DNA of 64,000 nt from a bacterium (Candidatus Blackallbacteria) CG13_big_fil_rev_8_21_14_2_50_49_14 (GTDB lineage Bacteria; Cyanobacteriota; Sericytochromatia; UBA7694): NCBI GenBank assembly GCA_002783405.1, contig PFGG01000009.1, positions 1-64,000 on the forward strand. Direction: 5' to 3'. Shown piece after piece: positions 1 through 64,000 of the stretch. The translations under genes were made by a program, and so were the position numbers. Under the pieces are notes generated by a model that was given only the letters and a program-made list of their open reading frames with translations, was not told where the DNA came from and ran no database searches. Position 1 is the first letter of the stretch. Every line of letters starts with the position of its first letter.

Positions 1-835
1 CAAGGACTTTGCGCTGGTGGGCTGGATTTTTATGAAAGACATCGATATTCATTCCAATCAGCTTTTCAGAATTAAAATCCTTAAAGACTTCGCGAATTTC
101 GTGCTGTGCTACACGAAACATTTGATAAATGGCAGGATTCATATACACAATCTGAAATTGAGGATCTGCGATCATGATATTGGTACTTACACAGTCAAGG
201 CCGGCCTTAATGCGCAAGGTGTCCATCAAGAGAACTTCTTTTTCTTTTTCTGCAATCAAAAGATTTGAAACATCTGTCCATTCCACCACATAGCCTAAAA
301 TTTCTTTTTCGCTGTTTTCTGCTTTGGCTGCAACCAGGTCAAAGGTTCTGCTGCCAATGCTGATTCTGGAGCGAAAAATTCCCGTCAAACCTTTTAAAAC
401 TTTACGTTGATGGGCAGGATTTTTGTGAAAAATGTCGATATTCGTGCCCATTAGATTTTCAGGGTCAAAATTCTTAAAAACCTCGCGAATTTCGTGCTGT
501 GCATCTTTAAACATTTGAACGATGGCTGGGTTCATATACACAATTTCAAAATTAGAATTGGCTATCATAATATTGGTCGAAACGCTTTCAAGTGCAGCGT
601 GGGTCATTTGAGATGAAACCCCACCGGTTTCTTCTTGAGATTGAACAAGGAGTTGGGCTGTTTCAATGACTTTGTTAAACTCAATCACGATATCCTGGGC
701 TGGTTCTGAGAACTTGGCTGGATCAAGTGCCAAGAATTCACCCTCATTTTTTTCAATACTTTGTCCGACTTTTTTGAGTTGGGTGACTAAAGTTTTCTTT
801 TCATTTTGGGTAAGGGCACAATCGATATTTACCAT
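1..835 (-). CDS. PAS-repeat chemoreceptor (methyl-accepting chemotaxis protein), 3' part outside window
   Basis: The reading frame opens at an ATG (833-835) and stays open for 277 codons to the window edge, so the C-terminal half is missing. Two PAS units about 130 residues apart are seen, each carrying MIA followed by IVYMNPAI and then FHKNPAHQRKVL. This is the typical N-terminal sensor of cytoplasmic or PAS-type methyl-accepting chemotaxis proteins. The two units are also alike at DNA level (about 391-560 against 1-180), so they arose by internal duplication. No membrane segment is visible in the part present. CheW lies just upstream in the same direction, 71 nt away, which supports a receptor role. 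The signalling domain itself is not visible, so a PAS-containing regulator of another kind cannot be excluded. Confidence 0.8.
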   Translation of the reverse strand, partial: MVNIDCALTQNEKKTLVTQLKKVGQSIEKNEGEFLALDPAKFSEPAQDIVIEFNKVIETAQLLVQSQEETGGVSSQMTHAALESVSTNIMIANSNFEIVYMNPAIVQMFKDAQHEIREVFKNFDPENLMGTNIDIFHKNPAHQRKVLKGLTGIFRSRISIGSRTFDLVAAKAENSEKEILGYVVEWTDVSNLLIAEKEKEVLLMDTLRIKAGLDCVSTNIMIADPQFQIVYMNPAIYQMFRVAQHEIREVFKDFNSEKLIGMNIDVFHKNPAHQRKVL

Positions 836-906
836 GGAGACGTTCTCTCTTTCACTTGATGAGTTTAATTATTTATGTTTAAGCCAGAATGTGGAAAACT
901 TGAAGT

Positions 907-1401
907 TTAAGAGACTTCAAGTAGGGCATGATGAATTTCTTTGTTATGTATGAGACAGTCTGTATCCAAAAGAATATAGACATGATCCCCGTTTTTACCA
1001 ATGCCTTTAATCACCGATTGGTTTTCTCCTCCACGCGAATATTGGGGAGGAGGATCGATACAATGAGGGGGAAGCTCAGTCACATCGTTGACCTTGTCTA
1101 CCGCAATACCGGTTAAAACATCCCCCAGCTCCAAGACAATGATGACTGTGCGATCTGAATAATCGACAGTCTGTAAATTGAAGCGGCTGCGGATATCCAT
1201 GACAGGGATAATTTTTCCACGTAAATTGATGACACCTTTGATATAGTTTGGAACATCGGGAACTTCAATTATTTTTTGAAGTCTGACAATTTCGGTGACA
1301 TAACTTACGCAGATTGCATATTCTTCATGATCAATTGAAAAAGTTAAATAAGTATCACCAATATTAATATCATCATCTTCATACAAGTCGAATTCATCCA
1401 T
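907..1401 (-). CDS. cheW: Chemotaxis coupling protein CheW
   Basis: This 164-residue protein matches the CheW fold. An acidic N-terminal extension of about 15 residues is followed by a beta-rich core with YAICVSYVTEIVR, IKGVINLRGKIIPVMDIR and a hydrophobic C-terminal strand (VYILLDTDCLI). CheW links chemoreceptors to the kinase CheA in the cytoplasmic array. It lies upstream of the PAS chemoreceptor in the same orientation and downstream of a receiver-only regulator, so the three likely form one chemotaxis transcription unit. No cheA, cheR or cheB is in the window. The ATG at 1401 is preceded by an AGGAAG purine stretch. Single-domain CheW length is about 150-170 residues, so it is complete. 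Confidence 0.95.
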   Translation of the reverse strand: MDEFDLYEDDDINIGDTYLTFSIDHEEYAICVSYVTEIVRLQKIIEVPDVPNYIKGVINLRGKIIPVMDIRSRFNLQTVDYSDRTVIIVLELGDVLTGIAVDKVNDVTELPPHCIDPPPQYSRGGENQSVIKGIGKNGDHVYILLDTDCLIHNKEIHHALLEVS

Positions 1402-1489
1402 ATATCTCTGTCTTCCTATCTGAAATATTTCGCAAATTCTTAGAAAGTAAAAATAGATTTTACAGTAGATTAGAAAAGGTAAATTGGAA

Positions 1490-2296
1490 TTAGGGGATGA
1501 GTTTGTGAATCAGCTGAAGCAGTTTTGCCCCAGACTTAATTGCAAAATCCATCGAGACAGAACCATCGGGCTTCTCGATCATGGCATCAGCCCCAAGCGC
1601 TCTGATTTCATCGGCTTTCTGGCTAGCAATTGAAGAAAGTATAATAATCTTGGCTTTGGTTAAATGGCGGGCGTGTTTGAGAAAGCTCAGACCATCCATG
1701 ACGGGCATTTCAATATCCAATAGAATCACGTCTGGCGTATAGGACTGCAAGAGTTCCAGTCCTTCTTGGCCATTTTTTGCATCGCAAATCAGACGTAAAC
1801 TGGGGTCTGTTTTTAAAAGGTTGCTGAGTACCAGCTTCATTAGAGCTGAATCATCGATCAACATGATTCTGAGGGGATCAGCTTCACTTCGCGGTTCACT
1901 GGAGAGCGTAGAAATGGAATTGACAGGAATCATTTCTGTTTCTGCATTGACTGCATGCAACAGGGTTTGAATCGAGAAGGTGTCCCGTGAAATATTGGTT
2001 TCAGGTTTTTTGATATATTTGGCCAATCTGAGCAGGGGGTGGGTATTGGTTTTTGAAAAGACGATAATTTTAACATCCTGGGCCTGAGAATCCCGAACCA
2101 GAGTTGAAAGCTCTTCTTCGGAAAGAATCTGAGGATCCAGAATCATGTATTCAGGATGACTTTGTTTGAGTTTTTCTTGAGCTGCTTGAAATGAATTCGA
2201 GACCCCAACAATTTTAAGTGCTCGCTCTTTCATTAGCATGGAACTGAGAGTCATACAATTCAGCGCACTGTCTACCAATAAAACACTTTTTGACAT
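1490..2296 (-). CDS. Two-receiver response regulator with CheB-like receiver, no output domain
   Basis: The protein has 268 residues with two receiver-like domains. The first (about 4-100) is divergent: the acidic pair is reduced to VDS, though Asp54 sits where the phosphoacceptor is expected. The second (about 143-245) is canonical, with IDDS (148-150), phosphoacceptor Asp194 in LLDIEMPVMDG and Lys242. Its sequence (LIDDSALMK, DIEMPVMDGL, ILSS, GADAMIEKP) is closest to the receiver half of the chemotaxis methylesterase CheB, and it ends just where the CheB linker would begin. No methylesterase domain follows. It may act as a phosphate sink or adaptor within the cheW/receptor unit, which lies 88 nt downstream. 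The ATG start is clear. Confidence 0.85.
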   Translation of the reverse strand: MSKSVLLVDSALNCMTLSSMLMKERALKIVGVSNSFQAAQEKLKQSHPEYMILDPQILSEEELSTLVRDSQAQDVKIIVFSKTNTHPLLRLAKYIKKPETNISRDTFSIQTLLHAVNAETEMIPVNSISTLSSEPRSEADPLRIMLIDDSALMKLVLSNLLKTDPSLRLICDAKNGQEGLELLQSYTPDVILLDIEMPVMDGLSFLKHARHLTKAKIIILSSIASQKADEIRALGADAMIEKPDGSVSMDFAIKSGAKLLQLIHKLIP

Positions 2297-2765
2297 TTTT
2301 ACTTTTAATCAACGCTTGCGTTGACTTCCCTCCTCAAATTTTAAGAAAAAACAAAGTCCGCTTTGTATTTCAGCCCTTGAACTGCTCCCTTCAGTTTGGC
2401 TTTTCACTAAAAAAACATCTTCGCTCTGGATGTATTGCTCACTAAATATCGTAGAAAAATGAAATTGTTAAATTAGAACTTATTCGAAACAAAAGATTCG
2501 CTTTCAGCATTTAAGAACTTGATTCAATTCAAGCTTTTATGAGTTCTATCTTAATCTAATCTATTGAGTCTGAAATCAGTTATGTTACAAGAATTTACAA
2601 TTATGTGACAATAATTTTGAATATATATTCTATTTACGTATATATATTTTAAAATAGTAAAAACATGCGTAAGTAATTTACTTACAAATAGATCGTTGTT
2701 TTACGTGAGCTTCTTTCTTTTCTGCTTTGAAAGGGCTGAACGTGGTAAGATGTTTCTGAAAAACT
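2297..2765. promoter_or_regulatory. AT-rich divergent intergenic region with a perfect palindrome
   Basis: This 469-nt stretch separates the chemotaxis unit (minus) from the double-kinase gene (plus), and I see no gene in it. It is markedly AT-rich, especially 2560-2700. At 2669-2685 there is a perfect 8-1-8 palindrome (GTAAGTAA, T, TTACTTAC) that would suit a dimeric regulator. An extended -10-like TGGTAAGAT lies at 2743-2751, only 15 nt before the kinase ATG. It should hold the promoters of both flanking transcription units, but no consensus -35/-10 pair with standard spacing is evident by eye. Confidence 0.5.
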
Positions 2766-5099
2766 ATGAATGAAAATGCACAGCCTCTGATTATTCAAGG
2801 CCATTACCGACTCGATCAATGTTTGGCCCAAGGCAGTGATTCAGCAACGTTTTTGGCATTCAACCAGGAAACGGAGTCCTCTTGTATTGTCAAAGAGTTG
2901 CGTTTAGGGCAATTGGAACGTTGGAAAAGACTCGAACTTTTTCGGCGAGAAGCACGAACACTCGCCAATTTGGAGCACCCTCAAATCCCCGCTTTGCTTG
3001 ATTATTTTGAAGGTGAGGGTGATTCTCAATCAGTCTACCTGGTAACCGAAAAAGTGCCAGGAATTCCTTTGAATCAAAAGATACAAGAAGGTCTGGGGCT
3101 AAGTGAGGAATTTGTTTATTTAATTGCTGTACAGGTTTTGCAGATTCTCAGTTATTTACACCATTTACACCCCCCTGTTGTTCACCGGGATCTTAAGCCT
3201 TCCAATCTGTTGCTCGATGAGGCAGGTTGTGTCTATTTGATTGATTTTGGCGGGGTTCAGGAACTCCTTCACCCTGAAGGAGGAGGGGGATCTACGATTA
3301 TAGGAACCTTTGGCTATATGGCGCCAGAACAGTACAGTGGGCGTTCTGTGCCTCAAACTGATCTCTACGGGTTGGGGGTGACCTTGATCTATCTGCTTTC
3401 AGGGCTTGAACCGCAGCAAATCCCGAATCCTGAGATGTTATTGGATTTTCGCCCTTTTGTAGAGTGTTCTGAGCGTTTCTCAAACTGGATTGAGCAATTG
3501 ATTCTGCCTTCTCTGGAGCAACGTTTTTTCAGTGCTGATGAGGCCTTGGAAGTTTTGCAAGCTATTTTACCAGTCTATACCCGAACCTTGTCTTTACCTG
3601 CCATCCAAAAAGCAACCTCTCAGGCGATTGATCGACAAGAATTGAAAGATCGCTTGCCAGAAAAAAATTCGAATGAAGAGCGTCTTTTGCCCGTTCAGAA
3701 CTGGGTTTTGTCGGTGGGAGAAGTCCTCAATGATCTCTACCAGATTGATAAAGTTCTGAGCACAGGCTCTTCTTCTGTGACCTATCGTGCCCATAAACTT
3801 TCGGTCCAGACCCCAGTCATTGTCAAAGAACTTCATTTTAACCGCATGGAACATTGGAAAGGCTATGAACTCTTTGAACGTGAAATGAGAATCCTTGAGC
3901 GAATGCGGCATGCGCGCACGCCGCGTCTCTTGGATTTTTTTGAAATTCAGCAGGCAGAACGCCATTGTTTTTATCTGGTGACCACGCTTTTGCCGGGCAT
4001 GCCCTTGCCACAAAGGCTTCGCAGTGGCTGGCGCCCCTCTGAAAATCGTCTGCGTCAATTGGCAGATCAAATGTTGGATATTCTAATCGATTTGCATGAG
4101 CGCGAGCCGCAGATCATTCATCGGGATATCAAACCTTCGAATATCCTGATTGATGAGCAGGATCATCCTGCACTTGTTGATTTTGGTGCAGTTCAGGAGA
4201 TATTAAGGGAAGAGGGCGGAGGAGGTTCTACGATTATTGGAACCTATGGCTATATGGCCCCTGAGCAATTTTGGGGGCAGGCAACCCCTCAAAGTGATCT
4301 CTATGGTTTGGGTGTTACCCTTTTGCATATTCTCTCAGGGCGTACCCCCAATGAAATGCAGAAAGCAGAAGGTTTGGGGCTTGACTTTAAAGGCTATATT
4401 CAATGCTCAGAAGGTTTACAGTGGTGGCTGAGTAAAATGGTGGCCCCTCAAGTATCAGATCGCTTTCACTCAGCGCGCGAGGCCCGTAAAAAATTAGCTG
4501 AAATTGACACCATGCGTTTTGAGCGGGGCGTGCAGGCGTATTTTCCCTTTAAACCCGATCCCGCGATAGAGGTGGAAGATACCCCTGAAAAATTGGTGAT
4601 GCATCTGATGCCCACTTACCATGATTACAAAACCTTGATGGCAGTTTTGCTGGGGGTGGATTTGGTTGGTGGTATGTTTTTCAGTGCAATACCTGGCTTG
4701 GGGCCTTTGCTGGTGATCAGTTTATTGGCTGCCAGTGGCATTTTTGTCGCCATTCATCGCAGCGAAGGTTTGCGCACCCATATGCGCATTGAACTTTCTA
4801 TGCAGGGCTTGGAGTTGCGTTCCTGGAAAGACAGCCAATTTGGTGGAACGGAACCTATTGAGAACATGACTTTGCCCCTACAGGCCATTGAAGCTTTTTC
4901 TTTAGATCAGACCATGGTTCATAATCGTCTTCAGGTTCGGATCCGGCATCATCCAACGGATCATCCCATGCTCTGTAAATCGCGGCTTCCGATTTCTCAT
5001 CAGCAGGTCAAAGCCAAATTTTTGGTGCAGAGGTTGCAGGTGGCTGTTGACCAATACCAACGCCAGCGAAAAAGACTTCAGGAAAGAAACCCGTTTTAA
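2766..5099 (+). CDS. Membrane-anchored serine/threonine protein kinase with two tandem kinase domains
   Basis: This 777-residue protein holds two full eukaryotic-type kinase domains. Domain 1 (about 14-268) has the ATP-binding Lys43 in IVKE, HRDLKPSN (140-147), DFGG (160-163) and YMAPEQY. Domain 2 (about 325-580) has Lys354, HRDIKPSN (452-459), DFGA (472-475) and YMAPEQF. Both share an activation-loop segment GGGGSTIIGT, so the pair looks like an internal duplication. Residues about 623-662 form one or two hydrophobic membrane segments, followed by a roughly 110-residue C-terminal domain without a recognised motif. The kinases probably face the cytoplasm. The DLYGLGVTL signature is common in cyanobacterial kinases. 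Its end overlaps the convergent maf gene by 4 nt. Targets are unknown. Confidence 0.93.
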   Translation: MNENAQPLIIQGHYRLDQCLAQGSDSATFLAFNQETESSCIVKELRLGQLERWKRLELFRREARTLANLEHPQIPALLDYFEGEGDSQSVYLVTEKVPGIPLNQKIQEGLGLSEEFVYLIAVQVLQILSYLHHLHPPVVHRDLKPSNLLLDEAGCVYLIDFGGVQELLHPEGGGGSTIIGTFGYMAPEQYSGRSVPQTDLYGLGVTLIYLLSGLEPQQIPNPEMLLDFRPFVECSERFSNWIEQLILPSLEQRFFSADEALEVLQAILPVYTRTLSLPAIQKATSQAIDRQELKDRLPEKNSNEERLLPVQNWVLSVGEVLNDLYQIDKVLSTGSSSVTYRAHKLSVQTPVIVKELHFNRMEHWKGYELFEREMRILERMRHARTPRLLDFFEIQQAERHCFYLVTTLLPGMPLPQRLRSGWRPSENRLRQLADQMLDILIDLHEREPQIIHRDIKPSNILIDEQDHPALVDFGAVQEILREEGGGGSTIIGTYGYMAPEQFWGQATPQSDLYGLGVTLLHILSGRTPNEMQKAEGLGLDFKGYIQCSEGLQWWLSKMVAPQVSDRFHSAREARKKLAEIDTMRFERGVQAYFPFKPDPAIEVEDTPEKLVMHLMPTYHDYKTLMAVLLGVDLVGGMFFSAIPGLGPLLVISLLAASGIFVAIHRSEGLRTHMRIELSMQGLELRSWKDSQFGGTEPIENMTLPLQAIEAFSLDQTMVHNRLQVRIRHHPTDHPMLCKSRLPISHQQVKAKFLVQRLQVAVDQYQRQRKRLQERNPF

Positions 5100-5668
5100 G
5101 CCTTTACAGCAGACAGAAGTGCTTTGACATTTTCTAAGGGCAAACCGACAATGGTATCCCAAGAACCTTCAATTTTTTCTACAAAGACCCCAGCCAATCC
5201 CTGAATGGCATAGGCTCCCGCTTTGTCCAAGGGTTCACCACTGGCGATATAATTTTGAATTTCGTCTGGGCTCAGGTCTTTCATTTTGACGCGGCTGATG
5301 GCATGGTTACTGAGCTCTTTGGGAGCTTCACCTGTCTGGATTAAGGCGACAGCTGTAATCACCTCATGCCATTGTCCGCTGAGTTTGCCTAACATACGGG
5401 CGGCGTCTTCTGCATCGGCTGGTTTTCCCAAAACCTCCTGCTGAATGACGACAACCGTATCTGAACCGAGAATTTGAGTGGGTGAAGTACAATTTTGAGC
5501 GATTAAACGTGCTTTGCGCAGAGCCAAGTCTTCAACTTGGGCAGTAAGACTTTCAAGCTTGGAATCGAAGCTCTCTTCAATATCTGCGGGCTGAACCTGA
5601 AACTCAGAAATCACTTGACTTAAGAGTTCTTTGCGACGAGGAGAGGCCGATGCCAAAATAATTTGCAT
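5096..5668 (-). CDS. maf: Maf-family nucleoside triphosphate pyrophosphatase
   Basis: The 190-residue product starts with IILASASPRRKELL, the Maf signature. It continues with an ESFDSKLE segment and LGSDTVVV, where the Asp is the likely catalytic base. Maf proteins hydrolyse non-canonical or pyrimidine nucleoside triphosphates to monophosphates and pyrophosphate in the cytoplasm, acting as housecleaning enzymes with a link to cell-division arrest. The length is normal for the family. The lipoprotein gene ends only 11 nt upstream on the same strand, so the two are probably co-transcribed. Which subfamily (dTTP/UTP or m7GTP specific) it belongs to cannot be fixed by eye. Confidence 0.95.
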   Translation of the reverse strand: MQIILASASPRRKELLSQVISEFQVQPADIEESFDSKLESLTAQVEDLALRKARLIAQNCTSPTQILGSDTVVVIQQEVLGKPADAEDAARMLGKLSGQWHEVITAVALIQTGEAPKELSNHAISRVKMKDLSPDEIQNYIASGEPLDKAGAYAIQGLAGVFVEKIEGSWDTIVGLPLENVKALLSAVKA

Positions 5669-5679
5669 GAAGAATTAAC

Positions 5680-6312
5680 TTAAAAAGCGGGGGTTTTATT
5701 GTCTGTATTTGTGCTTTGATCAGAACTGGTTTCAGATTTTTTTTCAAGGCTTGTATCGCTGTCTGTTTCAGCTGATGGAGCTGGGCTGCTGGCTGTTTCA
5801 ACACTTGAATCGCCGCCAGGGTTGGCCGCTTTTTCATTCAGATTTTGATCAATCGAGGCCTGGTTTCTCAGACTGCGGTCATTGAGCAAGGAACTGTCTG
5901 TAGGAGTTAAGGTACTGGTTGATGTGGCACTGGCTTCGCCAGAAATTAAGTCCTGGGCTTTTTGATCCATTTTTTGCTCAATTTTTTGATTGGCACTGAA
6001 GCGGCGATCATAGCTTAAGGAAGGATCCAGTTCATCACCAATCACCAATTTATCCAAATTGGCAGGTTCTGAAACCTTGTTGGGATCCAGAACGGCATTG
6101 AGTTTATCAGCGCTTTCCTGAATTTTTTGATCAATTTGCTTAAGGCGGGTTAATTTTTTTTCTTCCAGGGTATTGGCACCGGCATCTACGCTGATGGCAT
6201 TGGCGCCATCTGAACCACTGACGCCAAATGCGCCAACAGGAACACGGGTACAAGCCACCAGGGGACTGAGCGTTATCATCAGAGCACTGATCTTAATGAG
6301 CTGGTTTTTCAT
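5680..6312 (-). CDS. Ser/Asp-rich lipoprotein of unknown function
   Basis: This protein of 210 residues starts with a classic lipoprotein signal peptide. Two lysines come early, followed by a hydrophobic stretch and the lipobox LVAC with Cys21. After it comes a low-complexity region rich in Ser, Asp, Thr, Ala and Lys, with two short helical repeats (KKLTRLKQIDQKIQ and FSANQKIEQKMDQKAQ) that may be coiled coil. No enzymatic motif is seen. It is likely a periplasmic or surface lipoprotein tethered to a membrane. It precedes maf by 11 nt and probably shares its transcript, although no functional link is evident. An extended -10 box upstream supports the start of transcription here. Confidence 0.8.
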   Translation of the reverse strand: MKNQLIKISALMITLSPLVACTRVPVGAFGVSGSDGANAISVDAGANTLEEKKLTRLKQIDQKIQESADKLNAVLDPNKVSEPANLDKLVIGDELDPSLSYDRRFSANQKIEQKMDQKAQDLISGEASATSTSTLTPTDSSLLNDRSLRNQASIDQNLNEKAANPGGDSSVETASSPAPSAETDSDTSLEKKSETSSDQSTNTDNKTPAF

Positions 6313-6344
6313 GACCGTTTTCCTTTACTTAAACACTACTTAAT

Positions 6345-6353
6345 ATTATACCA
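6345..6353 (-). promoter_or_regulatory. Extended -10 promoter of the lipoprotein-maf unit
   Basis: On the minus strand TGGTATAAT reads from 6353 to 6345, a perfect -10 hexamer with the TGn extension. This places a transcription start near 6338 and gives a leader of about 25 nt before the ATG at 6312. The -35 region has only a weak match, which is normal for extended -10 promoters. Confidence 0.6.
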
Positions 6354-6397
6354 CGAGCTATCCCATACAAGACCCAGGTGGAAATTTGAACAGGGGG

Positions 6398-6421
6398 GAA
6401 TCTTAAGAAATCCTAAGATTC
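6398..6421. repeat. Inverted repeat between divergent genes (operator candidate)
   Basis: GAATCTTA and TAAGATTC form an 8-bp inverted repeat with an 8-nt spacer, followed on the plus strand by TTTTC. It lies between the lipoprotein promoter (minus) and the unknown gene starting at 6503 (plus). It could be a weak terminator-like hairpin or, more likely given the divergent layout, a regulator binding site. There is no direct evidence for either role. Confidence 0.35.
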
Positions 6422-6502
6422 TTTTCATGCAAAATTTAGATAAGCTTGCTTAAACTGAGAAAATATTGAGTCTGAAAAATACAAACTCAGGGGTAAATGC
6501 AC

Positions 6503-7261
6503 ATGAAATCTATATCTGCAAGTATGAAACGGGTACAAAAAGAATTGCTTGAAAGTTTAGGGGCTGAATTGGTCTCTGTCTATATTCGACCTGGCGAATC
6601 CGTAGAAAAGGATAAGTATCTTGTTTTGCTTTATGACGCAAGTGTTTCACATTTGAGAAGCCTGCGGCCGCTACTCGAGAAATATAAAAATCTTGGCAGT
6701 TTTCAGTTTATGGGTTATCAGGAGATGCTCAGCATGCTGACCGTTTCATCTCTGGACGTTGTAAATTGGTATTTTGGGGGAATCTCCTTATTGGAGGACG
6801 ATATTCTTGCGCATTATCGGATTCACTTGGGTAATTTATGCGATCAATTGGAAATTGCTTTACACAAAGAGTCCTCACAATTTCGCCATGAAATTTTAAT
6901 GGCAGACACGAAACGAAAAGAAACCCAGGCCTTAAATCGCTCCTGGATGCGCTTTGAAGCCTCTATTTTACCCGGTCTGTATTGTGTGAGTGGCGTTGGT
7001 TCAGACCTGCATCAATTGGAATCTGCCTTTTCCTTAGCGGAGGAAGGCTTTCTCTGCGCTCTGGCAAAGGATCTCCAAGAGAAATCATTCCTTGCAGATG
7101 AAATCTGCCTGCAGAAATGGGAAGAGAGTTTATTGCACTTGACCTATCAAATGGAGGTCTTTGCTGGGTATTTGGCAGAAGATGAATTGGCGCTCAGAAA
7201 TCTGAATCTAACTTTGTTTCCTGCAGAGCCAGGGCTTCAAAATTTACGCTCGGTAAGCTGA
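6503..7261 (+). CDS. Unknown protein with weak nucleotidyltransferase-like N-terminus
   Basis: I do not recognise this protein. From the chosen start it has 252 residues. The N-terminal third alternates helix and strand (LVSVYIRPG, YLVLLYDAS, then a helix) in a way that loosely recalls small nucleotidyltransferase domains, but the GSxxxGxxxxxSDxD signature is absent. The rest is helical and soluble, with no signal peptide. An upstream ATG at 6497 is in frame, but the AGGGG ribosome-binding site (6489-6493) is better spaced for 6503. The last 68 nt overlap the 3' end of the convergent histidine kinase gene, an unusually long overlap. It is monocistronic. Confidence 0.75.
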   Translation: MKSISASMKRVQKELLESLGAELVSVYIRPGESVEKDKYLVLLYDASVSHLRSLRPLLEKYKNLGSFQFMGYQEMLSMLTVSSLDVVNWYFGGISLLEDDILAHYRIHLGNLCDQLEIALHKESSQFRHEILMADTKRKETQALNRSWMRFEASILPGLYCVSGVGSDLHQLESAFSLAEEGFLCALAKDLQEKSFLADEICLQKWEESLLHLTYQMEVFAGYLAEDELALRNLNLTLFPAEPGLQNLRSVS

Positions 7262-8654
7262 CTCTAAAACAAGAGCCCGCAAGCAACTGGCTAAAAACTT
7301 TGATTTCTCCCGCATGCCAATTTAAAACTTCTTTCACGATTGGCAGTCCCAAACCTGTTCCTCCTTGGCTGCGGTTGCGATCGGGCTCAAGACGATAAAA
7401 TCGTTCGAAGATATGCGGGAGTTTGTCTTCTGGGATGCCGGGCCCTTGATCTTGAATTTCAATATGGGCTTGCTGATCTTGAGCATAGGAAATGATTTTG
7501 ACTTCTTTTTCTGGGGGGCTGTAGCGCAGCGCATTATCGATTAAATTAATAAAGACCCGTTGCAGTGCCGCTTTTTCACCTTTGACCCAAAGCTCCTCGT
7601 GACTGGGCAAAAATACCAGTTGGGGATGCAGCATTTGGCGCGCCTCATAGACTTCCTGCAAAAGTTTGTTGATTTCCAGCTCTTCTTGATGAGGGGCTGT
7701 TTGGCGTGTTTTAGCCAAAAGCAACATGTCTTCTACCAAGGCTGAAAGCCTTTCAGATTCCTGACGTATAATTCCCAACCCTTCTTCGAGTATTTCAGGA
7801 TGTGTGGCCCCCCGTTTTAAAAGCAATTCGGCATGGCCTTGAATGGCTGTTAAGGGGGAACGCAATTCATGCGAAGCATCGGCCAGGAAATCCTGTTGTT
7901 TGATCAGTAGCTCCTGGATTTTGTGCAAAAGAGCATTGAAACTCCGAGCCAGCATACCAATCGGGTCGGGTGGCAAGCCCTGGGTTTTAAGATCTGTCAG
8001 GGTGCCTGTCGAGATCATCTGATCGACGGCACTGCTCAGAGATACCAAGGGTTTAAGTGCCTGTTGGGAAAAAAGATTGGCAAGAAAAAAGGTAAGTATC
8101 AGGGTAAGCATCAGACTGACAAGCCAAAATACAAGCAATTGTTTAATAAAATAATTATTTTCAAGCAGTGAAACAGCGACCCGCACAGTGCCTAGATTTT
8201 GATTCCTCACCTGGAGCTGGCTTTCCTGAATGAGAACGGGAATAGCTTTAAAATCTTTTATTTTGAGATATTGGGTGATTTTTTCGTTAGATTGGGGCAA
8301 GGTTTCGTTTTTGAGGTTGGCCGAAGCAGCAATTAAATCCCCTTGGGGGCCTCTGATTTCTAAGAAAAAACCACTTTCTATTTCTAGCCCCTCTTTATTT
8401 AAGAGGTAACGGCTGGTATTATCCAATATTTCTTGTACTTTATCAGGATTGTGTAAATCTAAACTTATTTCTGGATTTTTGAGCGCCAAAAAATCTATAA
8501 AACTTTGAATCCTCTGGGTGATTTCTTCTCCTTCGCGTTGTGCCAGCATTAAAAAATGCTGTTGCATGGCCCAACCAATTAAAAGATTGGGAATGACGAG
8601 GATTAAAACCGCCAAAATGAAAAAGAAGAGGAAAAGTCTTTTTCGAAGCGTCAT
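7194..8654 (-). CDS. Membrane sensor histidine kinase (HAMP, HisKA, HATPase)
   Basis: The 486-residue protein has a transmembrane helix at about 6-28 and a periplasmic sensor region of about 140 residues. A second helix (about 173-195) leads into a HAMP linker. The HisKA dimerisation domain carries phospho-accepting His262 in ASHELRSPL. The HATPase domain has NLIDNALRYSP, DQGPGIPE, FERFYR and GGTGLGLPIV. It is therefore complete and likely active. It is the third gene of an operon (upp, regulator, kinase), and its start overlaps the stop of the OmpR-type partner by 4 nt, which identifies the cognate pair. The sensed signal is unknown. The domain layout resembles the ArlS/CutS-like EnvZ subfamily. 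Confidence 0.95.
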   Translation of the reverse strand: MTLRKRLFLFFFILAVLILVIPNLLIGWAMQQHFLMLAQREGEEITQRIQSFIDFLALKNPEISLDLHNPDKVQEILDNTSRYLLNKEGLEIESGFFLEIRGPQGDLIAASANLKNETLPQSNEKITQYLKIKDFKAIPVLIQESQLQVRNQNLGTVRVAVSLLENNYFIKQLLVFWLVSLMLTLILTFFLANLFSQQALKPLVSLSSAVDQMISTGTLTDLKTQGLPPDPIGMLARSFNALLHKIQELLIKQQDFLADASHELRSPLTAIQGHAELLLKRGATHPEILEEGLGIIRQESERLSALVEDMLLLAKTRQTAPHQEELEINKLLQEVYEARQMLHPQLVFLPSHEELWVKGEKAALQRVFINLIDNALRYSPPEKEVKIISYAQDQQAHIEIQDQGPGIPEDKLPHIFERFYRLEPDRNRSQGGTGLGLPIVKEVLNWHAGEIKVFSQLLAGSCFRVSLPSVNFEALALQETKLDSDF

Positions 8655-9340
8655 GGGGATTCTTTGAGAATATAGCCTATTCCCCGCACGGTTTGAATTA
8701 GACGGGGTTGATGGGTTTGTTCCGTTTTTTCGCGCAAAGCATGGATATACACATCCAGCACGCTTTCCTGTACATCGTTTCCCCAGCCCCAGACAGAGCT
8801 TAAGATATGCGAGCGGGTTAAAACGGTACGAGGGTTTTGCATCAAAAGTGCCAGCAGTTCAAATTCTCTTGGGGCCAGATGAAGGGGGATTTCTCCTGAA
8901 AATACTTCACGGCTACGCAGGTTCAAACGTAAATGCTCAAAGGCCAGTTCATCTTCGTTTTTGTTCTGGTTTAAGCGCAATTGCAGACGGATACGTGCCA
9001 AAAGTTCTTCCAGGTGAAAGGGTTTGGTCAGGTAGTCATTGGCCCCTGAATCCAAACCCTCTACCCTGTCTTGAACTTCACTGCGTGCCGTGAGCATGAG
9101 AATGGGAATCTGAGAGTCCCGGCGTAAACGTCGACAGATTTCCATGCCATCAATGCCAGGCAACATGCGATCTAGAATAATCAGATCAAAAATTTTTTCT
9201 CTGGCCAGAGTCAGCCCTGAAATCCCGTTATTGGCGCATTCAACTTGATAGCCTTCGCATTTCAATTCAAGTTCAATGAACCGCGAGATTTGGGCTTCGT
9301 CTTCAATCAGCAGAATTTTTGCTGCTGTCAGGGAATTCAT
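8651..9340 (-). CDS. OmpR/PhoB-type response regulator
   Basis: A 229-residue transcription factor. The receiver (about 8-120) has IEDE, phosphoacceptor Asp57 in ILDRMLPG and Lys106 in TKPF. The C-terminal winged helix (about 130-226) has LAPREFELL, SVWGW and TVRGIGYIL. All are diagnostic for the OmpR/PhoB family. It is the cognate partner of the downstream histidine kinase, with a 4-nt overlap. An in-frame TTG lies one codon upstream, but the ATG at 9340 is preferred. Its A is shared with the TGA stop of upp (TGATG), which implies translational coupling. Target genes cannot be named. Confidence 0.95.
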   Translation of the reverse strand: MNSLTAAKILLIEDEAQISRFIELELKCEGYQVECANNGISGLTLAREKIFDLIILDRMLPGIDGMEICRRLRRDSQIPILMLTARSEVQDRVEGLDSGANDYLTKPFHLEELLARIRLQLRLNQNKNEDELAFEHLRLNLRSREVFSGEIPLHLAPREFELLALLMQNPRTVLTRSHILSSVWGWGNDVQESVLDVYIHALREKTEQTHQPRLIQTVRGIGYILKESP

Positions 9341-9975
9341 CAAGTATTAAAAGCCCTGTCACCAGCATCTCCGAGACCTGGCAGAATATAACCAATTTCG
9401 TTGAGTCCCTGATCAACGGAGGTTGTGTGTATTTTGATATCAGGATGGGCTTCTGAGAGTTTTTGAATGCCTTCGGGTGAAGCAATCAGGCAACAAAAGT
9501 GAATATTCGTCACCTTACGTTTTTTCAGAATATCTACGGCCGCAATCGCTGAACCTCCTGTTGCCAACATGGGATCGAGAATAAAGACCAGGGTGTCAGC
9601 TGCCAGTTCTTCTGGGATTTTTACATAGTACTCAACGGGCAGAAGCGTTTCTTCATTGCGGTAGAGACCAATATGGCGCACCTGTGCAAAGGGAAACACT
9701 TCGAAGGCTCCATCAATCATACACAAACCGGCCCGAAGAATCGGAGCCAGAACAATATGGGAGCATTTGATGCGCTTGCCCAGACAGGGGCCAAGCGGAG
9801 TTTCTACTTCTTGAGGTGCCAGTTCAAGTTTGCTGGAGGCCTCATATACAATATACCGGGCCAGATTTTTGATCATGGCCCGGAAAATTGGAGAAGGGGT
9901 ATTTTTATCTCTGAGAAGGGTCATATCCCTTTGAATCAGAGGATGGTCATGTACAAATAGATTATCTGGAAGCAT
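9340..9975 (-). CDS. upp: Uracil phosphoribosyltransferase
   Basis: This pyrimidine salvage enzyme converts uracil and PRPP to UMP in the cytoplasm. The 211-residue product shows VLAPILRAG, GLYRNEETL and the PRPP-binding loop DPMLATGGSA, and ends in GDAGDRAFNT as is usual for Upp. An upstream in-frame ATG would add 50 unlikely residues. The ATG at 9975 has an AGGTAAG ribosome-binding site and gives the normal family length of about 208 residues. It heads an operon with a two-component system, joined by a TGATG overlap, an unusual partner for upp. No uraA permease is adjacent. Confidence 0.97.
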   Translation of the reverse strand: MLPDNLFVHDHPLIQRDMTLLRDKNTPSPIFRAMIKNLARYIVYEASSKLELAPQEVETPLGPCLGKRIKCSHIVLAPILRAGLCMIDGAFEVFPFAQVRHIGLYRNEETLLPVEYYVKIPEELAADTLVFILDPMLATGGSAIAAVDILKKRKVTNIHFCCLIASPEGIQKLSEAHPDIKIHTTSVDQGLNEIGYILPGLGDAGDRAFNT

Positions 9976-10087
9976 TGTTCTTACCTGTTTATCGCCAAAA
10001 TATTCTTTCTCATTTTGACATACCCCAGAGCAAGTGAACAGGCTAAACTCAATTTGAAAACCAAAGCAAAGCCAGGCTTGGCAGGTC

Positions 10088-10678
10088 TTAAGCCGGGTTC
10101 TGGATTTTGCTGTTTTTTTCAGCAATGCGTTTTAAGGTGCGTTTGACGGTTGCCGTTTGAATCTTCAGTTCTGAAGCAATTGCTTCAGGGCTGAGGCCAC
10201 GGGCGGAAAGGGCTGTCACTTCATTTTCGCGGGGAGTGAGTCGATTGGGTTGTTTGAGCCTTTGGACGGATACTTGGGGGGGAAGTTCCACGGAATGATC
10301 CCAGGCGTAGGCCTGGCCTTGAGAAAGACAATGAAGCGCTGGCAAAAGGGTACGCATGCCTGTTTCGAGTGAAATAACCCCCTGTACTCCTGAGAACCTT
10401 AAATTTTCAAAGGCCTGTTTGTTGTTTGCGAGCACCAAAACCGCTGGGGAACCTGAGTCTGCAATTTTTTGAAGATTTTCAGGGGTGGCCCAGGGGGCGT
10501 GCAGGATAACGAAATCTACCTTTGCTTGTGAGAGTGCTTTAAGCAACTCAGGGACACTGTCTGCAAGCGCTTTGACCTGGTAAGTCGACTCTGAACGCAG
10601 GCAGGCTTTTAATGCACTGCAAAGCAGGGCATGGGGTTCGGCAATGAGCACTTTAAGTTGGGGCAGTAAACTTTGCAT
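10088..10678 (-). CDS. LuxR/NarL-type regulator with atypical, non-phosphorylatable receiver
   Basis: This regulator has 196 residues. The C-terminal domain (about 143-190) is a LuxR/GerE helix-turn-helix (LTPRENEVTALSARGLS, IASELKIQTATVKR). The N-terminal domain has the receiver fold (KVLIAEPHALL, VDFVILHAPW, AVLVLANNK, GVQGVISLE). However, the phosphoacceptor Asp is replaced by His60, the acidic pair is EP, and the conserved Lys is lost. It is thus probably constitutive or gated by a ligand or partner rather than by phosphorylation. It lies upstream of upp in the same direction, with a 112-nt gap. The ATG start is clear. No partner histidine kinase is adjacent. Confidence 0.88.
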   Translation of the reverse strand: MQSLLPQLKVLIAEPHALLCSALKACLRSESTYQVKALADSVPELLKALSQAKVDFVILHAPWATPENLQKIADSGSPAVLVLANNKQAFENLRFSGVQGVISLETGMRTLLPALHCLSQGQAYAWDHSVELPPQVSVQRLKQPNRLTPRENEVTALSARGLSPEAIASELKIQTATVKRTLKRIAEKNSKIQNPA

Positions 10679-10723
10679 GGTGCTTCAGTATATCAAGGGA
10701 TCTGTTTTAAGAGGAGAGACAAA

Positions 10724-10757
10724 CTGTTCCTTTCTGAACAGGGGGCTGTGATATAAT
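10724..10757 (+). promoter_or_regulatory. Promoter of tRNA-Gly with inverted repeat
   Basis: TGATATAAT (10749-10757) is a perfect extended -10 box 20 nt before the mature tRNA. No good -35 is present. CTGTTC and GAACAG (10724-10729 and 10736-10741) form a 6-bp inverted repeat where the -35 would be, which could be an operator or chance. Confidence 0.55.
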
Positions 10758-10776
10758 GCCTAAGTATTCAAATCCT

Positions 10777-10849
<73 letters not shown>

Positions 10850-10856
10850 TTGATTA

Positions 10857-10890
10857 AGCACTGTTCTGAAAAGATCGGTGCTGTTTTTTT
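10857..10890 (+). terminator. Rho-independent terminator after tRNA-Gly
   Basis: AGCACTG (10857-10863) pairs with CGGTGCT (10876-10882), with one G-T pair, and is followed by G and seven T. It ends the tRNA transcript and separates it from frmA. Confidence 0.85.
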
Positions 10891-10892
10891 GA

Positions 10893-12896
<2,004 letters not shown>

Positions 12897-12900
<4 letters not shown>

Positions 12901-13871
12901 GCCAGGCTTTCAAGCGTTTCCGCAAAGATCTTCCTGACAGTTTTGAGGGTGATGGGTCGTTCTTCAGGCGCATCCAAAAAATTGCACATGGAGGTAAGAT
13001 CGAGTAATTTTGCTTGTTTGCGCCACAGGGGCCCCAGGGGGCCATTCAGTTCCTGATAGGCGTGTAAAAAGCCCTCAAAGAGCGCCTGTGGGAGTTCTTT
13101 TTCAAAGCGGAAAAAATTGCCAAAATCCACCAAGGGGGAGCCCGAATGGGCGAATTCCCAGTCTAATACAGCCCGTACCTGCCAATAGCCATCTTTCTCG
13201 CGCACCAAAAGATTCTTCAGATTAAAATCTGAATGCACCAGGCGTTGAACGGGCTCGAGATCTCTGAGCAGATATTCGTTGCGGTTTAACATTTGCAGGC
13301 TTTCCTGGCAGGTTTCCCGGCCCAGGCGCTGCTCTGCGCGCTTGCCGTGTAGAACCTCGCGCATATAGGCCAGCCAGCTGTCTCCCAGATGCGTGAGTGG
13401 GTCGGGGATTTTCAGTTCGGAATCTAAAAAACCTGTAGCCGGAAATTGGATTTGATGGATCTTCGCCAAAGTCGCGCCTATGGCAGCCCCCAAGGAAAGT
13501 AAACTGGCTTCAGATAGATTGTGCGGCAGGGTATCGGCCCGTTGACCTTCGATAAATTCAAGCAAGGCAAACACATGGGCCGATGTCTGGCGTTCAGCCA
13601 AGACCTTGGGTACAGGCAGAAACTGAGAAAGCCTTTGCATTAGATTCAGCTCTTTCAGAGCGGATTGGGTCTCCGATGCCACCCGTAAAACAGCTTGGCC
13701 CTGGGGATGTTCAATGCGGTAGTTTTGATTGCGAAAGCCCCCGCTGAGCGGCTCAATCGCGAGAATTTCGGTGCCCCGGCTCAAATGCATGACCAGCGCC
13801 TGTATTTCATGCTGACTTAAGAGGGGGCGTTCTGTTGGGGCTTGGAAATAGTCGTCAAACTGAAATAACAT
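12897..13871 (-). CDS. APH/choline-kinase family phosphotransferase
   Basis: This 324-residue protein has the aminoglycoside-phosphotransferase/choline-kinase fold. The Gly-rich start is GGFRNQNYRI. The catalytic loop is VHSDFNLKNLLV, with the Asp as base, and the metal-binding motif LDWEFAHSG is followed by PLVDFGNF. It phosphorylates a small molecule such as a sugar, amino sugar, choline or antibiotic, and the substrate cannot be told. The ATG at 13871 is chosen because the longer frame beginning with GTG at 13946 adds 25 polar residues that do not fit the family. No strong ribosome-binding site supports either. It is divergent from acs and overlaps frmB by 4 nt at its end. Confidence 0.85.
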
Positions 13872-14040
13872 CAAGGATTCATTCTTTCTCTTCTCTGCGC
13901 AGGTTGTAATGGAGTGGGCAGAGCGTATTTTAGCAGATTGAGCCACAGGGCGGTGAAGTCGCGTTTGATTCAGAGGAATTTGATTGACTTCGCCTCAAAC
14001 GAGCGGTATGGTAGGTTTACCACACAGCCTGGAGGCCGGT

Positions 14041-15987
14041 ATGAACGACCAGAACCTGACTTCCGTCCTGAAAGAAGAGCGGGTTTTTCAACCCCCTGTC
14101 CATTTTTCTGATCAAGCAGAAATTTATTCCATGGAGCAATACCATGCCCTGTGCGAAGAAGCCCATCAAGATTCCGAAGCCTTCTGGGCCCGTCAGGCCC
14201 TTGAATATCTGGATTGGATCACCCCTTTTGAGCAGGTTTTAGATTGGCAGCCGCCCTTTGCGAAGTGGTTTTTGGGGGGGCAGCTCAACCTTTCTGCCAA
14301 TTGTTTGGATCGTCATCTGAGCACGTTTCGTCGCAACAAGGCGGCTTTGATTTGGGAAGGGGAGCCTGGTGACAGCCGTACCCTGACTTATCAACAATTG
14401 CACCGCGAAGTCTGCCGCTTTGCCAATGTCTTAAAGAAATTAGGCATTCACAAAGGGGATCGGGTGGCCCTGTATATGCCCATGATTCCCGAACTCGCTA
14501 TTGCCATGCTGGCCTGTGCCCGTATCGGGGCTGTGCACAGCATTGTCTTTGGGGGCTTCAGTGCAGAAGCGCTGCGTGACCGGATCGAGGATGCCCAGGC
14601 CAAAATGGTGGTGACTGCCGATGGGGGCTGGCGCAGAGGCCAGATTGTTCCCCTCAAGGATTGGGTCGATCAGGCGCTCGAGGGGGTCGGCTGTGTGGAG
14701 CAGGTGGTGGTGGTCAAACGTACCGGACAACAGGTGGGTTTTCATCCCGGACGTGACCATTGGTGGGACGATATAATGGACTGTGTCGATGCCCATTGCC
14801 CTGCTGAAGCACTCGACAGTGAACACCCGCTGTTTATTCTCTATACCTCAGGTACAACGGGCAAACCCAAAGGGGTGGTGCATTCCACCGCTGGTTATCT
14901 CTTGGGTGCCGCCTATTCCAGCAAGCTGGTCTTTGATCTCAAAGAAGACGATACCTATTGGTGTACGGCAGATATTGGCTGGATCACCGGGCACAGCTAT
15001 GTGGTTTATGGCATGCTGGCCAATGGGGCGACCACCGTAATGTATGAGGGCGCCCCCAATACCCCCGATCCAGATCGTTTCTGGCAAATCATCGACAAAT
15101 ACCAGGTCAGTATATTTTATACGGCCCCCACTGCGATACGGGCCTTTATCAAATGGGGTGAGAAATGGCCCTTGCGCCATGACCTGTCTTCTTTGCGTCT
15201 TTTGGGAACGGTGGGTGAGCCGATCAATCCAGAGGCCTGGATGTGGTATCACTCAGTGATCGGCAAGAACCGCTGTCCGATTGTCGATACCTGGTGGCAG
15301 ACTGAAACGGGGGCGATGATGATCGCGCCTTTGCCGGGGGCCACACCGCTGAAACCGGGGACAGCGACCTTGCCCCTGCCGGGTATCTTTCCTGAAGTGG
15401 TGGATCGTGAGGGCAATCCCGTAGGTGCCAACCAAGGGGGCTATCTTGTGATTACCAAGCCCTGGCCCTCCATGCTGCGCACGGTTTACGGCGATCCTGA
15501 CCGCTATGTTCAGAACTATTGGTCACGCTATCCGGGTCTTTATTTTACCGGAGATGGGGCCCGTCAGGATGCCGATGGCTATTTCTGGATTATGGGTCGG
15601 GTGGATGATGTTCTCAATGTTTCAGGCCACCGTTTGGGCACCATGGAAGTGGAAAGCGCTTTGGTCAGCCATGAGGCAGTTGCTGAAGCGGCAGTGGTGG
15701 GCAAACCTGATGAAATCCGTGGCGAGGCGGTTGTTGCTTTTGTCACGCTTGAATCCAGTTATACGGCCAGTGATGAGCTGAAAGAGACCCTGCGCCAGCA
15801 TGTGGTCAAAGAAATTGGTGCGATTGCCAGACCTGAAGAAATTATTTTTACAGACACCCTGCCCAAAACGCGCAGCGGCAAAATTATGCGCCGACTTTTG
15901 CGCGATATTGCGGCAGGCCGCGCAGCAAGCGGAGATACCTCAACGCTTGAAGACGCCTCGATTCTTGATAAATTGCGTGATGGCTAA
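14041..15987 (+). CDS. acs: Acetyl-CoA synthetase
   Basis: The 648-residue AMP-forming enzyme activates acetate to acetyl-CoA. The adenylation motif [16 protein letters not shown] and the [15 protein letters not shown] segment are present. WWQTETG and the C-terminal [12 protein letters not shown] are also typical, with Lys about 614 as the classical site of regulatory acetylation. The frame is open further upstream, but the ATG at 14041 follows GGAGG with 5-nt spacing and gives the normal length of about 650. The stop overlaps the next ATG by one base (TAATG), so the double gamma-glutamylcyclotransferase-like gene is translationally coupled. Confidence 0.97.
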
Positions 15988-16802
15988 TGGAAAAGGTTTA
16001 CTATTTTGCCTATGCCGGAGATCTCGACCCTGTCTTGATGGCCCAGCGTGTTGGCGCATGGGAAAGTCGTGAACCCGCACTTTTAGAGGATTGGGAATTG
16101 GTTTTTTCACGTCGCAGTGGGGCCGGAGAAGGTCAGGCCGATGCCAATCTTCGACCTCAAAAAGGAGCACATGTGGAGGGGGCACTGTATTTGCTGCGCG
16201 AAGATGCCCTGGAAGCGCTGGATTGTGCAGAAAGCGTGCCTGTCTGTGCCCAGCGGCAATACTTGACGGTACGTACGCCAGACGGGGATAGTCTTCAGGC
16301 TTGGGTTTATACCGCCCCTGAAGACTGGATCGCAGAAGGGCGGCCCGCCTGTCGCGATCTCAAACATTTTTGGGCAGGCCAGGATGTCTTATCTGAAGCC
16401 TATTACCAGAAAATTTGCCTGATTCCAGCCTGTGAATGCTGTGAATTGGTGGCCGTTTACGGCTCCCTGCGGCAGGGCCGCAAATGGCATTTTCTGCTTT
16501 CAGACAGCCCCATGCTCGGGGTCGGCTGGACCCAGGAAGCCTATGCGCTGTATCTTGCCGATTATCCCTGTGTTGATAAGCACGAACCTGTTTCGCCAAT
16601 TCGTGTTGAAGTCTATCGGGTGAACCAGGACACGCTTTCAAAACTTGATGATCTTGAAGAACATCCCTTTGTCTATGTGCGCGAAAAGGTCCCCGTTCAA
16701 TTGGACACGGGGCTTGAAGTTTTAGCCTGGGTTTATTTCTTTCCCCATCCGCAGGGCCATTTGCTGACGCATGGTGATTACGCTTTGGAGTTTCAGAACT
16801 GA
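15987..16802 (+). CDS. Fusion of two gamma-glutamylcyclotransferase-like (GGCT/AIG2) domains
   Basis: The 271-residue protein joins two BtrG-like domains. The N-terminal one (about 4-145) begins YYFAYAGDL, comparable to the family YGSNL motif, and keeps a Glu82 in ALDCAES. The C-terminal one (154-260) has VAVYGSLRQG and Glu224 in LDDLEEHP, followed by YVREKV, the usual position of the catalytic Glu in gamma-glutamylamine cyclotransferases. Such enzymes release 5-oxoproline from gamma-glutamyl peptides or amines. A cluster of cysteines (144, 149, 151, 152) sits at the domain junction. It is coupled to acs by TAATG. A role in glutathione or gamma-glutamyl turnover is inferred only from the family. 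Confidence 0.8.
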   Translation: MEKVYYFAYAGDLDPVLMAQRVGAWESREPALLEDWELVFSRRSGAGEGQADANLRPQKGAHVEGALYLLREDALEALDCAESVPVCAQRQYLTVRTPDGDSLQAWVYTAPEDWIAEGRPACRDLKHFWAGQDVLSEAYYQKICLIPACECCELVAVYGSLRQGRKWHFLLSDSPMLGVGWTQEAYALYLADYPCVDKHEPVSPIRVEVYRVNQDTLSKLDDLEEHPFVYVREKVPVQLDTGLEVLAWVYFFPHPQGHLLTHGDYALEFQN

Positions 16803-16847
16803 GGAGCAATATCAGCGCAGATCTTTTGGGGAGAATGTTTAAGGGGG

Positions 16848-17825
16848 CTAGGCCAGACGGTCTTTGAGTTCTTGTTCCTTGGCAAACATTTCGACATAGC
16901 CTGAACTGTAATGTGAACGGGCGAAGTCGTTTTTGACAATCATATCATGATCGCTTTCAATGACCTGCCCAATCGTTGCACAGGCTGTGCCCAAATCATC
17001 CAGGCTTCCCCCTGTGCATTTGCTTAGGGTTTCAGGACGGCTGGCAATAAAATTGAGGGCTTGATTCGTATTGAAGGCTACAAAACTGCCGAGGGTATCT
17101 CCAAATCTTTTCAAGCTGGGCATAAAATCCTGGGCTTGGGTTTGGGTTGATTTGCCCAAATCTGAAACTGCCAAGGCAAATTTGGGAATATAGTCATTGG
17201 GGTGTCGGAAGAGTTCAACCTTTACATCTCTGGGAAAATGATCTTCGGTGGCAAAGCCTCCAAATCCTGTGATTTGAACCCGGCTGAGGCGCTCCCGGAT
17301 CTCAGGCTCGCTGACCCCTTTGGCTTGCCAGTCTTTTTCAAGTTTGCGCAGGGCGTCCGCTGCAATGGCCGCCCCTTGGCTGTGCGCAAAAATTTGCACC
17401 TTATCGCCCTTCTCCAAGGCCTGGGCGAAAGCTTTTTCCGCGCGTCGTGAAACCTTGGTGTCCATTCCTGACATATTCATGAGGGATTCAGCGGTATCTG
17501 CAAGCAAGCCATCCGTAGGGTTATACAGCATCTGAATATCGAGTCCGGTTTTGCCTTCCAGGGCTTTGCGGGCCTCTTCTGCACTTTTTTCAGGCGTGCG
17601 AATGCCATTCAGGTAAAACGCCTGGGTTTGGGGATGATCGGAGATAAAATCCACTCTCTGGTTGGCTGAGCCCTGGGGTGCCGCAGGAGCGTTACAGATA
17701 TCTTTCTGGGTGCAAATGCTTTCGAGCATCTGATCCAGACTTTGACGGCTCTGACCCAGACCCAGTGCGGGTGAAGCGGCTTTTGGCGCAGGCAGAGAAA
17801 AGAGAGGGTTGTTCGTAATCAGCAC
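16848..17825 (-). CDS. Alpha/beta-hydrolase (lipase-like) protein
   Basis: The 325-residue protein carries a nucleophile elbow IFAHSQGAAIAADAL, where the Ser of HSQG is the likely nucleophile. An upstream strand (TQAFYLNGI) could end in the oxyanion region. A late ESDHDMIV could supply acid and base residues. This fits a DUF676/lipase-like hydrolase. The first 60 residues are low complexity and Pro/Ala/Ser-rich with several cysteines, and there is no clear signal peptide. The start is GTG at 17825, supported by AGGA seven bases upstream, and TATAAT lies close ahead (about 17838-17843). The substrate is unknown. It is monocistronic and convergent with the preceding operon. Confidence 0.75.
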   Translation of the reverse strand: MLITNNPLFSLPAPKAASPALGLGQSRQSLDQMLESICTQKDICNAPAAPQGSANQRVDFISDHPQTQAFYLNGIRTPEKSAEEARKALEGKTGLDIQMLYNPTDGLLADTAESLMNMSGMDTKVSRRAEKAFAQALEKGDKVQIFAHSQGAAIAADALRKLEKDWQAKGVSEPEIRERLSRVQITGFGGFATEDHFPRDVKVELFRHPNDYIPKFALAVSDLGKSTQTQAQDFMPSLKRFGDTLGSFVAFNTNQALNFIASRPETLSKCTGGSLDDLGTACATIGQVIESDHDMIVKNDFARSHYSSGYVEMFAKEQELKDRLA

Positions 17826-17931
17826 AGCAGCATCCTGTCATTATAATCTTCTTAGCTATTCATATACCCAGAGAGGCAAAGAAACTGTCGTCCCCAGCTC
17901 AAAGTTTAGCCCAAAATTTACCTGGAAATGT

Positions 17932-18627
17932 TCAGGACGATGCTTCCTCTAATTTCTTTTGTGCTTTTCGTGCGATCAAACTGATGAGCATCAACATCAA
18001 AATGACAAGACCGACCAAGGGCCAGGGAATTTGACCCTTGGCCAGGGCCTGGGTCAGGGCGTCTGAACCCACGACATAGAGCAAGGTACCGGGAAGCATA
18101 CAGAGCCAGGACCAGAACAGATAGGTCAAAAAGGGAACCTTGGTCAGGCCAAAACCGTAATTGAGTAAATTAAATGGAAACAGGGGCACCAGGCGGGTAA
18201 TCGCCACAATCATCGCGCCTTGTTTTTCGGTCAGAGCGTCTAATTTTTGAAAGAGCGGATTGTTCTCAAAGCTTTGTTCAAGGGTGTTTCTGGCAAGATA
18301 ACGGGCGATCAAGAAGCAAAGTGCGGCTCCCAGGGTAGAGCCCAAACTGACGCAAATCAAACCTGTGCTGGAGCCAAACAAGGCTCCTCCGGCAAGGGTC
18401 AAGGCCGAGCCTGGAATCGCTAAAACAGTGGCAAGCGCATAGAGCGCAACAAAGACAATCGGCCCAAGCGTACCCAGCGATTGAATCCAGGTTTGAAGTT
18501 CTGCTAATTTTTTATCCAAACCCAAGAAGCGGGCGCTGATAAAAAGCAAAACCAAAACTGCCAAAAAAACAGCGGGCTTTGCCCATTTTTTGAATGCATG
18601 GCGCTTTGCTGTTTTAAGTTCAGACAT
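17932..18627 (-). CDS. TVP38/TMEM64 (DedA-like) membrane protein
   Basis: This is a 231-residue integral membrane protein with about six hydrophobic segments. The family core is clear: ALTLAGGALFG, RYLARNTLE, then ITRLVPLFPFNLLNYGFGLTKV and a WSWLCMLPGTLLYVVGS segment. Members of the DedA/VTT superfamily are thought to move lipids across the cytoplasmic membrane or support membrane homeostasis. The exact substrate is not known. The N-terminus is Lys/Arg-rich and cytoplasmic. A Rho-independent terminator separates it from the tandem MshEN-like gene upstream. Confidence 0.93.
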   Translation of the reverse strand: MSELKTAKRHAFKKWAKPAVFLAVLVLLFISARFLGLDKKLAELQTWIQSLGTLGPIVFVALYALATVLAIPGSALTLAGGALFGSSTGLICVSLGSTLGAALCFLIARYLARNTLEQSFENNPLFQKLDALTEKQGAMIVAITRLVPLFPFNLLNYGFGLTKVPFLTYLFWSWLCMLPGTLLYVVGSDALTQALAKGQIPWPLVGLVILMLMLISLIARKAQKKLEEASS

Positions 18628-18713
18628 GTCTTCCCTCTGCTTTCAGTGATAAAGGGAGTATCTCAGAAGACAGGGATCTTTTCTGTCGGGCAGCTGACAA
18701 AATGCTCGCATTC

Positions 18714-18753
18714 AAAAAAATCAAAAACAGCACCTGGTTTCAAGCGCTGTTTT
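18714..18753 (-). terminator. Rho-independent terminator after the MshEN-like gene
   Basis: Read on the minus strand, AAAACAGC pairs with GCTGTTTT (18746-18753 and 18724-18731), followed by TGA and a run of seven T (18720-18714). It ends the transcript of the MshEN-like gene before the TVP38 gene. Confidence 0.85.
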
Positions 18754-18775
18754 GAGTGCTGGGTTCTGAATGGGA

Positions 18776-19324
18776 TTAATGCTTTTCGCCTGGATGGTGA
18801 TGCGGGGTTTGAACCTCTTCAAGCGTGTGACGCAGGGTTTCGTTTTGTTGAAACTGCATTTTCAGGGCTTCATTGAGATCTTCCTCTGAAATCAGGCCTT
18901 TTTCGGTTAGCACTTCACCCAAATGTTTTTCGGGGTGTTCTTTTTGGAATTCAATGGCTTCAACCAATTGTGAAAGGCGAATGACCTGACGTTTGATCAA
19001 GATTTCTCCCAAGCGTTCATGCTGAGAAAGACGTTCCCATTTTTCTTCGTTGGTCATGCGACCCAGTTCTCGCAGGCTGTCATCAACCGATTGGCTGCCC
19101 CGGATTTGGGCGATCAAATAATCGACAAGGGCATCTTGGGTAATAAAACCCTTTTCAACAGCGAGTTCACCCAGGCGCTTGCCCGTGCGTTCCTGTTCCT
19201 GCATGAGATCCGTCAATTGTGAGAGTTTCAACGCATTGATCCGGACCAGCATTTCACCGAGACGCTCAACACGGGTGAGCTTTTCCCAGTTTTCCTGTTC
19301 CTTGTGAGTTTCAGATTCCATCAT
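18776..19324 (-). CDS. Stand-alone protein of two MshEN/GspE-N-like domains
   Basis: This small protein of about 182 residues is built of two similar units. Each reads RLGE(M/I)L, a helix, then (R/H)LGE(L/V) followed by an (F/L)I(T/S) turn and a second helix. This is the pattern of the MshEN/T2SSE N-terminal domain of type II secretion and type IV pilus ATPases, which in MshE binds cyclic di-GMP. Here no ATPase follows, so it may be a free adaptor or second-messenger receptor. The frame is open upstream, but an AAAGGG ribosome-binding site points to the ATG pair at 19321-19324. The C-terminus ends in a His-rich tail (HHHPGEKH). Confidence 0.8.
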   Translation of the reverse strand: MMESETHKEQENWEKLTRVERLGEMLVRINALKLSQLTDLMQEQERTGKRLGELAVEKGFITQDALVDYLIAQIRGSQSVDDSLRELGRMTNEEKWERLSQHERLGEILIKRQVIRLSQLVEAIEFQKEHPEKHLGEVLTEKGLISEEDLNEALKMQFQQNETLRHTLEEVQTPHHHPGEKH

Positions 19325-19541
19325 ATGTCCCTTTCCGCGCAAGGATAATGCCGATCGGATTCGGCTGATATAAAGAGCTGCCAACCCTGACATTCAGGAC
19401 TGTCAAATACTGGTAAAATACATGCAGAATCATACCATACCCCTGGGATTGAAACCAGTTGCATGCAAACGAAAGCCTCTATTTTATAGCTTCAACTAAA
19501 AAATTTCAGAGTTTGTGACCTGAACGCCGAAGGGAAAACGC

Positions 19542-21734
19542 TTGAATACGATTCTCGAACACTTCAGTCAGTTTTTGTTTGCGCAAAGAAAATGGATCGT
19601 CTTGCTCTGGCTGGGGCTGATCCTGCTGGCGATTTTGAATTTAGGTCTTAACCCGCATCAGAATGAAGAAACTGAACTTTCCGGCGCAAGCGGAACCGAG
19701 GCCGCAGAAGTCGTAAAAATTCTGCGTACTGAGTTTGCTTCCCGTTTGGGAAGCTCGGCGGCTTTGGTGCTCGAAAACTCAGTCTTTGCAGAGACTTTAG
19801 CCCAAGATCTTAAAGCCCATTTTCCCTTACTCAGCCGTGTAAAAGAAATTTCAAGTCGCAAAAAACACCAGTACCGACTTTTTTTGCTTGAGTTTCGACC
19901 CGATTTGCGCTTGCCTGAAGCTCAGGCCCAAACCGGCCCCTTACGCAAGTATCTTGCTGACTGGTCGAAACGGCATTCCGGTAAAATTTGGTTGACGGGC
20001 AATACTGCTTTTCAGTATGACGCGCATCAGGAAGGGCGCAAGGACTCACACCGGGGCGAAAGTATTGCCCTTTTGCTGTCTTTTTTGATCCTGGTGCTCA
20101 ATTTTGGGGCCTTAACCGCTGCTTTTTTGCCTTTGTTGATGGGGGCTTCGACCCTGATCCTTTTGAACAGTCTCTTGAAATTACCGGGATTTTCAGTTAA
20201 TCCCGTTTCGCGGATCTTAACGGGCTTGGTCGGTTTGGCCCTGGCGATTGATTATTCTCTCTTTCTCGTCAGTCGATTTCGAGAAGAAAGACAGGCCGGG
20301 CATACGATTGAGGAATCTTTGCGTATTACCCTGGCACTGGCTGGGGAAACGATTCTTTTTTCGGCCTTGATCATGTTTTGTAGCATCGCTGTGCTTTTGA
20401 TTCCCGATGTCAGCCTCAGCCGGGCTGTGATGCAGGGAATTCTGTTGGTGATTCTGATCTCATTGGGCAATGCCCTGCTGGTTTTACCGGCCTTGCTGGC
20501 CCTGGGGGAACCCTATCTCGATCGCCCCCGTTTTCTCTCCCGCTGGATAGCCAAAATCGACAGCTATCCCTTTTGGAAAAAATTTTCAGAGCAGATTACT
20601 GCACATCCAGGCCGCTATTTTATGCTTTCTTTGTTGCTTTTAGGTATTTTTGCCTGGCCCGTGACCCGCATGAAACTTTGGGAGCCCGTTCAGGCCGTTG
20701 CGCCGAGGAATTCAGAATCGATGGAAGGCTATCTGCGTTTGCAGGCCGATGGCTGGGGAGGCGAGATTTTACCCGTGATCCTGGTTCTCAAAGCGCCTCC
20801 TGGAAAGACTGTATTTGATCCTGCTGTGCTGCTGGCTTTGGATCGTTTGAGCCAAGATCTGCTGGCACAACCCTTCGTCTCTGAAGTAAAAGGTTTGATG
20901 AGCTGGAGTCCGGGATTTGAATCTCGGGATTATCTGGCACTTTACAATACCCTGGGGGCCTTCGGCCTCTTGAGCCGCCCTGATCCGCGCTTTGCATCTT
21001 TGGTGAATCAGAGTTCAGGCAATCACTTGACGCTGATTCAGGTCTTGCCCAAGGATCCGATGGAGCTTGACGATACCCGCAAAATATTAAATTTTACCCG
21101 AAACTATGCCCAAGAGCATCCAGAATTAAAACTTTTATCTGGGGGGGTCGTTGCGCGGGTGCAGGACTTTACCCATGAGTTGTATCGCCAAACGCCTCTG
21201 ATTTTAGGCTTGGTTTTTGGGAGTATTTACCTCTTGCTCTTTGCTGCCATGCGAACCTTGATCTTGCCGATCAAGGCTGCAATCATGAACTTCTTGCCGA
21301 TACTTTCAGCCTTTGGCTTGCTGACCTTGGTTTTTCAAGACGGTTGGTTCAGTTCGGTTCTACATACCCCTGTCAATGGTGCGGTTACGAATATTGTGCC
21401 CCTGGTGCTTTTCTGTATTATTTTTGGTCTGAGTATGGATTACGAGGTGCTCATTCTGAGCCGAATCAGCGAAAATTATCACCGCCATGGGCAAGTTCGT
21501 GAGGCCATTGTTGAAGGTTTGGCCCGAAGTGGTTCTGTGATTACAGGGGCTGTGTTTATTTTATTGGGGGTATTTATTCCTGGCATTTTTTCGAGTTCGC
21601 CGCAAACCCAGGAGATTTGTTTGGGAATATCAGCGGCTATTTTATTGGATGCCACCGTAGTCAGACTTTTACTTGTTCCCAGTTTTATGATGCTTTTGGG
21701 GCGTTGGAACTGGTGGCGACCGGGTAAGAAATAG
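19542..21734 (+). CDS. MMPL-family RND transporter
   Basis: The 730-residue integral membrane protein has the MMPL layout. One N-terminal helix is followed by an extracytoplasmic domain and a block of about five helices, and the same arrangement is then repeated. The motifs GLALAIDYSLFLVSRFREE (first half) and GLSMDYEVLILSRISE (second half) carry the buried Asp residues of proton-driven transport. Relatives export lipids, hopanoids or siderophore-like molecules. The start is a TTG at 19542 with GAAGGG about 8 nt ahead, and no ATG lies nearby in frame. It stands alone between a divergent gene and tRNA-Ser, so the substrate cannot be guessed. Confidence 0.93.
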   Translation: MNTILEHFSQFLFAQRKWIVLLWLGLILLAILNLGLNPHQNEETELSGASGTEAAEVVKILRTEFASRLGSSAALVLENSVFAETLAQDLKAHFPLLSRVKEISSRKKHQYRLFLLEFRPDLRLPEAQAQTGPLRKYLADWSKRHSGKIWLTGNTAFQYDAHQEGRKDSHRGESIALLLSFLILVLNFGALTAAFLPLLMGASTLILLNSLLKLPGFSVNPVSRILTGLVGLALAIDYSLFLVSRFREERQAGHTIEESLRITLALAGETILFSALIMFCSIAVLLIPDVSLSRAVMQGILLVILISLGNALLVLPALLALGEPYLDRPRFLSRWIAKIDSYPFWKKFSEQITAHPGRYFMLSLLLLGIFAWPVTRMKLWEPVQAVAPRNSESMEGYLRLQADGWGGEILPVILVLKAPPGKTVFDPAVLLALDRLSQDLLAQPFVSEVKGLMSWSPGFESRDYLALYNTLGAFGLLSRPDPRFASLVNQSSGNHLTLIQVLPKDPMELDDTRKILNFTRNYAQEHPELKLLSGGVVARVQDFTHELYRQTPLILGLVFGSIYLLLFAAMRTLILPIKAAIMNFLPILSAFGLLTLVFQDGWFSSVLHTPVNGAVTNIVPLVLFCIIFGLSMDYEVLILSRISENYHRHGQVREAIVEGLARSGSVITGAVFILLGVFIPGIFSSSPQTQEICLGISAAILLDATVVRLLLVPSFMMLLGRWNWWRPGKK

Positions 21735-21801
21735 TGGCAGTTTTTATCAGTCTGATTCACATCAGGGGGGGGCGTATGTTATTCTGGGTTTGTCCACTTT
21801 T

Positions 21802-21882
21802 GGAGGGAGTCCGGGTGGTGAGGAAGCTGTCTTGAAAACAGTGGCCCCTTTGGGGTTGCGGGTTCGAATCCTGTTCCCTCCG
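21802..21882 (+). tRNA. tRNA-Ser (TGA anticodon)
   Basis: The acceptor stem GGAGGGA pairs with TCCCTCC. The anticodon loop CTTGAAA gives TGA for UCA codons. A long variable arm (GGCCCCTTTGGGGTT region) marks a class II tRNA, and the T loop is TTCGAAT. The discriminator is G, as required for serine. CCA is not encoded. A strong terminator follows directly. Confidence 0.96.
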
Positions 21883-21884
21883 CT

Positions 21885-21917
21885 AAAAAACCGGTTGCTT
21901 AGCGCGACCGGTTTTTT
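21885..21917 (+). terminator. Rho-independent terminator after tRNA-Ser
   Basis: AAAAAACCGGT (21885-21895) and ACCGGTTTTTT (21907-21917) form a perfect 11-bp stem ending in T residues. It can also serve the sugar transferase gene arriving from the other strand. Confidence 0.93.
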
Positions 21918-21940
21918 ACATTTTTTGTCTGAAGCAGTGT

Positions 21941-22555
21941 TTAATTGACCCCGCGTTTTGACAAGACGGCCAGTGGGGTCAGGCAGAGGATTTTAAAATC
22001 CATTCCCAAAGAAAGATTTGCAATATACTCGAGATCTAGATTGAGTTTGGTGGGGATATCCAATTCGTCCCGACCATTGACTTGGGCCCAGCCACTTAAA
22101 CCGGGGCGCACCTGAAAAACACCCCGCTGACGTTCAGTATAATCAGCAACGATGGGTGGCACTTCAGGCCGAGGGCCAATAAAACTCATTTCACCCTTCA
22201 GAATATTCAAGAGTTGAGGCAGTTCATCGATACTGGTGCGGCGTAGAAGCTTGCCGAAGCGGGTGATGCGGGGATCATTGGTTTCGGTTAAAAGGGGGCC
22301 GATTTTATCTGCGCCAGCCACCATGGTACGAAATTTATAAATTTGAAAGGGGGTCTCATTCAAGCCCACACGGGTTTGAAGGTAAAAAATGGGCCCCTTG
22401 CTTTCGAGGCGTATCAGCAGGGCCACGCACAGTAAAAGGGGAGCCATACAGAGCAGCATCAACAGTGCAAAGCAAAAATCCAAGGAATATTTCAGGCGTA
22501 GATAGGGTTTAGCATCCACAAGCGCAACAGGTTTTATTAAACTTTCAGTATTCAT
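21941..22555 (-). CDS. Bacterial sugar transferase (phosphoglycosyl transferase, WbaP/WcaJ-like C-terminal domain)
   Basis: The 204-residue protein is a small monotopic phosphoglycosyl transferase. It moves a sugar phosphate from a nucleotide sugar to a polyprenyl phosphate, the first step of a cell-surface polysaccharide. It has one hydrophobic re-entrant helix (about 26-48), then VGLNETPFQIYKFRTM, the RRTSIDELPQL catalytic core with its Asp-Glu pair and FIGPRPE. The terminal VRPGLSGWAQVNGR is also present. All are family hallmarks. It lacks the N-terminal membrane half of long WbaP-type enzymes. No other glycan gene is immediately beside it, although a sugar-nucleotidyltransferase-like gene lies at 29 kb. 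Confidence 0.94.
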   Translation of the reverse strand: MNTESLIKPVALVDAKPYLRLKYSLDFCFALLMLLCMAPLLLCVALLIRLESKGPIFYLQTRVGLNETPFQIYKFRTMVAGADKIGPLLTETNDPRITRFGKLLRRTSIDELPQLLNILKGEMSFIGPRPEVPPIVADYTERQRGVFQVRPGLSGWAQVNGRDELDIPTKLNLDLEYIANLSLGMDFKILCLTPLAVLSKRGVN

Positions 22556-22597
22556 ATTTTTTTATTCCCAATCCTGAAGGGACTTAATCAGTTGGGC

Positions 22598-23554
22598 TTA
22601 AGCCTCTGGGTTTCCTTGCGCTTCATCGAGCGCTTCACGAAAGCTTTCCACCGTTTCCAATAATTGAGCATAGCAGTTTTCGAGTTCGTGGGTTGCAAAT
22701 CCCTGTTCCTGAAACAGATCAATTTCATCGGCAAAACGATCGCAACTATCTAATAAAAATTCCAGGCGGGATTCATAAATCTCTATCTGTTTGAATCCTT
22801 GGGAGCTTTTAAGCGTGAAGATCGCTTTCTGGCTTTGTTGGGTTTGTTTGGCAATTTTTTGGAGCAAACTTTGGAAGGCTTCATTGACTGCTAAATTTTT
22901 TTTCCATTCCCTGATGATTTTTTCAAAGGGGTAAAGTGCGATTTCAAGAGCGGTGCAGTCTTCTTCTGCTTCAAGCATTTTCAGCTCGGCTTTTAAATCA
23001 CGATAGCTGAGATTGAATTGCTCAAGTGTTTGGGTTAAATTTTCAAGATCGTCTGCTCTGCCAGAAGGCAAGGGCAGTACTTTTTCCTGAGCCGCTTGGC
23101 AAGCTCTTTGAATATCAAGCAAGAGTTGTTCGGGTGTCAGGCTGTTTACCGGAAGGGGAGAACTTGGAAGGGGCGCTGGCACAGAGGGGGGGGGATTTGA
23201 GCGGGAAACTACTTGGGTCGGAGGGAGATAGAGGGCTTTTAAGAGTTTCTGAGCATCTGCCTGTCGGGGGTTGAGTCTGAGTGCTTCGCGCAAATACGGT
23301 TTGGCCTGTTCATTTTCTTGAATGAGCATCAACAGATAGGCCAAACCGACGAAGGCTTCTGCTGAATTTCTTTGCGTTTTTACAGCGCGCACAAAACATT
23401 CAAGCGCTTGCTTGAGCTGGTCTTTCTGTTCAAACTGAGAGTTCCAGACCTCGGCCAAAATCTGGTATCCCATCAAGCACAGATCCTGTATATGCTCTGT
23501 GCGGCTGGATTTTATTTTGCTTTGGGTTTCACGCAGGGCCTGTAGATCGAGCAT
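22598..23554 (-). CDS. TPR and coiled-coil protein of unknown function
   Basis: This soluble, largely helical protein has 318 residues. Residues about 35-105 contain two tetratricopeptide repeats (QALECFVRAVKTQRNSAEAF and AKPYLREALRLNPRQADA). A Pro-rich linker (about 112-140) follows, and the rest is predicted coiled coil rich in Glu, Leu and Gln. No signal peptide or catalytic motif is seen, so it is probably a scaffold or partner-binding protein. The frame can start at a TTG three codons earlier; the ATG at 23554 is preferred. The sugar transferase gene follows after 42 nt and could share the transcript. Confidence 0.78.
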   Translation of the reverse strand: MLDLQALRETQSKIKSSRTEHIQDLCLMGYQILAEVWNSQFEQKDQLKQALECFVRAVKTQRNSAEAFVGLAYLLMLIQENEQAKPYLREALRLNPRQADAQKLLKALYLPPTQVVSRSNPPPSVPAPLPSSPLPVNSLTPEQLLLDIQRACQAAQEKVLPLPSGRADDLENLTQTLEQFNLSYRDLKAELKMLEAEEDCTALEIALYPFEKIIREWKKNLAVNEAFQSLLQKIAKQTQQSQKAIFTLKSSQGFKQIEIYESRLEFLLDSCDRFADEIDLFQEQGFATHELENCYAQLLETVESFREALDEAQGNPEA

Positions 23555-23775
23555 CTTTCTCAATCTTTCTGATTCAATTTATTTAGTGACCTGTCCCCAT
23601 TATAGCTTTTCATTTTTTAAATGCGTATCGGGCAATCGCTCTATAAATTTTAAGATTTAATCCAGAATTACAATGAGATTAACCTTTGCTTTAACTTGAT
23701 AACGTCAGCTTTTCACACTTGTCTTCTACAAACAAACTATCGAGAGAGATCGCGAAGAGAGAGGAATATTAGAAA

Positions 23776-24999
23776 ATGAAACGTCATCAAATTTTAGCTG
23801 CCCTGACCTTGACCCTGAGCTTGACCGCCTGTGGTGGCAGCGTGAATTCTCCTGGCTCTGCTACCGTTGGCTCCTTGGGGGCCTCCTCCTTATCCTCTTT
23901 AAGTGATGCTGGCAGCTCAGGTATTACCCCCATCGAAAGTCTGGATGACAGCAGTTCTGCTGTTGCCCCAATTGAACAAGCTGCAGCTCCTGAATTGGCT
24001 GCCCCTCTTGCTGAAGAAGCACCTGCTCTTGATGCGCCTCTTGAAGAAGCTCCTGCTGTAGACACTACTGCACCCGCTCTCGAACAAACTGAAGCTGAAG
24101 TGCCTGCTGCAGATGCCGCTCAAAATCTGGATGAAATTCCTGATATGGATTTGGGTTCCCCTTATGTGCCTTCTGGCAGCAGCCTGGGGGGCGGTGCTGG
24201 TTATATTGCTGATGGCAATTATAAGGTCGATCAGGACACATTTAATCAGTGGCAGCCCGTCAGTGTTGTTTCTGATGGTTCTTCGATCTATGTGGCTGCC
24301 GTTGATGTGAAAACACCGACCAAAGGCACGGTGATTCAAATGGATACCTCAGGTGGCAGTTGGAAAGACCTGGGCAAATCCCTGCTTTCAACCTTTACCT
24401 TGGGCGCAGCTGGTTATAAAATGCCCAAAACCATTCAAGCAGCCACCCTCGATGACTCTGGCAATCTGATTGTGACAGACGCGCAAAGCAAACTTTATCG
24501 CATGGATGCCGCCGCTAAATACAGCACCACGGCTGTAGATGCCGCTCTCTCAGATGCGCTGGATCTTACCACCGCCGGTGGCAATATTTTCGTAGCGACC
24601 ACCAGTGGAATTCAAAAATTTGATGCTTCTCTCTCTGCAGGTTCTGCTTTCAGCACTGTGATTCCCTCTGGCGGCGTAGGCCATGACAGCCAGGGCAATC
24701 TCTACGTGGTTTCTAACAATGCCATTCAGAAAATTGACAGCAGTGGCAATGCTTCACAGGTGGTGAGTGGCTTGACCTCTCCCCTGGATGTCAGTGTTGA
24801 CAGTGAAGGAACCATTTTCGTACTCGAAACCGATGGTGTGAAATACTTTAAATCCAGCGGTGAATCCCTCGGCAGTTTTGGCTCTGGTGACTTCTCCGCT
24901 CCCAAATCCCTCTTTGTAGATTCCAGCGGCACGGTTTTCGTCGCTGATTCTGGTGCAAGCTATAAGGAATCTCAAATCGTAAGATTTACAAAGGGTTAA
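23776..24999 (+). CDS. Lipoprotein with Ala/Glu-rich linker and SMP/NHL-like beta-propeller
   Basis: This 407-residue protein starts with a lipoprotein signal (LTLSLTAC, Cys19). Residues about 20-115 are low complexity, rich in Ser, Ala, Glu and Pro, and likely an extended tether. From about 150 to the end it has repeated blade-like units: YVAAVDVKTPTKG, LIVTDAQSKLYRMD, IFVATTSGIQKFD, LYVVSNNAIQKID, IFVLETDGVKYF and VFVADSGA. Such units are typical of NHL/SMP-30-type propellers. It is likely a periplasmic or surface-displayed binding protein. The next gene, an inositol phosphatase, begins 3 nt after its stop, so they are co-transcribed. The leader is purine-rich (about 23741-23765). Confidence 0.83.
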   Translation: MKRHQILAALTLTLSLTACGGSVNSPGSATVGSLGASSLSSLSDAGSSGITPIESLDDSSSAVAPIEQAAAPELAAPLAEEAPALDAPLEEAPAVDTTAPALEQTEAEVPAADAAQNLDEIPDMDLGSPYVPSGSSLGGGAGYIADGNYKVDQDTFNQWQPVSVVSDGSSIYVAAVDVKTPTKGTVIQMDTSGGSWKDLGKSLLSTFTLGAAGYKMPKTIQAATLDDSGNLIVTDAQSKLYRMDAAAKYSTTAVDAALSDALDLTTAGGNIFVATTSGIQKFDASLSAGSAFSTVIPSGGVGHDSQGNLYVVSNNAIQKIDSSGNASQVVSGLTSPLDVSVDSEGTIFVLETDGVKYFKSSGESLGSFGSGDFSAPKSLFVDSSGTVFVADSGASYKESQIVRFTKG

Positions 25000-25002
25000 G
25001 CA

Positions 25003-25824
25003 TTGCAGACTGAGTTAAGTACTTATCTAGAGTTCGCACTTGAAGCCGCCCGATTGGGCGGCTCTCAGTTGCTTGATTACCGGGGCCACCTGTCTAAAAT
25101 TCGCAGCAAAAGCAGCAGTGGTGATTTGGTGACGGAAGCAGATGAGGCTTCTGAAGCCACTATTTTAGACTATCTGAAGCAAAATCTGCCGCAACATGCC
25201 CTGCTCGCCGAAGAATCAGGTCGTCAGGAAACTGGCAGTGATTGGCTTTGGGCGATTGATCCTCTGGATGGCACGCTGAATTATGCCCACAATTTGCCTT
25301 TTTTCTGTGTCTCACTGGGCCTGCTTTATCAGCAAAAGCCCGTATTGGGAGTCATTTACGCTCCCGTGCTGGCCGAAACCTTTGCCGCTTATCAGGGCGG
25401 GGGAGCCACCCTGAATGGGGATATCTTTCAGGTCTCACCTGTTGAGACCCTTTCACAAAGCTTTCTGGCGACAGGTTTTCCCTATCGCAAAGCCAGTCTC
25501 GAAGACAATAATTACGCTGAGTTCTGCTATTTGGCTGATCAGGTTCAGGATATCCGTCGCCCGGGTTCTGCCGCTTTGGATTTGGCCTATGTAGCCTGCG
25601 GGCGTTTTGATGGCTTTTGGGAACGTCATCTCAATGCCTGGGATATTTGTGCGGGAGCTGTTTTAGTTCAGGAAGCCGGTGGAAAAATCAGCAATTACCA
25701 GGAAGGGACGCTCGATCCTTTTTCTGGCGAAATTCTTGCCAGCAATGGCCGGATACACACTCAAATGGCTTCCCGTCTGCAAGCCGTTCAATCCTCTGGC
25801 CTACATTTAAAAGTGACCATTTGA
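25003..25824 (+). CDS. suhB: Inositol-1-monophosphatase family phosphatase
   Basis: The 273-residue enzyme has all metal-binding motifs of the family: EADEASEATI, LAEESG, then WAIDPLDGTLNYAH and WDICAGAVLVQEAGG. These proteins hydrolyse inositol monophosphate, and some act on fructose-1,6-bisphosphate or PAP, so the substrate is not certain. The start is TTG at 25003, directly after the upstream stop, with AAGGG eight bases ahead; no ATG lies near. The 3' end overlaps the convergent LON-domain gene by 18 nt. The suhB symbol reflects family membership only. Confidence 0.92.
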   Translation: MQTELSTYLEFALEAARLGGSQLLDYRGHLSKIRSKSSSGDLVTEADEASEATILDYLKQNLPQHALLAEESGRQETGSDWLWAIDPLDGTLNYAHNLPFFCVSLGLLYQQKPVLGVIYAPVLAETFAAYQGGGATLNGDIFQVSPVETLSQSFLATGFPYRKASLEDNNYAEFCYLADQVQDIRRPGSAALDLAYVACGRFDGFWERHLNAWDICAGAVLVQEAGGKISNYQEGTLDPFSGEILASNGRIHTQMASRLQAVQSSGLHLKVTI

Positions 25825-26436
25825 GCGGACCCTGCGCTGAAACTCTTTGGCCTTTTCTAAACGGGGCAGGAGTTCTTTAAAATAGTTACAGAGACGTTCT
25901 AAGCGTTCGTTTTCGCTGCGACTTTCCAAAAGTTCCAATTTGATTTCAGTTTCCAGACTGAGCAGGGCGGCCAGTTGGAAACTGATCGCATCGGTGTCAA
26001 GACTCCATTCTGCGTCAGAGCCAATCAGACTGAGAAAGGTTTGGTAATTTTCAAGCAATTTTGTTTTTAAGTCGGGATCCGGTATTTCGCTGGGATTCAG
26101 ATCTTCAAAATAGCGAATTTTTGCCTGAAGATAAGAGCGGGAATGATCCAATTCCAAGACATGAAAACGCTGACTGCCCTGGGTCATGATATCCAGTTGA
26201 CCATCTGCGTACTTGTGCAAGATTTGATGCACAATCACCGTACAGCCTGTTTCGTGTAATTTCTGAGGATGGGCGAAATTGATGCCGATCGGAAGGTACT
26301 GATTGCTGCCTGCGACCGGTGCGCAGTCGGCGATCATTTGCTTGTAGCGGGGTTCGAAGATATGCAGAGGAACAGGTTCTCCAGGCAGGGGAACGATTCC
26401 CAGTGGAAAAATTGGGATCAGGATTTCAGAAGACAT
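25807..26436 (-). CDS. LON substrate-binding domain protein (no protease domain)
   Basis: The 209-residue product corresponds to the N-terminal substrate-binding domain of Lon protease. PIFPLGIVPLPGEPVPLHIFEPRYKQMI is read as the opening two strands and helix of the fold (positions about 6-33), followed by GCTVIVHQI and a long C-terminal helix. It has neither ATPase nor protease domain. Such free LON domains are widespread and of unclear function, perhaps in protein quality control. The ATG at 26436 has AAGGA seven bases upstream. A longer frame starting at 26499 is not supported. A TATACT box at 26474-26469 may be its -10 element. Confidence 0.9.
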   Translation of the reverse strand: MSSEILIPIFPLGIVPLPGEPVPLHIFEPRYKQMIADCAPVAGSNQYLPIGINFAHPQKLHETGCTVIVHQILHKYADGQLDIMTQGSQRFHVLELDHSRSYLQAKIRYFEDLNPSEIPDPDLKTKLLENYQTFLSLIGSDAEWSLDTDAISFQLAALLSLETEIKLELLESRSENERLERLCNYFKELLPRLEKAKEFQRRVRSNGHF

Positions 26437-26519
26437 GCCAGTTTCCTTGTGGTGATTCCATTTTTGACAGTATACACGAACTGTTTGGTTTGAAAGCAAG
26501 ACCGATCAAATCGTTCACA

Positions 26520-28826
26520 CTATCGGGCCCAGTCGGGTTCATTTTCACCAGGAAAGAGACAGTCTCTCCAGCCTGGCAAGAATTTACCCAGATCCCGCGC
26601 CAGGAGCGCCCGGCTGTCCCAATCAGGATCGGGCAGGGCCACTTCCAGAGGATCGATGGTATTCAAACGGCAGGGGTGGGTATTGCCTGTTTCCATCGCA
26701 AGCAAATCCCGTTTCCAAAAGCTGAGGGCCCGTGCCTGCCAAAGATAGCCATAGCGATAGGCTGTTGGGTTGAGTCCCCAACCTGCGATGCGCTCAGGAT
26801 CGGTACGGTAGTGGCTTTCCCTCTGTTTGACGGTTGTTTGTGCTCGGTTGAGCTGGGTTTTGGCGAACGCCAGCCAATGGGCTGCCTCTTGTTTTTGCCC
26901 GACCTGACTGAGGGCTGCATGTTCATACTCTGCAAGTTTAAAGCCCGCACGCAAGGCGTTGATTTCAAGACCCGCCACGAATTCTGCCGTAAATTCTGAT
27001 GGATACTGTCTTTGCAAATTTTGGGCTTCTCTTGCCAAGGCTTTAAATTCGCTGTGCATTTGCGCTAAGAGCGGGCGAATCTCACGCAGATAAGTCTGGA
27101 GTGCCTGGGGCTGTTTGCGCAGATCTTCGGGTTCCAGCCGATCCGGTTGGGTTTGAAATCCTTTGAGAATCCCTGATTTTCGAGCCAAGGCGGCAATTTC
27201 GCTCCAGGCATCCACACCTGCCAGATAGGCCATGCCCGTATGTTTTTCAATTTCTCTGGGGTTTTTTCCCTGAAGCTGGCCCAAGACCAACAAACGGTAT
27301 TGGCTGGCAATGGTTTTTTCGAGCAGTTCAGTCCAGGCCATTTGCCCTGCTCCAGCGGGTTGCAGGGCATCAAACAAGAGAAAATGTAAGGCTTCGGCTT
27401 CTGAGCTTTTACCAAAATCAGGGCTCCAAGCTGCACGGCTGCTGATCCGGTCATTCAGCCAATAGCCCCATTCAAAGCCACTTGAAAAAAGCATTTGGCC
27501 CTGAATATCCAGGGCTGGCCCTGGGTTGCCGGGCAGACGAGAGCCTGCCAAGATCCAGATATCATGCAGGCGTCTGGCGGCATAGACCGGTAAAAACAAA
27601 GGCTGGTTGATATCGTAATTGACCCAATAGCTGCTCTCAGGAAACCAAAGCAAAGGGCGTCTACCAGCTTCCTGACGGATAAACTGATGCATCTGCGAAA
27701 AATCTTGGTGTCCATAGGTGGGAGCCGGGTCGTCCAAACTGTAGATTTGAACGGTATGGGGCATGATGCCAAGTCGGGGATCTGCGTAATGGGGCAAAAA
27801 ATTAAAATTGAGCGGGGCACCCGTTTGCGGATCCCGGTAGCGCTCAGAGACTTGGCCGCTTGAAATATGGATTTTGGTATAGAAATGTTTGTGATACTGG
27901 TCTTCGAGGTGGGCGGTTGCCGTATTGAGCCAATCCAGCATCAATTGATCTCCGGCATTGTGAAACTCACTCAAGCCCAGTTCTGTGCTTACAAAATCAA
28001 AGCCAGCTTCCATCAGCCAATCAAGATTTTCACGAATCTGTTCCTGTTCCTGACGCAGTTCACCAAAACGGGTCACCAGCCTCCAGGCATTTTGCTGCCC
28101 CAAAGCCAGCGGGACGTCGATACCGGCTTTGATGCCCCAGCGATGGGCCTGTTCTACCAAGCTTTTCAGGCGTTTCTGTCGCAAAGTACTGCGAGAAAAT
28201 CCCTGCCAAGGCCCTTTTTCAAGCAAGACCCATTCCACTTCATTTTGGCGGTTGGCGATCAACCATTCCAAATAGCTTTCCCATTCCCCCCGCAGGCTTT
28301 CCCAACCTTGGGGGTCGCTGGGGCCACCAGGGCCCCAGCCATTCAAAACATGGGTCATTTCCAGGGGATGCATGGTGTGATGCACCAAACCTCTTTGGGG
28401 CCAGAAAGGTTTTTCTCTGTGCTGTTCTCCCGCTGAGGGCAGATTCAGCTGGGGGGGCGAGAGCACCTGAAAAGGATGATTGAAACGAAAACCCAGACGC
28501 TCGAGCAGGGCATAACTTCCGTAAAGCAGGCCCCGGTTGGTGGGATCGTCTTTTTCTACCTTGCCCCAGACCTGAAGTGTGAGCCCTTCAGGGGTCTTTT
28601 GGGCCTGCCATAAAAATTCTTCTTCAGCCAGATCAACAGGTGCTGGGGAGGTTCCCAACTCCAGCCTGAGTTGAACAGGCACTTCAATTTTCTCGAAATG
28701 CTGGACAATGCGTTGGCAGATTTCTGAGGGCATGCTCTGGCCACAGGCGATATGAATGGCTTGGGCCTCAGCTTTGAGCGGGGTGAGCAGGGTCAGGGCC
28801 AGAAGGGCTGCGCTCCACTTAAACAT
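26520..28826 (-). CDS. Secreted glycoside-hydrolase-like protein (TIM-barrel type), unknown specificity
   Basis: The 768-residue protein begins with a signal peptide (MFKWSAALLALTLLTPLKAEA, then a likely cleavage after AQA). Residues about 20-140 resemble the N-terminal domain seen before GH20 and GH67 catalytic barrels (NRGLLYGSYALLERLGFRF). A barrel-like region follows with HRWGIKAGIDVPLA, FDFVSTELGLSEFHN, KIHISSG and PLLWFPESSYW. Glu in STELG and in FPESS are possible catalytic residues. The C-terminal 250 residues are helical. It probably acts in the periplasm or outside the cell on a glycan. Family assignment is uncertain. The ATG at 28826 has an AGGA seven bases ahead. Confidence 0.72.
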   Translation of the reverse strand: MFKWSAALLALTLLTPLKAEAQAIHIACGQSMPSEICQRIVQHFEKIEVPVQLRLELGTSPAPVDLAEEEFLWQAQKTPEGLTLQVWGKVEKDDPTNRGLLYGSYALLERLGFRFNHPFQVLSPPQLNLPSAGEQHREKPFWPQRGLVHHTMHPLEMTHVLNGWGPGGPSDPQGWESLRGEWESYLEWLIANRQNEVEWVLLEKGPWQGFSRSTLRQKRLKSLVEQAHRWGIKAGIDVPLALGQQNAWRLVTRFGELRQEQEQIRENLDWLMEAGFDFVSTELGLSEFHNAGDQLMLDWLNTATAHLEDQYHKHFYTKIHISSGQVSERYRDPQTGAPLNFNFLPHYADPRLGIMPHTVQIYSLDDPAPTYGHQDFSQMHQFIRQEAGRRPLLWFPESSYWVNYDINQPLFLPVYAARRLHDIWILAGSRLPGNPGPALDIQGQMLFSSGFEWGYWLNDRISSRAAWSPDFGKSSEAEALHFLLFDALQPAGAGQMAWTELLEKTIASQYRLLVLGQLQGKNPREIEKHTGMAYLAGVDAWSEIAALARKSGILKGFQTQPDRLEPEDLRKQPQALQTYLREIRPLLAQMHSEFKALAREAQNLQRQYPSEFTAEFVAGLEINALRAGFKLAEYEHAALSQVGQKQEAAHWLAFAKTQLNRAQTTVKQRESHYRTDPERIAGWGLNPTAYRYGYLWQARALSFWKRDLLAMETGNTHPCRLNTIDPLEVALPDPDWDSRALLARDLGKFLPGWRDCLFPGENEPDWAR

Positions 28827-28941
28827 CTTTTTTTCCTGGATCAATCGTGATAATTCAGAATGACACGGATGAAAGACCCACGACAAGCTTGCGTTGCTCT
28901 GAATTGTAGTGGGCTGGACCTTGGCTGTGAGAGATGTACCC

Positions 28942-28968
28942 TTGTCAGCGCTTGGGCTCAGTTAGAAT
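28942..28968 (+). promoter_or_regulatory. Putative promoter of the nucleotidyltransferase-like gene
   Basis: TTGTCA (28942-28947) and TAGAAT (28963-28968) are separated by 15 nt, slightly short of ideal, 31 nt before the ATG at 29000. GGAG nine bases before the ATG serves as ribosome-binding site. Confidence 0.4.
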
Positions 28969-28999
28969 AGAAGCAAGTTAGTACCTGGAGCACGCCCGC

Positions 29000-30388
29000 A
29001 TGAAAGGCCTTCTCAACTGCCGTTTACCTGATCCCCCCTTTGATCAATCCCTGCCTTTCCCGATTTGGTTGGCTCCGGTTTGTGAGAAACCGGTTTTGGA
29101 GTATTATTTTGACCTTTTTCTCTATTTGGGGGTGACAGAGATTTTACTTGTCGATTATTTACAGACCCCAGAAATTTCTGCTCGCTATGGCACGGGAGCT
29201 GCCTGGGGCATTCAGCTCAGTTATATTGAAGGTTTATCGGGCGAGGTTTTGCCTGAAACCTTAGAGCGTTTAAAGCATCATCTTCAGGATGATTTGCTTG
29301 TGGTGGATGGCCCTCTTTTTCCCTTTTATGATCGTCAGACCCTGAAAACCCTTCAACTTCCCCGTGAAACGGGGATTTACAGTTTGAATCAAAGGCATTT
29401 GGACCTCACCGACAATATTCTTTTGGTTTCGCATCAACTCCTGAATACCTTGGTGAGTGAGAATCGTTTTGATGCCTGGATCCAGGTACCTTTGGACTAC
29501 CATCCCGAGGTGCGTTTTCCCGTTATTCCGCTGCACAGTCTGGCTGCCTATCTTCAGATCAATCTTGAAATTCTGGGGCGTGCTGAGCGTTTTGAACTTC
29601 AGGCGGTGCAGGAGCCCGATAAAATCTGGAAAGGCAGAAATGTTCATGTTCAGACTGAAGCGCAGCTGGGCTCGCCTCTTTGGTTGGGAACAGATACGGT
29701 TCTCGGAGCGGGTGCGCAGGTTTCACGCAGTCTTTTAACCGGACACGTCAGAGTGGAAGATGAGACCCAGCTTCAAGAATGTTTGGTGATTGGCCCCAGC
29801 TATTTGCAAGGCGTGAATCTGCAACGCAAGTTTGTGATTGGGCAAGAGATTCTTCACCCTGCCAGCGGCCAAAGAGAGCGCTTGCAGATTGAGTGGGCTC
29901 AGCAAAATCGACTTCAGGAGCCCGCTGCACGCTTAGAAAAACTCAGTTGGGAAAAAGACTGGATAGAGAATTTTTTACGCAATCGGCGCAAGGCCTATGC
30001 CTTTTTAGAACGCTTTGCACGTTTTCAGAACAAGCGATTTTATGCGAATGCCCAGGGCCAACTCTTGGAGCTGCCGGTGTTTAAACAGCGCAAACAGCCA
30101 GCTCTGCCTGAAAAATGGTTTTACCATTACCAATTGGACAAGGTGCCTTGGTATGAGGCGGTTCTGAAGGGCGAGCTTTGGTTGGTGGGCAACCAATTGC
30201 AGGAAGAAGGCCCCGCAGGATGGGAAAGGGTGAATCAACTGCCTGTCTATGCCCCTGGCATTTATGCCTATGCCAATTTGCCCGAGCTGGCCCATCTGCC
30301 AATGAATGAACTCTATTATTGCAATGCTGCCAGCCTGGATTTAGATCGCTGGATTTTGGAGCAAAGCTTAAAAGACCTAAATGCTTGA
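29000..30388 (+). CDS. Degenerate sugar-nucleotidyltransferase-like protein with left-handed beta-helix segment
   Basis: The 462-residue protein starts like sugar-phosphate nucleotidyltransferases. It has a KPVLEYYFDLFLYLGVTEILLV stretch at about 30-51, DDLLVVDGPLF, then a hexapeptide-like region (LGSPLWLGTDTVLGAGAQV; VRVEDETQLQECLVIG). The initial GGxGTRLxPLT nucleotide loop is absent, so catalysis is doubtful. The C-terminal 170 residues end in LPELAHLPMNELYYC and LDLDRWILEQ, which recalls the tail of sugar-transferase partners. It may be a scaffold or regulator of polysaccharide assembly. Its last 12 nt overlap the convergent gene. Confidence 0.7.
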   Translation: MKGLLNCRLPDPPFDQSLPFPIWLAPVCEKPVLEYYFDLFLYLGVTEILLVDYLQTPEISARYGTGAAWGIQLSYIEGLSGEVLPETLERLKHHLQDDLLVVDGPLFPFYDRQTLKTLQLPRETGIYSLNQRHLDLTDNILLVSHQLLNTLVSENRFDAWIQVPLDYHPEVRFPVIPLHSLAAYLQINLEILGRAERFELQAVQEPDKIWKGRNVHVQTEAQLGSPLWLGTDTVLGAGAQVSRSLLTGHVRVEDETQLQECLVIGPSYLQGVNLQRKFVIGQEILHPASGQRERLQIEWAQQNRLQEPAARLEKLSWEKDWIENFLRNRRKAYAFLERFARFQNKRFYANAQGQLLELPVFKQRKQPALPEKWFYHYQLDKVPWYEAVLKGELWLVGNQLQEEGPAGWERVNQLPVYAPGIYAYANLPELAHLPMNELYYCNAASLDLDRWILEQSLKDLNA

Positions 30389-30778
30389 ACGGCTGCGCAT
30401 TTTGGCGTTCATGGCGTATTTATTATAGGCCATTTGCATAATATCCGTGAAAATCACACGCATCAGACCTTCCTGTAAAACGGTAAAGGTATCCTGAATC
30501 ATGTGAGAATCAACTTCAAAAGCGGATTGAATCCGGCTGTATTCTTTGAGAAACTGGTTGATTTTGATCTGACGCAAAAGGCCGTCCTGATCGACGAGCG
30601 TGATAAAATTGGGCCCCAAAAGTTTATGCGCATCTTCTGACCAAAAAGCCTTTTCGGTCAAAACCAGATCGCGACGACGGGGTTGTTTGATCGTAAAGAT
30701 CATCGGTGCGAAATTGAGCATGGCCTGGGTTTTCATTTTAAACTCAATCGATTCTACGATAAAATTTTCAGCTGACAT
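30377..30778 (-). CDS. Conserved-looking small protein, unknown function
   Basis: I do not recognise this 133-residue protein. It has a beta-rich first half (FIVESIEFKMKTQAML, MIFTIKQPRRRDLVL), a central LVDQDGLLRQIKI and a helical end rich in Met (MIQDTF, MRVIFTDIMQMAYNKYAMNAKMRSR). There is no signal peptide or membrane helix. The ATG at 30778 follows AGGGG at seven bases, which makes it a credible gene. It converges on and overlaps the upstream neighbour by 12 nt, and it is divergent from the amylase gene, sharing a 191-nt control region. Confidence 0.72.
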   Translation of the reverse strand: MSAENFIVESIEFKMKTQAMLNFAPMIFTIKQPRRRDLVLTEKAFWSEDAHKLLGPNFITLVDQDGLLRQIKINQFLKEYSRIQSAFEVDSHMIQDTFTVLQEGLMRVIFTDIMQMAYNKYAMNAKMRSRSSI

Positions 30779-30893
30779 CGCAGGCCCCTTTATTACATTT
30801 TTGATGCTTTTATCATATCATACCTTGAGTACACTCTCTGAGCGGCCCTGGCGAAGAGGATAGTGCCGATTGAATTGTTAAATAATTTAAATT

Positions 30894-30928
30894 TTAAGAA
30901 AGTTTTTCTTAAGAACACGTGATATTAT
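30894..30928 (+). promoter_or_regulatory. Amylase promoter with palindromic operator candidate
   Basis: TGATATTAT (30920-30928) is an extended -10 element placed about 42 nt before the amylase ATG. Where the -35 would be, TTAAGAAA and TTTCTTAA (30894-30901 and 30905-30912) form a perfect 8-bp inverted repeat with a 3-nt spacer. A regulator bound there would control the gene. GGAGGT at 30961-30966 is the ribosome-binding site. Confidence 0.55.
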
Positions 30929-30969
30929 CCATGTGGTCCCGTGTGTCTTTCACCGAATCTGGAGGTCCT

Positions 30970-32580
30970 ATGCGAAAAATCCATCCCTTTAAAACCGCTT
31001 TGAGTACCACTTTGGCATCTGCTCTGCTCTTTTCAGGTTGCAGTATGCTGCCTGGCAATGCCCGGAGTGTACAGAATCTTGCTCCTGCCCCCCTGAACCG
31101 CCTGGCTGCCAATGCCGCGCCTGTCCGCGCACAGAGTAAATCGACTGATCTGCGCAGCGCCAGCCGTATCTGGCAAGACGAAATTATCTATTTCGTCTTT
31201 ACCGATCGGTTCTCCAACGGCGATCGCAGCAACGATTTCAATGTTCAGAACAATCCTTGGGCCTACCATGGCGGGGATCTTCAAGGGGTTATCAATAAGC
31301 TCGATTATATTAAGGATTTGGGGGCCACAGCGATTTGGCTGACGCCCATTATCGACAATCGAGACAATGGCTTTGTCGCCGATTTTGGCGGAGGACACAA
31401 ACAGGAAATCTGGGGCTATCACGGCTATTGGTTTAAAGACTTTTATAAGATAGATGAGCATTTGGGCGATATGGCCAAGTTGAAACAATTGGTCGCTGAA
31501 GCGCATCGCCGGGGCATTAAAATCCTTTTGGATATTGTCGCCAACCATACCGATTATGATCATCCTTTTGCAGTGCAGGGCAAAGCCAAGGGCAGCAAAT
31601 ACTATAATTGGTTCAACCACAACGGTGTGATCAAAGACTGGAACAACCAGTGGTGGGTTGAAAATGGCGAACTGGCAGAATTGCCTGACTTGAATCAAAG
31701 CAACCCAGAAACAGCCCGATATATCATTGATGCGATGAAATGGTGGATTACCCAGTCGGGTGTGGATGGTTTCCGGATTGATACGGTCAAACACGTACCC
31801 CGCAGTTTCTGGCAACAATTTAACCGTGAGATACGTGCCTTTGCTGGGAATGACTTCCTGCTCTTGGGTGAGATTTACACGGGCTACCCTGAATTCCAGG
31901 CAGATTATCTACGCGAGGGCATGCATTCTGCTTTTGACTTCCCACTTTATTACGCCATCAAAGACGCCTTGGGTGGGGGCCAAAGCATGCGCCGTTTGGG
32001 TGAAATTTTTGATAAAGACGGGGTCTATCCCGACGCTTCTTTGCTTTCGCCTTTTATCGACAACCATGATGTGCCCCGCTTTGTACATGAAGCCTCGGGT
32101 GATAAACGCAAACGCCTGATGTTGAGTATTGCTTTTATCATGTCAATTCGTGGCTTGCCCATGCTCTATTACGGCACTGAAGTCGGCTTGCCGGGTGGGC
32201 CTGATCCTGACAACCGTCGGGACATGGATTTTAACCGTGACAGTGGTTTACGGGATTATGTGAAATTCATGACCAATCTGCGCAAACAAAACCGGGCCAT
32301 GCGTCGCGGTCGTCAGCTCGAAATGTGGAAAGACGAACAGGTCTATGGTTTTACCCGTCTGACAGAAAATGCGGCTGAAGAGATGATTGCCGTTTTCAAC
32401 AATAGCGAACAGCCCCAAACCCGTCAAATTCCCCTGCGTGCTGAAAGCCCGAACAAGGCAAGCCAGAATCGCTTGGTGAATCTGCTCAATCCGCAGGAAA
32501 CCCTTCAAATTCAGGGGGGAGCGATCCAGGTCACTGTGCCCCCGCTCTCTGCTGCGATTTATCGTTTGAGCGGCAAATAA
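30970..32580 (+). CDS. Alpha-amylase family (GH13) lipoprotein
   Basis: The 536-residue enzyme has a lipoprotein signal (ALLFSGC), so it is anchored in the periplasm or on the surface. The GH13 regions are clear: DRFSNGDRSND, DIVANHTDYD, then GFRIDTVKHV (nucleophile Asp), LLGEIYTG (acid/base Glu) and FIDNHDVPRF (third Asp). A C-terminal beta domain follows (EEMIAVFNNSEQP). It degrades starch, glycogen or maltodextrins; subfamily members include alpha-amylases and cyclomaltodextrinases. The ATG at 30970 follows GGAGGT. An upstream in-frame ATG at 30919 would start before the signal peptide and is rejected. A strong terminator follows. Confidence 0.96.
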   Translation: MRKIHPFKTALSTTLASALLFSGCSMLPGNARSVQNLAPAPLNRLAANAAPVRAQSKSTDLRSASRIWQDEIIYFVFTDRFSNGDRSNDFNVQNNPWAYHGGDLQGVINKLDYIKDLGATAIWLTPIIDNRDNGFVADFGGGHKQEIWGYHGYWFKDFYKIDEHLGDMAKLKQLVAEAHRRGIKILLDIVANHTDYDHPFAVQGKAKGSKYYNWFNHNGVIKDWNNQWWVENGELAELPDLNQSNPETARYIIDAMKWWITQSGVDGFRIDTVKHVPRSFWQQFNREIRAFAGNDFLLLGEIYTGYPEFQADYLREGMHSAFDFPLYYAIKDALGGGQSMRRLGEIFDKDGVYPDASLLSPFIDNHDVPRFVHEASGDKRKRLMLSIAFIMSIRGLPMLYYGTEVGLPGGPDPDNRRDMDFNRDSGLRDYVKFMTNLRKQNRAMRRGRQLEMWKDEQVYGFTRLTENAAEEMIAVFNNSEQPQTRQIPLRAESPNKASQNRLVNLLNPQETLQIQGGAIQVTVPPLSAAIYRLSGK

Positions 32581-32598
32581 AGCCAAAATGGTATTGTG

Positions 32599-32640
32599 AA
32601 CCCGCTAAGCACTCTCAGCAGCGCTTAGCGGGTTCTTTTG
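32599..32640 (+). terminator. Rho-independent terminator after amylase
   Basis: AACCCGCTAAGC (32599-32610) pairs perfectly with GCTTAGCGGGTT (32623-32634), followed by CTTTTG. The 12-bp stem ends the amylase transcript and may also act on the opposite strand. Confidence 0.9.
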
Positions 32641-32706
32641 ATTGGAAGATCCTTTGATCCAATCAAAACTTTGTTTGGAAATATCAGACCCACACGTGAT
32701 AGTGGT

Positions 32707-35700
32707 TTAAGTATGCTGTGAACTGGGAAGATAGGATTCCATTTGGGTGAGATTTTCCCCCAATCGTTTAGACAGAATTTCCAAGAGACTGCGCGCAAAA
32801 ACGGGATAGGTTTCTACCACGTCGATAAAATCTTCTCTTCCGATCCGAAGCAGTTCGCAATTGCTGAGCGTTCTGACGCTTCCCAATCGGGGAGAGGCAT
32901 TGAGAATTTCCACTTCTCCGAAACATTCTCCAGTTCCCAGACGGGTGACTTCGCGCCCATTGCGTTCTACGATGACTTCGCCTTTGTTGATGACATAAAA
33001 GGCATCGCCGGGTGAACCCTGTTTAAAGACGCGGGTATTGACTGGCAATAAAATTTCTTCGGCAGTATGGGCTACGGGCGTCAGTTCTTCTGCGCGAAAC
33101 TGATTGAAGAGCTGGGTTTTCTTTAATAAAAAGACTTTGTCTAAGAGTTGAAACACGTTTTTTTCCTCCTCAGTACTGGGGGCCGGGTTGCGAACCCAAG
33201 TGGCGATTCGATTCAGCCAAAGATCCTCTTGAATCAGGGTGCTGCTCCACCAGGACTGGCCAATATAAGCGTCAATAAAATCACGATCCCGGCCCAGTGC
33301 CAAGCGTTTTTCCATTGGAATTTCATCCATCAGCGGCAGGGTCAGTTCGACCAGATCCCGGCTCAGGGTATAGTTTAAGACCTCTAAACTCAAGGCCCGG
33401 TAGTGGGGGGCCTGGCTTTTGAAGTTCAGATAGGCCTTGTACATTTCATTGGGATTATAGAGCAGGGCAAAGAGTTTAAACAGCATATTCTGCACAAAAA
33501 GGATGCGCTGTTTGAGTTCCTGCTGTAAAAGTGGGGCCCGCTCACGGTTGATGGGATTGCTCTGCAGCAGGGAAAGCAGAAAATAATAGGAATATCCAAA
33601 GCGAAACTCACGTTGGATCTGGTAATGAATAATGTGGTTGTATTCTGAAAGATTAAACATGAGCTTGCGGCGCAGGTTTGTGCAGGCTTTAAGTGCTTGG
33701 TATTTGTGTCGGACATGGGGTTCTTGTAAAATTTCAAGCAGGCTGGCAATGGCCTGGGGCGTTTCAAAACTGCTCAGCAGTCGGATGAGTTCTTGGCGAT
33801 AGTCATGGCTGCTGGTATTTTTTTTAAATTCTTTCACGGCCTGGGGCAGGATCAATTCGGCGGGAAAGTGTTGCAGACTGTACAAGGCTTCACGGGTGGT
33901 GCGACGATCTTCAAGTGCTTTGAAGAGTTGCGGCATGAGCTTGGGTTCAGGGGTGAGGCCTGCGGCGTTTAAACACACTTTCCTGATTTCAACAGCTTCG
34001 GAAGCCAACAGTTCGGCAAAATCTTTGCGGAAATAGCGAATCCCGATCGCCCCCATAATACTGGCTGCTGCACAGAGTTCTTCCTGTTTTTGACTGCCCA
34101 TTAAACTTTTTAAATGTTCTGCTCCTGCCAGGACGCCTTCAATGCCCCCCCGTGTAAACAGAAAGACGGTAGCTTCAGCCTGTACCGCCAGATGTGTGTC
34201 TTTGAGGTGTTCAATCGCGATGGCGTTGATCGACTCATCTCCCATATGCTGCAAGGCCTGAAAACAGGCTTGGCGAACCCTTCCCACCCGCTCGTGGCGC
34301 AGCAGGTGTAAAACGATATCCACCAGATCTGGATTGGCTTGATGGCGAAGAATATGCATGGCCGTTTCGCGTACATAGGGATTTTCGTGTTCTATCAGAG
34401 GCAGAAGTTGATCCTGAGGAAGTCGCAAGGCATGGGTTTTCAATAATTCGAGCGAAAACAGCACCATTTCTGGATTGTCCTGGGCCAGGCTTTCTTCAAT
34501 TCGGGCACTGGAAAGTTGAATGGGAGACTCGTTGCTTTCTTCATCTACCAAAAGGCGTTTGCGCATCAGGGATTCATGCAAGCTTTGGGTATAGGGTTTT
34601 TTCAGTTCAAGACTGATCAGAATGCCCGCGAGGGCAAAGGTCAGGCTTAAAATTGCCAGGCCAAGCGTATTGCCCTGCATGACAAAAATGGCCAAGCTGA
34701 CCAAGGGGACTGTGGCCAGCCCCAGAATGCCATTGACTGTGAGTTTGAGCTGGCGGCGGGTAGTGGAATCAAAAGGCAGATAGACCAATTCTGTGGCGGT
34801 TTTAAAGACTGAATTGCGTGTAATCTGTTCAAAGAATTTGGTGGCTGTAATCGAAAACAATGAAGGCCTGAAAATAAAATAACCCATGCCCATGCTCAAA
34901 GCGACAGGGGTCAGGGCCATGCCGAATACCACGCCATAGGCGTTGATCAGACGGTTTTCGACAAGGGCTTGGATAATCAGCACGCAGATATTGGTGATCG
35001 CAAGATAAGTGCCCATATAGGCGGTAATTTCGTTCTGACTAAAATGCCCTCGCAATTGCACCTGCAGATGATAATCTGCGATCGTCGAAGAGGCTCTGAC
35101 GCTGATCAGAATCAAGATCATCAAGAGCAGCAAACGATTTCCCAGGATGCCTTTCATGAATTCTTGCAGTTGTTCCTGCAAGGAGTTTTGTTCTGCACTT
35201 TGTGTGCTTGCATTTGCTCCAGGATGTGTCAGGCTGTATCTTTGCAGGATCAGGCTCAGTCCTGAAAAGACACTCAAAAGAAGAACACAGATAAACAGCA
35301 GATTTTCGGTGCCTAAGCTGCTGGCCAGTGAAAGGCTGATCCAACCCCCACTGATGGCGCCAATCGTGCCGCCAAAGCCAATCAACGGAAAAAGACGTTT
35401 GGCTTTGCGGCTGTCGAGGCAATCCCCATACAGGCTCCAGGTTTGAAGCAAGGTCAAACCCAGAAACGTATCACAGCAAATCGGCAGCACAAAGCGTATC
35501 CAAGCCGCTTTGCTGAGCAAGAGAAAACGCCCGCTCAACAGAATCCCAATAAAGATCAGGCCCAAACCGATGCTTTCATATTTTCTGTCAATTTTTCCCA
35601 AAACAAAGCGGGAATAGACCACCGAGAGCACAAAGGTTAAAATCGATTCTGCTAGAAAATACCAGGGGTACCAACTGGAGTCAAAGGCACCTAAAAATAA

Positions 35701-35847
35701 GCCGGTATTCAAACTGCGTTGCAGCGATTGGTTACACAGTGCGACTGAAAAATGCAGCAGCATGAGCAAGAGCAGGCCCCATTCGTTGCTACGTACACCC
35801 ACAAAAGCATTGACGCGCCGAAGTCCCTGTTTCAAAAGACTACTCAA
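32707..35847 (-). CDS. MFS/nucleotide-translocase-like transporter fused to HEAT repeats and a cyclic-nucleotide-binding domain
   Basis: This 1046-residue fusion has three parts. Residues about 20-415 form about 10-12 membrane helices, with YGDCLDSRKAKRLFPLIG in the first half, which recalls ATP/ADP-translocase-like MFS carriers. Residues about 440-860 are helical HEAT-type repeats (ENPYVRETAMHILRHQANPD and similar). Residues about 920-1035 are a cNMP-binding domain; its phosphate-binding cassette FGEVEILNASPRLG keeps Glu978 and Arg987, so cyclic nucleotide binding is plausible. The start is a TTG whose TTGA overlaps the stop of the lactonase-like gene, so the two are translationally coupled. 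It may be a nucleotide-gated carrier or a membrane sensor that no longer transports. The substrate is unknown. Confidence 0.85.
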   Translation of the reverse strand: MSSLLKQGLRRVNAFVGVRSNEWGLLLLMLLHFSVALCNQSLQRSLNTGLFLGAFDSSWYPWYFLAESILTFVLSVVYSRFVLGKIDRKYESIGLGLIFIGILLSGRFLLLSKAAWIRFVLPICCDTFLGLTLLQTWSLYGDCLDSRKAKRLFPLIGFGGTIGAISGGWISLSLASSLGTENLLFICVLLLSVFSGLSLILQRYSLTHPGANASTQSAEQNSLQEQLQEFMKGILGNRLLLLMILILISVRASSTIADYHLQVQLRGHFSQNEITAYMGTYLAITNICVLIIQALVENRLINAYGVVFGMALTPVALSMGMGYFIFRPSLFSITATKFFEQITRNSVFKTATELVYLPFDSTTRRQLKLTVNGILGLATVPLVSLAIFVMQGNTLGLAILSLTFALAGILISLELKKPYTQSLHESLMRKRLLVDEESNESPIQLSSARIEESLAQDNPEMVLFSLELLKTHALRLPQDQLLPLIEHENPYVRETAMHILRHQANPDLVDIVLHLLRHERVGRVRQACFQALQHMGDESINAIAIEHLKDTHLAVQAEATVFLFTRGGIEGVLAGAEHLKSLMGSQKQEELCAAASIMGAIGIRYFRKDFAELLASEAVEIRKVCLNAAGLTPEPKLMPQLFKALEDRRTTREALYSLQHFPAELILPQAVKEFKKNTSSHDYRQELIRLLSSFETPQAIASLLEILQEPHVRHKYQALKACTNLRRKLMFNLSEYNHIIHYQIQREFRFGYSYYFLLSLLQSNPINRERAPLLQQELKQRILFVQNMLFKLFALLYNPNEMYKAYLNFKSQAPHYRALSLEVLNYTLSRDLVELTLPLMDEIPMEKRLALGRDRDFIDAYIGQSWWSSTLIQEDLWLNRIATWVRNPAPSTEEEKNVFQLLDKVFLLKKTQLFNQFRAEELTPVAHTAEEILLPVNTRVFKQGSPGDAFYVINKGEVIVERNGREVTRLGTGECFGEVEILNASPRLGSVRTLSNCELLRIGREDFIDVVETYPVFARSLLEILSKRLGENLTQMESYLPSSQHT

Positions 35848-36671
35848 GGTTGGCCTGCCTGCTCTTTAAAGGCCTGTGGGTCATGTGAGCACAGAATTTG
35901 TACGTCGGGGTGCTGACGGGACAAGAGTTGCAATTTGAGGAGCGTATTGCCCCATTCAAAGGCATTCCAAGGCTCGAGAACCTGTAGCAGCAAGAGGCCA
36001 GGGGAACAGTTTATTCCTGGAAAAGACAATTGGCCCCTCTCAAAAAAAGCATCCCCGGCATGAAGTAACCAACCTGTTGGGGTTTGAATCGCAATACCAC
36101 TGTGCCCGCGGGTATGGCCACGCAGCGGAATCAGTAGAATTTCCTCTGGCAATCCCCGTAAACTGCGTACAGCATTGAGGCCTTTCCACGTCTCCCCTAG
36201 GGGCTCATAGGTTTCCCACTGCACGTCATGTTTCCATTGGCGGGGCAAATAGCGCCAGATTTCAGCAAGAGAGGGCTGGCTGACCGCTCCCTGGTATTCG
36301 TTAAGGTGAAGATGAACACGGGCCTTCGGAAAGTCAGCAAGGCCACCGGCATGGTCAAGATCCAGATGGGTGAGCACAATATGTCTGACCTCTTCAGGTG
36401 CAAAACCCAATGCCTTGATTTGAGCCAAGGCGGTTTCCTGGGCGTGGTAGCGTGGGGGAGAAAAGGTATCCAGCAAAGGGCTGACAAAACCCAGGCGTAA
36501 ATCTTCCCGTCCCAATCCTGTATCGATCAGCACCAATCCAGCTTCTGTTTCAAGCAAGAGACAATGGCAAACCAGCATTCCAGGTTTCAGGAGAGAACCC
36601 CTGCCATTGAAAAGTTTTTGGCTGAGTGGGCACAAGGTGCCACAATTGAGATGGTGTATTTTGAGGGCCAT
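35844..36671 (-). CDS. MBL-fold metallohydrolase (lactonase-like)
   Basis: A 275-residue metallo-beta-lactamase-fold protein. It opens with the strand KIHHLNCGTLCP, then LLLETEAGLVLIDTGLG, the zinc motif THLDLDHAGG (HxDxDH form) and further metal ligands in RGHTRGHSGI and LHAGDAFF. The family includes N-acyl-homoserine lactonases and related hydrolases; quorum quenching is possible but not shown. Two other in-frame ATGs (36680, 36713) exist; 36671 fits the family N-terminus best, though its AGGG lies only 3 nt ahead. It overlaps the transporter-HEAT-cNMP gene by 4 nt. Confidence 0.88.
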   Translation of the reverse strand: MALKIHHLNCGTLCPLSQKLFNGRGSLLKPGMLVCHCLLLETEAGLVLIDTGLGREDLRLGFVSPLLDTFSPPRYHAQETALAQIKALGFAPEEVRHIVLTHLDLDHAGGLADFPKARVHLHLNEYQGAVSQPSLAEIWRYLPRQWKHDVQWETYEPLGETWKGLNAVRSLRGLPEEILLIPLRGHTRGHSGIAIQTPTGWLLHAGDAFFERGQLSFPGINCSPGLLLLQVLEPWNAFEWGNTLLKLQLLSRQHPDVQILCSHDPQAFKEQAGQP

Positions 36672-36811
36672 GCGCCCTATCATACCATGGCAAAAATCCT
36701 TATTCCAGCCCATTTTCAGCTGAATAGGCCTTGGACGTTTTTGTAAGGGTTTTTCAGGCTGGAAGTGAAAAAACTAAATAAGGAGAGTTAATCCTTGCTT
36801 GGGTTCCCTGT

Positions 36812-36817
36812 TATAAT
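36812..36817 (+). promoter_or_regulatory. -10 box before the TolB-like lipoprotein gene
   Basis: A perfect TATAAT lies here without a good -35. The start of transcription would be near 36824. That leaves almost no leader for an ATG at 36829, but a normal 26-nt leader with AAGGAG (36835-36840) for the TTG at 36850. The box therefore helps to decide the translation start. Confidence 0.5.
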
Positions 36818-36849
36818 ACAGCCAGTTTATGCTAAAGGAGTTTCCTCAA

Positions 36850-37746
36850 TTGAAACGCATTTTTGCTTTGAGTTTATCTGCTTCGCTCCTCTTCTCTGCC
36901 TTGATGGGCTGTGCACCAAAATATCCAGGAGATGATTCTCCTTTCATGGGTAAAATTCTATTGACCCAGGTGGTCGATAACAATGAAGAGATCTTTCTGA
37001 TGAATGCGGATGGCAGTGGAAAGGTCAATCTCAGTAAAAATGCAGCTGCGGATACCATGCCGCGTTGGTCAATGGATCGCTCCAAGATCGTTTTTGTTTC
37101 CGATCGCGATGGCAATCCAGAAATCTATAGCATGGATGCCAATGGCCAGAATCAGCGTCGTTTGACCGACCATCCCGATCGCGATCTCTATCCCGATTTT
37201 GCCCCTGATGGCAAACACATTACCTTTACCTCTGAACGCGATGGCAATGAAGAGGTTTATATCATGAACGTTGATGGGTCTCAACAAAAAAATATCAGCA
37301 ACCATCCTGCTGGAGACGCTGTTTCCCGTTGGTCGCCCGATGGCAAAACCCTGCTCTTTGTCTCTGATCGGGATGGCAATAACGAGTTGTACACGATTGG
37401 CATTGATGGCAAAGGGGCTCAGAACCTGACCCGTCATCAAGGACAGGATTACGGCGGCACTTGGTCAATTGATGGCAGCATGATTGCTTTTGCTTCCAGT
37501 CGGGATGCAGACTCCAATGAAATTTATATCATGCAGGCTGATGGCTCTAAAATTCGCCGTCTCACCACCGATCAACTTGCAAAATTTGGACCGGTTTTCT
37601 CACGGGATATGAAACGGATTCTTTTCTCAGGTGCAAAGAGCCAAAGCAGTTCCACGCAATATGATTTGTTCCAAATTAATCTGGATGGTTCGGGTTTGCG
37701 CAATCTTACCAATTCTCCCACCGACTCGAGCGAAGGGGACTGGTAG
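36850..37746 (+). CDS. TolB-like WD40/PD40 beta-propeller lipoprotein
   Basis: From the TTG at 36850 this is a 298-residue lipoprotein with signal KRIFALSLSASLLFSALMGC. Five or six PD40 repeats follow, each of the type DxxPxWSxDGxxIxFxSDRDGNxEIYxM and joined by NxTxxP turns. They are seen at about residues 40, 84, 127, 170, 213 and 258 of the longer frame. The fold is that of the TolB C-terminal propeller. No TolB N-terminal domain or Tol-Pal gene is nearby, so it is not TolB itself. It probably binds a protein or glycan in the periplasm. The alternative ATG at 36829 is less likely because the AAGGAG site and the signal peptide both favour the TTG. Confidence 0.88.
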   Translation: MKRIFALSLSASLLFSALMGCAPKYPGDDSPFMGKILLTQVVDNNEEIFLMNADGSGKVNLSKNAAADTMPRWSMDRSKIVFVSDRDGNPEIYSMDANGQNQRRLTDHPDRDLYPDFAPDGKHITFTSERDGNEEVYIMNVDGSQQKNISNHPAGDAVSRWSPDGKTLLFVSDRDGNNELYTIGIDGKGAQNLTRHQGQDYGGTWSIDGSMIAFASSRDADSNEIYIMQADGSKIRRLTTDQLAKFGPVFSRDMKRILFSGAKSQSSSTQYDLFQINLDGSGLRNLTNSPTDSSEGDW

Positions 37747-37775
37747 GGCGTTTCTACCTGTAAATTTTTGCTCAC

Positions 37776-37833
37776 AAGCTTCTGGGCTCGGGGTGCCTTG
37801 ACCCCATGCTCAGAAGCTTGGACTGGGTTTTTG
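37776..37833 (+). terminator. Long hairpin, probable terminator
   Basis: AAGCTTCTGGGC pairs with GCTCAGAAGCTT (one G-T pair), enclosing an inner GGGGT/ACCCC stem, all within 37776-37819. A TTTTT run follows at 37828-37832, 8 nt after the stem. The distance makes it less typical, but its place behind the lipoprotein gene fits a terminator. Confidence 0.6.
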
Positions 37834-38067
37834 TACTTCAAGTTTTGGCACGGTCTGAACCTACTTAATTGTCAGCAGGATAAGAGGAGTGCTATGCTTT
37901 AAGGGCATGCATTTTATTCATATTTTCAGCTTTAACCCGCAAATCAGGGTTTATCTTGTCCCTCCCCAGACGGATTCTCTCGCTGGGACGTTTTCTGTCT
38001 CTCGATTAAGGAACAGATTTTAAGCATGCCATTAGCGCTTTAACAATAATAACTTCCATGGAACCCT
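37834..38067 (+). promoter_or_regulatory. Leader region of the DEAD-box gene
   Basis: With the hairpin before it, this completes a 321-nt gene-free stretch between the TolB-like gene and the helicase. It contains a small hairpin (AACCC and GGGTT around 37937-37955) and the complementary words GGGCATGC (about 37903) and GCATGCC (about 38025), which could close a long-range structure. A structured leader would suit a cold-responsive helicase, but this is only inference. No recognisable riboswitch is seen. Confidence 0.3.
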
Positions 38068-40176
38068 ATGAAATTTTCAGATTTTGATTTACACCCCCCC
38101 TTGCTTCAAGCACTCGATGAAATGGGCTATACAGGCCCCACTCCCATTCAAGAAAAAACGATTCCAACGCTGCTTGAAGGCCGTGATGTCATTGGTTGTG
38201 CCCAAACGGGTACCGGTAAAACTGCGGCTTTTGCCTTGCCTGTTTTGCAAAAGATTAAACCGGGTGCCAGCGCGCATCCCCAGGCTTTGATTATTACGCC
38301 GACACGTGAGTTGGCTGAACAGATTTTTCAGGCCATTCAAGACTATACCCGTTTCATGCCAGTACGTTGTGTTGCTGTGTATGGGGGCGTGCCTTCCCGA
38401 ACTCAGGAATCAGCACTCAAAAAAGGTGTAGATATTGTCGTTGCGACCCCTGGCCGTTTGTTGGATTTGCTGCAAAAACCTTCCTTGCGCCTCTACGACG
38501 TGCGTTTTCTGATTTTAGATGAGGCGGATCGGATGCTGGACATGGGCTTTATACCCGATGTGGAGAATATTGTCAGCTATGTTCCCCGCACCCGGCAAAC
38601 CCTGTTATTTTCTGCCACCATGCCCCCTGAAATTGAAAAATTGGCACGCCGTGTGACCCGCACCCAATCTGCAGAGATGATCGTGATTGGCGAACGCAGT
38701 TCTTCAGCGGATACGGTGACACAGTGGATTTGCAAAGTGGGCGATCGCGAAAAAGAAAGACTCTTGATTTCGCTGCTCAAACAACCCGAAATGACGTCTA
38801 CGATTGTGTTTACCCGTACCAAGCTGGGGTGTGCCGAGCTGAGCCGACGTCTGGAACAGGCGGGTATTTCAGCCATGGCGATTCACTCCAATCTTTCGCA
38901 GGTTCAACGCCAGAATGCCTTGGAACGTTTTAAGCGTGGGGAGTGTGAAATCCTGGTTGCTACCGATATCGCGGCCCGAGGTCTGGATATTGAGCATATT
39001 TCCCATGTCGTCAATTTTGATACCCCGACCCATCCTGAAGATTATGTGCACCGCGTCGGCAGAACAGGCCGCGCTCTGGCCAAAGGAGAGGCGTATACCT
39101 TTGTTTCTCCTGCCGAAATCCGGCATCTGAAAAATATCGAAAAACTGATCAATCGCACCTTGCCTGAATGGTCAGACCAACGTGAAACCCCAAAATTGGA
39201 AACGGAAAAAACCGTTAGTCAGGGAAGTGAGCGCGGGAAAACCACTCACAAAAAATCAGCAGAGACCAAGCCTTCTCAAAAAGCGCAAGAAACAAGGTCT
39301 GTTTCGCCTAAAAAAGAGAGACCGCTCAAAAATACGGGCAAAGCAAAATCTCAGCGCTCGACTGTTGAAGAGGGCGCAGCGCTTCAGGAGAAGAAAAACA
39401 GCACGGCAGCTCGTTCAAAAAAACAGGTGCCTCAGGCAGAGCCTGAAACACCCAAACTGATTGAAGCGGGGAAGGCCCCTGCTCGGCAATTAAAGGCGGG
39501 CAAGGATCCTGAAGCGCAAAAGAAACTCAAACCTGGACCTGCGCGTGACACGCATAAAAAATTGCATCCAGGATCAGAGCCCAAGCTTTTACTTGAAACC
39601 TCGAGTGAACCCGCTCTTTTGCCCTCAACTCAGATTCCAAAACCTGCTTCTGCCAAGAAGTCCCGGAATGCTCAACACCTCCGCAAGCCTGTAAAGGCTG
39701 AGTTGTCCGTGGTTGATCAGGTAAAACATAAAGAAAACCTTGCTGAAAAGGCCCGTCCCACCAAACGCACACCAGAACCCAGCGATTTTAGAGAGCCTTC
39801 CCCTTCAGTAAAATCTGAAAGAGAAGTCGAGCAGAATGTTTCGACACAGACCTTGGGGCCTGCTGCTCAAGAATTGAACCGTCGCAGACAGGCCTCTGAA
39901 CGCGCCCAGAAGCGTACGTCTGTTTCGCGTTTGACGGCCCATACCCAGGCTTCCGCCTCAACCGCAGAACCGCGCTCTGCCTATGGAGAATCAAAACATC
40001 TTTCTCCTCAAGTTTCAGAGCTTTCCCGCCAAACGGTGCGCCAGGAAAAGGCGCCTGTGGCGAATCCTCAAAAAGACTCCTATGCGGCAAGAATGGCGAA
40101 ACAATCGCCTCATTCCAGTCATGCTCCGCGCTTCTTCCGCAGCGAAGAGGATGTGGATTGGTTAGATGAGGAGTAA
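38068..40176 (+). CDS. DEAD-box RNA helicase with long basic low-complexity tail
   Basis: The 702-residue protein has a complete helicase core in residues 1-370. It shows the F and Q motif (TPIQEKTIP), AQTGTGKT (45-52), PTRELAEQ, ATPGR, then DEAD (151-154), SAT, ARGLDIEH and HRVGRTGR (328-335). The core is closest to the RhlE group. The last 330 residues are unusual: Lys, Ser, Pro, Glu and Gln rich, highly charged and without predicted order, with a Trp-containing acidic end (VDWLDEE). Such tails bind RNA or drive condensates in other RhlE-like helicases. It likely serves ribosome assembly or RNA decay. It is monocistronic, with a 321-nt region upstream. Confidence 0.95.
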   Translation: MKFSDFDLHPPLLQALDEMGYTGPTPIQEKTIPTLLEGRDVIGCAQTGTGKTAAFALPVLQKIKPGASAHPQALIITPTRELAEQIFQAIQDYTRFMPVRCVAVYGGVPSRTQESALKKGVDIVVATPGRLLDLLQKPSLRLYDVRFLILDEADRMLDMGFIPDVENIVSYVPRTRQTLLFSATMPPEIEKLARRVTRTQSAEMIVIGERSSSADTVTQWICKVGDREKERLLISLLKQPEMTSTIVFTRTKLGCAELSRRLEQAGISAMAIHSNLSQVQRQNALERFKRGECEILVATDIAARGLDIEHISHVVNFDTPTHPEDYVHRVGRTGRALAKGEAYTFVSPAEIRHLKNIEKLINRTLPEWSDQRETPKLETEKTVSQGSERGKTTHKKSAETKPSQKAQETRSVSPKKERPLKNTGKAKSQRSTVEEGAALQEKKNSTAARSKKQVPQAEPETPKLIEAGKAPARQLKAGKDPEAQKKLKPGPARDTHKKLHPGSEPKLLLETSSEPALLPSTQIPKPASAKKSRNAQHLRKPVKAELSVVDQVKHKENLAEKARPTKRTPEPSDFREPSPSVKSEREVEQNVSTQTLGPAAQELNRRRQASERAQKRTSVSRLTAHTQASASTAEPRSAYGESKHLSPQVSELSRQTVRQEKAPVANPQKDSYAARMAKQSPHSSHAPRFFRSEEDVDWLDEE

Positions 40177-40195
40177 ATCCGCATTGTCTCTGCTC

Positions 40196-40225
40196 TTTGC
40201 ATAATCTTTGCAGGGATTCTATACT
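40196..40225 (+). promoter_or_regulatory. Putative promoter of the multi-propeller gene
   Basis: TTTGCA (40196-40201) and TATACT (40220-40225) are spaced by 18 nt, giving a transcription start near 40233 and a leader of about 50 nt before the ATG at 40285. Confidence 0.5.
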
Positions 40226-40284
40226 AGTAAGATGGGAAAACGCCTTATCTTATCAGAAGAATGCGGTTTAGAACGTTAAATTAA

Positions 40285-43200
40285 ATGTCGATAGCCAGTC
40301 CTGAAGACCTTAAATTGATCGAAAAGTTAATTCAACGTGGCTTGGTTGAACGTGCCACTTTGGTGGGCATGCTTGAGGCTCAGAAAAAAGCGTTTGAAGA
40401 GTCGCACCGTACTTTGTCAGGGACGCTTTATCAATTGGAGCCAGAAACAGGGCTTTTGCGGGTCAGTGATTTGGCTTCGAAACAGGAGCTTGCTGTTTAT
40501 CCGCTTTCTGCAAGTTTAACGGGTTCACAGTGGGCCCCCTGGGCAACCCATCGTCTCTTGGTAAAAGAAGACGATGGCACTCAACTTTTTTCTGTTCCTC
40601 TTGAAAAAGAGGCGACAGCTGGTTTGGTTCTGTCGCGTGAAGGCGCTTGGGTTTTGACCCAGGAAGGGCTGCAGGCAGATTGGCTTGGTTATGGTCGTAG
40701 CAGTCTTTTTCCGGGAAACTTACGCGACAGAAATCAAACAGGACCTTGGGATTTATTCTTTGCTGCAGATGATTCACTTTTTGCCTTGGCCGATCGTGGC
40801 GCGGGGACTGTGGATGTCTTTTCAACTCAAAACCATCATAAACTTGCCCATTTTCAAGTGCGGCCTGCGGGCAGTCATTCAGGGCTGAACGTGGCCTTTG
40901 ATTTGCGTGATCAACGTTTGATCATGACAGACAATACCTCAACGGTTTTGCATGTGGGGAATATCGCCACGGGTCAAATTGAGCAGATCAAGCCGGGTTT
41001 GGGCATGTTGGGCAATCTGGTCATGGCCCCTGATTTTGAACACCTCTATCTATTAACTTTGAAGCCCGCTCAAGAATTGCTTTATTTAAAAATTTCGACC
41101 TGGTCTGTCAGCAAAAGAATTCCATTGAAAGGAGATCTCTTTCGAAATCAAAGTGAAGTTCCCAGCGATTTACTCCAGCTTTCTCCGAATCAAAGGTTCT
41201 TGCTGGTGATGACTTTCCAAAATGCTCCTGATCCCCTCACCCCTGTTGTCTCGGTGATTGATACAGCACAGGTGAAAACACTGCGTCGCTATGCCTTGAA
41301 AGACGGTTCAAGACCCTGTCAGATTTTATTTGCCCGACCCAACCCACTTCAATCCTATTCCCAAAAAAATCTCAAGCAAATGCTCTTAGAGTCTGGGTTG
41401 GTCAATGAGCAGACTTTGTTCTCCCTAGAGCAGCCAGAAATTGAAATGATTCCGCCCCCTGTACTGCATCCTTCAGATTTGCATCAACCCCAAGAATTTG
41501 TGCCTCCGCCTGTTCTGAGCCCCCCGGTGGTGGCCCGAAAGCCTATGCCTGGACCCGTTGCTCCGGCTCCCGCGCAAGCTGAGCCGCTTCCCCCTGCTCC
41601 GCCTGAGCCTGAAGCTGTAAAGGCACCGTCAAAACCCAGTGCCTCAGAAATCAGCCTGGGCCCTGAAACAGAAAGCCTGATCGCAAAACTTTTGGCTGAA
41701 TATTTTAAGCTGGAAACGGGCCTGGAAATCATGGACTTTCCCCGTCCTTGGAAGTTACTGCAGGAAGAAGCTGTCCGGATTCGTCCGATTTTGGAAAAAT
41801 CCTTTGATGTGCCTGTGGAACTTGAGAAACTGCATGAGGGGCGCAGTCTGAAAATGACCTTGCGCCGCAGGGCGGTTGTGCTCAGACAGGAGCAGGAAAG
41901 CTGGTTAAAAGAACATCCTGATCCGATCGTGCCTTTGCAATGTCCGCTTTGTCAGCAGAATCTGATGAATCATTGGGAATGTCAGGTCTGTGGCTATGAG
42001 CTTGAAAACGCCTTGCGCAGTTTTAAGGCTCGGATTGCTTCTGCTGAGGCGACGACTGAACTTGAAAATGGCAATTTTGTTTTGCCCGATCCACAGGGCT
42101 TGCGCATCCTTGAACTGAATTCCCGCAAAGAAATTGTCTGGCAATTGGATCCTGATCAGCTTTCCTGTGAGTTTCCCAGAGATGCAGTGCGTATGCCGGA
42201 TGAACGCCTTTTGGTAGCAGACAGCCACCGCCATCAAATTTATGAAGTGGGATTAAAGGGCAAAATTCATTGGTCGATGAAAACCTTTGAATCAGAAACC
42301 CATCGCTTGAAAAATCCTGTAAAAATCAGTTGGCGGCGTACCTCCTCAGGTGAGCTGCGTTATTTGATTGTGGATCAGGGCAATCACCGCGTACTTGAAA
42401 TTGATCATGAAAGTCAGATTTGCTGGAGCTTTGGGGAACAGGGCGTGTCAGGAGACGATACTGCGCATTTGGATTCTCCGACGGATCTTCAATTTACCCC
42501 TGATCGCACCTGGTTGATTACCGATGCGAACAATGGCAGGGTTTTGGAATTGGGGGAAGAAGGTGAACTTGAACAGATTTTTGAGCGCGAGTCCTATGGT
42601 TTGCTGCGACCGGTTTGCGCCCAACGTCTTTGGAATGGGCATACGTTGATTGTCGATGCTGAAGCCTATCAGATTCTGGAATTGGATCCCTTGGGGGTGG
42701 TCAAAGAGCGGATTACTTACTATAAAACAGGCATGCCCACTGAGCTGCGCTTGCTCGAGCCCTCCCGCTTGATTCGTTTGCCCAATCAAGATCTTATACT
42801 CTATAACGATCGCAAGGCGATACAAATCTTGCCGCTGCAAAAAAAATTAATTTGGTTTTCAACCCTTGATAAACTTCAGCTTGAAGCTGCCAAACGATCG
42901 GAGTATAAGCCTGAATCAGCAGAAGCCCCTCCCCTTCAGAGCCAAGAGTCTCCAACCCGTGAAATTCCTGTTCAGGCAGCAGTTGAACCGCTTGTGCCAA
43001 CTCCCGCAGCCCCTAAAGATGCTGGGGCCAAGTTTCGCAGAGTTTCAGCCCAAGAACGGCTTCAGGCTTTAATTCAACGCCCAACTGCACCCAAGGCACA
43101 TTTGGAGAGTTTTGATCATTCTGTGGTCTATACCCGCGAGGGAGCAAGCCTGACTGAACATTCTCCCTATTTAATTGATCAGCGCCACAACGGGATTGTC

Positions 43201-44343
43201 AGAATAGATCGCAAGGGCCGTGTGATTTGGCATTTTGGTTATGATCTCGAGCAAAGACTTTCGCGTCCTCAATTTTTGCAGGTCACTTCTCACTCGCTCG
43301 TGATTGCAGACACGGGCAATAACCGGGTGATCGAAGTTTCGCGCCTGGATAAAGAGCTTCTGAATGAAATCAAGGGGCCGGTCAGTCGTCGTTTGAATCA
43401 TCCCCGATCGGCGATGCTGCTCAAGAATGGGAATTATTTAATCGCCGATCAATACAATCAGCGTTTGGTTGAAATTACACCCGATAATCAGACTGTTTGG
43501 GGATTTAAGCGCGATGAGCTGATTGCCTCGCCGCAGTATGCTGAAGAATTGCCCGATGGTAGCATTCTCTTTTGTGATGCCCTTTTGAACCGGGTGACGA
43601 TTATTCACCGCTCGGGTCTGGTGAAATGGTTTTATGGCAATCCCATCAAAGGCAAGGGTCAATTGCCAGGAAAACAGGATCGTCTTTTTGGGCCTGGATA
43701 CGCGACCCGTCTTGAAAATGGGAATTTTCTGATTGCCGATACGCGGCACCATCGGGTCTTAGAAATTAATCCAGAAGGTAAATTAATTTGGGAGTATTAT
43801 GGGCATGCCCGCAGCAACCGTTTAAACCCGACCTGGTTGGCGCGTTTGGAAAATGGCAATACGCTGGTTTCATTTTTTAACCATACCCGTCTGGTGGAAC
43901 TGAGCCCTAAAAATGCCTCTGTTTGGTCGTATACCCTGGGCAAAGATGTTTTTCAACCCCCTGTAGCAGGTGATGAGGATACCTTGGTGCAGCATGAGGT
44001 TGAAGAAATCCAAACCTTTTACAATGCGGCTGATCGTCGGGTGATCCAAACCGCTCAAGCCAGTGGGCAAGAAGTGGTGGAGTTGCATATCGAACTGATG
44101 GATGGCGTACAAATGAAGTCTGTTCGTGCTTCTTTGATTATGATGCAGGTAGAAGAGTTTGGCATGGTGATTAAGTCTTTCCCCCCCCCTGAGGATTTAC
44201 TGGCAGATCGCTTTGGGCGCCACTTGGTTTTGACCTGTTCCCTCTACAAGCAATTTGATCGCGATCAAGTAGCTCACAAAGTCAGCGGCATTGCTGAAGT
44301 GCTTGAGGTCTTTGCCCACGACCCCGATTTAAACATCCATTAA
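40285..44343 (+). CDS. Giant multi-propeller protein with central zinc ribbon, unknown function
   Basis: This is the longest protein of the window (1352 residues). There is no signal peptide, so it is probably cytoplasmic. Layout: a helical start (1-50); a first propeller-like region (about 55-360); a Pro-rich linker (about 395-465); a small alpha/beta region (about 465-545); a zinc ribbon with Cys553, 556, 566 and 569; a second propeller (about 580-860); a second linker; a third propeller (about 940-1240); and a C-terminal domain of about 90 residues (VVELHIELMDG...). Blades of propellers two and three share the pattern LENGNFLIADTRHHRVLEI and Trp-rich strands (IVWQL, VIWHFG), as in arylsulfotransferase/NHL-type repeats. 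No catalytic motif is recognised. A large scaffold or sensor is likely. Confidence 0.82.
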   Translation: MSIASPEDLKLIEKLIQRGLVERATLVGMLEAQKKAFEESHRTLSGTLYQLEPETGLLRVSDLASKQELAVYPLSASLTGSQWAPWATHRLLVKEDDGTQLFSVPLEKEATAGLVLSREGAWVLTQEGLQADWLGYGRSSLFPGNLRDRNQTGPWDLFFAADDSLFALADRGAGTVDVFSTQNHHKLAHFQVRPAGSHSGLNVAFDLRDQRLIMTDNTSTVLHVGNIATGQIEQIKPGLGMLGNLVMAPDFEHLYLLTLKPAQELLYLKISTWSVSKRIPLKGDLFRNQSEVPSDLLQLSPNQRFLLVMTFQNAPDPLTPVVSVIDTAQVKTLRRYALKDGSRPCQILFARPNPLQSYSQKNLKQMLLESGLVNEQTLFSLEQPEIEMIPPPVLHPSDLHQPQEFVPPPVLSPPVVARKPMPGPVAPAPAQAEPLPPAPPEPEAVKAPSKPSASEISLGPETESLIAKLLAEYFKLETGLEIMDFPRPWKLLQEEAVRIRPILEKSFDVPVELEKLHEGRSLKMTLRRRAVVLRQEQESWLKEHPDPIVPLQCPLCQQNLMNHWECQVCGYELENALRSFKARIASAEATTELENGNFVLPDPQGLRILELNSRKEIVWQLDPDQLSCEFPRDAVRMPDERLLVADSHRHQIYEVGLKGKIHWSMKTFESETHRLKNPVKISWRRTSSGELRYLIVDQGNHRVLEIDHESQICWSFGEQGVSGDDTAHLDSPTDLQFTPDRTWLITDANNGRVLELGEEGELEQIFERESYGLLRPVCAQRLWNGHTLIVDAEAYQILELDPLGVVKERITYYKTGMPTELRLLEPSRLIRLPNQDLILYNDRKAIQILPLQKKLIWFSTLDKLQLEAAKRSEYKPESAEAPPLQSQESPTREIPVQAAVEPLVPTPAAPKDAGAKFRRVSAQERLQALIQRPTAPKAHLESFDHSVVYTREGASLTEHSPYLIDQRHNGIVRIDRKGRVIWHFGYDLEQRLSRPQFLQVTSHSLVIADTGNNRVIEVSRLDKELLNEIKGPVSRRLNHPRSAMLLKNGNYLIADQYNQRLVEITPDNQTVWGFKRDELIASPQYAEELPDGSILFCDALLNRVTIIHRSGLVKWFYGNPIKGKGQLPGKQDRLFGPGYATRLENGNFLIADTRHHRVLEINPEGKLIWEYYGHARSNRLNPTWLARLENGNTLVSFFNHTRLVELSPKNASVWSYTLGKDVFQPPVAGDEDTLVQHEVEEIQTFYNAADRRVIQTAQASGQEVVELHIELMDGVQMKSVRASLIMMQVEEFGMVIKSFPPPEDLLADRFGRHLVLTCSLYKQFDRDQVAHKVSGIAEVLEVFAHDPDLNIH

Positions 44344-44353
44344 ATATTCTTAA

Positions 44354-44387
44354 AAAAGCCCCTGCTGAATTTTCAGCAGGGGCTTTT
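44354..44387. terminator. Bidirectional Rho-independent terminator
   Basis: A perfect 15-bp stem (44354-44368 with 44373-44387) with a 4-nt ATTT loop is flanked by A on one side and T on the other. It lies between two convergent genes (multi-propeller gene and mmsA) and can stop transcripts from both sides. Confidence 0.95.
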
Positions 44388-44399
44388 GAATCAGAATGA

Positions 44400-45842
44400 T
44401 TAGAGCCAGCGGCTGATCACGACTTTGCGTTCTGTATAGAATTCAATCCCGTGTTTGCCATGGGCTTTCAGATCACCAAAGAAGGATTGCTTGGTGCCTC
44501 CAAAATTGAAGAAGGACATGGGCGCTGCCACGCCAATATTGATACCCATCATGCTGGGAGAAACGTTATAGCAGAATTCACGGGCCCATTTCCCATTCTG
44601 GGTAAAAATCGAAGTGGTATTTGCCAATTCATGTTTCTCGATAATGGCAATGGCTTCATCCAGGCTCTCAGCCTTGATCAGGCAGAGCACAGGGCCAAAG
44701 ACTTCCTCTTTGCCGATCGTCATTTCGGGGGTGACTTTGTCAAAAACGGTGGGCCCCAGGAAATATCCCTTGCTGTTTTCATAGCCAATACGGCCATCCA
44801 GCAAGAGTTCTGCTCCTTCTGCAACCCCTTTTTCGATATAGCCGATCACGCGTTCTTTGTGGCCTTTTGAAATCACGGGGCCCATCAGCACGCCCTCTTC
44901 CAGACCATTGCCGACTTTGATTTCCTTGGCTTTTGCCACCAGGCGATCTTTGAAAATTTCGTAGGCCTGGCCGACGAGAATCAGGGTGGCTCCAGCCAGG
45001 CAGCGTTCGCCCGCACAACCAAAGCACGAATCGGAGAGAATTTGGGTGGTCATTTCAGGTTCTGCATCGGGCATGACAACCAGGAAATTCTTGGCGCCGC
45101 CTAAAGCCTGAACCCGTTTGTGGTGGCGGGTGCCTGTTTCATAGACATGTTTGGCCACAGGGGTTGAACCGACGAAAGAAACCCCAACGATATCGGGATG
45201 CTCGCACAGGCCATTGACCATCTCTTTGGCGCCATGCACCATTTGAATTACACCTTTGGGCAAGCCTGTCTGGTGCCAGAGTTCAAACATGCGCTGTTGG
45301 GTCAGGGGGACTTGTTCAGAGGGCTTCAGCACAAAGGTATTTCCCGTGGCAATCGCATAGGGCATGAACCAGAGGGGCACCATGGCTGGGAAATTAAAGG
45401 GCGTAATGGCGCCATAGACACCCATCGCGCGGCGGGTGGATACACAGTCAATACCACGGCCAACGTCTTCAAGGGTTTCACCCTGCATCAGGCTGGGAAT
45501 CCCACAGGCCACATCCAGATTGTCAATCCCGCGGCGCACATCCCCTTGCGCTTCAGCAAAGGTTTTTCCGTGCTCCTGGGTGACCAGGGTCGCGATTTCA
45601 TCGAAATGTTCTTCCATCAAATTTTTAAAACGGAAGATATATTTCGCGCGCTCAGCAGGAGGGGTTCGACGCCAGCTGGGAAATGCGGCTTTGGCAGAAG
45701 CCACGGCGGCATCCAGATCTGCTCGGTTGCTCAGGGGAACCTGGGCCAAAACCTCTTCGGTGGCGGGATTGATGACATCCAGAACTTCGCTGGAAGATGA
45801 GGGGACAAATTCCCCATGTATATAATTACGCAAAACTTGCAT
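44400..45842 (-). CDS. mmsA: Methylmalonate-semialdehyde dehydrogenase (CoA-acylating)
   Basis: The 480-residue aldehyde dehydrogenase matches the MmsA/IolA group. The signs are ITPFNFPAMVPLWFMPYAIA, LKPSEQVPLT, then VGSTPVAKHVY and the catalytic cysteine in CFGCAGERCLAG. The group hallmark is a missing general-base Glu in that segment. It converts methylmalonate semialdehyde to propionyl-CoA or malonate semialdehyde to acetyl-CoA, in valine, inositol or beta-alanine breakdown. AGAGG eight bases before the ATG is the ribosome-binding site. No other valine or inositol catabolic gene is adjacent, although an acyl-CoA dehydrogenase lies at 55 kb. Confidence 0.95.
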   Translation of the reverse strand: MQVLRNYIHGEFVPSSSSEVLDVINPATEEVLAQVPLSNRADLDAAVASAKAAFPSWRRTPPAERAKYIFRFKNLMEEHFDEIATLVTQEHGKTFAEAQGDVRRGIDNLDVACGIPSLMQGETLEDVGRGIDCVSTRRAMGVYGAITPFNFPAMVPLWFMPYAIATGNTFVLKPSEQVPLTQQRMFELWHQTGLPKGVIQMVHGAKEMVNGLCEHPDIVGVSFVGSTPVAKHVYETGTRHHKRVQALGGAKNFLVVMPDAEPEMTTQILSDSCFGCAGERCLAGATLILVGQAYEIFKDRLVAKAKEIKVGNGLEEGVLMGPVISKGHKERVIGYIEKGVAEGAELLLDGRIGYENSKGYFLGPTVFDKVTPEMTIGKEEVFGPVLCLIKAESLDEAIAIIEKHELANTTSIFTQNGKWAREFCYNVSPSMMGINIGVAAPMSFFNFGGTKQSFFGDLKAHGKHGIEFYTERKVVISRWL

Positions 45843-46082
45843 GGAACTACCTCTCAGGTCATTACGGGTAAATTACAGACCTCGGTCTGTTGAATCGGGG
45901 GAATTTTGTTCTGGTGGATAGGGAGCACGATGCCCGAATGCCTTTATTTTAGCAAGTCTGCGGACAAAAGTAAATATCAGGTAATTAAAACTTTAATTTT
46001 AGAATAAGCTTTTGCCATGATGCGCATTCTGAGTGCTTTAGAGACGATAACTAGCTTATCAATTCTCGGGAGTAATTGAGCC

Positions 46083-46592
46083 ATGGCCATTACCGCAATT
46101 CAACAGACACAAGTGATCAGCAAACCGCAGGAAGCTTCACGTAAACCGGAATCTCAACAAAGTCAGGCAGATAAACCTTTGGCAAGTATGGGAACGGATC
46201 AGGTCACGCTACAAAGCAAAGGCTCTGTCAGTCCGATAATCACCATTTCAGGCGGTGCCTTTGCGGGCAGTCTGGTGGGGGCTGCAACAGGAGGCTTGTT
46301 AATGGGGGCCGGGGATTTGTTCCTGGGCGGTGCACAAAGCGTGAAACAGGCCACGGCTTTTGGCGGGGGCTTTGGTGCAGTTGCCGGTTTTATCAGCGGG
46401 GGGGTGGTTGCCAATCTGACCGATTCCAAGCTCAAAGCAACGCTGTTTGGTGCGATTTCGGGTGCCGGTATTGGAGCTGTTGCTGGGGGCGCCATGGCAA
46501 AAAATCTTCCTGCAGCTTTGATCTCAGGGGGCGTAGGCGCTGTCTCTGGTGGGGTCAGTGCCTTTATGACCTCCAAGTGGTTGGGGCATTAA
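46083..46592 (+). CDS. Glycine-zipper membrane protein
   Basis: The 169-residue protein has a polar, Gln/Ser-rich N-terminus (1-48) followed by four hydrophobic, glycine-rich segments (about 50-75, 90-110, 122-140, 145-160). They show GxxxG patterns such as GGAFAGSLVGAATGG and GAISGAGIGAVAGG. This fits a membrane-inserted glycine-zipper protein, which may oligomerise. There is no cleavable signal peptide. Function is unknown; relatives of this type include OmpA-linked zippers and pore formers. An inverted repeat stands between it and the next gene. Confidence 0.72.
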   Translation: MAITAIQQTQVISKPQEASRKPESQQSQADKPLASMGTDQVTLQSKGSVSPIITISGGAFAGSLVGAATGGLLMGAGDLFLGGAQSVKQATAFGGGFGAVAGFISGGVVANLTDSKLKATLFGAISGAGIGAVAGGAMAKNLPAALISGGVGAVSGGVSAFMTSKWLGH

Positions 46593-46614
46593 TTCGCAGA
46601 AAGATCGTGATGAT

Positions 46615-46646
46615 ACCATTCTCAGGCAGATCTGTCTGAGAATGGT
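46615..46646 (+). repeat. Near-perfect 16-bp inverted repeat before the CsgG-like/TPR gene
   Basis: ACCATTCTCAGGCAGA is followed directly by TCTGTCTGAGAATGGT, its inverse complement but for one base, which still pairs as G-U in RNA. It lies 22 nt after a stop and 24 nt before the next ATG. No T run follows, so a standard terminator is unlikely. It may be an RNA hairpin or an operator. Confidence 0.55.
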
Positions 46647-46669
46647 GAGATTGAGAAAGAAACAATAAA

Positions 46670-48922
46670 ATGCAAGTTATCCACCGATTGATCGTATTGT
46701 CAGCTTTTCAGCTTCTGCTGCCTTTTCAGCCTTTTTTATCAGAACCTGTAAAAGCTGTTCTATTGCAAACCCAAGAAAATTTTTCAGAAGCGCTCTCTAT
46801 CGCCGTTTTGCCCTTTGAAAACCTGACCCGTCTCAGTGAAGATGAATGGATGGGGCTGAGTTTGGCTGAAAGTCTGGCGGGCTCGTTGGCACGCTTGCCT
46901 ACTCTGCAGGTGATTGAACGCAGCCAGATCAAACGCATACTGCAGGAACAGAGCTTTTCGCAATCTGCCTTGGCAGATAGTTCCCAGGCCCCTTCTTTGG
47001 GAAAATTGGTAGGTGCTCGGCGCATGGTGCTTGGCAATTTTCAAAAAGTGGGAGAGCGTCTGCGCATTCAGGCGCGCATGATCGCTGTGGAAACGGGTCA
47101 AATCTTGCCTGAGTCGGTGATTCAGGTAGAAGGACAGGTCCGTGACATTCTTGATTTGCAGGATCACCTTGCGCAAAAATTGCTCAAATCTTTTCAGGGT
47201 TCAACCTTTTCAGCACCTGCTGTTTCGCATTCGGCCTCTGCCAATGAAGTCCACTCGCTTTATTATCGTGGCCAGTATCTGCTTGAAAAAAATACGTCGG
47301 CAGATCGACAGGCTGCAGAAAAACTTTTCCAAGAAGCGTTGCGCTTGGCTCCCCAGGATGCGCTGGTTCAAACAGGCCTGGCTGAGTTGTCTTTGGCGCG
47401 TGGCGTTCGCAGCAAAAACAGCCAGGAACTTGAAAAGGCAATGCATTGGATCAATGTGGCTCTGCAGAATAACCCTCAGCTTGTCAAAGCCTGGTTGGTC
47501 AAGGTCAATATTTTGATTGCTCAAAAGCTTGACACCCAGGCAGAAGCACTTCTGAAAGAAGCCTTAGAGGTTTTTCCTGGCAATACTGAATTGGTCTTGA
47601 GCTATATTAATTTGCGAGATCAAGCTTCGATTGAAATCAGTAACAGAATGATTTCATCTGCTGAATTAAAATCTTTGCTACAGCGTTTAGGAGCAGAGCA
47701 AAATGCTCCTGAAATCGCTTTTTCCTTGGGAATGCACGTGCTTTATGAATTGTTTGAGCAAGATCAGCCAGATTTTGCCGAAGCCTTTGCACTTTTAAAA
47801 CAGGCAGGTCAGGCTTTGCCGGATAATCCCGTGATCCCTTTGCAATTGGCGCAGATTTATGTGCGTCAAAACCAACCTGAACTGGCGCGACAACAAATCG
47901 AACTCGGTTTGAGCATTGACCCAGACAGTCCTTGGATTCCGATCATGGCTCACAGCAACTTCAAAAATCTATACTCTTACTATCGTCGTATGAAACAGCC
48001 TGAACGCATGGCTGAGATCCAAAAGCGCTCGCTCGAAGTGATTCAGAAAACGATTCAAAAATATCCGGACAAAGCCCTTAACCATGTTTTGCTTGCCCAA
48101 GATTTGGAGCAAATGGGCCAAACAGAGCAGGCCTTGGCAGCTTTGGATCAGGCAGAGAGAGTCTCCCCTGAGTACCCCACTATTTATACCCAACGCGCAA
48201 AAATTCTAGAAAAGCAGAAAAAAACAAAAGAGGCCATACAAGCTTTAGATAGGGGGCTGGCCTGGATTGACAGAAGTGAAGATTATCAGAGCATGAGACC
48301 CTATCTGATGTTTGAAAAGGGCAATCTAAAGATGAGTATGGGGCAAGCCGATGAGGCTTTGCTTCTTTTTCAGGCGATTTATGATCGCTACCCCGCTGAG
48401 CGGAGCAGTGCACTCATTGCTTTGATTGGCTATTACACTTCTTCGAAAGAGTACTCCCGGCTTTTAAACTATTATCAGGAATTATTTCAAATTGACCCCT
48501 TTTCACGCAAGAATGCCTATTTTCAGCAGGAATATAAGCAGGTTTGGCTGCGGAATGAATTGCTGAAAACCCCCCATTCAGTCGCCTTGCTCAACGACTT
48601 GGGGCAGGTTTTGCTCCAGGCCTATGAGATAGAAGAGGCTCAAAAGCATTTCAAAACAGCCTTGGAACTTGAGCCCAATAACCCTGTCGTGCTTTATAAT
48701 TTAGGTTCCCTCTTCTTGACCAATGGGGAGCCTGGAAAAGCTATGCCTTTGCTTGAGAAAGCCTTAAAAAATAAGCCAGCTTATGTCAATGCAGCCTATA
48801 ATCTGGGGTTGTCATATCTTGCGCTGCATCAAGAGGCCCAAGCCCGAGAGATTTTTCAGCAATTGCTGAGTTGGCAGCCAGATCATGCGCAGGCCTTGGC
48901 GGCTCTGAAAAATCTGCATTGA
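46670..48922 (+). CDS. Secreted CsgG/TolB-N-like domain protein with TPR array
   Basis: The 750-residue protein has a signal peptide (LIVLSAFQLLLPFQPFLS, cleavage near KA). Residues about 43-165 form a domain of the CsgG/FlgO/TolB-N kind: IAVLPFENLT, LAESLAGSLARLPTLQVIER, LVGARRMVLGNFQKVGERLRI and ARMIAVETGQIL. From about 185 on it contains at least ten tetratricopeptide units, among them AAEKLFQEALRLAPQDALV and AQKHFKTALELEPNNPVVLY. It probably works in the periplasm as an assembly scaffold. Similar CsgG-TPR proteins occur beside adenylate cyclases or kinases in other bacteria. It appears monocistronic. Confidence 0.85.
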   Translation: MQVIHRLIVLSAFQLLLPFQPFLSEPVKAVLLQTQENFSEALSIAVLPFENLTRLSEDEWMGLSLAESLAGSLARLPTLQVIERSQIKRILQEQSFSQSALADSSQAPSLGKLVGARRMVLGNFQKVGERLRIQARMIAVETGQILPESVIQVEGQVRDILDLQDHLAQKLLKSFQGSTFSAPAVSHSASANEVHSLYYRGQYLLEKNTSADRQAAEKLFQEALRLAPQDALVQTGLAELSLARGVRSKNSQELEKAMHWINVALQNNPQLVKAWLVKVNILIAQKLDTQAEALLKEALEVFPGNTELVLSYINLRDQASIEISNRMISSAELKSLLQRLGAEQNAPEIAFSLGMHVLYELFEQDQPDFAEAFALLKQAGQALPDNPVIPLQLAQIYVRQNQPELARQQIELGLSIDPDSPWIPIMAHSNFKNLYSYYRRMKQPERMAEIQKRSLEVIQKTIQKYPDKALNHVLLAQDLEQMGQTEQALAALDQAERVSPEYPTIYTQRAKILEKQKKTKEAIQALDRGLAWIDRSEDYQSMRPYLMFEKGNLKMSMGQADEALLLFQAIYDRYPAERSSALIALIGYYTSSKEYSRLLNYYQELFQIDPFSRKNAYFQQEYKQVWLRNELLKTPHSVALLNDLGQVLLQAYEIEEAQKHFKTALELEPNNPVVLYNLGSLFLTNGEPGKAMPLLEKALKNKPAYVNAAYNLGLSYLALHQEAQAREIFQQLLSWQPDHAQALAALKNLH

Positions 48923-49011
48923 GAAGCCGTTTGAAGATTTCAGGGTTTGCCGCCCCTGATAAAAGCTGTGTACACTGGTTCATTCCAAGAAGTGATGAAA
49001 AATAGGATTTT

Positions 49012-49911
49012 ATGCTCAGTTCTCTTGAACAGGTTTTGCTTTTTTTATCTTTTTTCTGCTTGAGCGTTGGCATTGGGGCTTCGATTGAAAAAAAAGATAT
49101 TCTTGCCGTGTGGCAAGACAAAAAAGCGATTCTGGCAGGTTTGGGCCTGCAATATCTTTTGCTTCCCAGTTTGGCCTGTGTCTGGATTTTGACCTTGAAC
49201 CTGCCACCACTTGCTGCGGGCACTTTGCTGCTGATTGCCACTTGCCCTGGCGGAACCACTTCGAATATGTTCACCTATTTTGCCAAGGCAGATGTCAGCT
49301 TGAGTATTTTTCTGACTTCTCTGACCACCTGCCTGGCTTTTTTCATGACTCCTCTGCTCTTGGCCTTGTTTGGAGGTTCATTGGGTATTTCGGGCTCTTT
49401 GCAGCTGCCTTTGCCTAATTTAATCGTCACCCTCTTTGCCGCTCTTCTGCCCGCTGGGATTGGCTATTTGATACGTGCAAAATCTGAAGGGTGGGCAAAG
49501 CGAACAGAAAGAGTGGGAGCTTGGATCGGCTATGTTTCGATTGGCATCATGTTGGTGATTTGGGGGCCCAAAATTCTTGAGCTTTTACAAAAAGAAGACC
49601 TGCGTGTCTTTGTGGCGACAGGGCTCTTGAGTTTGAGTGGTATTTTCTTTGCGCATTTACTCAGTCGGGGCCTGCACTTTGAGCAGCGGATTGCCCGCAC
49701 GCTCTCCTTTGAAACAGGGATTCAAAACGCACCCTTGGCTTTTGCGATTATCAGCCTCAATCTTCCCCGTGAAACCGTTCTACAGATCAGTTGGATCCCT
49801 CTGCTATATGGGGCACTTTCAGTGGGCAATGCCGCTTTGTTTACCTTGCTTTACCGCTTTTCGGCGTTGCGGATTGCCCCTGAGCTGCAAACTGTGAGGC
49901 AGGGAGAATGA
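49012..49911 (+). CDS. Bile acid:sodium symporter (BASS) family transporter
   Basis: The 299-residue integral membrane protein has about nine hydrophobic helices. The BASS core is visible in ATCPGGTTSNMFTYFAKADV and ETGIQNAPLAFAIIS, the two unwound sodium-binding segments of the family. Members import bile acids, pantothenate, pyruvate or other organic anions with sodium. The substrate is not known here. AGGA precedes the ATG. The last 4 nt overlap the next gene (ATGA), and that one overlaps a third, so three genes form an operon. A YeiH-type permease elsewhere in the window is unrelated. Confidence 0.92.
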   Translation: MLSSLEQVLLFLSFFCLSVGIGASIEKKDILAVWQDKKAILAGLGLQYLLLPSLACVWILTLNLPPLAAGTLLLIATCPGGTTSNMFTYFAKADVSLSIFLTSLTTCLAFFMTPLLLALFGGSLGISGSLQLPLPNLIVTLFAALLPAGIGYLIRAKSEGWAKRTERVGAWIGYVSIGIMLVIWGPKILELLQKEDLRVFVATGLLSLSGIFFAHLLSRGLHFEQRIARTLSFETGIQNAPLAFAIISLNLPRETVLQISWIPLLYGALSVGNAALFTLLYRFSALRIAPELQTVRQGE

Positions 49912-50360
49912 AAGCCACTACCTCACGTGCTTTTCGGCAAAAACATATCAATACTTATAGTTATGCCGATTTTGATAATTTTGAAGACTATTTTCTCTAT
50001 TTGCATCTCAATCAGGATGTCTTGCGAATGCATTTTTTCGGTTCCTTTGTTTCCATTCCCCTCTTGCCCTGGGCCCTGTGGATGTCTTGTTACCAACACC
50101 AGTTCTGGCCCTTGGTACTCTATTTGGGTCTGTATTATGGCTGTGGCTTTTCAAGCCATTTCCTCTGTGATGGCAGAGTATCCAAAACCACGCCTGATTA
50201 TGGCCCTTCGTATTTTTATGTGATCAATCTCAATTTCCGAATTTTGGCCGGCAAAATGAAGGAATACGAGCGGAATTATTTTGAAAAATATCCGCACACG
50301 CTTTGGGTTTACGATAAAAACCTGGAGCCGCCAGCGGGTGTTATTGGGGGAGGGCGATGA
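49908..50360 (+). CDS. DUF962/Mpo1-like small membrane protein
   Basis: The 150-residue protein resembles the DUF962 (yeast Mpo1-like) family. FEDYFLYLHLNQDVLRMHFFG contains, from about residue 25, the spaced His and Asn residues of the first family motif. Two membrane helices follow, and FSSHFLCDG with a later Pro takes the place of the GHxxxE...P motif. Mpo1 is an iron-dependent dioxygenase of fatty-acid oxidation in yeast; whether this protein has such activity is unknown. The middle gene of a three-gene operon with a BASS transporter, it overlaps both neighbours by 4 nt. Confidence 0.65.
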   Translation: MKATTSRAFRQKHINTYSYADFDNFEDYFLYLHLNQDVLRMHFFGSFVSIPLLPWALWMSCYQHQFWPLVLYLGLYYGCGFSSHFLCDGRVSKTTPDYGPSYFYVINLNFRILAGKMKEYERNYFEKYPHTLWVYDKNLEPPAGVIGGGR

Positions 50361-50869
50361 GGCAGATTGCGTATCCTGCTTGGCTCAAACCCTTTTTAAT
50401 CCTGAATTTTGTTCTGGGAGCCGGCTTGAGCTTTTTGCCTTTGCTCCGTCCCTTGGGGTGGGGGCTGATGTTGCAGGCTGGGTATTTGGCCATCGGCTAT
50501 GTCTGTATCTATGTGGCCGAATTGGAATCAGATTTCATGACCCAGGCCAAGCGAGAAGTCGGTGATTGGAATGGCCTGATCGTGGCGTTGACACGCTTGC
50601 GCACTGAAAATTGTGAAGCTGCAGTTTTGGCTGAAGCACTGCAAGTCTTAAACCGCCAGTTTTGGCGGGAGTATCTGCTCTCCCGTCGTTATCTTTTGCG
50701 TTCAAGTCTCAAACCCAATTCAGAGCTGGAGCAGCGCTTCAAGATCTGCAATCAAGTGGCGATTGAGTGGAAAAACCTGCTGGAAGCAAAACTTGCAAGC
50801 AGAGATTATCAACTCCAGGGAGAAGAAAAGCAGGCCTTGCTGACACTTCAAGAGTTACGTCAGGCTTGA
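50357..50869 (+). CDS. Small membrane protein with cytoplasmic helical domain, unknown
   Basis: This 170-residue protein is not recognised. Two hydrophobic helices (about 10-30 and 32-53) form a hairpin, followed by a roughly 110-residue helical, charged region rich in Leu, Glu and Arg. There is no catalytic motif. The start overlaps the stop of the DUF962-like gene (ATGA). As last gene of the BASS operon it may be an accessory subunit, but this is inference. Confidence 0.7.
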   Translation: MRQIAYPAWLKPFLILNFVLGAGLSFLPLLRPLGWGLMLQAGYLAIGYVCIYVAELESDFMTQAKREVGDWNGLIVALTRLRTENCEAAVLAEALQVLNRQFWREYLLSRRYLLRSSLKPNSELEQRFKICNQVAIEWKNLLEAKLASRDYQLQGEEKQALLTLQELRQA

Positions 50870-51143
50870 TTCAGGACTGTTTTTTTCTGACTGCGTTAAA
50901 AATTTGCCTAAAATTTGACGATTGAGTTGATCCATTCTCCAACCTCTGTTCAAGTGCCTTTCGACAGTATAAAACCAAATCCAGAACAGGCCTTGGTTAC
51001 CAACGCTGTTTTCATCTCTTGGGTCATCAAGGCCTCAAACTGAAGTGAAAGTTTTGAACCTCTGTATTGTGCCGCAGGCATTTCCCTTCCTTCTGTTCAA
51101 ATTTCATAAAAACCAATTGAGAAAATAGCGTTATAATGCCTGC
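50870..51143 (+). promoter_or_regulatory. Intergenic region with -10 box placed for a leaderless start
   Basis: I see no gene here. TATAAT at 51132-51137 lies only 6 nt before the ATG at 51144, so transcription would start at or next to the start codon. There is no Shine-Dalgarno sequence in between, and no convincing -35. Confidence 0.45.
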
Positions 51144-53141
51144 ATGAACGCATCTGAAATACCCTCTTTGGAATCCTCGTTTATTGAAGCTCTGAAGTCG
51201 CTGCAAGCAGGCGAAATACTGACGTCACGTCAGGCCTTTGAATCCATTGTTCGCGATTATCCAGACTGTAAAGAAGCCTGGTATCATTTGGGCGAAATCT
51301 GCCAAAAATGGGGAGACTTCGAGAACGCGATTGATCATTATACCCATGTGCTGGAGCTGGACCCCGCTATTCAAGAGGTCTATAACAATTTGGGCGTGAT
51401 AGCCACTCTGCAGGGGCTGCCAGATTTGGCCAGCGGTTATTTTTTTAAGGCGCTTGAAATCAATTCCGAATTTGCCCCTGCCCATCTCAATCTCGGTCAG
51501 CTGTTTTTACCGCTCGGGCAGTATGATCTGTTTGCCTATCACTGTCTTCAAGCTTTAAACATTGACGCTTCGCTGGAAAGAACCTATTTTCAAACCGGAA
51601 TGAATGCTTTGCTTAAGGGTGATTTTACGCAAGCAGAAGCGCTTTTTTCTGTGATTGTAAAATATTCTGGCACCTTGAGGGTCAGTGCCCTGCTCAAAAA
51701 GACTTTCTGTTTGCAGCGTTTGGGGCGAGACAGTGAGGCCTTGGGCTGCCTTGATCAGGCCTATGAACTCGACCCGGATGGCACCATTGCCTTGATGCGT
51801 GCCTTTTATCTGCCTGTGGTCTATCGCAGTGAAGCCGAATTGAACCAATGGCGCGATCAATTGACAGCCAAGTTGGAGACACTTGAAGCCGAACAGGCAA
51901 ATTTGAGCTTCAGGCGTCTGCATGAAATGGATTGGTATCCTTTTTACCTGGCCTATCAAGGCCAGAACGACCTCGAGATTATGCAGCGTCTGGCCCGCTT
52001 GATTCAGCCCCATGTGCCAGCGCTTTCCCCTTTGCAAGAAAAACGCCCACGCGAGAAAAATTTGCGTGTGGGTTGGGTTTCCCGTTATTTTCATACCCAT
52101 TCAGTTGCCCAGTGCTTTTTGCCTGTATTGAATAATTTTCCCAAAGGGACTGTTCATCTCTTGTTTCAGGTGCCAGGCTCGCGTCAGGACTTGATGCCGG
52201 GCAGATTTCAAGCAGCAATTGCTGCCGTTTTGCCCCTTTCTGAAGTACTTGCTCAAGCCCAGGAACAAATTCAGGCCCAAGAACTGGATATCTTGATCTA
52301 TACAGATTTGGGCATGGAGCCCTTTGGCTTTTTATTGGCTCAGAACCGTCTGGCTCCCTTGCAGTATCTCTTGCCGGGTCACCCTGTGACTTCGGGTCTG
52401 AAGAGTTTGGATGGTTTTATTTCATCTCGAGTGCTTGAAGGCCCTGATGCCCAGCAGCATTACCAGGAGCCGCTTGTACTTTTAGATCACCCCCTTGTCA
52501 ATTTCCCCAATCAAGCACAGCACCCTGTGATCGAGCGTGCTCAGACAGGTCTGCCCGCTGGCCGGCTTTACGCCTGCCCTGTCACCCTGTTTAAATTGCA
52601 TCCCGGTTTTGACAAGGTTTTTGCAGCCTTGCTCGCAGCAGATCCAGAGGCTCAAATCCTCTGTTTTCAAGATCAATCGCCTGAGATTGCAGCCATTCTC
52701 AAGACGCGTTGGCAAGAGCTTTTGGGGCCAGATTCGGAACGCATGCATCTTCTGCCCTGGCAAAGTGCTGAGCGCTTTCAGGAATTGCTTCCCCATTTTG
52801 ATCTGGTTCTGGATCCTTTTCCCTTTGGTTTGGGCACCACGGCCTATCTCGCTTTGCAGGCTGAGGTGCCGATGGTCTCCTGGCCAGGAGAATTTCTCAG
52901 GGGCCGGGTGGTACAGGCCCTGTATCAAACCCTGGGCATACAGACGGGCCTGGCCACTTCGCTTGAAGACTATGTCACACAGGCCCTGGCCCTGGCGCAA
53001 AACCCTGAATTGCGCCAAGCCTGGATTCAAACTTTGCGCCAACAGAAACATCTTCTGTTTGAGAGTTCGCTGGGCGGCCAGGAATTGGCTGTTTTCTTAC
53101 AGGATGCCCAGGCCCGAAAACTTCAGCAGGAAACTGTGTGA
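51144..53141 (+). CDS. TPR protein with SPINDLY/OGT-type glycosyltransferase domain (GT41)
   Basis: The 665-residue protein has TPR units in the first 200 residues (AWYHLGEICQKWGDFENAID, VYNNLGVIATLQGLPDLASG). A GT41 catalytic region follows (about 310-650). Signs are RVGWVSRYFHTHSV, a LLPGHPVTSGLKSLDGFISS stretch (the family HPxTSG motif), FKLHPGFDKVF, then LVLDPFPFGLGTTAYLAL and PMVSWPGEFLRGRV. Bacterial GT41 enzymes add sugars to proteins or flagellin. Target and donor are unknown. The gene has no ribosome-binding site but a TATAAT 6 nt upstream, suggesting a leaderless message. Its stop overlaps the ABC ATPase start (GTGA). Confidence 0.9.
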   Translation: MNASEIPSLESSFIEALKSLQAGEILTSRQAFESIVRDYPDCKEAWYHLGEICQKWGDFENAIDHYTHVLELDPAIQEVYNNLGVIATLQGLPDLASGYFFKALEINSEFAPAHLNLGQLFLPLGQYDLFAYHCLQALNIDASLERTYFQTGMNALLKGDFTQAEALFSVIVKYSGTLRVSALLKKTFCLQRLGRDSEALGCLDQAYELDPDGTIALMRAFYLPVVYRSEAELNQWRDQLTAKLETLEAEQANLSFRRLHEMDWYPFYLAYQGQNDLEIMQRLARLIQPHVPALSPLQEKRPREKNLRVGWVSRYFHTHSVAQCFLPVLNNFPKGTVHLLFQVPGSRQDLMPGRFQAAIAAVLPLSEVLAQAQEQIQAQELDILIYTDLGMEPFGFLLAQNRLAPLQYLLPGHPVTSGLKSLDGFISSRVLEGPDAQQHYQEPLVLLDHPLVNFPNQAQHPVIERAQTGLPAGRLYACPVTLFKLHPGFDKVFAALLAADPEAQILCFQDQSPEIAAILKTRWQELLGPDSERMHLLPWQSAERFQELLPHFDLVLDPFPFGLGTTAYLALQAEVPMVSWPGEFLRGRVVQALYQTLGIQTGLATSLEDYVTQALALAQNPELRQAWIQTLRQQKHLLFESSLGGQELAVFLQDAQARKLQQETV

Positions 53142-54022
53142 GCGAGCCCCTGCTCTCGGTTCGAAATTTGGTCAAGGTCTATCCTGGCGGGGTGGAGGCC
53201 GTGCGGGGCATCAGTTTTGAGCTGGAGCAAGGCATGTGTTTGGGCTTGCTGGGCCCCAACGGGGCGGGCAAAACCACGACCCTTGAAATGATTGAAGATA
53301 CGCTCTCTCCCAGTTCGGGGGAAATACGCTATAAGGGCGTTGCCCGTGGCCCCCATTTTAAAGAAGAAGTCGGTATTCAATTTCAAAGTACAGAATTGCC
53401 CCAATATCTGAGCGTGGGTGAAACCCTGAAAACCTTTCACCGTTTGTATACACGCCAGGCCCCACTTGCCGAAATTATTGAAATCTGTCAGTTAAAAGAA
53501 TTATTAGATCGCGATAACCGTAAAATTTCTGGGGGGCAAAAACAGCGTCTCTTATTGGCTTTGGCACTGCTCAATGATCCCGATCTGGTTTTTTTGGATG
53601 AGCCTACCACGGGTATGGATCCGCAAGCCCGCCGCAATCTCTGGGAGGCAGTGCTTGAAATCAAACGCAGGGGAAAAACCTTGGTTTTGACAACCCATTA
53701 TATGGATGAGGCCCAATTGCTCTGTGATCGGGTGGCGATTGTGGATCAAGGCCTGATTTTAACCAGTGGAACGCCCCGTGAATTGATTCAAGAACATTGC
53801 CCCTATGTTTCGGTGATTTTACCCGCTCAGACCCAGGCTCTGAAGGATTTTCCCTGGCCAGTACTGGAACACCAACAGGGACTTGAAATTCGTGCAACCG
53901 AGGCCAATGCCTGTATCCAAGAACTTTTGCGCAGAGAAATTGCCCTGAACGAGATCAGCATTCACACGCCCAATCTCGAAGATGTGTTTTTGGTGCTGAC
54001 AGGACGGAGTTTGCGTGAATAA
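53138..54022 (+). CDS. ABC transporter ATP-binding protein (ABC-2 exporter type)
   Basis: The 294-residue ATPase has Walker A GPNGAGKTTT (about 44-53), signature ISGGQKQRL, Walker B LVFLDEPTTGMD and the switch His in LTTHYMDEA. This layout is that of the DrrA/CcmA group, which pairs with ABC-2 permeases for drug, lipid or polysaccharide export. The start is GTG, overlapping the stop of the GT41 gene, and the end overlaps the permease gene by 8 nt, so the three are one operon. About 65 C-terminal residues follow the core, as in other DrrA-like proteins. Confidence 0.95.
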   Translation: MSEPLLSVRNLVKVYPGGVEAVRGISFELEQGMCLGLLGPNGAGKTTTLEMIEDTLSPSSGEIRYKGVARGPHFKEEVGIQFQSTELPQYLSVGETLKTFHRLYTRQAPLAEIIEICQLKELLDRDNRKISGGQKQRLLLALALLNDPDLVFLDEPTTGMDPQARRNLWEAVLEIKRRGKTLVLTTHYMDEAQLLCDRVAIVDQGLILTSGTPRELIQEHCPYVSVILPAQTQALKDFPWPVLEHQQGLEIRATEANACIQELLRREIALNEISIHTPNLEDVFLVLTGRSLRE

Positions 54023-55076
54023 GTTTTCCAAAAGCTTTGAGCGTTTCTGGAGTATCTTTGTGGCCCGGAATTACGAATTTATTCGCGATCGGGGCACTTT
54101 GGCCTGGAGCTTTCTCTTTCCTTTTCTGATGCTGGTGGGTTTCAGTTTTACCTTTGATCGTGAACATCCCCCCGCCCAGGCCAAGATTGGTCTGGTGGGC
54201 AGCCAGTCTGTTCAATGGCAGGCCACCCTCAAAACCCTTCCCTTGATCGAGGTGGTTTTGATTGAAAATCTGGAGCAGGCCCGCGATAAGCTGGCGCACC
54301 ACAAGCTGGATTTGGTTTTAGACACTTCGCCTCAACCCCCCGTCTATTTTTTAAGTGAAACTTCGCCCAAAAGCAGCGTGGCAGAAAAACTCGTGATTCG
54401 GGAATTGGAAGTGCGGGAAGCGCGCCCGCCGCCCCCTCCACTTTTCAGACGAGAAACCCTCAAAGGCTTGGAAGTTCCCTACCTTGACTGGTTTTTTCCA
54501 GGCATGTTGGGCATGAATATCATGTTCTCAGCGGTTTTTGGGGTGGGCTATGTGATTGTGCGCTACCGAAAAAATGGCATGCTCAAACGTTTGAGCGCCA
54601 CACCTCTGACAGCCTTTGAGTTTTTAGCGGCACAACTCAGTTCTCGCCTCTTTTTAATAATCTGCAATACCCTGATTCTGTTCGGGGGCTCCCTGCTTTT
54701 GTTTCATTTTGAAGTGCGGGGTTCGTGGTTGGCTTTGGTTTTGCTGTTTATTTTGGGGTCGACCAGTCTGATTTCGCTGGGCTTGGTGGTGGCTGCGCGA
54801 ACGGAATCTGAAGAGTTGGCCGGAGGCTTGATCAATCTACTTACCTGGCCGATGATGTTTTTTTCTGAGGTATGGTTTTCACTTGAGGGTGCGCCTGAGT
54901 GGCTGCAAAAGCTGGCTTTGCTCTTTCCCCTGACCCATATGATTCGTGGCATGCGCCAGGTCATGAATGATGGCGCGGGCCTGGCGCAGGTTTCAGGAAC
55001 TCTGCTGCTTTTGCTGAGCATGACGCTGGTTTTTCTCAGTTTGGGAGCCAGTCTCTTTCGCTGGCGAAAAGTTTAA
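54015..55076 (+). CDS. ABC-2 type transporter permease
   Basis: This 353-residue membrane protein pairs with the ATPase just upstream. The N-terminal membrane helix (about 33-50, LAWSFLFPFLMLVGFSF) is followed by an extracytoplasmic domain of about 110 residues. Five further helices lie between about 160 and 345. Typical ABC-2 traits are FPGMLGMNIMFSAVFGVGY, YRKNGMLKRLSATPL and the terminal FPLTHMIRGMRQVM. The start is GTG at 54015. What it exports is unknown; the linkage to a glycosyltransferase may point to a glycosylated product, but this is inference. Confidence 0.94.
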   Translation: MNKFSKSFERFWSIFVARNYEFIRDRGTLAWSFLFPFLMLVGFSFTFDREHPPAQAKIGLVGSQSVQWQATLKTLPLIEVVLIENLEQARDKLAHHKLDLVLDTSPQPPVYFLSETSPKSSVAEKLVIRELEVREARPPPPPLFRRETLKGLEVPYLDWFFPGMLGMNIMFSAVFGVGYVIVRYRKNGMLKRLSATPLTAFEFLAAQLSSRLFLIICNTLILFGGSLLLFHFEVRGSWLALVLLFILGSTSLISLGLVVAARTESEELAGGLINLLTWPMMFFSEVWFSLEGAPEWLQKLALLFPLTHMIRGMRQVMNDGAGLAQVSGTLLLLLSMTLVFLSLGASLFRWRKV

Positions 55077-55091
55077 ATGGTCTGCGGGCGT

Positions 55092-56786
55092 TTAGGCCCC
55101 TTGCATGGTGTAGCTGTCTTTCAAGGCAAAGACCTGGTTTTTCCAGATCTTTTCGAAGCGTTCCGGGTTGACCGTGGGTTTTGCAATCATGCGCAGGCTG
55201 AGCCATTGCTGACGTTTGGTACTGCTGGTTTTGCTGTACAATTGCAGGGCAAATTTTGAAAAATCGCGAATCATAAAATCAAAAATCTGATCCAAGAGAT
55301 CATCTTCTAAGCCCAGGCTGTTTTCGAGAATCAATTGCCCGTAGACCACCAGGGTAAACAATTCACCCACAATCAAGAGAAAATCTATATCTTTGATTTG
55401 TTCAGGTGTGGGGGGAGCCAGTACCAACCATTGCCGGAACCTGTTGATTTGTTTTCTGAAAATACGCAGATTGGCTAAATCTTTGCGGGCATAGGTCTGA
55501 CGGTAATCGTGAAAGCGGATTTTACTCAGGCCTTTGGTGCTGCCCTGCTGAAAGAGAAAATCGTCATTGCGGGGGCTGGTCACGGGCTTGATTTCAGGAT
55601 AGGCCTGGGGATTAAAAAAATAATTTTTCATAAATTTGATAATCAAGGCCATATTGACGTGCACCGTGCCCTCAAGTTTGGGCAGCCCGCGAATATCCCT
55701 GACGGCCATTTCAAAAAAGGTTTCTTTCTCAAATCCCTTGGCGGCAATCACATCCCAAAGCAGATTCATGACTTCTTCCCCCTGGGTCGTGACTTTCATT
55801 TTGACCATGGGGTTATACAAGAGGTAACGGCGATCCTCAGCTGAGGCGTTTCTGAAATAATCAATGCTGCGGGTGGAAAAGGCTTTCATGGCTACCAGAC
55901 GGCAATAGGCATCCATCATCAATTGCCGGATATGCACAAAATCAGTGACACAGTGGTCAAACAGGCGGCGGTGCGAGGCGTGGTTGATGGCTTCATAAAA
56001 GGCATGGGTACACATGCCGATGGCGGCAAAGCCCAAATTGAATTTGCCAATATTGATGCTGTTCAAGACTGTATTCCAGGCTTCATCACCGGAAGAGAGG
56101 ATTTCTTCGGCCTTTACAGGGTAATTTTTTAGTTCAAATTCAGCGATGAAATTTTGGGAATTGATCAGGTTTTTATGGCAGAGATATTCAGGTCGAGAGG
56201 TTTCAGCTACAAAAAATACATAGTCATTTTGGTCTGTTCGCTTGCCAAAAGTGGATACATAGGCGGCTTGGTTGCCATTGCCAATATAATATTTGCGGCC
56301 ATTGGCAAGAAAATGCCCCTGTGTGTCTGGGCTCAGGGCCATTTCACTGGCATAGAGATCTGCCCCGTGTTCTTTTTCGGAGACCCCAAAGGCAAATATT
56401 CCGCCTGCTTTTAGGAATTTTGCTGTTTGACGTTTGACCTTCTCATTGCTGCTCATCCAAATCGGACCCAAACCGAGAATACTGACCTGCCAGGTATACC
56501 AATAGGAAGTGCTGTAAAACCCCAAGATTTCGTTAAAGGCGCAGATCCGGTTGGTATCCCAGCAGGCGCCCTTTTCGCCATAGGGTTCTGGTGTGAGCAG
56601 GTTTGCAAAAATCTGTTCCTGCTTAAAAAATTCAAGAATATCTGCATACCACACGCGCTCACGATCATCGGCTTTGATTTTGGCAAGGCCTTTGTTTTCA
56701 AAAAAAGCAATGCTTTTACGCATCAGCTCACGGGCTTGGGGGTCGAGCGTTTGAAAACTTTCCAAGTGAGGATGAAAAAGGTGCAT
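55092..56786 (-). CDS. Acyl-CoA dehydrogenase family protein
   Basis: The 564-residue flavoprotein follows the acyl-CoA dehydrogenase plan. The N-terminal helical domain comes first, then a beta domain (GIFAFGVSEKEHGADLYAS; KYYIGNGNQAAYVSTFGK). The C-terminal helical domain has INIGKFNLGFAAIGMCTHAFYEAI and LPKLEGTVHVNMALI. It is longer than standard members (about 380) by a roughly 180-residue C-terminal extension, as in some large fatty-acyl or FadE-like enzymes. It oxidises an acyl-CoA at the alpha-beta bond with FAD. The substrate is not known. No electron-transfer flavoprotein gene is adjacent. It is monocistronic and convergent with the ABC exporter. Confidence 0.9.
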   Translation of the reverse strand: MHLFHPHLESFQTLDPQARELMRKSIAFFENKGLAKIKADDRERVWYADILEFFKQEQIFANLLTPEPYGEKGACWDTNRICAFNEILGFYSTSYWYTWQVSILGLGPIWMSSNEKVKRQTAKFLKAGGIFAFGVSEKEHGADLYASEMALSPDTQGHFLANGRKYYIGNGNQAAYVSTFGKRTDQNDYVFFVAETSRPEYLCHKNLINSQNFIAEFELKNYPVKAEEILSSGDEAWNTVLNSINIGKFNLGFAAIGMCTHAFYEAINHASHRRLFDHCVTDFVHIRQLMMDAYCRLVAMKAFSTRSIDYFRNASAEDRRYLLYNPMVKMKVTTQGEEVMNLLWDVIAAKGFEKETFFEMAVRDIRGLPKLEGTVHVNMALIIKFMKNYFFNPQAYPEIKPVTSPRNDDFLFQQGSTKGLSKIRFHDYRQTYARKDLANLRIFRKQINRFRQWLVLAPPTPEQIKDIDFLLIVGELFTLVVYGQLILENSLGLEDDLLDQIFDFMIRDFSKFALQLYSKTSSTKRQQWLSLRMIAKPTVNPERFEKIWKNQVFALKDSYTMQGA

Positions 56787-56901
56787 GCAATTTTCCAGGT
56801 AAATTTTTGAATTGAATCAGGAAGTTACAGTATAGCCGATGAAAGGCCCTGGGTGTTTTTCTTTGGGGCGGCTTCAATCATGCGAAAGAAGCTGGAGAGG
56901 T

Positions 56902-57105
56902 TTAATAACAGACGCTGCAGCAGTTTTGTTTCAGTCTTTTTTTCAGTGAAATTTCGTGCAGCTTGACCTGCGCTTCAGGAAACATCTGAGAGAGAAAGTG
57001 AAAATGCTGCCGGGCAGGTTCTGCTTCTTCAAAAAAACGATCCCGCATCTGCAGGCCATTTTGTAGATAGGTAATCAGATAAATCTGCTCTTCCTGTACA
57101 GCCAT
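56902..57105 (-). CDS. Small protein with C-terminal Cys cluster
   Basis: A 67-residue protein with a strong ribosome-binding site (GGGGGA, 8 nt before the ATG). The N-terminal half reads as strand-helix (IYLITYLQNGLQMRDRFFEE), with a second helix after it. It ends in a basic stretch and NCCSVCY, three cysteines that could bind metal or form disulfides. No known family is recognised. It is flanked by gaps of about 115 and 170 nt, so it has its own transcript. Confidence 0.6.
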   Translation of the reverse strand: MAVQEEQIYLITYLQNGLQMRDRFFEEAEPARQHFHFLSQMFPEAQVKLHEISLKKRLKQNCCSVCY

Positions 57106-57277
57106 GAAATCTTCCCCCTTGAACCGATAGTTTATTCATAGCAAATTTGAGGGGAATTTTTCCAGGCAAAGCTGTTTAAGTTTGGGCTAAATCTTGCTCT
57201 TGAATTTGAGGCTTTGAATCTTAAGGGGGAATCTTGTATAGTAATTCAAGACTGCTGATTAATTTGAGGATGTGAAC

Positions 57278-58138
57278 TTGAAACAGGCAATGCTTTGGGG
57301 TCTGGTTTTTTGCTTTCTTGCTGTGATTCAGCCTGTTTTTGCGCAGGTTGAAACCTCTGATGGCTCTGAACCTCAGCCGCTGGTACTTGAACCCCCTTCT
57401 TCCCTGCCTGAGGAAGCACACGAGCCCGTGATGCGAACCTATGTGCGTCTGGGCTATCAGATTGACCTTTTCGGTGAAAAACTGACCCTGCCCGATACCG
57501 ATTTGGGAGAGATCACTGCGGGCGGCGTGGTTTACCACGAGCCCAGAATAGGCGGCATGTACCGCTTTAAAGAAGGCAACCTGAAAAATGCCTTTGTCTT
57601 TATGGACTATACCTTTCTGTCTCAACCCGTAAAAAACCAACGTACGGGTGAGCTTTATGGCCGGTATACGCATTTTTTAGATGCGGGAATTGGCTATTTC
57701 TTTAAATTGATGAAAGATCGGATTGAAATTGCTCCCTATTTGGGCATGTCTTCTCAATTCAATCTCAATGATCGCGTGCTCGAAGACAAGGCGATCTATT
57801 ACCAGGTCAATCAGAACCGCTTGGGTTTTGGCCTGGGCACGCAATTGGCAGCACGCTTTGACGATACCTTGCCTTTTCCACTCTTTCTCTTTGTCAATCT
57901 GGCCGCTTATCCCCTCACCCCCGTGATGACCGATTCCACAACTGCAAATTTTCCCAGTAATATGAGCATTTTTCATTTGGGCTTTAGCTGGTATGGGCGG
58001 TTTTTGCCTTATCTCGGCGGTGAACTGGGTTTTCGCCAGCAGTTTCATTTGGGCAGTGGCGGCAATGCGGGTTTCAGTGCTTCCTGGAGTGAGTTTTTTG
58101 CCTGTATCCGCTTTGAACCGGAAATTTTTCTGCCTTAA
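57278..58138 (+). CDS. Secreted beta-rich protein, probably outer-membrane barrel
   Basis: This 286-residue protein has a signal peptide (MLWGLVFCFLAVIQPVFA). A short Pro/Glu-rich stretch is followed by many amphipathic beta strands with alternating aromatic residues (YVRLGYQIDLFGEKLTL, VFMDYTFLSQPV, HFLDAGIGYFFKLM, LGFGLGTQLAARFD, GFRQQFHLGSG). It ends in the hydrophobic strand FFACIRFEPEIFLP. This fits an outer-membrane beta-barrel of 8-12 strands. GTG at 57272 is in frame, but GAGGA (57266-57270) is better spaced for TTG at 57278. Its end overlaps the convergent gene by 4 nt. Confidence 0.72.
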   Translation: MKQAMLWGLVFCFLAVIQPVFAQVETSDGSEPQPLVLEPPSSLPEEAHEPVMRTYVRLGYQIDLFGEKLTLPDTDLGEITAGGVVYHEPRIGGMYRFKEGNLKNAFVFMDYTFLSQPVKNQRTGELYGRYTHFLDAGIGYFFKLMKDRIEIAPYLGMSSQFNLNDRVLEDKAIYYQVNQNRLGFGLGTQLAARFDDTLPFPLFLFVNLAAYPLTPVMTDSTTANFPSNMSIFHLGFSWYGRFLPYLGGELGFRQQFHLGSGGNAGFSASWSEFFACIRFEPEIFLP

Positions 58139-58707
58139 CCCGGCCAGAAAGTATCGGGCAGGGTATACACCGCAAATATCCGACAGGGGCCGGGTTCACA
58201 GTTCTTAAAAGCACCTGATTTAAGTAGATTTTTTGCGCTTTCAAGACTTTCTAAAAGACAAAAGGAATTCACCTGAATCTGATCGGCCATTTGGTTGCAG
58301 GAAAGGTAGGAACATTCTGGGCTGGTTTGACAGTTGAAAGAAACCAGGTCAAAACCTCTTAGCTGTTTTTGTTGGGGAACCTGGAGCTCTGTTTTAAAGC
58401 TGGGCTCAGGCGCAAAACTTTCCCAGACTCCCGTTTCTGTGTTTGCTTGCAGAGGATAGGCCTCATAGTAAAACAGGGTGGTCTCGGTCAAATCGATGGC
58501 CTGTGCCTGCGCCAGGTCTTTGATGATTTTGGGTGAATCAAAAAACCACCAGCCATTGTGCTGCCAATAGGGGATAAAATCTGCAAAGTTTGGAGACAGA
58601 CACGGGCTGACGGAATAAATCTCCGTCACCCGTGTTGTTTTCAGCCAGTCGGGCCGCAACAGCACCCGTTTGGCCATATAGCCGATGGGGATCAGGTTCT
58701 GGGCCAA
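58135..58707 (-). CDS. Unknown protein, Cys-containing C-terminus
   Basis: I do not recognise this 190-residue protein. It has many aromatic residues (FADFIPYWQHNGWWFF, TTLFYYEAYPL) and six Cys, two of them in SPECSYLSCNQ. No signal peptide or membrane helix is seen. The TTG at 58707 lies one base after the MFS stop and would need reinitiation; an ATG at 58677 is the alternative and would give 180 residues. It is the last gene of the six-gene minus-strand run, and its end overlaps the convergent barrel gene by 4 nt. Confidence 0.65.
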   Translation of the reverse strand: MAQNLIPIGYMAKRVLLRPDWLKTTRVTEIYSVSPCLSPNFADFIPYWQHNGWWFFDSPKIIKDLAQAQAIDLTETTLFYYEAYPLQANTETGVWESFAPEPSFKTELQVPQQKQLRGFDLVSFNCQTSPECSYLSCNQMADQIQVNSFCLLESLESAKNLLKSGAFKNCEPGPCRIFAVYTLPDTFWPG

Positions 58708-58708
58708 A

Positions 58709-60010
58709 TTAAGCCGAGAGCCGCATTTTGCGGAAATGGTAGGACATCATCAGGGCCGAACCAATCGCCAGCAGCGAAAAGGCCGCCAGAATGGCGAAGA
58801 CCTGAGACCAGCCCAGGATATCGGAGAGCAGACCTGCGCCCCAGGTGGCCAAAGCCCCCCCGATATAGCCCACCCCATCGATCAGGCCCGTGCAGGAACC
58901 AGCCCCTTTAGAGCCCGCAATGTCCAAAGTCAGTGCTCCGCTCGACATGGAATAGGGCCCCAGCAGAAAAAAGCCACTCAGGCCCAGCATGATCACGATC
59001 AGCAAATGCCCACTTGCGCCGCTTCCTGCCATCAAGGTAATCACCAGCAAGCTGAAAAACAGCCCGATCAACATGACGGCCATGGCTTTGGCGCGGTCGC
59101 CATTGGGGGCAAATTTATCGGTATACCAACCCAAGAGGACAGTGCCAATACAACCCAGAAAGGGAAATACCGCCGATTGAAAAATGGCGGTTGAAGAACT
59201 CATGCCAATATCCACCAAAAATTTGGGTGTCCAGAAAAAGAAAATCGAGCGCAGAAAAGTGGTAATAAAAGAGTAAATCAAAAGGTGCCGAAAGACCGGC
59301 ATTTTCAGCAGGGTCAGAATAATCTCAGTCACTTTGAGTTCTGCTTGATCGTCGAATTTGGCCAGCGATTTTTTAGAGGGGTCTTCAGAATGAAAGGAGG
59401 CACCGGGAATCACATCGGAAGGGGTTTCTTTGGAGGCATAAAAGGACCAGATCCACACCCCGCAGACCACGGCCGCAGGGTAAATAAAGAGTTTGTCCCA
59501 GCTGTGCCCCTGACTGACCAGATATCCCGCAAAGAGTGTGGCCACCACACCGCCGAACTGAAAATTGAGGCTGATCCAGCCCATCACGGTGCCATTTTTT
59601 TCAGGCTCATACCAGGCGCCAATCGTTTTGGCGATCCCGCCCCAGCCCATCGAGAGAAAGTAGCGGCAAATGCACCAAATCACAATGAAGTAGATTAGCG
59701 TTGAGCCAAAGGCAAAGAGCAGATTGCAGACTATAGCGCCTGCCATGCCCAAAAGAAAAATCTTTTTGCCGCCGATTTTATCGCCCAACGGGCCATTGAT
59801 AAATTTGCCAATCGCATAGGCAATTTCAGAAGTGGCGGCAATCAGGCCCAATTCTGCATTGCTGTAATGAAAAACCTGGCTCATGAGCGGAAAGGCTGCA
59901 GAGAGATTTTGGCGGATCAGGTAATAGCCGACATAGCCAAAAAGCATCACCATAAAGGTCGAGGTGCGCCAGGCTTTGAGGCGTTCGAGTTGAGCGGCAG
60001 ACAATTCCAT
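58709..60010 (-). CDS. MFS transporter of the organophosphate:phosphate antiporter (OPA) type
   Basis: The 433-residue carrier has 12 predicted helices. OPA traits are YVGYYLIRQNLSAAFPLM, GKFINGPLGDKIGGKK (the MFS signature between helices 2 and 3) and CRYFLSMGWGGIAKTIGAWYE (the OPA signature region). Members exchange sugar phosphates or glycerol-3-phosphate for phosphate; UhpC-type members act as sensors. The precise substrate is not shown. GGGAG before the ATG is the ribosome-binding site. It sits 12 nt behind the YeiH-type gene in the same operon. Confidence 0.93.
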   Translation of the reverse strand: MELSAAQLERLKAWRTSTFMVMLFGYVGYYLIRQNLSAAFPLMSQVFHYSNAELGLIAATSEIAYAIGKFINGPLGDKIGGKKIFLLGMAGAIVCNLLFAFGSTLIYFIVIWCICRYFLSMGWGGIAKTIGAWYEPEKNGTVMGWISLNFQFGGVVATLFAGYLVSQGHSWDKLFIYPAAVVCGVWIWSFYASKETPSDVIPGASFHSEDPSKKSLAKFDDQAELKVTEIILTLLKMPVFRHLLIYSFITTFLRSIFFFWTPKFLVDIGMSSSTAIFQSAVFPFLGCIGTVLLGWYTDKFAPNGDRAKAMAVMLIGLFFSLLVITLMAGSGASGHLLIVIMLGLSGFFLLGPYSMSSGALTLDIAGSKGAGSCTGLIDGVGYIGGALATWGAGLLSDILGWSQVFAILAAFSLLAIGSALMMSYHFRKMRLSA

Positions 60011-60022
60011 AAAAACTCCCTT

Positions 60023-61036
60023 TTAAACTGAAGGATAGAGCAGGTTCAGCAGAGAAAGGCTCAGCAAAGAGATGAACAGAGATGCTGCCAGTCCCAGCCA
60101 GAGGGGTTTTAAGCCCGTTGCCCGGAGCTTGTCCAGACGGGTTTCAATTCCCAAGGCTGCCATGGAGACGGTCAAGAGCCATTGATCAACTTCGATCAGG
60201 CCCTGTACCCATTCTTTGGGCAAAACCTGCAGAGAATTCAGACCAATCATAACAACAAAAAGCAAGACAAACCAGGGCAGGGGGATTTTTTTCAGGCTGG
60301 CCTGCGCCGTCTGCATTCTTCCCTTGAAGCTCCAGGCCAAAAGCCCCAAGCTGACAGGCACCAGGAAAACCACCCGTGTCATTTTTACCAGGGTGGCAAG
60401 TTTTCCACTTTGTTCGCCATGGGCAAAACCCGCAGCCACGACTTGGGCCACCTCATGGATCGAGGAGCCCACCCACAGACCATAGCTTTGCAAGGATAAA
60501 TGAAGCAGCATCTGCAGCAGGGGATAGGAAACCATGGCCAGGGTGCCGAAGAGGGTAATTCCTGCCACGGCATAGGCCACATCCTGTTCTTCGGCTTCGA
60601 TCATGGCATCGGTCGCAACAATCGCCGAGGCACCACAGATCGAGGTCCCAGAGGCCATCAGGAGGGTCAGTTTGGGGTTGAGCCCCATTTTCTTTCCCAG
60701 CCAGAGGGTAAAACCAAAACAGGCAGCCACACAGAGCGTTACCAAGAACAGACCTTGCCAACCCATGCTCTGAATTTGGCCCAGGCTGATTTTAAAACCC
60801 AAGAGGATAATACCCAAACGCAGTAGTTTCTTAAGAGCAAAGGTTAAACCGGGTTTGGTGGTTGCTGGCAGAGGGCGTAGATTGCCCAGCACAAAGCCGA
60901 TTGCGATGGCGAGCATGAGCGGGCTGAGGGGGATCAGTTTCTGTAAACTGGGCCAGTGGGCCAGCCAAAGCGCAAGCAAAGCAACAAGGATAGCCAGCCC
61001 CAATCCAGGGGTGTGGCGACGTATACTGATCAGCAT
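60023..61036 (-). CDS. YeiH-type (UPF0324) putative sulfate exporter
   Basis: The 337-residue membrane protein has about 10-11 helices. Family traits are LAIAIGFVLGNLRP, LKKLLRLGIILLGFKISL and the MASGTSICGASAIVATDAMI segment, and SSIHEVAQVVAAGF. The family is named putative sulfate exporter, but the function is not proven. A TTG two codons earlier would overlap the thioesterase stop; the ATG at 61036 is preferred. It forms part of the tightly packed minus-strand run and lies 2 nt after the thioesterase stop codon. Confidence 0.92.
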   Translation of the reverse strand: MLISIRRHTPGLGLAILVALLALWLAHWPSLQKLIPLSPLMLAIAIGFVLGNLRPLPATTKPGLTFALKKLLRLGIILLGFKISLGQIQSMGWQGLFLVTLCVAACFGFTLWLGKKMGLNPKLTLLMASGTSICGASAIVATDAMIEAEEQDVAYAVAGITLFGTLAMVSYPLLQMLLHLSLQSYGLWVGSSIHEVAQVVAAGFAHGEQSGKLATLVKMTRVVFLVPVSLGLLAWSFKGRMQTAQASLKKIPLPWFVLLFVVMIGLNSLQVLPKEWVQGLIEVDQWLLTVSMAALGIETRLDKLRATGLKPLWLGLAASLFISLLSLSLLNLLYPSV

Positions 61037-61038
61037 TT

Positions 61039-61473
61039 TCAAGCGGTGGGCAGCTGAATCACCGCGATCGTCAATCGGCTGATACAGACCAATTTATCCG
61101 CCTGGTCACGGATTCTGATTTCCCAAACCTGGGTGGTTCTGCCCAGGTGCAAAGGGCTGACGCGCCCGATCACCCATCCGTCTCTCACGCCGCGCAAATG
61201 GTTGGCATTGATTTCTACCCCCACCACCGCTTGTTTTTCGCGATCCACACAGAGGGAGCCCGCTATACTGCCCAGGGTTTCTGCCAAGAGCACAGAAGCT
61301 CCCCCATGCAGAAGACCTGCCGGTTGGTGGGTGCGCTGATCGACGGGCATGCGGGCCTCGATCCAGTCTGTGCCTGTGCTGATCACTTCAATGCCCAAAG
61401 ATTCTGCCGCTGTATTTTGCATCCAGCGGTTGATTTCCTTGAGCTTAACTTGACTGAAGTCGGGTGTTTTCAT
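61039..61473 (-). CDS. Hotdog-fold thioesterase (PaaI/MenI-like)
   Basis: The 144-residue hotdog protein reads RTHQPAGLLHGGASVLLAE across the family active site, where HGG and the Glu of LAE are catalytic. The nearest known relatives are MenI/YdiI, which hydrolyse 1,4-dihydroxy-2-naphthoyl-CoA, and EntH-like proofreading enzymes. The true substrate is uncertain, because no menaquinone genes are in the window. It starts 12 nt after the upstream stop. Confidence 0.93.
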   Translation of the reverse strand: MKTPDFSQVKLKEINRWMQNTAAESLGIEVISTGTDWIEARMPVDQRTHQPAGLLHGGASVLLAETLGSIAGSLCVDREKQAVVGVEINANHLRGVRDGWVIGRVSPLHLGRTTQVWEIRIRDQADKLVCISRLTIAVIQLPTA

Positions 61474-61485
61474 GGGCTTTCCTTT

Positions 61486-62637
61486 TCAATGGGAGTAATG
61501 CTGACTGAGATAGGCATAGACATTGCGCATGAGTGGGATATAACAACGCCAGAAAAAATCAATCTGTTCAGGATTGGGGCTGTCTAAGGGCCAATTCTTG
61601 AACCAGGTCTGGCGACCTGACCAGCTAGGGCTGCCCAAATCCAGGGCGCTGTCGGAAGCGTCGCCTGCCAGATAAAGTCGTAAACTGGGGGTTTCAGTTA
61701 AGACAATCGCCGGAAACTGCGCCGGAATTCCCTCTTTTTTCAGCAAGGCATGACCCTGATCGGTCAAATTCAAACGATATTCTGCCAAAACCTGACTGCC
61801 GGGTTGAACTTTCAGAATATCAAACCAATAATAAAAGGGGACCTCATCGCCAAAGTCTTTCATAAAAGGGTGATGGGAGGCTTTGTAAATTCGCAGCCCC
61901 TCAGGTAAAACCTCTTTTCCAAACTCCAGCACGACCACCCGGCTGTTTTCGTTTACCAAAAGATAGCCTGGCCCTTTAAAGTTCCATTCTGAACCCGACT
62001 GTTGTTTCCAATTGCGCCGTGCCCAGGCCGGAATTTCAGTGGGGTGTTCAAGCTTTTCAAAATAACGGCCACTCCACTCTGTCCAATTTAGATTGAGGAG
62101 CTTTTCCAGGCGTTTGCGGGCTGCACCACGGGTAGGGGAGGCAAAGGTATTGAATTCTGCAATCAAGGCCTTGCCCTGGTTGAGAAAGTTTTCAATCAGA
62201 TCGACTTCCTGATCGTCTAAGCCCCCATACAGTTTGCGACTGTAATCGGGTGCTTTTTCACGTTTGGCTTCAGCCTCGTCTTGGCTATACACCCCATAGC
62301 TGTCAGCAATAAAGAGTAAATCTTTGTCCTTTAAGGCCTCTGCTTTCAGCTTTTCGCCAAAGCCAGGTTTTTTTGTAACAGGGTTTTCAGGGGTATAGCC
62401 CAAATAATCTGTTTCTTTGACCCAGGTAGGGTGTTCAGGATGGGGAATTTTAAAATGGTTTAAGCTCCAGATCAAGGCTGCATGCTCACGATAACTGCGA
62501 TCAGGTACCGTTTTATCGAGAATTAAAAGTTTGAGCGGATGCGTTGGCTGAAAGGCCCAGTTGAGCCAGGGAAGACTGAACAAAAGGGCCAGTACCAGCA
62601 AGCCAATGGGAATTCGGTATTTTCGTAAGGTGGACAT
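61486..62637 (-). CDS. Membrane-anchored protein of unknown function
   Basis: The 383-residue protein has a single N-terminal membrane helix (about 10-29, IPIGLLVLALLFSLPWLNWA), so most of it lies outside the cytoplasm. The remainder begins LKLLILDKTVPDRSYREHAAL and contains DLLFIADSYGVY and VDLIENFLNQGKALIAEFN, which recall the Rossmann-like fold of glutamine-amidotransferase-like domains (DUF4350 kind) without a catalytic Cys-His pair. The rest is mixed alpha/beta. No function can be given. It sits between ilvA and the thioesterase gene, with gaps of 39 and 12 nt. Confidence 0.75.
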   Translation of the reverse strand: MSTLRKYRIPIGLLVLALLFSLPWLNWAFQPTHPLKLLILDKTVPDRSYREHAALIWSLNHFKIPHPEHPTWVKETDYLGYTPENPVTKKPGFGEKLKAEALKDKDLLFIADSYGVYSQDEAEAKREKAPDYSRKLYGGLDDQEVDLIENFLNQGKALIAEFNTFASPTRGAARKRLEKLLNLNWTEWSGRYFEKLEHPTEIPAWARRNWKQQSGSEWNFKGPGYLLVNENSRVVVLEFGKEVLPEGLRIYKASHHPFMKDFGDEVPFYYWFDILKVQPGSQVLAEYRLNLTDQGHALLKKEGIPAQFPAIVLTETPSLRLYLAGDASDSALDLGSPSWSGRQTWFKNWPLDSPNPEQIDFFWRCYIPLMRNVYAYLSQHYSH

Positions 62638-62676
62638 GCTTTCAGAATACTGGAGCCCGTCGGGCTTGTCTATTGA

Positions 62677-63888
62677 TTATAGCCGTTGAACGTGATAACC
62701 CTTGTCTTCCAGTGCGGCAACGATTTCGCTGGCATGGGTATGGTCGCGGGTTTCAATCTCAACTTCTATTTCTGTGGTGCCCAAGGGGATATCTGAGCGA
62801 AAACGGGCGTGTTCAATATGCAGAACATTGGATTTTTGCAGAGCGAGCAAGTTCAGTACTTTTTTCAGCGAACCTGGAGAATCGGCGATCAGGGTTTTAA
62901 AGGTTAAAAAGCGCCCGCCGCGCATCATGCCTTTGTTGATAATCGAGTCCAGCAGTTTGACATCAATATTGCCTCCACTCAAGACCACCAGCGTGGGGCC
63001 CTGGGAAGCGATTTTTCCGCTCAGCAGGGCCGCCAGACCGGCTACCCCTGCCCCTTCAGCAATCAGATGCTTGTATTGAATGGCGAAATAAAGGGCATCA
63101 CTCAATTCTTCTTCACTGACCAGGACCATTTCATCGACATACTGGCGAAGCACTTCAAAATTGCGTTGCGCGGGTTTTTTGATTGCGATTCCATCGGCGA
63201 TGGTGGGGGCTGAAGGGGCCAGAATCAGTTTTTTACGCTGAAAAGATTGATAAAGTGAAGAGGAGGCCCGGGCCTGAACACCGATCAGACGAATCGAGGG
63301 TTTGAGCTGTTTGAGTGCCAGGGCGATGCCTGAGAGCAGGCCTCCCCCTCCGACAGGAACCACGACTGTTTCTACCTCTGGTACCTGCTGAAAGATTTCC
63401 AAACCACAGGTGCCCTGCCCGGCAATAATATCATCGTCATCAAAGGGGCTGATAAAGGTAACTGGGTTTTGTTCCAGCCATTCCATGGCGTGTTCACGGG
63501 TTTCATCAAAACTTTTGCCAATGCAGATCACTTCTGCGCCATAATTGCGGGTGGCTTGTACCTTTGCCAGGGGCGCATCTGCGGGCATGAAGATCGTGCT
63601 GTTGATTCCCGTTAAACTTCCTGCCAAAGCTACGCCTTGGGCATGATTGCCCGCCGAAATGGCCATCACTTGTTTAACTTGACCACTTTCAGCCAGTTGA
63701 TTGAGTTTGTAAAAGGCACCCCGAATTTTAAACGAGCCTGTGCGCTGCAAATTTTCGAGCTTGAGCCAGACCGGTACCCCGATTTTTTGGCTGAGCCGGG
63801 TCGATTCCAAAACCGGTGTAACCCTTGCCACTGGGCGAATCAGGCTATCAGCCAGCTGTATCGTATCAAGATTGACCTGACAAATCAT
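62677..63888 (-). CDS. ilvA: Threonine ammonia-lyase with C-terminal ACT domain
   Basis: The PLP enzyme (403 residues from this start) turns threonine to 2-oxobutanoate and ammonia, as for isoleucine synthesis or catabolism. It has LKLENLQRTGSFKIRGA with the PLP-binding Lys54 and the glycine loop PVGGGGLLSG. The C-terminal ACT domain (FKTLIADSPGSLKKVLNLLA, about 325-403) suggests allosteric control. The single ACT-like domain and size of about 400 fit the shorter (TdcB/TDH-II) group. The ATG at 63906 is a possible alternative; AAAGG supports 63888. It heads the six-gene minus run. Confidence 0.94.
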   Translation of the reverse strand: MICQVNLDTIQLADSLIRPVARVTPVLESTRLSQKIGVPVWLKLENLQRTGSFKIRGAFYKLNQLAESGQVKQVMAISAGNHAQGVALAGSLTGINSTIFMPADAPLAKVQATRNYGAEVICIGKSFDETREHAMEWLEQNPVTFISPFDDDDIIAGQGTCGLEIFQQVPEVETVVVPVGGGGLLSGIALALKQLKPSIRLIGVQARASSSLYQSFQRKKLILAPSAPTIADGIAIKKPAQRNFEVLRQYVDEMVLVSEEELSDALYFAIQYKHLIAEGAGVAGLAALLSGKIASQGPTLVVLSGGNIDVKLLDSIINKGMMRGGRFLTFKTLIADSPGSLKKVLNLLALQKSNVLHIEHARFRSDIPLGTTEIEVEIETRDHTHASEIVAALEDKGYHVQRL

Positions 63889-63977
63889 CTTCTGACCGCC
63901 TTTCATCTCAGTCTGCCCGATTTGGGTTTATGGCTGCATTATCGTATCATACAGCAGAAAAGTAAACAGGAAACTTC

Positions 63978-64000
63978 ATGAAATCTATTCCCCTGCACAC
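63978..64000 (+). CDS. Start of a gene cut by the window edge
   Basis: An ATG at 63978 follows AGGAA by about 5 nt and opens a frame MKSIPLH that runs off the end. Only the first seven codons are visible, so no product can be named. The gap to the divergent ilvA start (89 nt) could hold promoters for both. Confidence 0.4.

Follow-up and report, generated by a model that had tools for sequence, protein, structure and literature searches.

The protein encoded at nt 32707–35847 of the window (the whole stretch of 64,000 nt that was analysed) is a Sericytochromatia member of a known family, the NTT-HEAT-cNBD fusions, in which an NTT-type carrier is joined to a HEAT-repeat array and a cyclic-nucleotide-binding domain (cNBD). 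The assignment rests on its Pfam domains, on a profile match to NTT1 (E = 1e-22) and on the NTT1 structures matched by its AlphaFold model. Two aspects are new, both of them modest: a gene for an MBL-fold hydrolase that is facultatively coupled to the fusion gene through a TTGA overlap, and the nucleotide-binding lysines that are apparently missing in this branch. The window genome (G000) groups with Candidatus Sericytochromatia MAGs and Cyanobacteria bacterium UBA7694, its nearest named relatives, and the host is a non-photosynthetic relative of cyanobacteria. Feature coordinates are given in Table 1.

Table 1. Coordinates of the fusion gene, its domains and neighbouring features in the window.
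Feature	Position (nt)	Strand	Remarks
NTT-HEAT-cNBD fusion protein	32707–35847	−	1046 aa, TTG start
NTT/TLC (MFS-fold) carrier domain, ~aa 1–433	34549–35847	−	Pfam TLC, 9j3n/9j3j profile match, AlphaFold, Foldseek
HEAT-repeat region, ~aa 445–880	33208–34515	−	Pfam core at aa 480–551, plus further repeats
Cyclic-nucleotide-binding domain, ~aa 905–1030	32758–33135	−	PF00027; PKG/PKA cNBD matches in PDB
Phosphate-binding cassette, Glu978 to Arg987	32887–32916	−	inside FGEVEILNASPRLGS
TTGA, overlap of carrier TTG start with MBL TGA stop	35844–35847	−	common to G017 (another genus)
MBL-fold hydrolase, 275 aa	35844–36671	−	AHL-lactonase-like fold; longest ORF reaches 36713
HLDLDH metal-site motif	36351–36368	−	HxDxDH instead of HxHxDH
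PD40/TolB-like gene	36829–37746	+	divergent; neighbour common to G015

Domain layout and family membership

All three Pfam domains score above their cut-offs within a single ORF: TLC (PF03219, 33.8 bits against a cut-off of 21, aa 137–325), HEAT_2 (61.9 bits in two stretches C-terminal to the carrier, the best at aa 480–551) and, at the C-terminus of the same chain, cNMP_binding (PF00027, 64.2 bits, aa 937–1014). The order of carrier, HEAT array and cNMP-binding domain proposed in a preliminary description of this DNA is thus borne out. The accompanying claim that this pairing lacks a named counterpart was mistaken, as the layout is that of a family published in 2017 (PMC5381601). Its authors, Major, Embley and Williams, described fusions of both kinds, NTT-HEAT and NTT-HEAT-cNBD, from Cyanobacteria, Chlamydiae and oomycetes. 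In their analysis the NTT-HEAT fusions were monophyletic, and the cNBD was in some cases encoded by a gene of its own directly downstream. According to their proposal, NTT-mediated uptake of ATP might be tuned by cAMP, the functional interplay of the domains being unknown at that time (PMC5381601); a search of the literature returned no later functional paper on NTT-HEAT proteins. The window protein resembles the described fusions in its three domains, their order and the proposed control by cAMP, but differs from them in having, in two Sericytochromatia genera, an MBL gene coupled upstream.

A survey of the phylum found NTT-HEAT frames of about 1000 aa in 13 genomes of other classes, which presumably belong to photosynthetic organisms. 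The carrier domain of the window protein is about 20% identical to theirs, and the carrier and HEAT parts align with them end to end (hhalign probability 99.9%, E = 1.8e-33, 826 columns), which supports common descent with other NTT-HEAT proteins, the comparison covering cyanobacterial proteins. A separate small cNBD-type ORF adjoins the NTT-HEAT gene in 10 of the 13 loci, a split layout that was judged from ORF starts and confirmed by Pfam for one pair, and infC often lies on the other side (13 stretches, likewise judged from ORF starts). These split loci differ from the window locus in their unfused cNBD, in the lack of an MBL gene and in their cassette, which reads PRSAS as against PRLAT or PRLGS. 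Within the class, the TLC scores of some orthologues are slightly under the Pfam cut-off or absent. A contig scan with the single fusion protein gave no matches, and a scan with an alignment returned Sericytochromatia loci only, so that the comparison of fused members is confined to this class. In a tree (midpoint rooted for drawing only), the five orthologues group in a single clade that excludes two paralogues.

A second, divergent NTT-HEAT-cNBD paralogue is present in two related genera (L035:3652-6858 and L036:4954-8115); the copy at L035 is flanked by two genes for apparent alpha/beta hydrolases. The window genome also carries three NTT/MFS-like paralogues with a single domain, each of about 520 aa (G000:C21:84405-85949, G000:C64:94533-96032 and G000:C9:77076-78575; L043, L044 and L042), two of which pass the Pfam TLC cut-off; the C64 and C9 copies are 44–45% identical to that on C21.

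Carrier fold and nucleotide-binding residues

The likeness of the N-terminal part to ATP/ADP translocases, suggested earlier, holds up in both sequence profile and predicted fold. A profile of the carrier domain built from 19 loci matches Chlamydia pneumoniae NTT1 (9j3n, E = 1e-22) and AtNTT1 (9j3j, E = 1.8e-20), and all further matches have E > 0.3. The AlphaFold model is all-helical with an MFS-type fold (pLDDT 84, pTM 0.82), and its four best matches in the PDB by Foldseek are NTT1 structures (TM-scores 0.58–0.71). Since these outrank other MFS folds, a generic MFS carrier was rejected. The two NTT1 proteins (PDB 9j3j–9j3o) share the carrier fold and the TLC family with the window protein, but carry no HEAT or cNBD part and possess two binding lysines that the window protein apparently lacks.

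In AtNTT1, ADP binding has been linked to K155, ATP binding to K527 and translocation to E245. Residue numbers were inferred from the 9j3j chain, where an offset of 84 lets E245 and E385 fall on Glu and K527 on Lys; K155 was located by way of the DTK motif in the C. pneumoniae protein. Two MAFFT alignments pair K155 with N47 and K527 with V380 of the window protein, and no Lys was seen in it near the K527-equivalent position. E385 is matched by an acidic residue, D258, while E245 falls opposite L133, with D126 seven residues upstream, in a part where the register is ambiguous. Both lysines are likewise absent from the NTT-HEAT proteins of other cyanobacteria, so that the nucleotide-binding lysines of NTT1 appear, from these alignments, to be missing in the window protein and in cyanobacterial NTT-HEAT proteins. 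The carrier may therefore not exchange ATP and ADP in the manner of NTT1; the change at K155 is not decisive by itself, because it is also altered in some microsporidian NTTs. Several polar or charged transmembrane residues (D145, R147, R151, E297, E340 and K349) are invariant across genera.

The cyclic-nucleotide-binding domain and the MBL neighbour

Glu978 and Arg987, which had been named as intact cassette residues, are found at those places (FGEVE from 976, PRLGS from 986) and are conserved in the orthologues. Across 12 cNBDs the Glu is invariant and the Arg is kept in 11; it is lost in one paralogue (G014:C633; L035). The retained residues, together with 11 matches to class III cyclase domains in the window genome, make a cyclic-nucleotide ligand plausible. 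Binding of cAMP or cGMP is uncertain because the surroundings of the cassette differ from those of cyanobacterial cNBDs (FGEVE and PRLGS as against FGEMS/A and PRSAS), and these altered surroundings would also allow another ligand, or no ligand at all. The fusion query matches 29 places in the same genome, mostly in the cNMP-binding part alone, which along with the cyclase domains suggests a rich cyclic-nucleotide signalling in this lineage.

The TTG start of the fusion overlaps the stop of the MBL gene as previously described, the MBL ORF ending at 35844 and the TTG lying at 35847. An ATG of the same-genus orthologue aligns with this TTG, and the MBL-linked orthologue of another genus likewise has a TTG start overlapping a TGA (CCTTGAAC). 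The start of the MBL gene at 36671 (MALKIHH) also agrees with its homologues. No Rfam elements were found in nt 25000–45000, and scans for promoters and terminators did no better than on shuffled sequences. Further out, nt 26520–28886 (minus strand) encode a protein of 788 aa that has a signal-like stretch at its N-terminus and matches no Pfam family at E = 0.001, and nt 40285–44343 (plus strand) a protein of 1352 aa with NHL-type beta-propeller repeats and a C-terminal match to a P2 response-regulator-binding domain.

The preliminary description looked to the MBL gene staying next to the fusion in relatives, and this expectation failed in most of them: the two are adjacent in two of the five Sericytochromatia orthologues (the window and G017) and a homologue was found in none of 13 NTT-HEAT stretches from other cyanobacterial classes. 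In both linked genomes the MBL gene lies directly upstream and the TTG start falls within its TGA stop. The same-genus orthologue (G015, 71% identical) has no MBL homologue anywhere in its genome at 1e-20, and permissive tblastn showed no trace of one at the locus; a PD40/TolB-like gene directly precedes the fusion there, and in the window that same gene lies beyond the MBL gene. No homologue was found in G016, and in G014 it is on another contig beside other genes. Absences in G014, G016 and G017 weigh less than that in G015, as these assemblies are fragmented. Four more distant genomes carry the MBL gene, and a full-length NTT-HEAT-cNBD orthologue was not found in them. A constant partnership was rejected on the evidence of G015 and the other-class loci. 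What stands of the proposed coupling is the overlap kept in a second genus; most relatives have no MBL gene beside theirs. The coupling is real but facultative, and the MBL gene is an accessory rather than a constant component of the system. The distribution is most simply read as a coupling that arose long ago in part of the family and was later lost or moved elsewhere.

The model of the MBL protein (pLDDT 86) is closest in the PDB to the AHL lactonases AiiA and AhlX (TM-scores of about 0.7–0.8), and GHxxGH, GDA and a late His are present as in AiiA, AhlX and AttM. The earlier label 'lactonase-like' therefore holds for the fold but not for the HxHxDH signature of the MBL superfamily and its lactonases, which is replaced by HxDxDH in all seven homologues across the class. 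The best curated lactonase model scores 55 bits, far under its NCBIfam cut-off of 390. The substitution possibly reflects an altered metal site in this MBL subfamily, and the evidence on the protein extends no further than a lactonase-like fold. An assignment as a class II cyclic-nucleotide phosphodiesterase was rejected since there is no such Pfam match.

Possible function of the fusion protein

Ligand binding, gating, the substrate and any pathway common to carrier and hydrolase we infer as follows. The MFS-type NTT/TLC carrier would sit in the membrane, and the HEAT array, probably cytoplasmic, would connect it to the cNMP-binding domain; this domain most likely has a cyclic nucleotide as its ligand and alters carrier activity via the HEAT linker. 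What the carrier moves may be some anionic metabolite, or else a nucleotide that is not ATP/ADP; the MBL hydrolase would act as an accessory, TTGA-coupled in some lineages. In its general form, a carrier of known family set by a cyclic nucleotide through a HEAT linker and accompanied by an accessory hydrolase, this is on balance the probable reading. The narrower claim that NTT-HEAT(-cNBD) proteins are cyclic-nucleotide-gated carriers for something other than ATP/ADP, and that the coupled HxDxDH hydrolase processes their substrate in some Sericytochromatia, is put forward as speculative and quite doubtful.

A strict exchanger of the NTT1 type for ATP/ADP or other nucleotides, whose flux cAMP would adjust to the cell's energy state, is what Major et al. 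(2017; PMC5381601) hypothesised; it would be in line with the ATP/ADP translocators being the nearest solved relatives and with the acidic D258 at the E385 position. It is nonetheless unlikely given N47 and V380 in place of the two lysines, their absence from other cyanobacterial NTT-HEAT proteins too, and the lack of a clear counterpart to E245. It is similarly improbable that carrier and MBL protein form one functional unit, in which a lactone or ester, or the product of one, is moved by the carrier and either removed or produced by the hydrolase. Such a unit is favoured by the TTGA overlap, shared by two genera whose proteins are about 55% identical, and by the nearness of the MBL model to AHL lactonases; the orthologue in the same genus does without the hydrolase, two other orthologues lack the adjacency, and the hydrolase occurs in the four genomes in which the search turned up no full-length fusion. 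The NTT1 binding lysines, which are apparently gone, and the large conserved non-membrane part would also suit a carrier domain that no longer transports and serves as a membrane receptor or anchor passing a signal via the HEAT and cNBD parts, but the invariant transmembrane residues and the well-predicted MFS fold make this still less likely.

If the carrier is indeed controlled by a cyclic nucleotide, it would represent an uncommon kind of regulation for an MFS protein. The NTT fusion family is widespread, yet by 2017 no cyanobacterial member had been characterised (PMC5381601). The missing lysines give a concrete reason to consider substrates other than ATP/ADP, and the hydrolase coupled to the carrier in two genera hints at where these might be sought.
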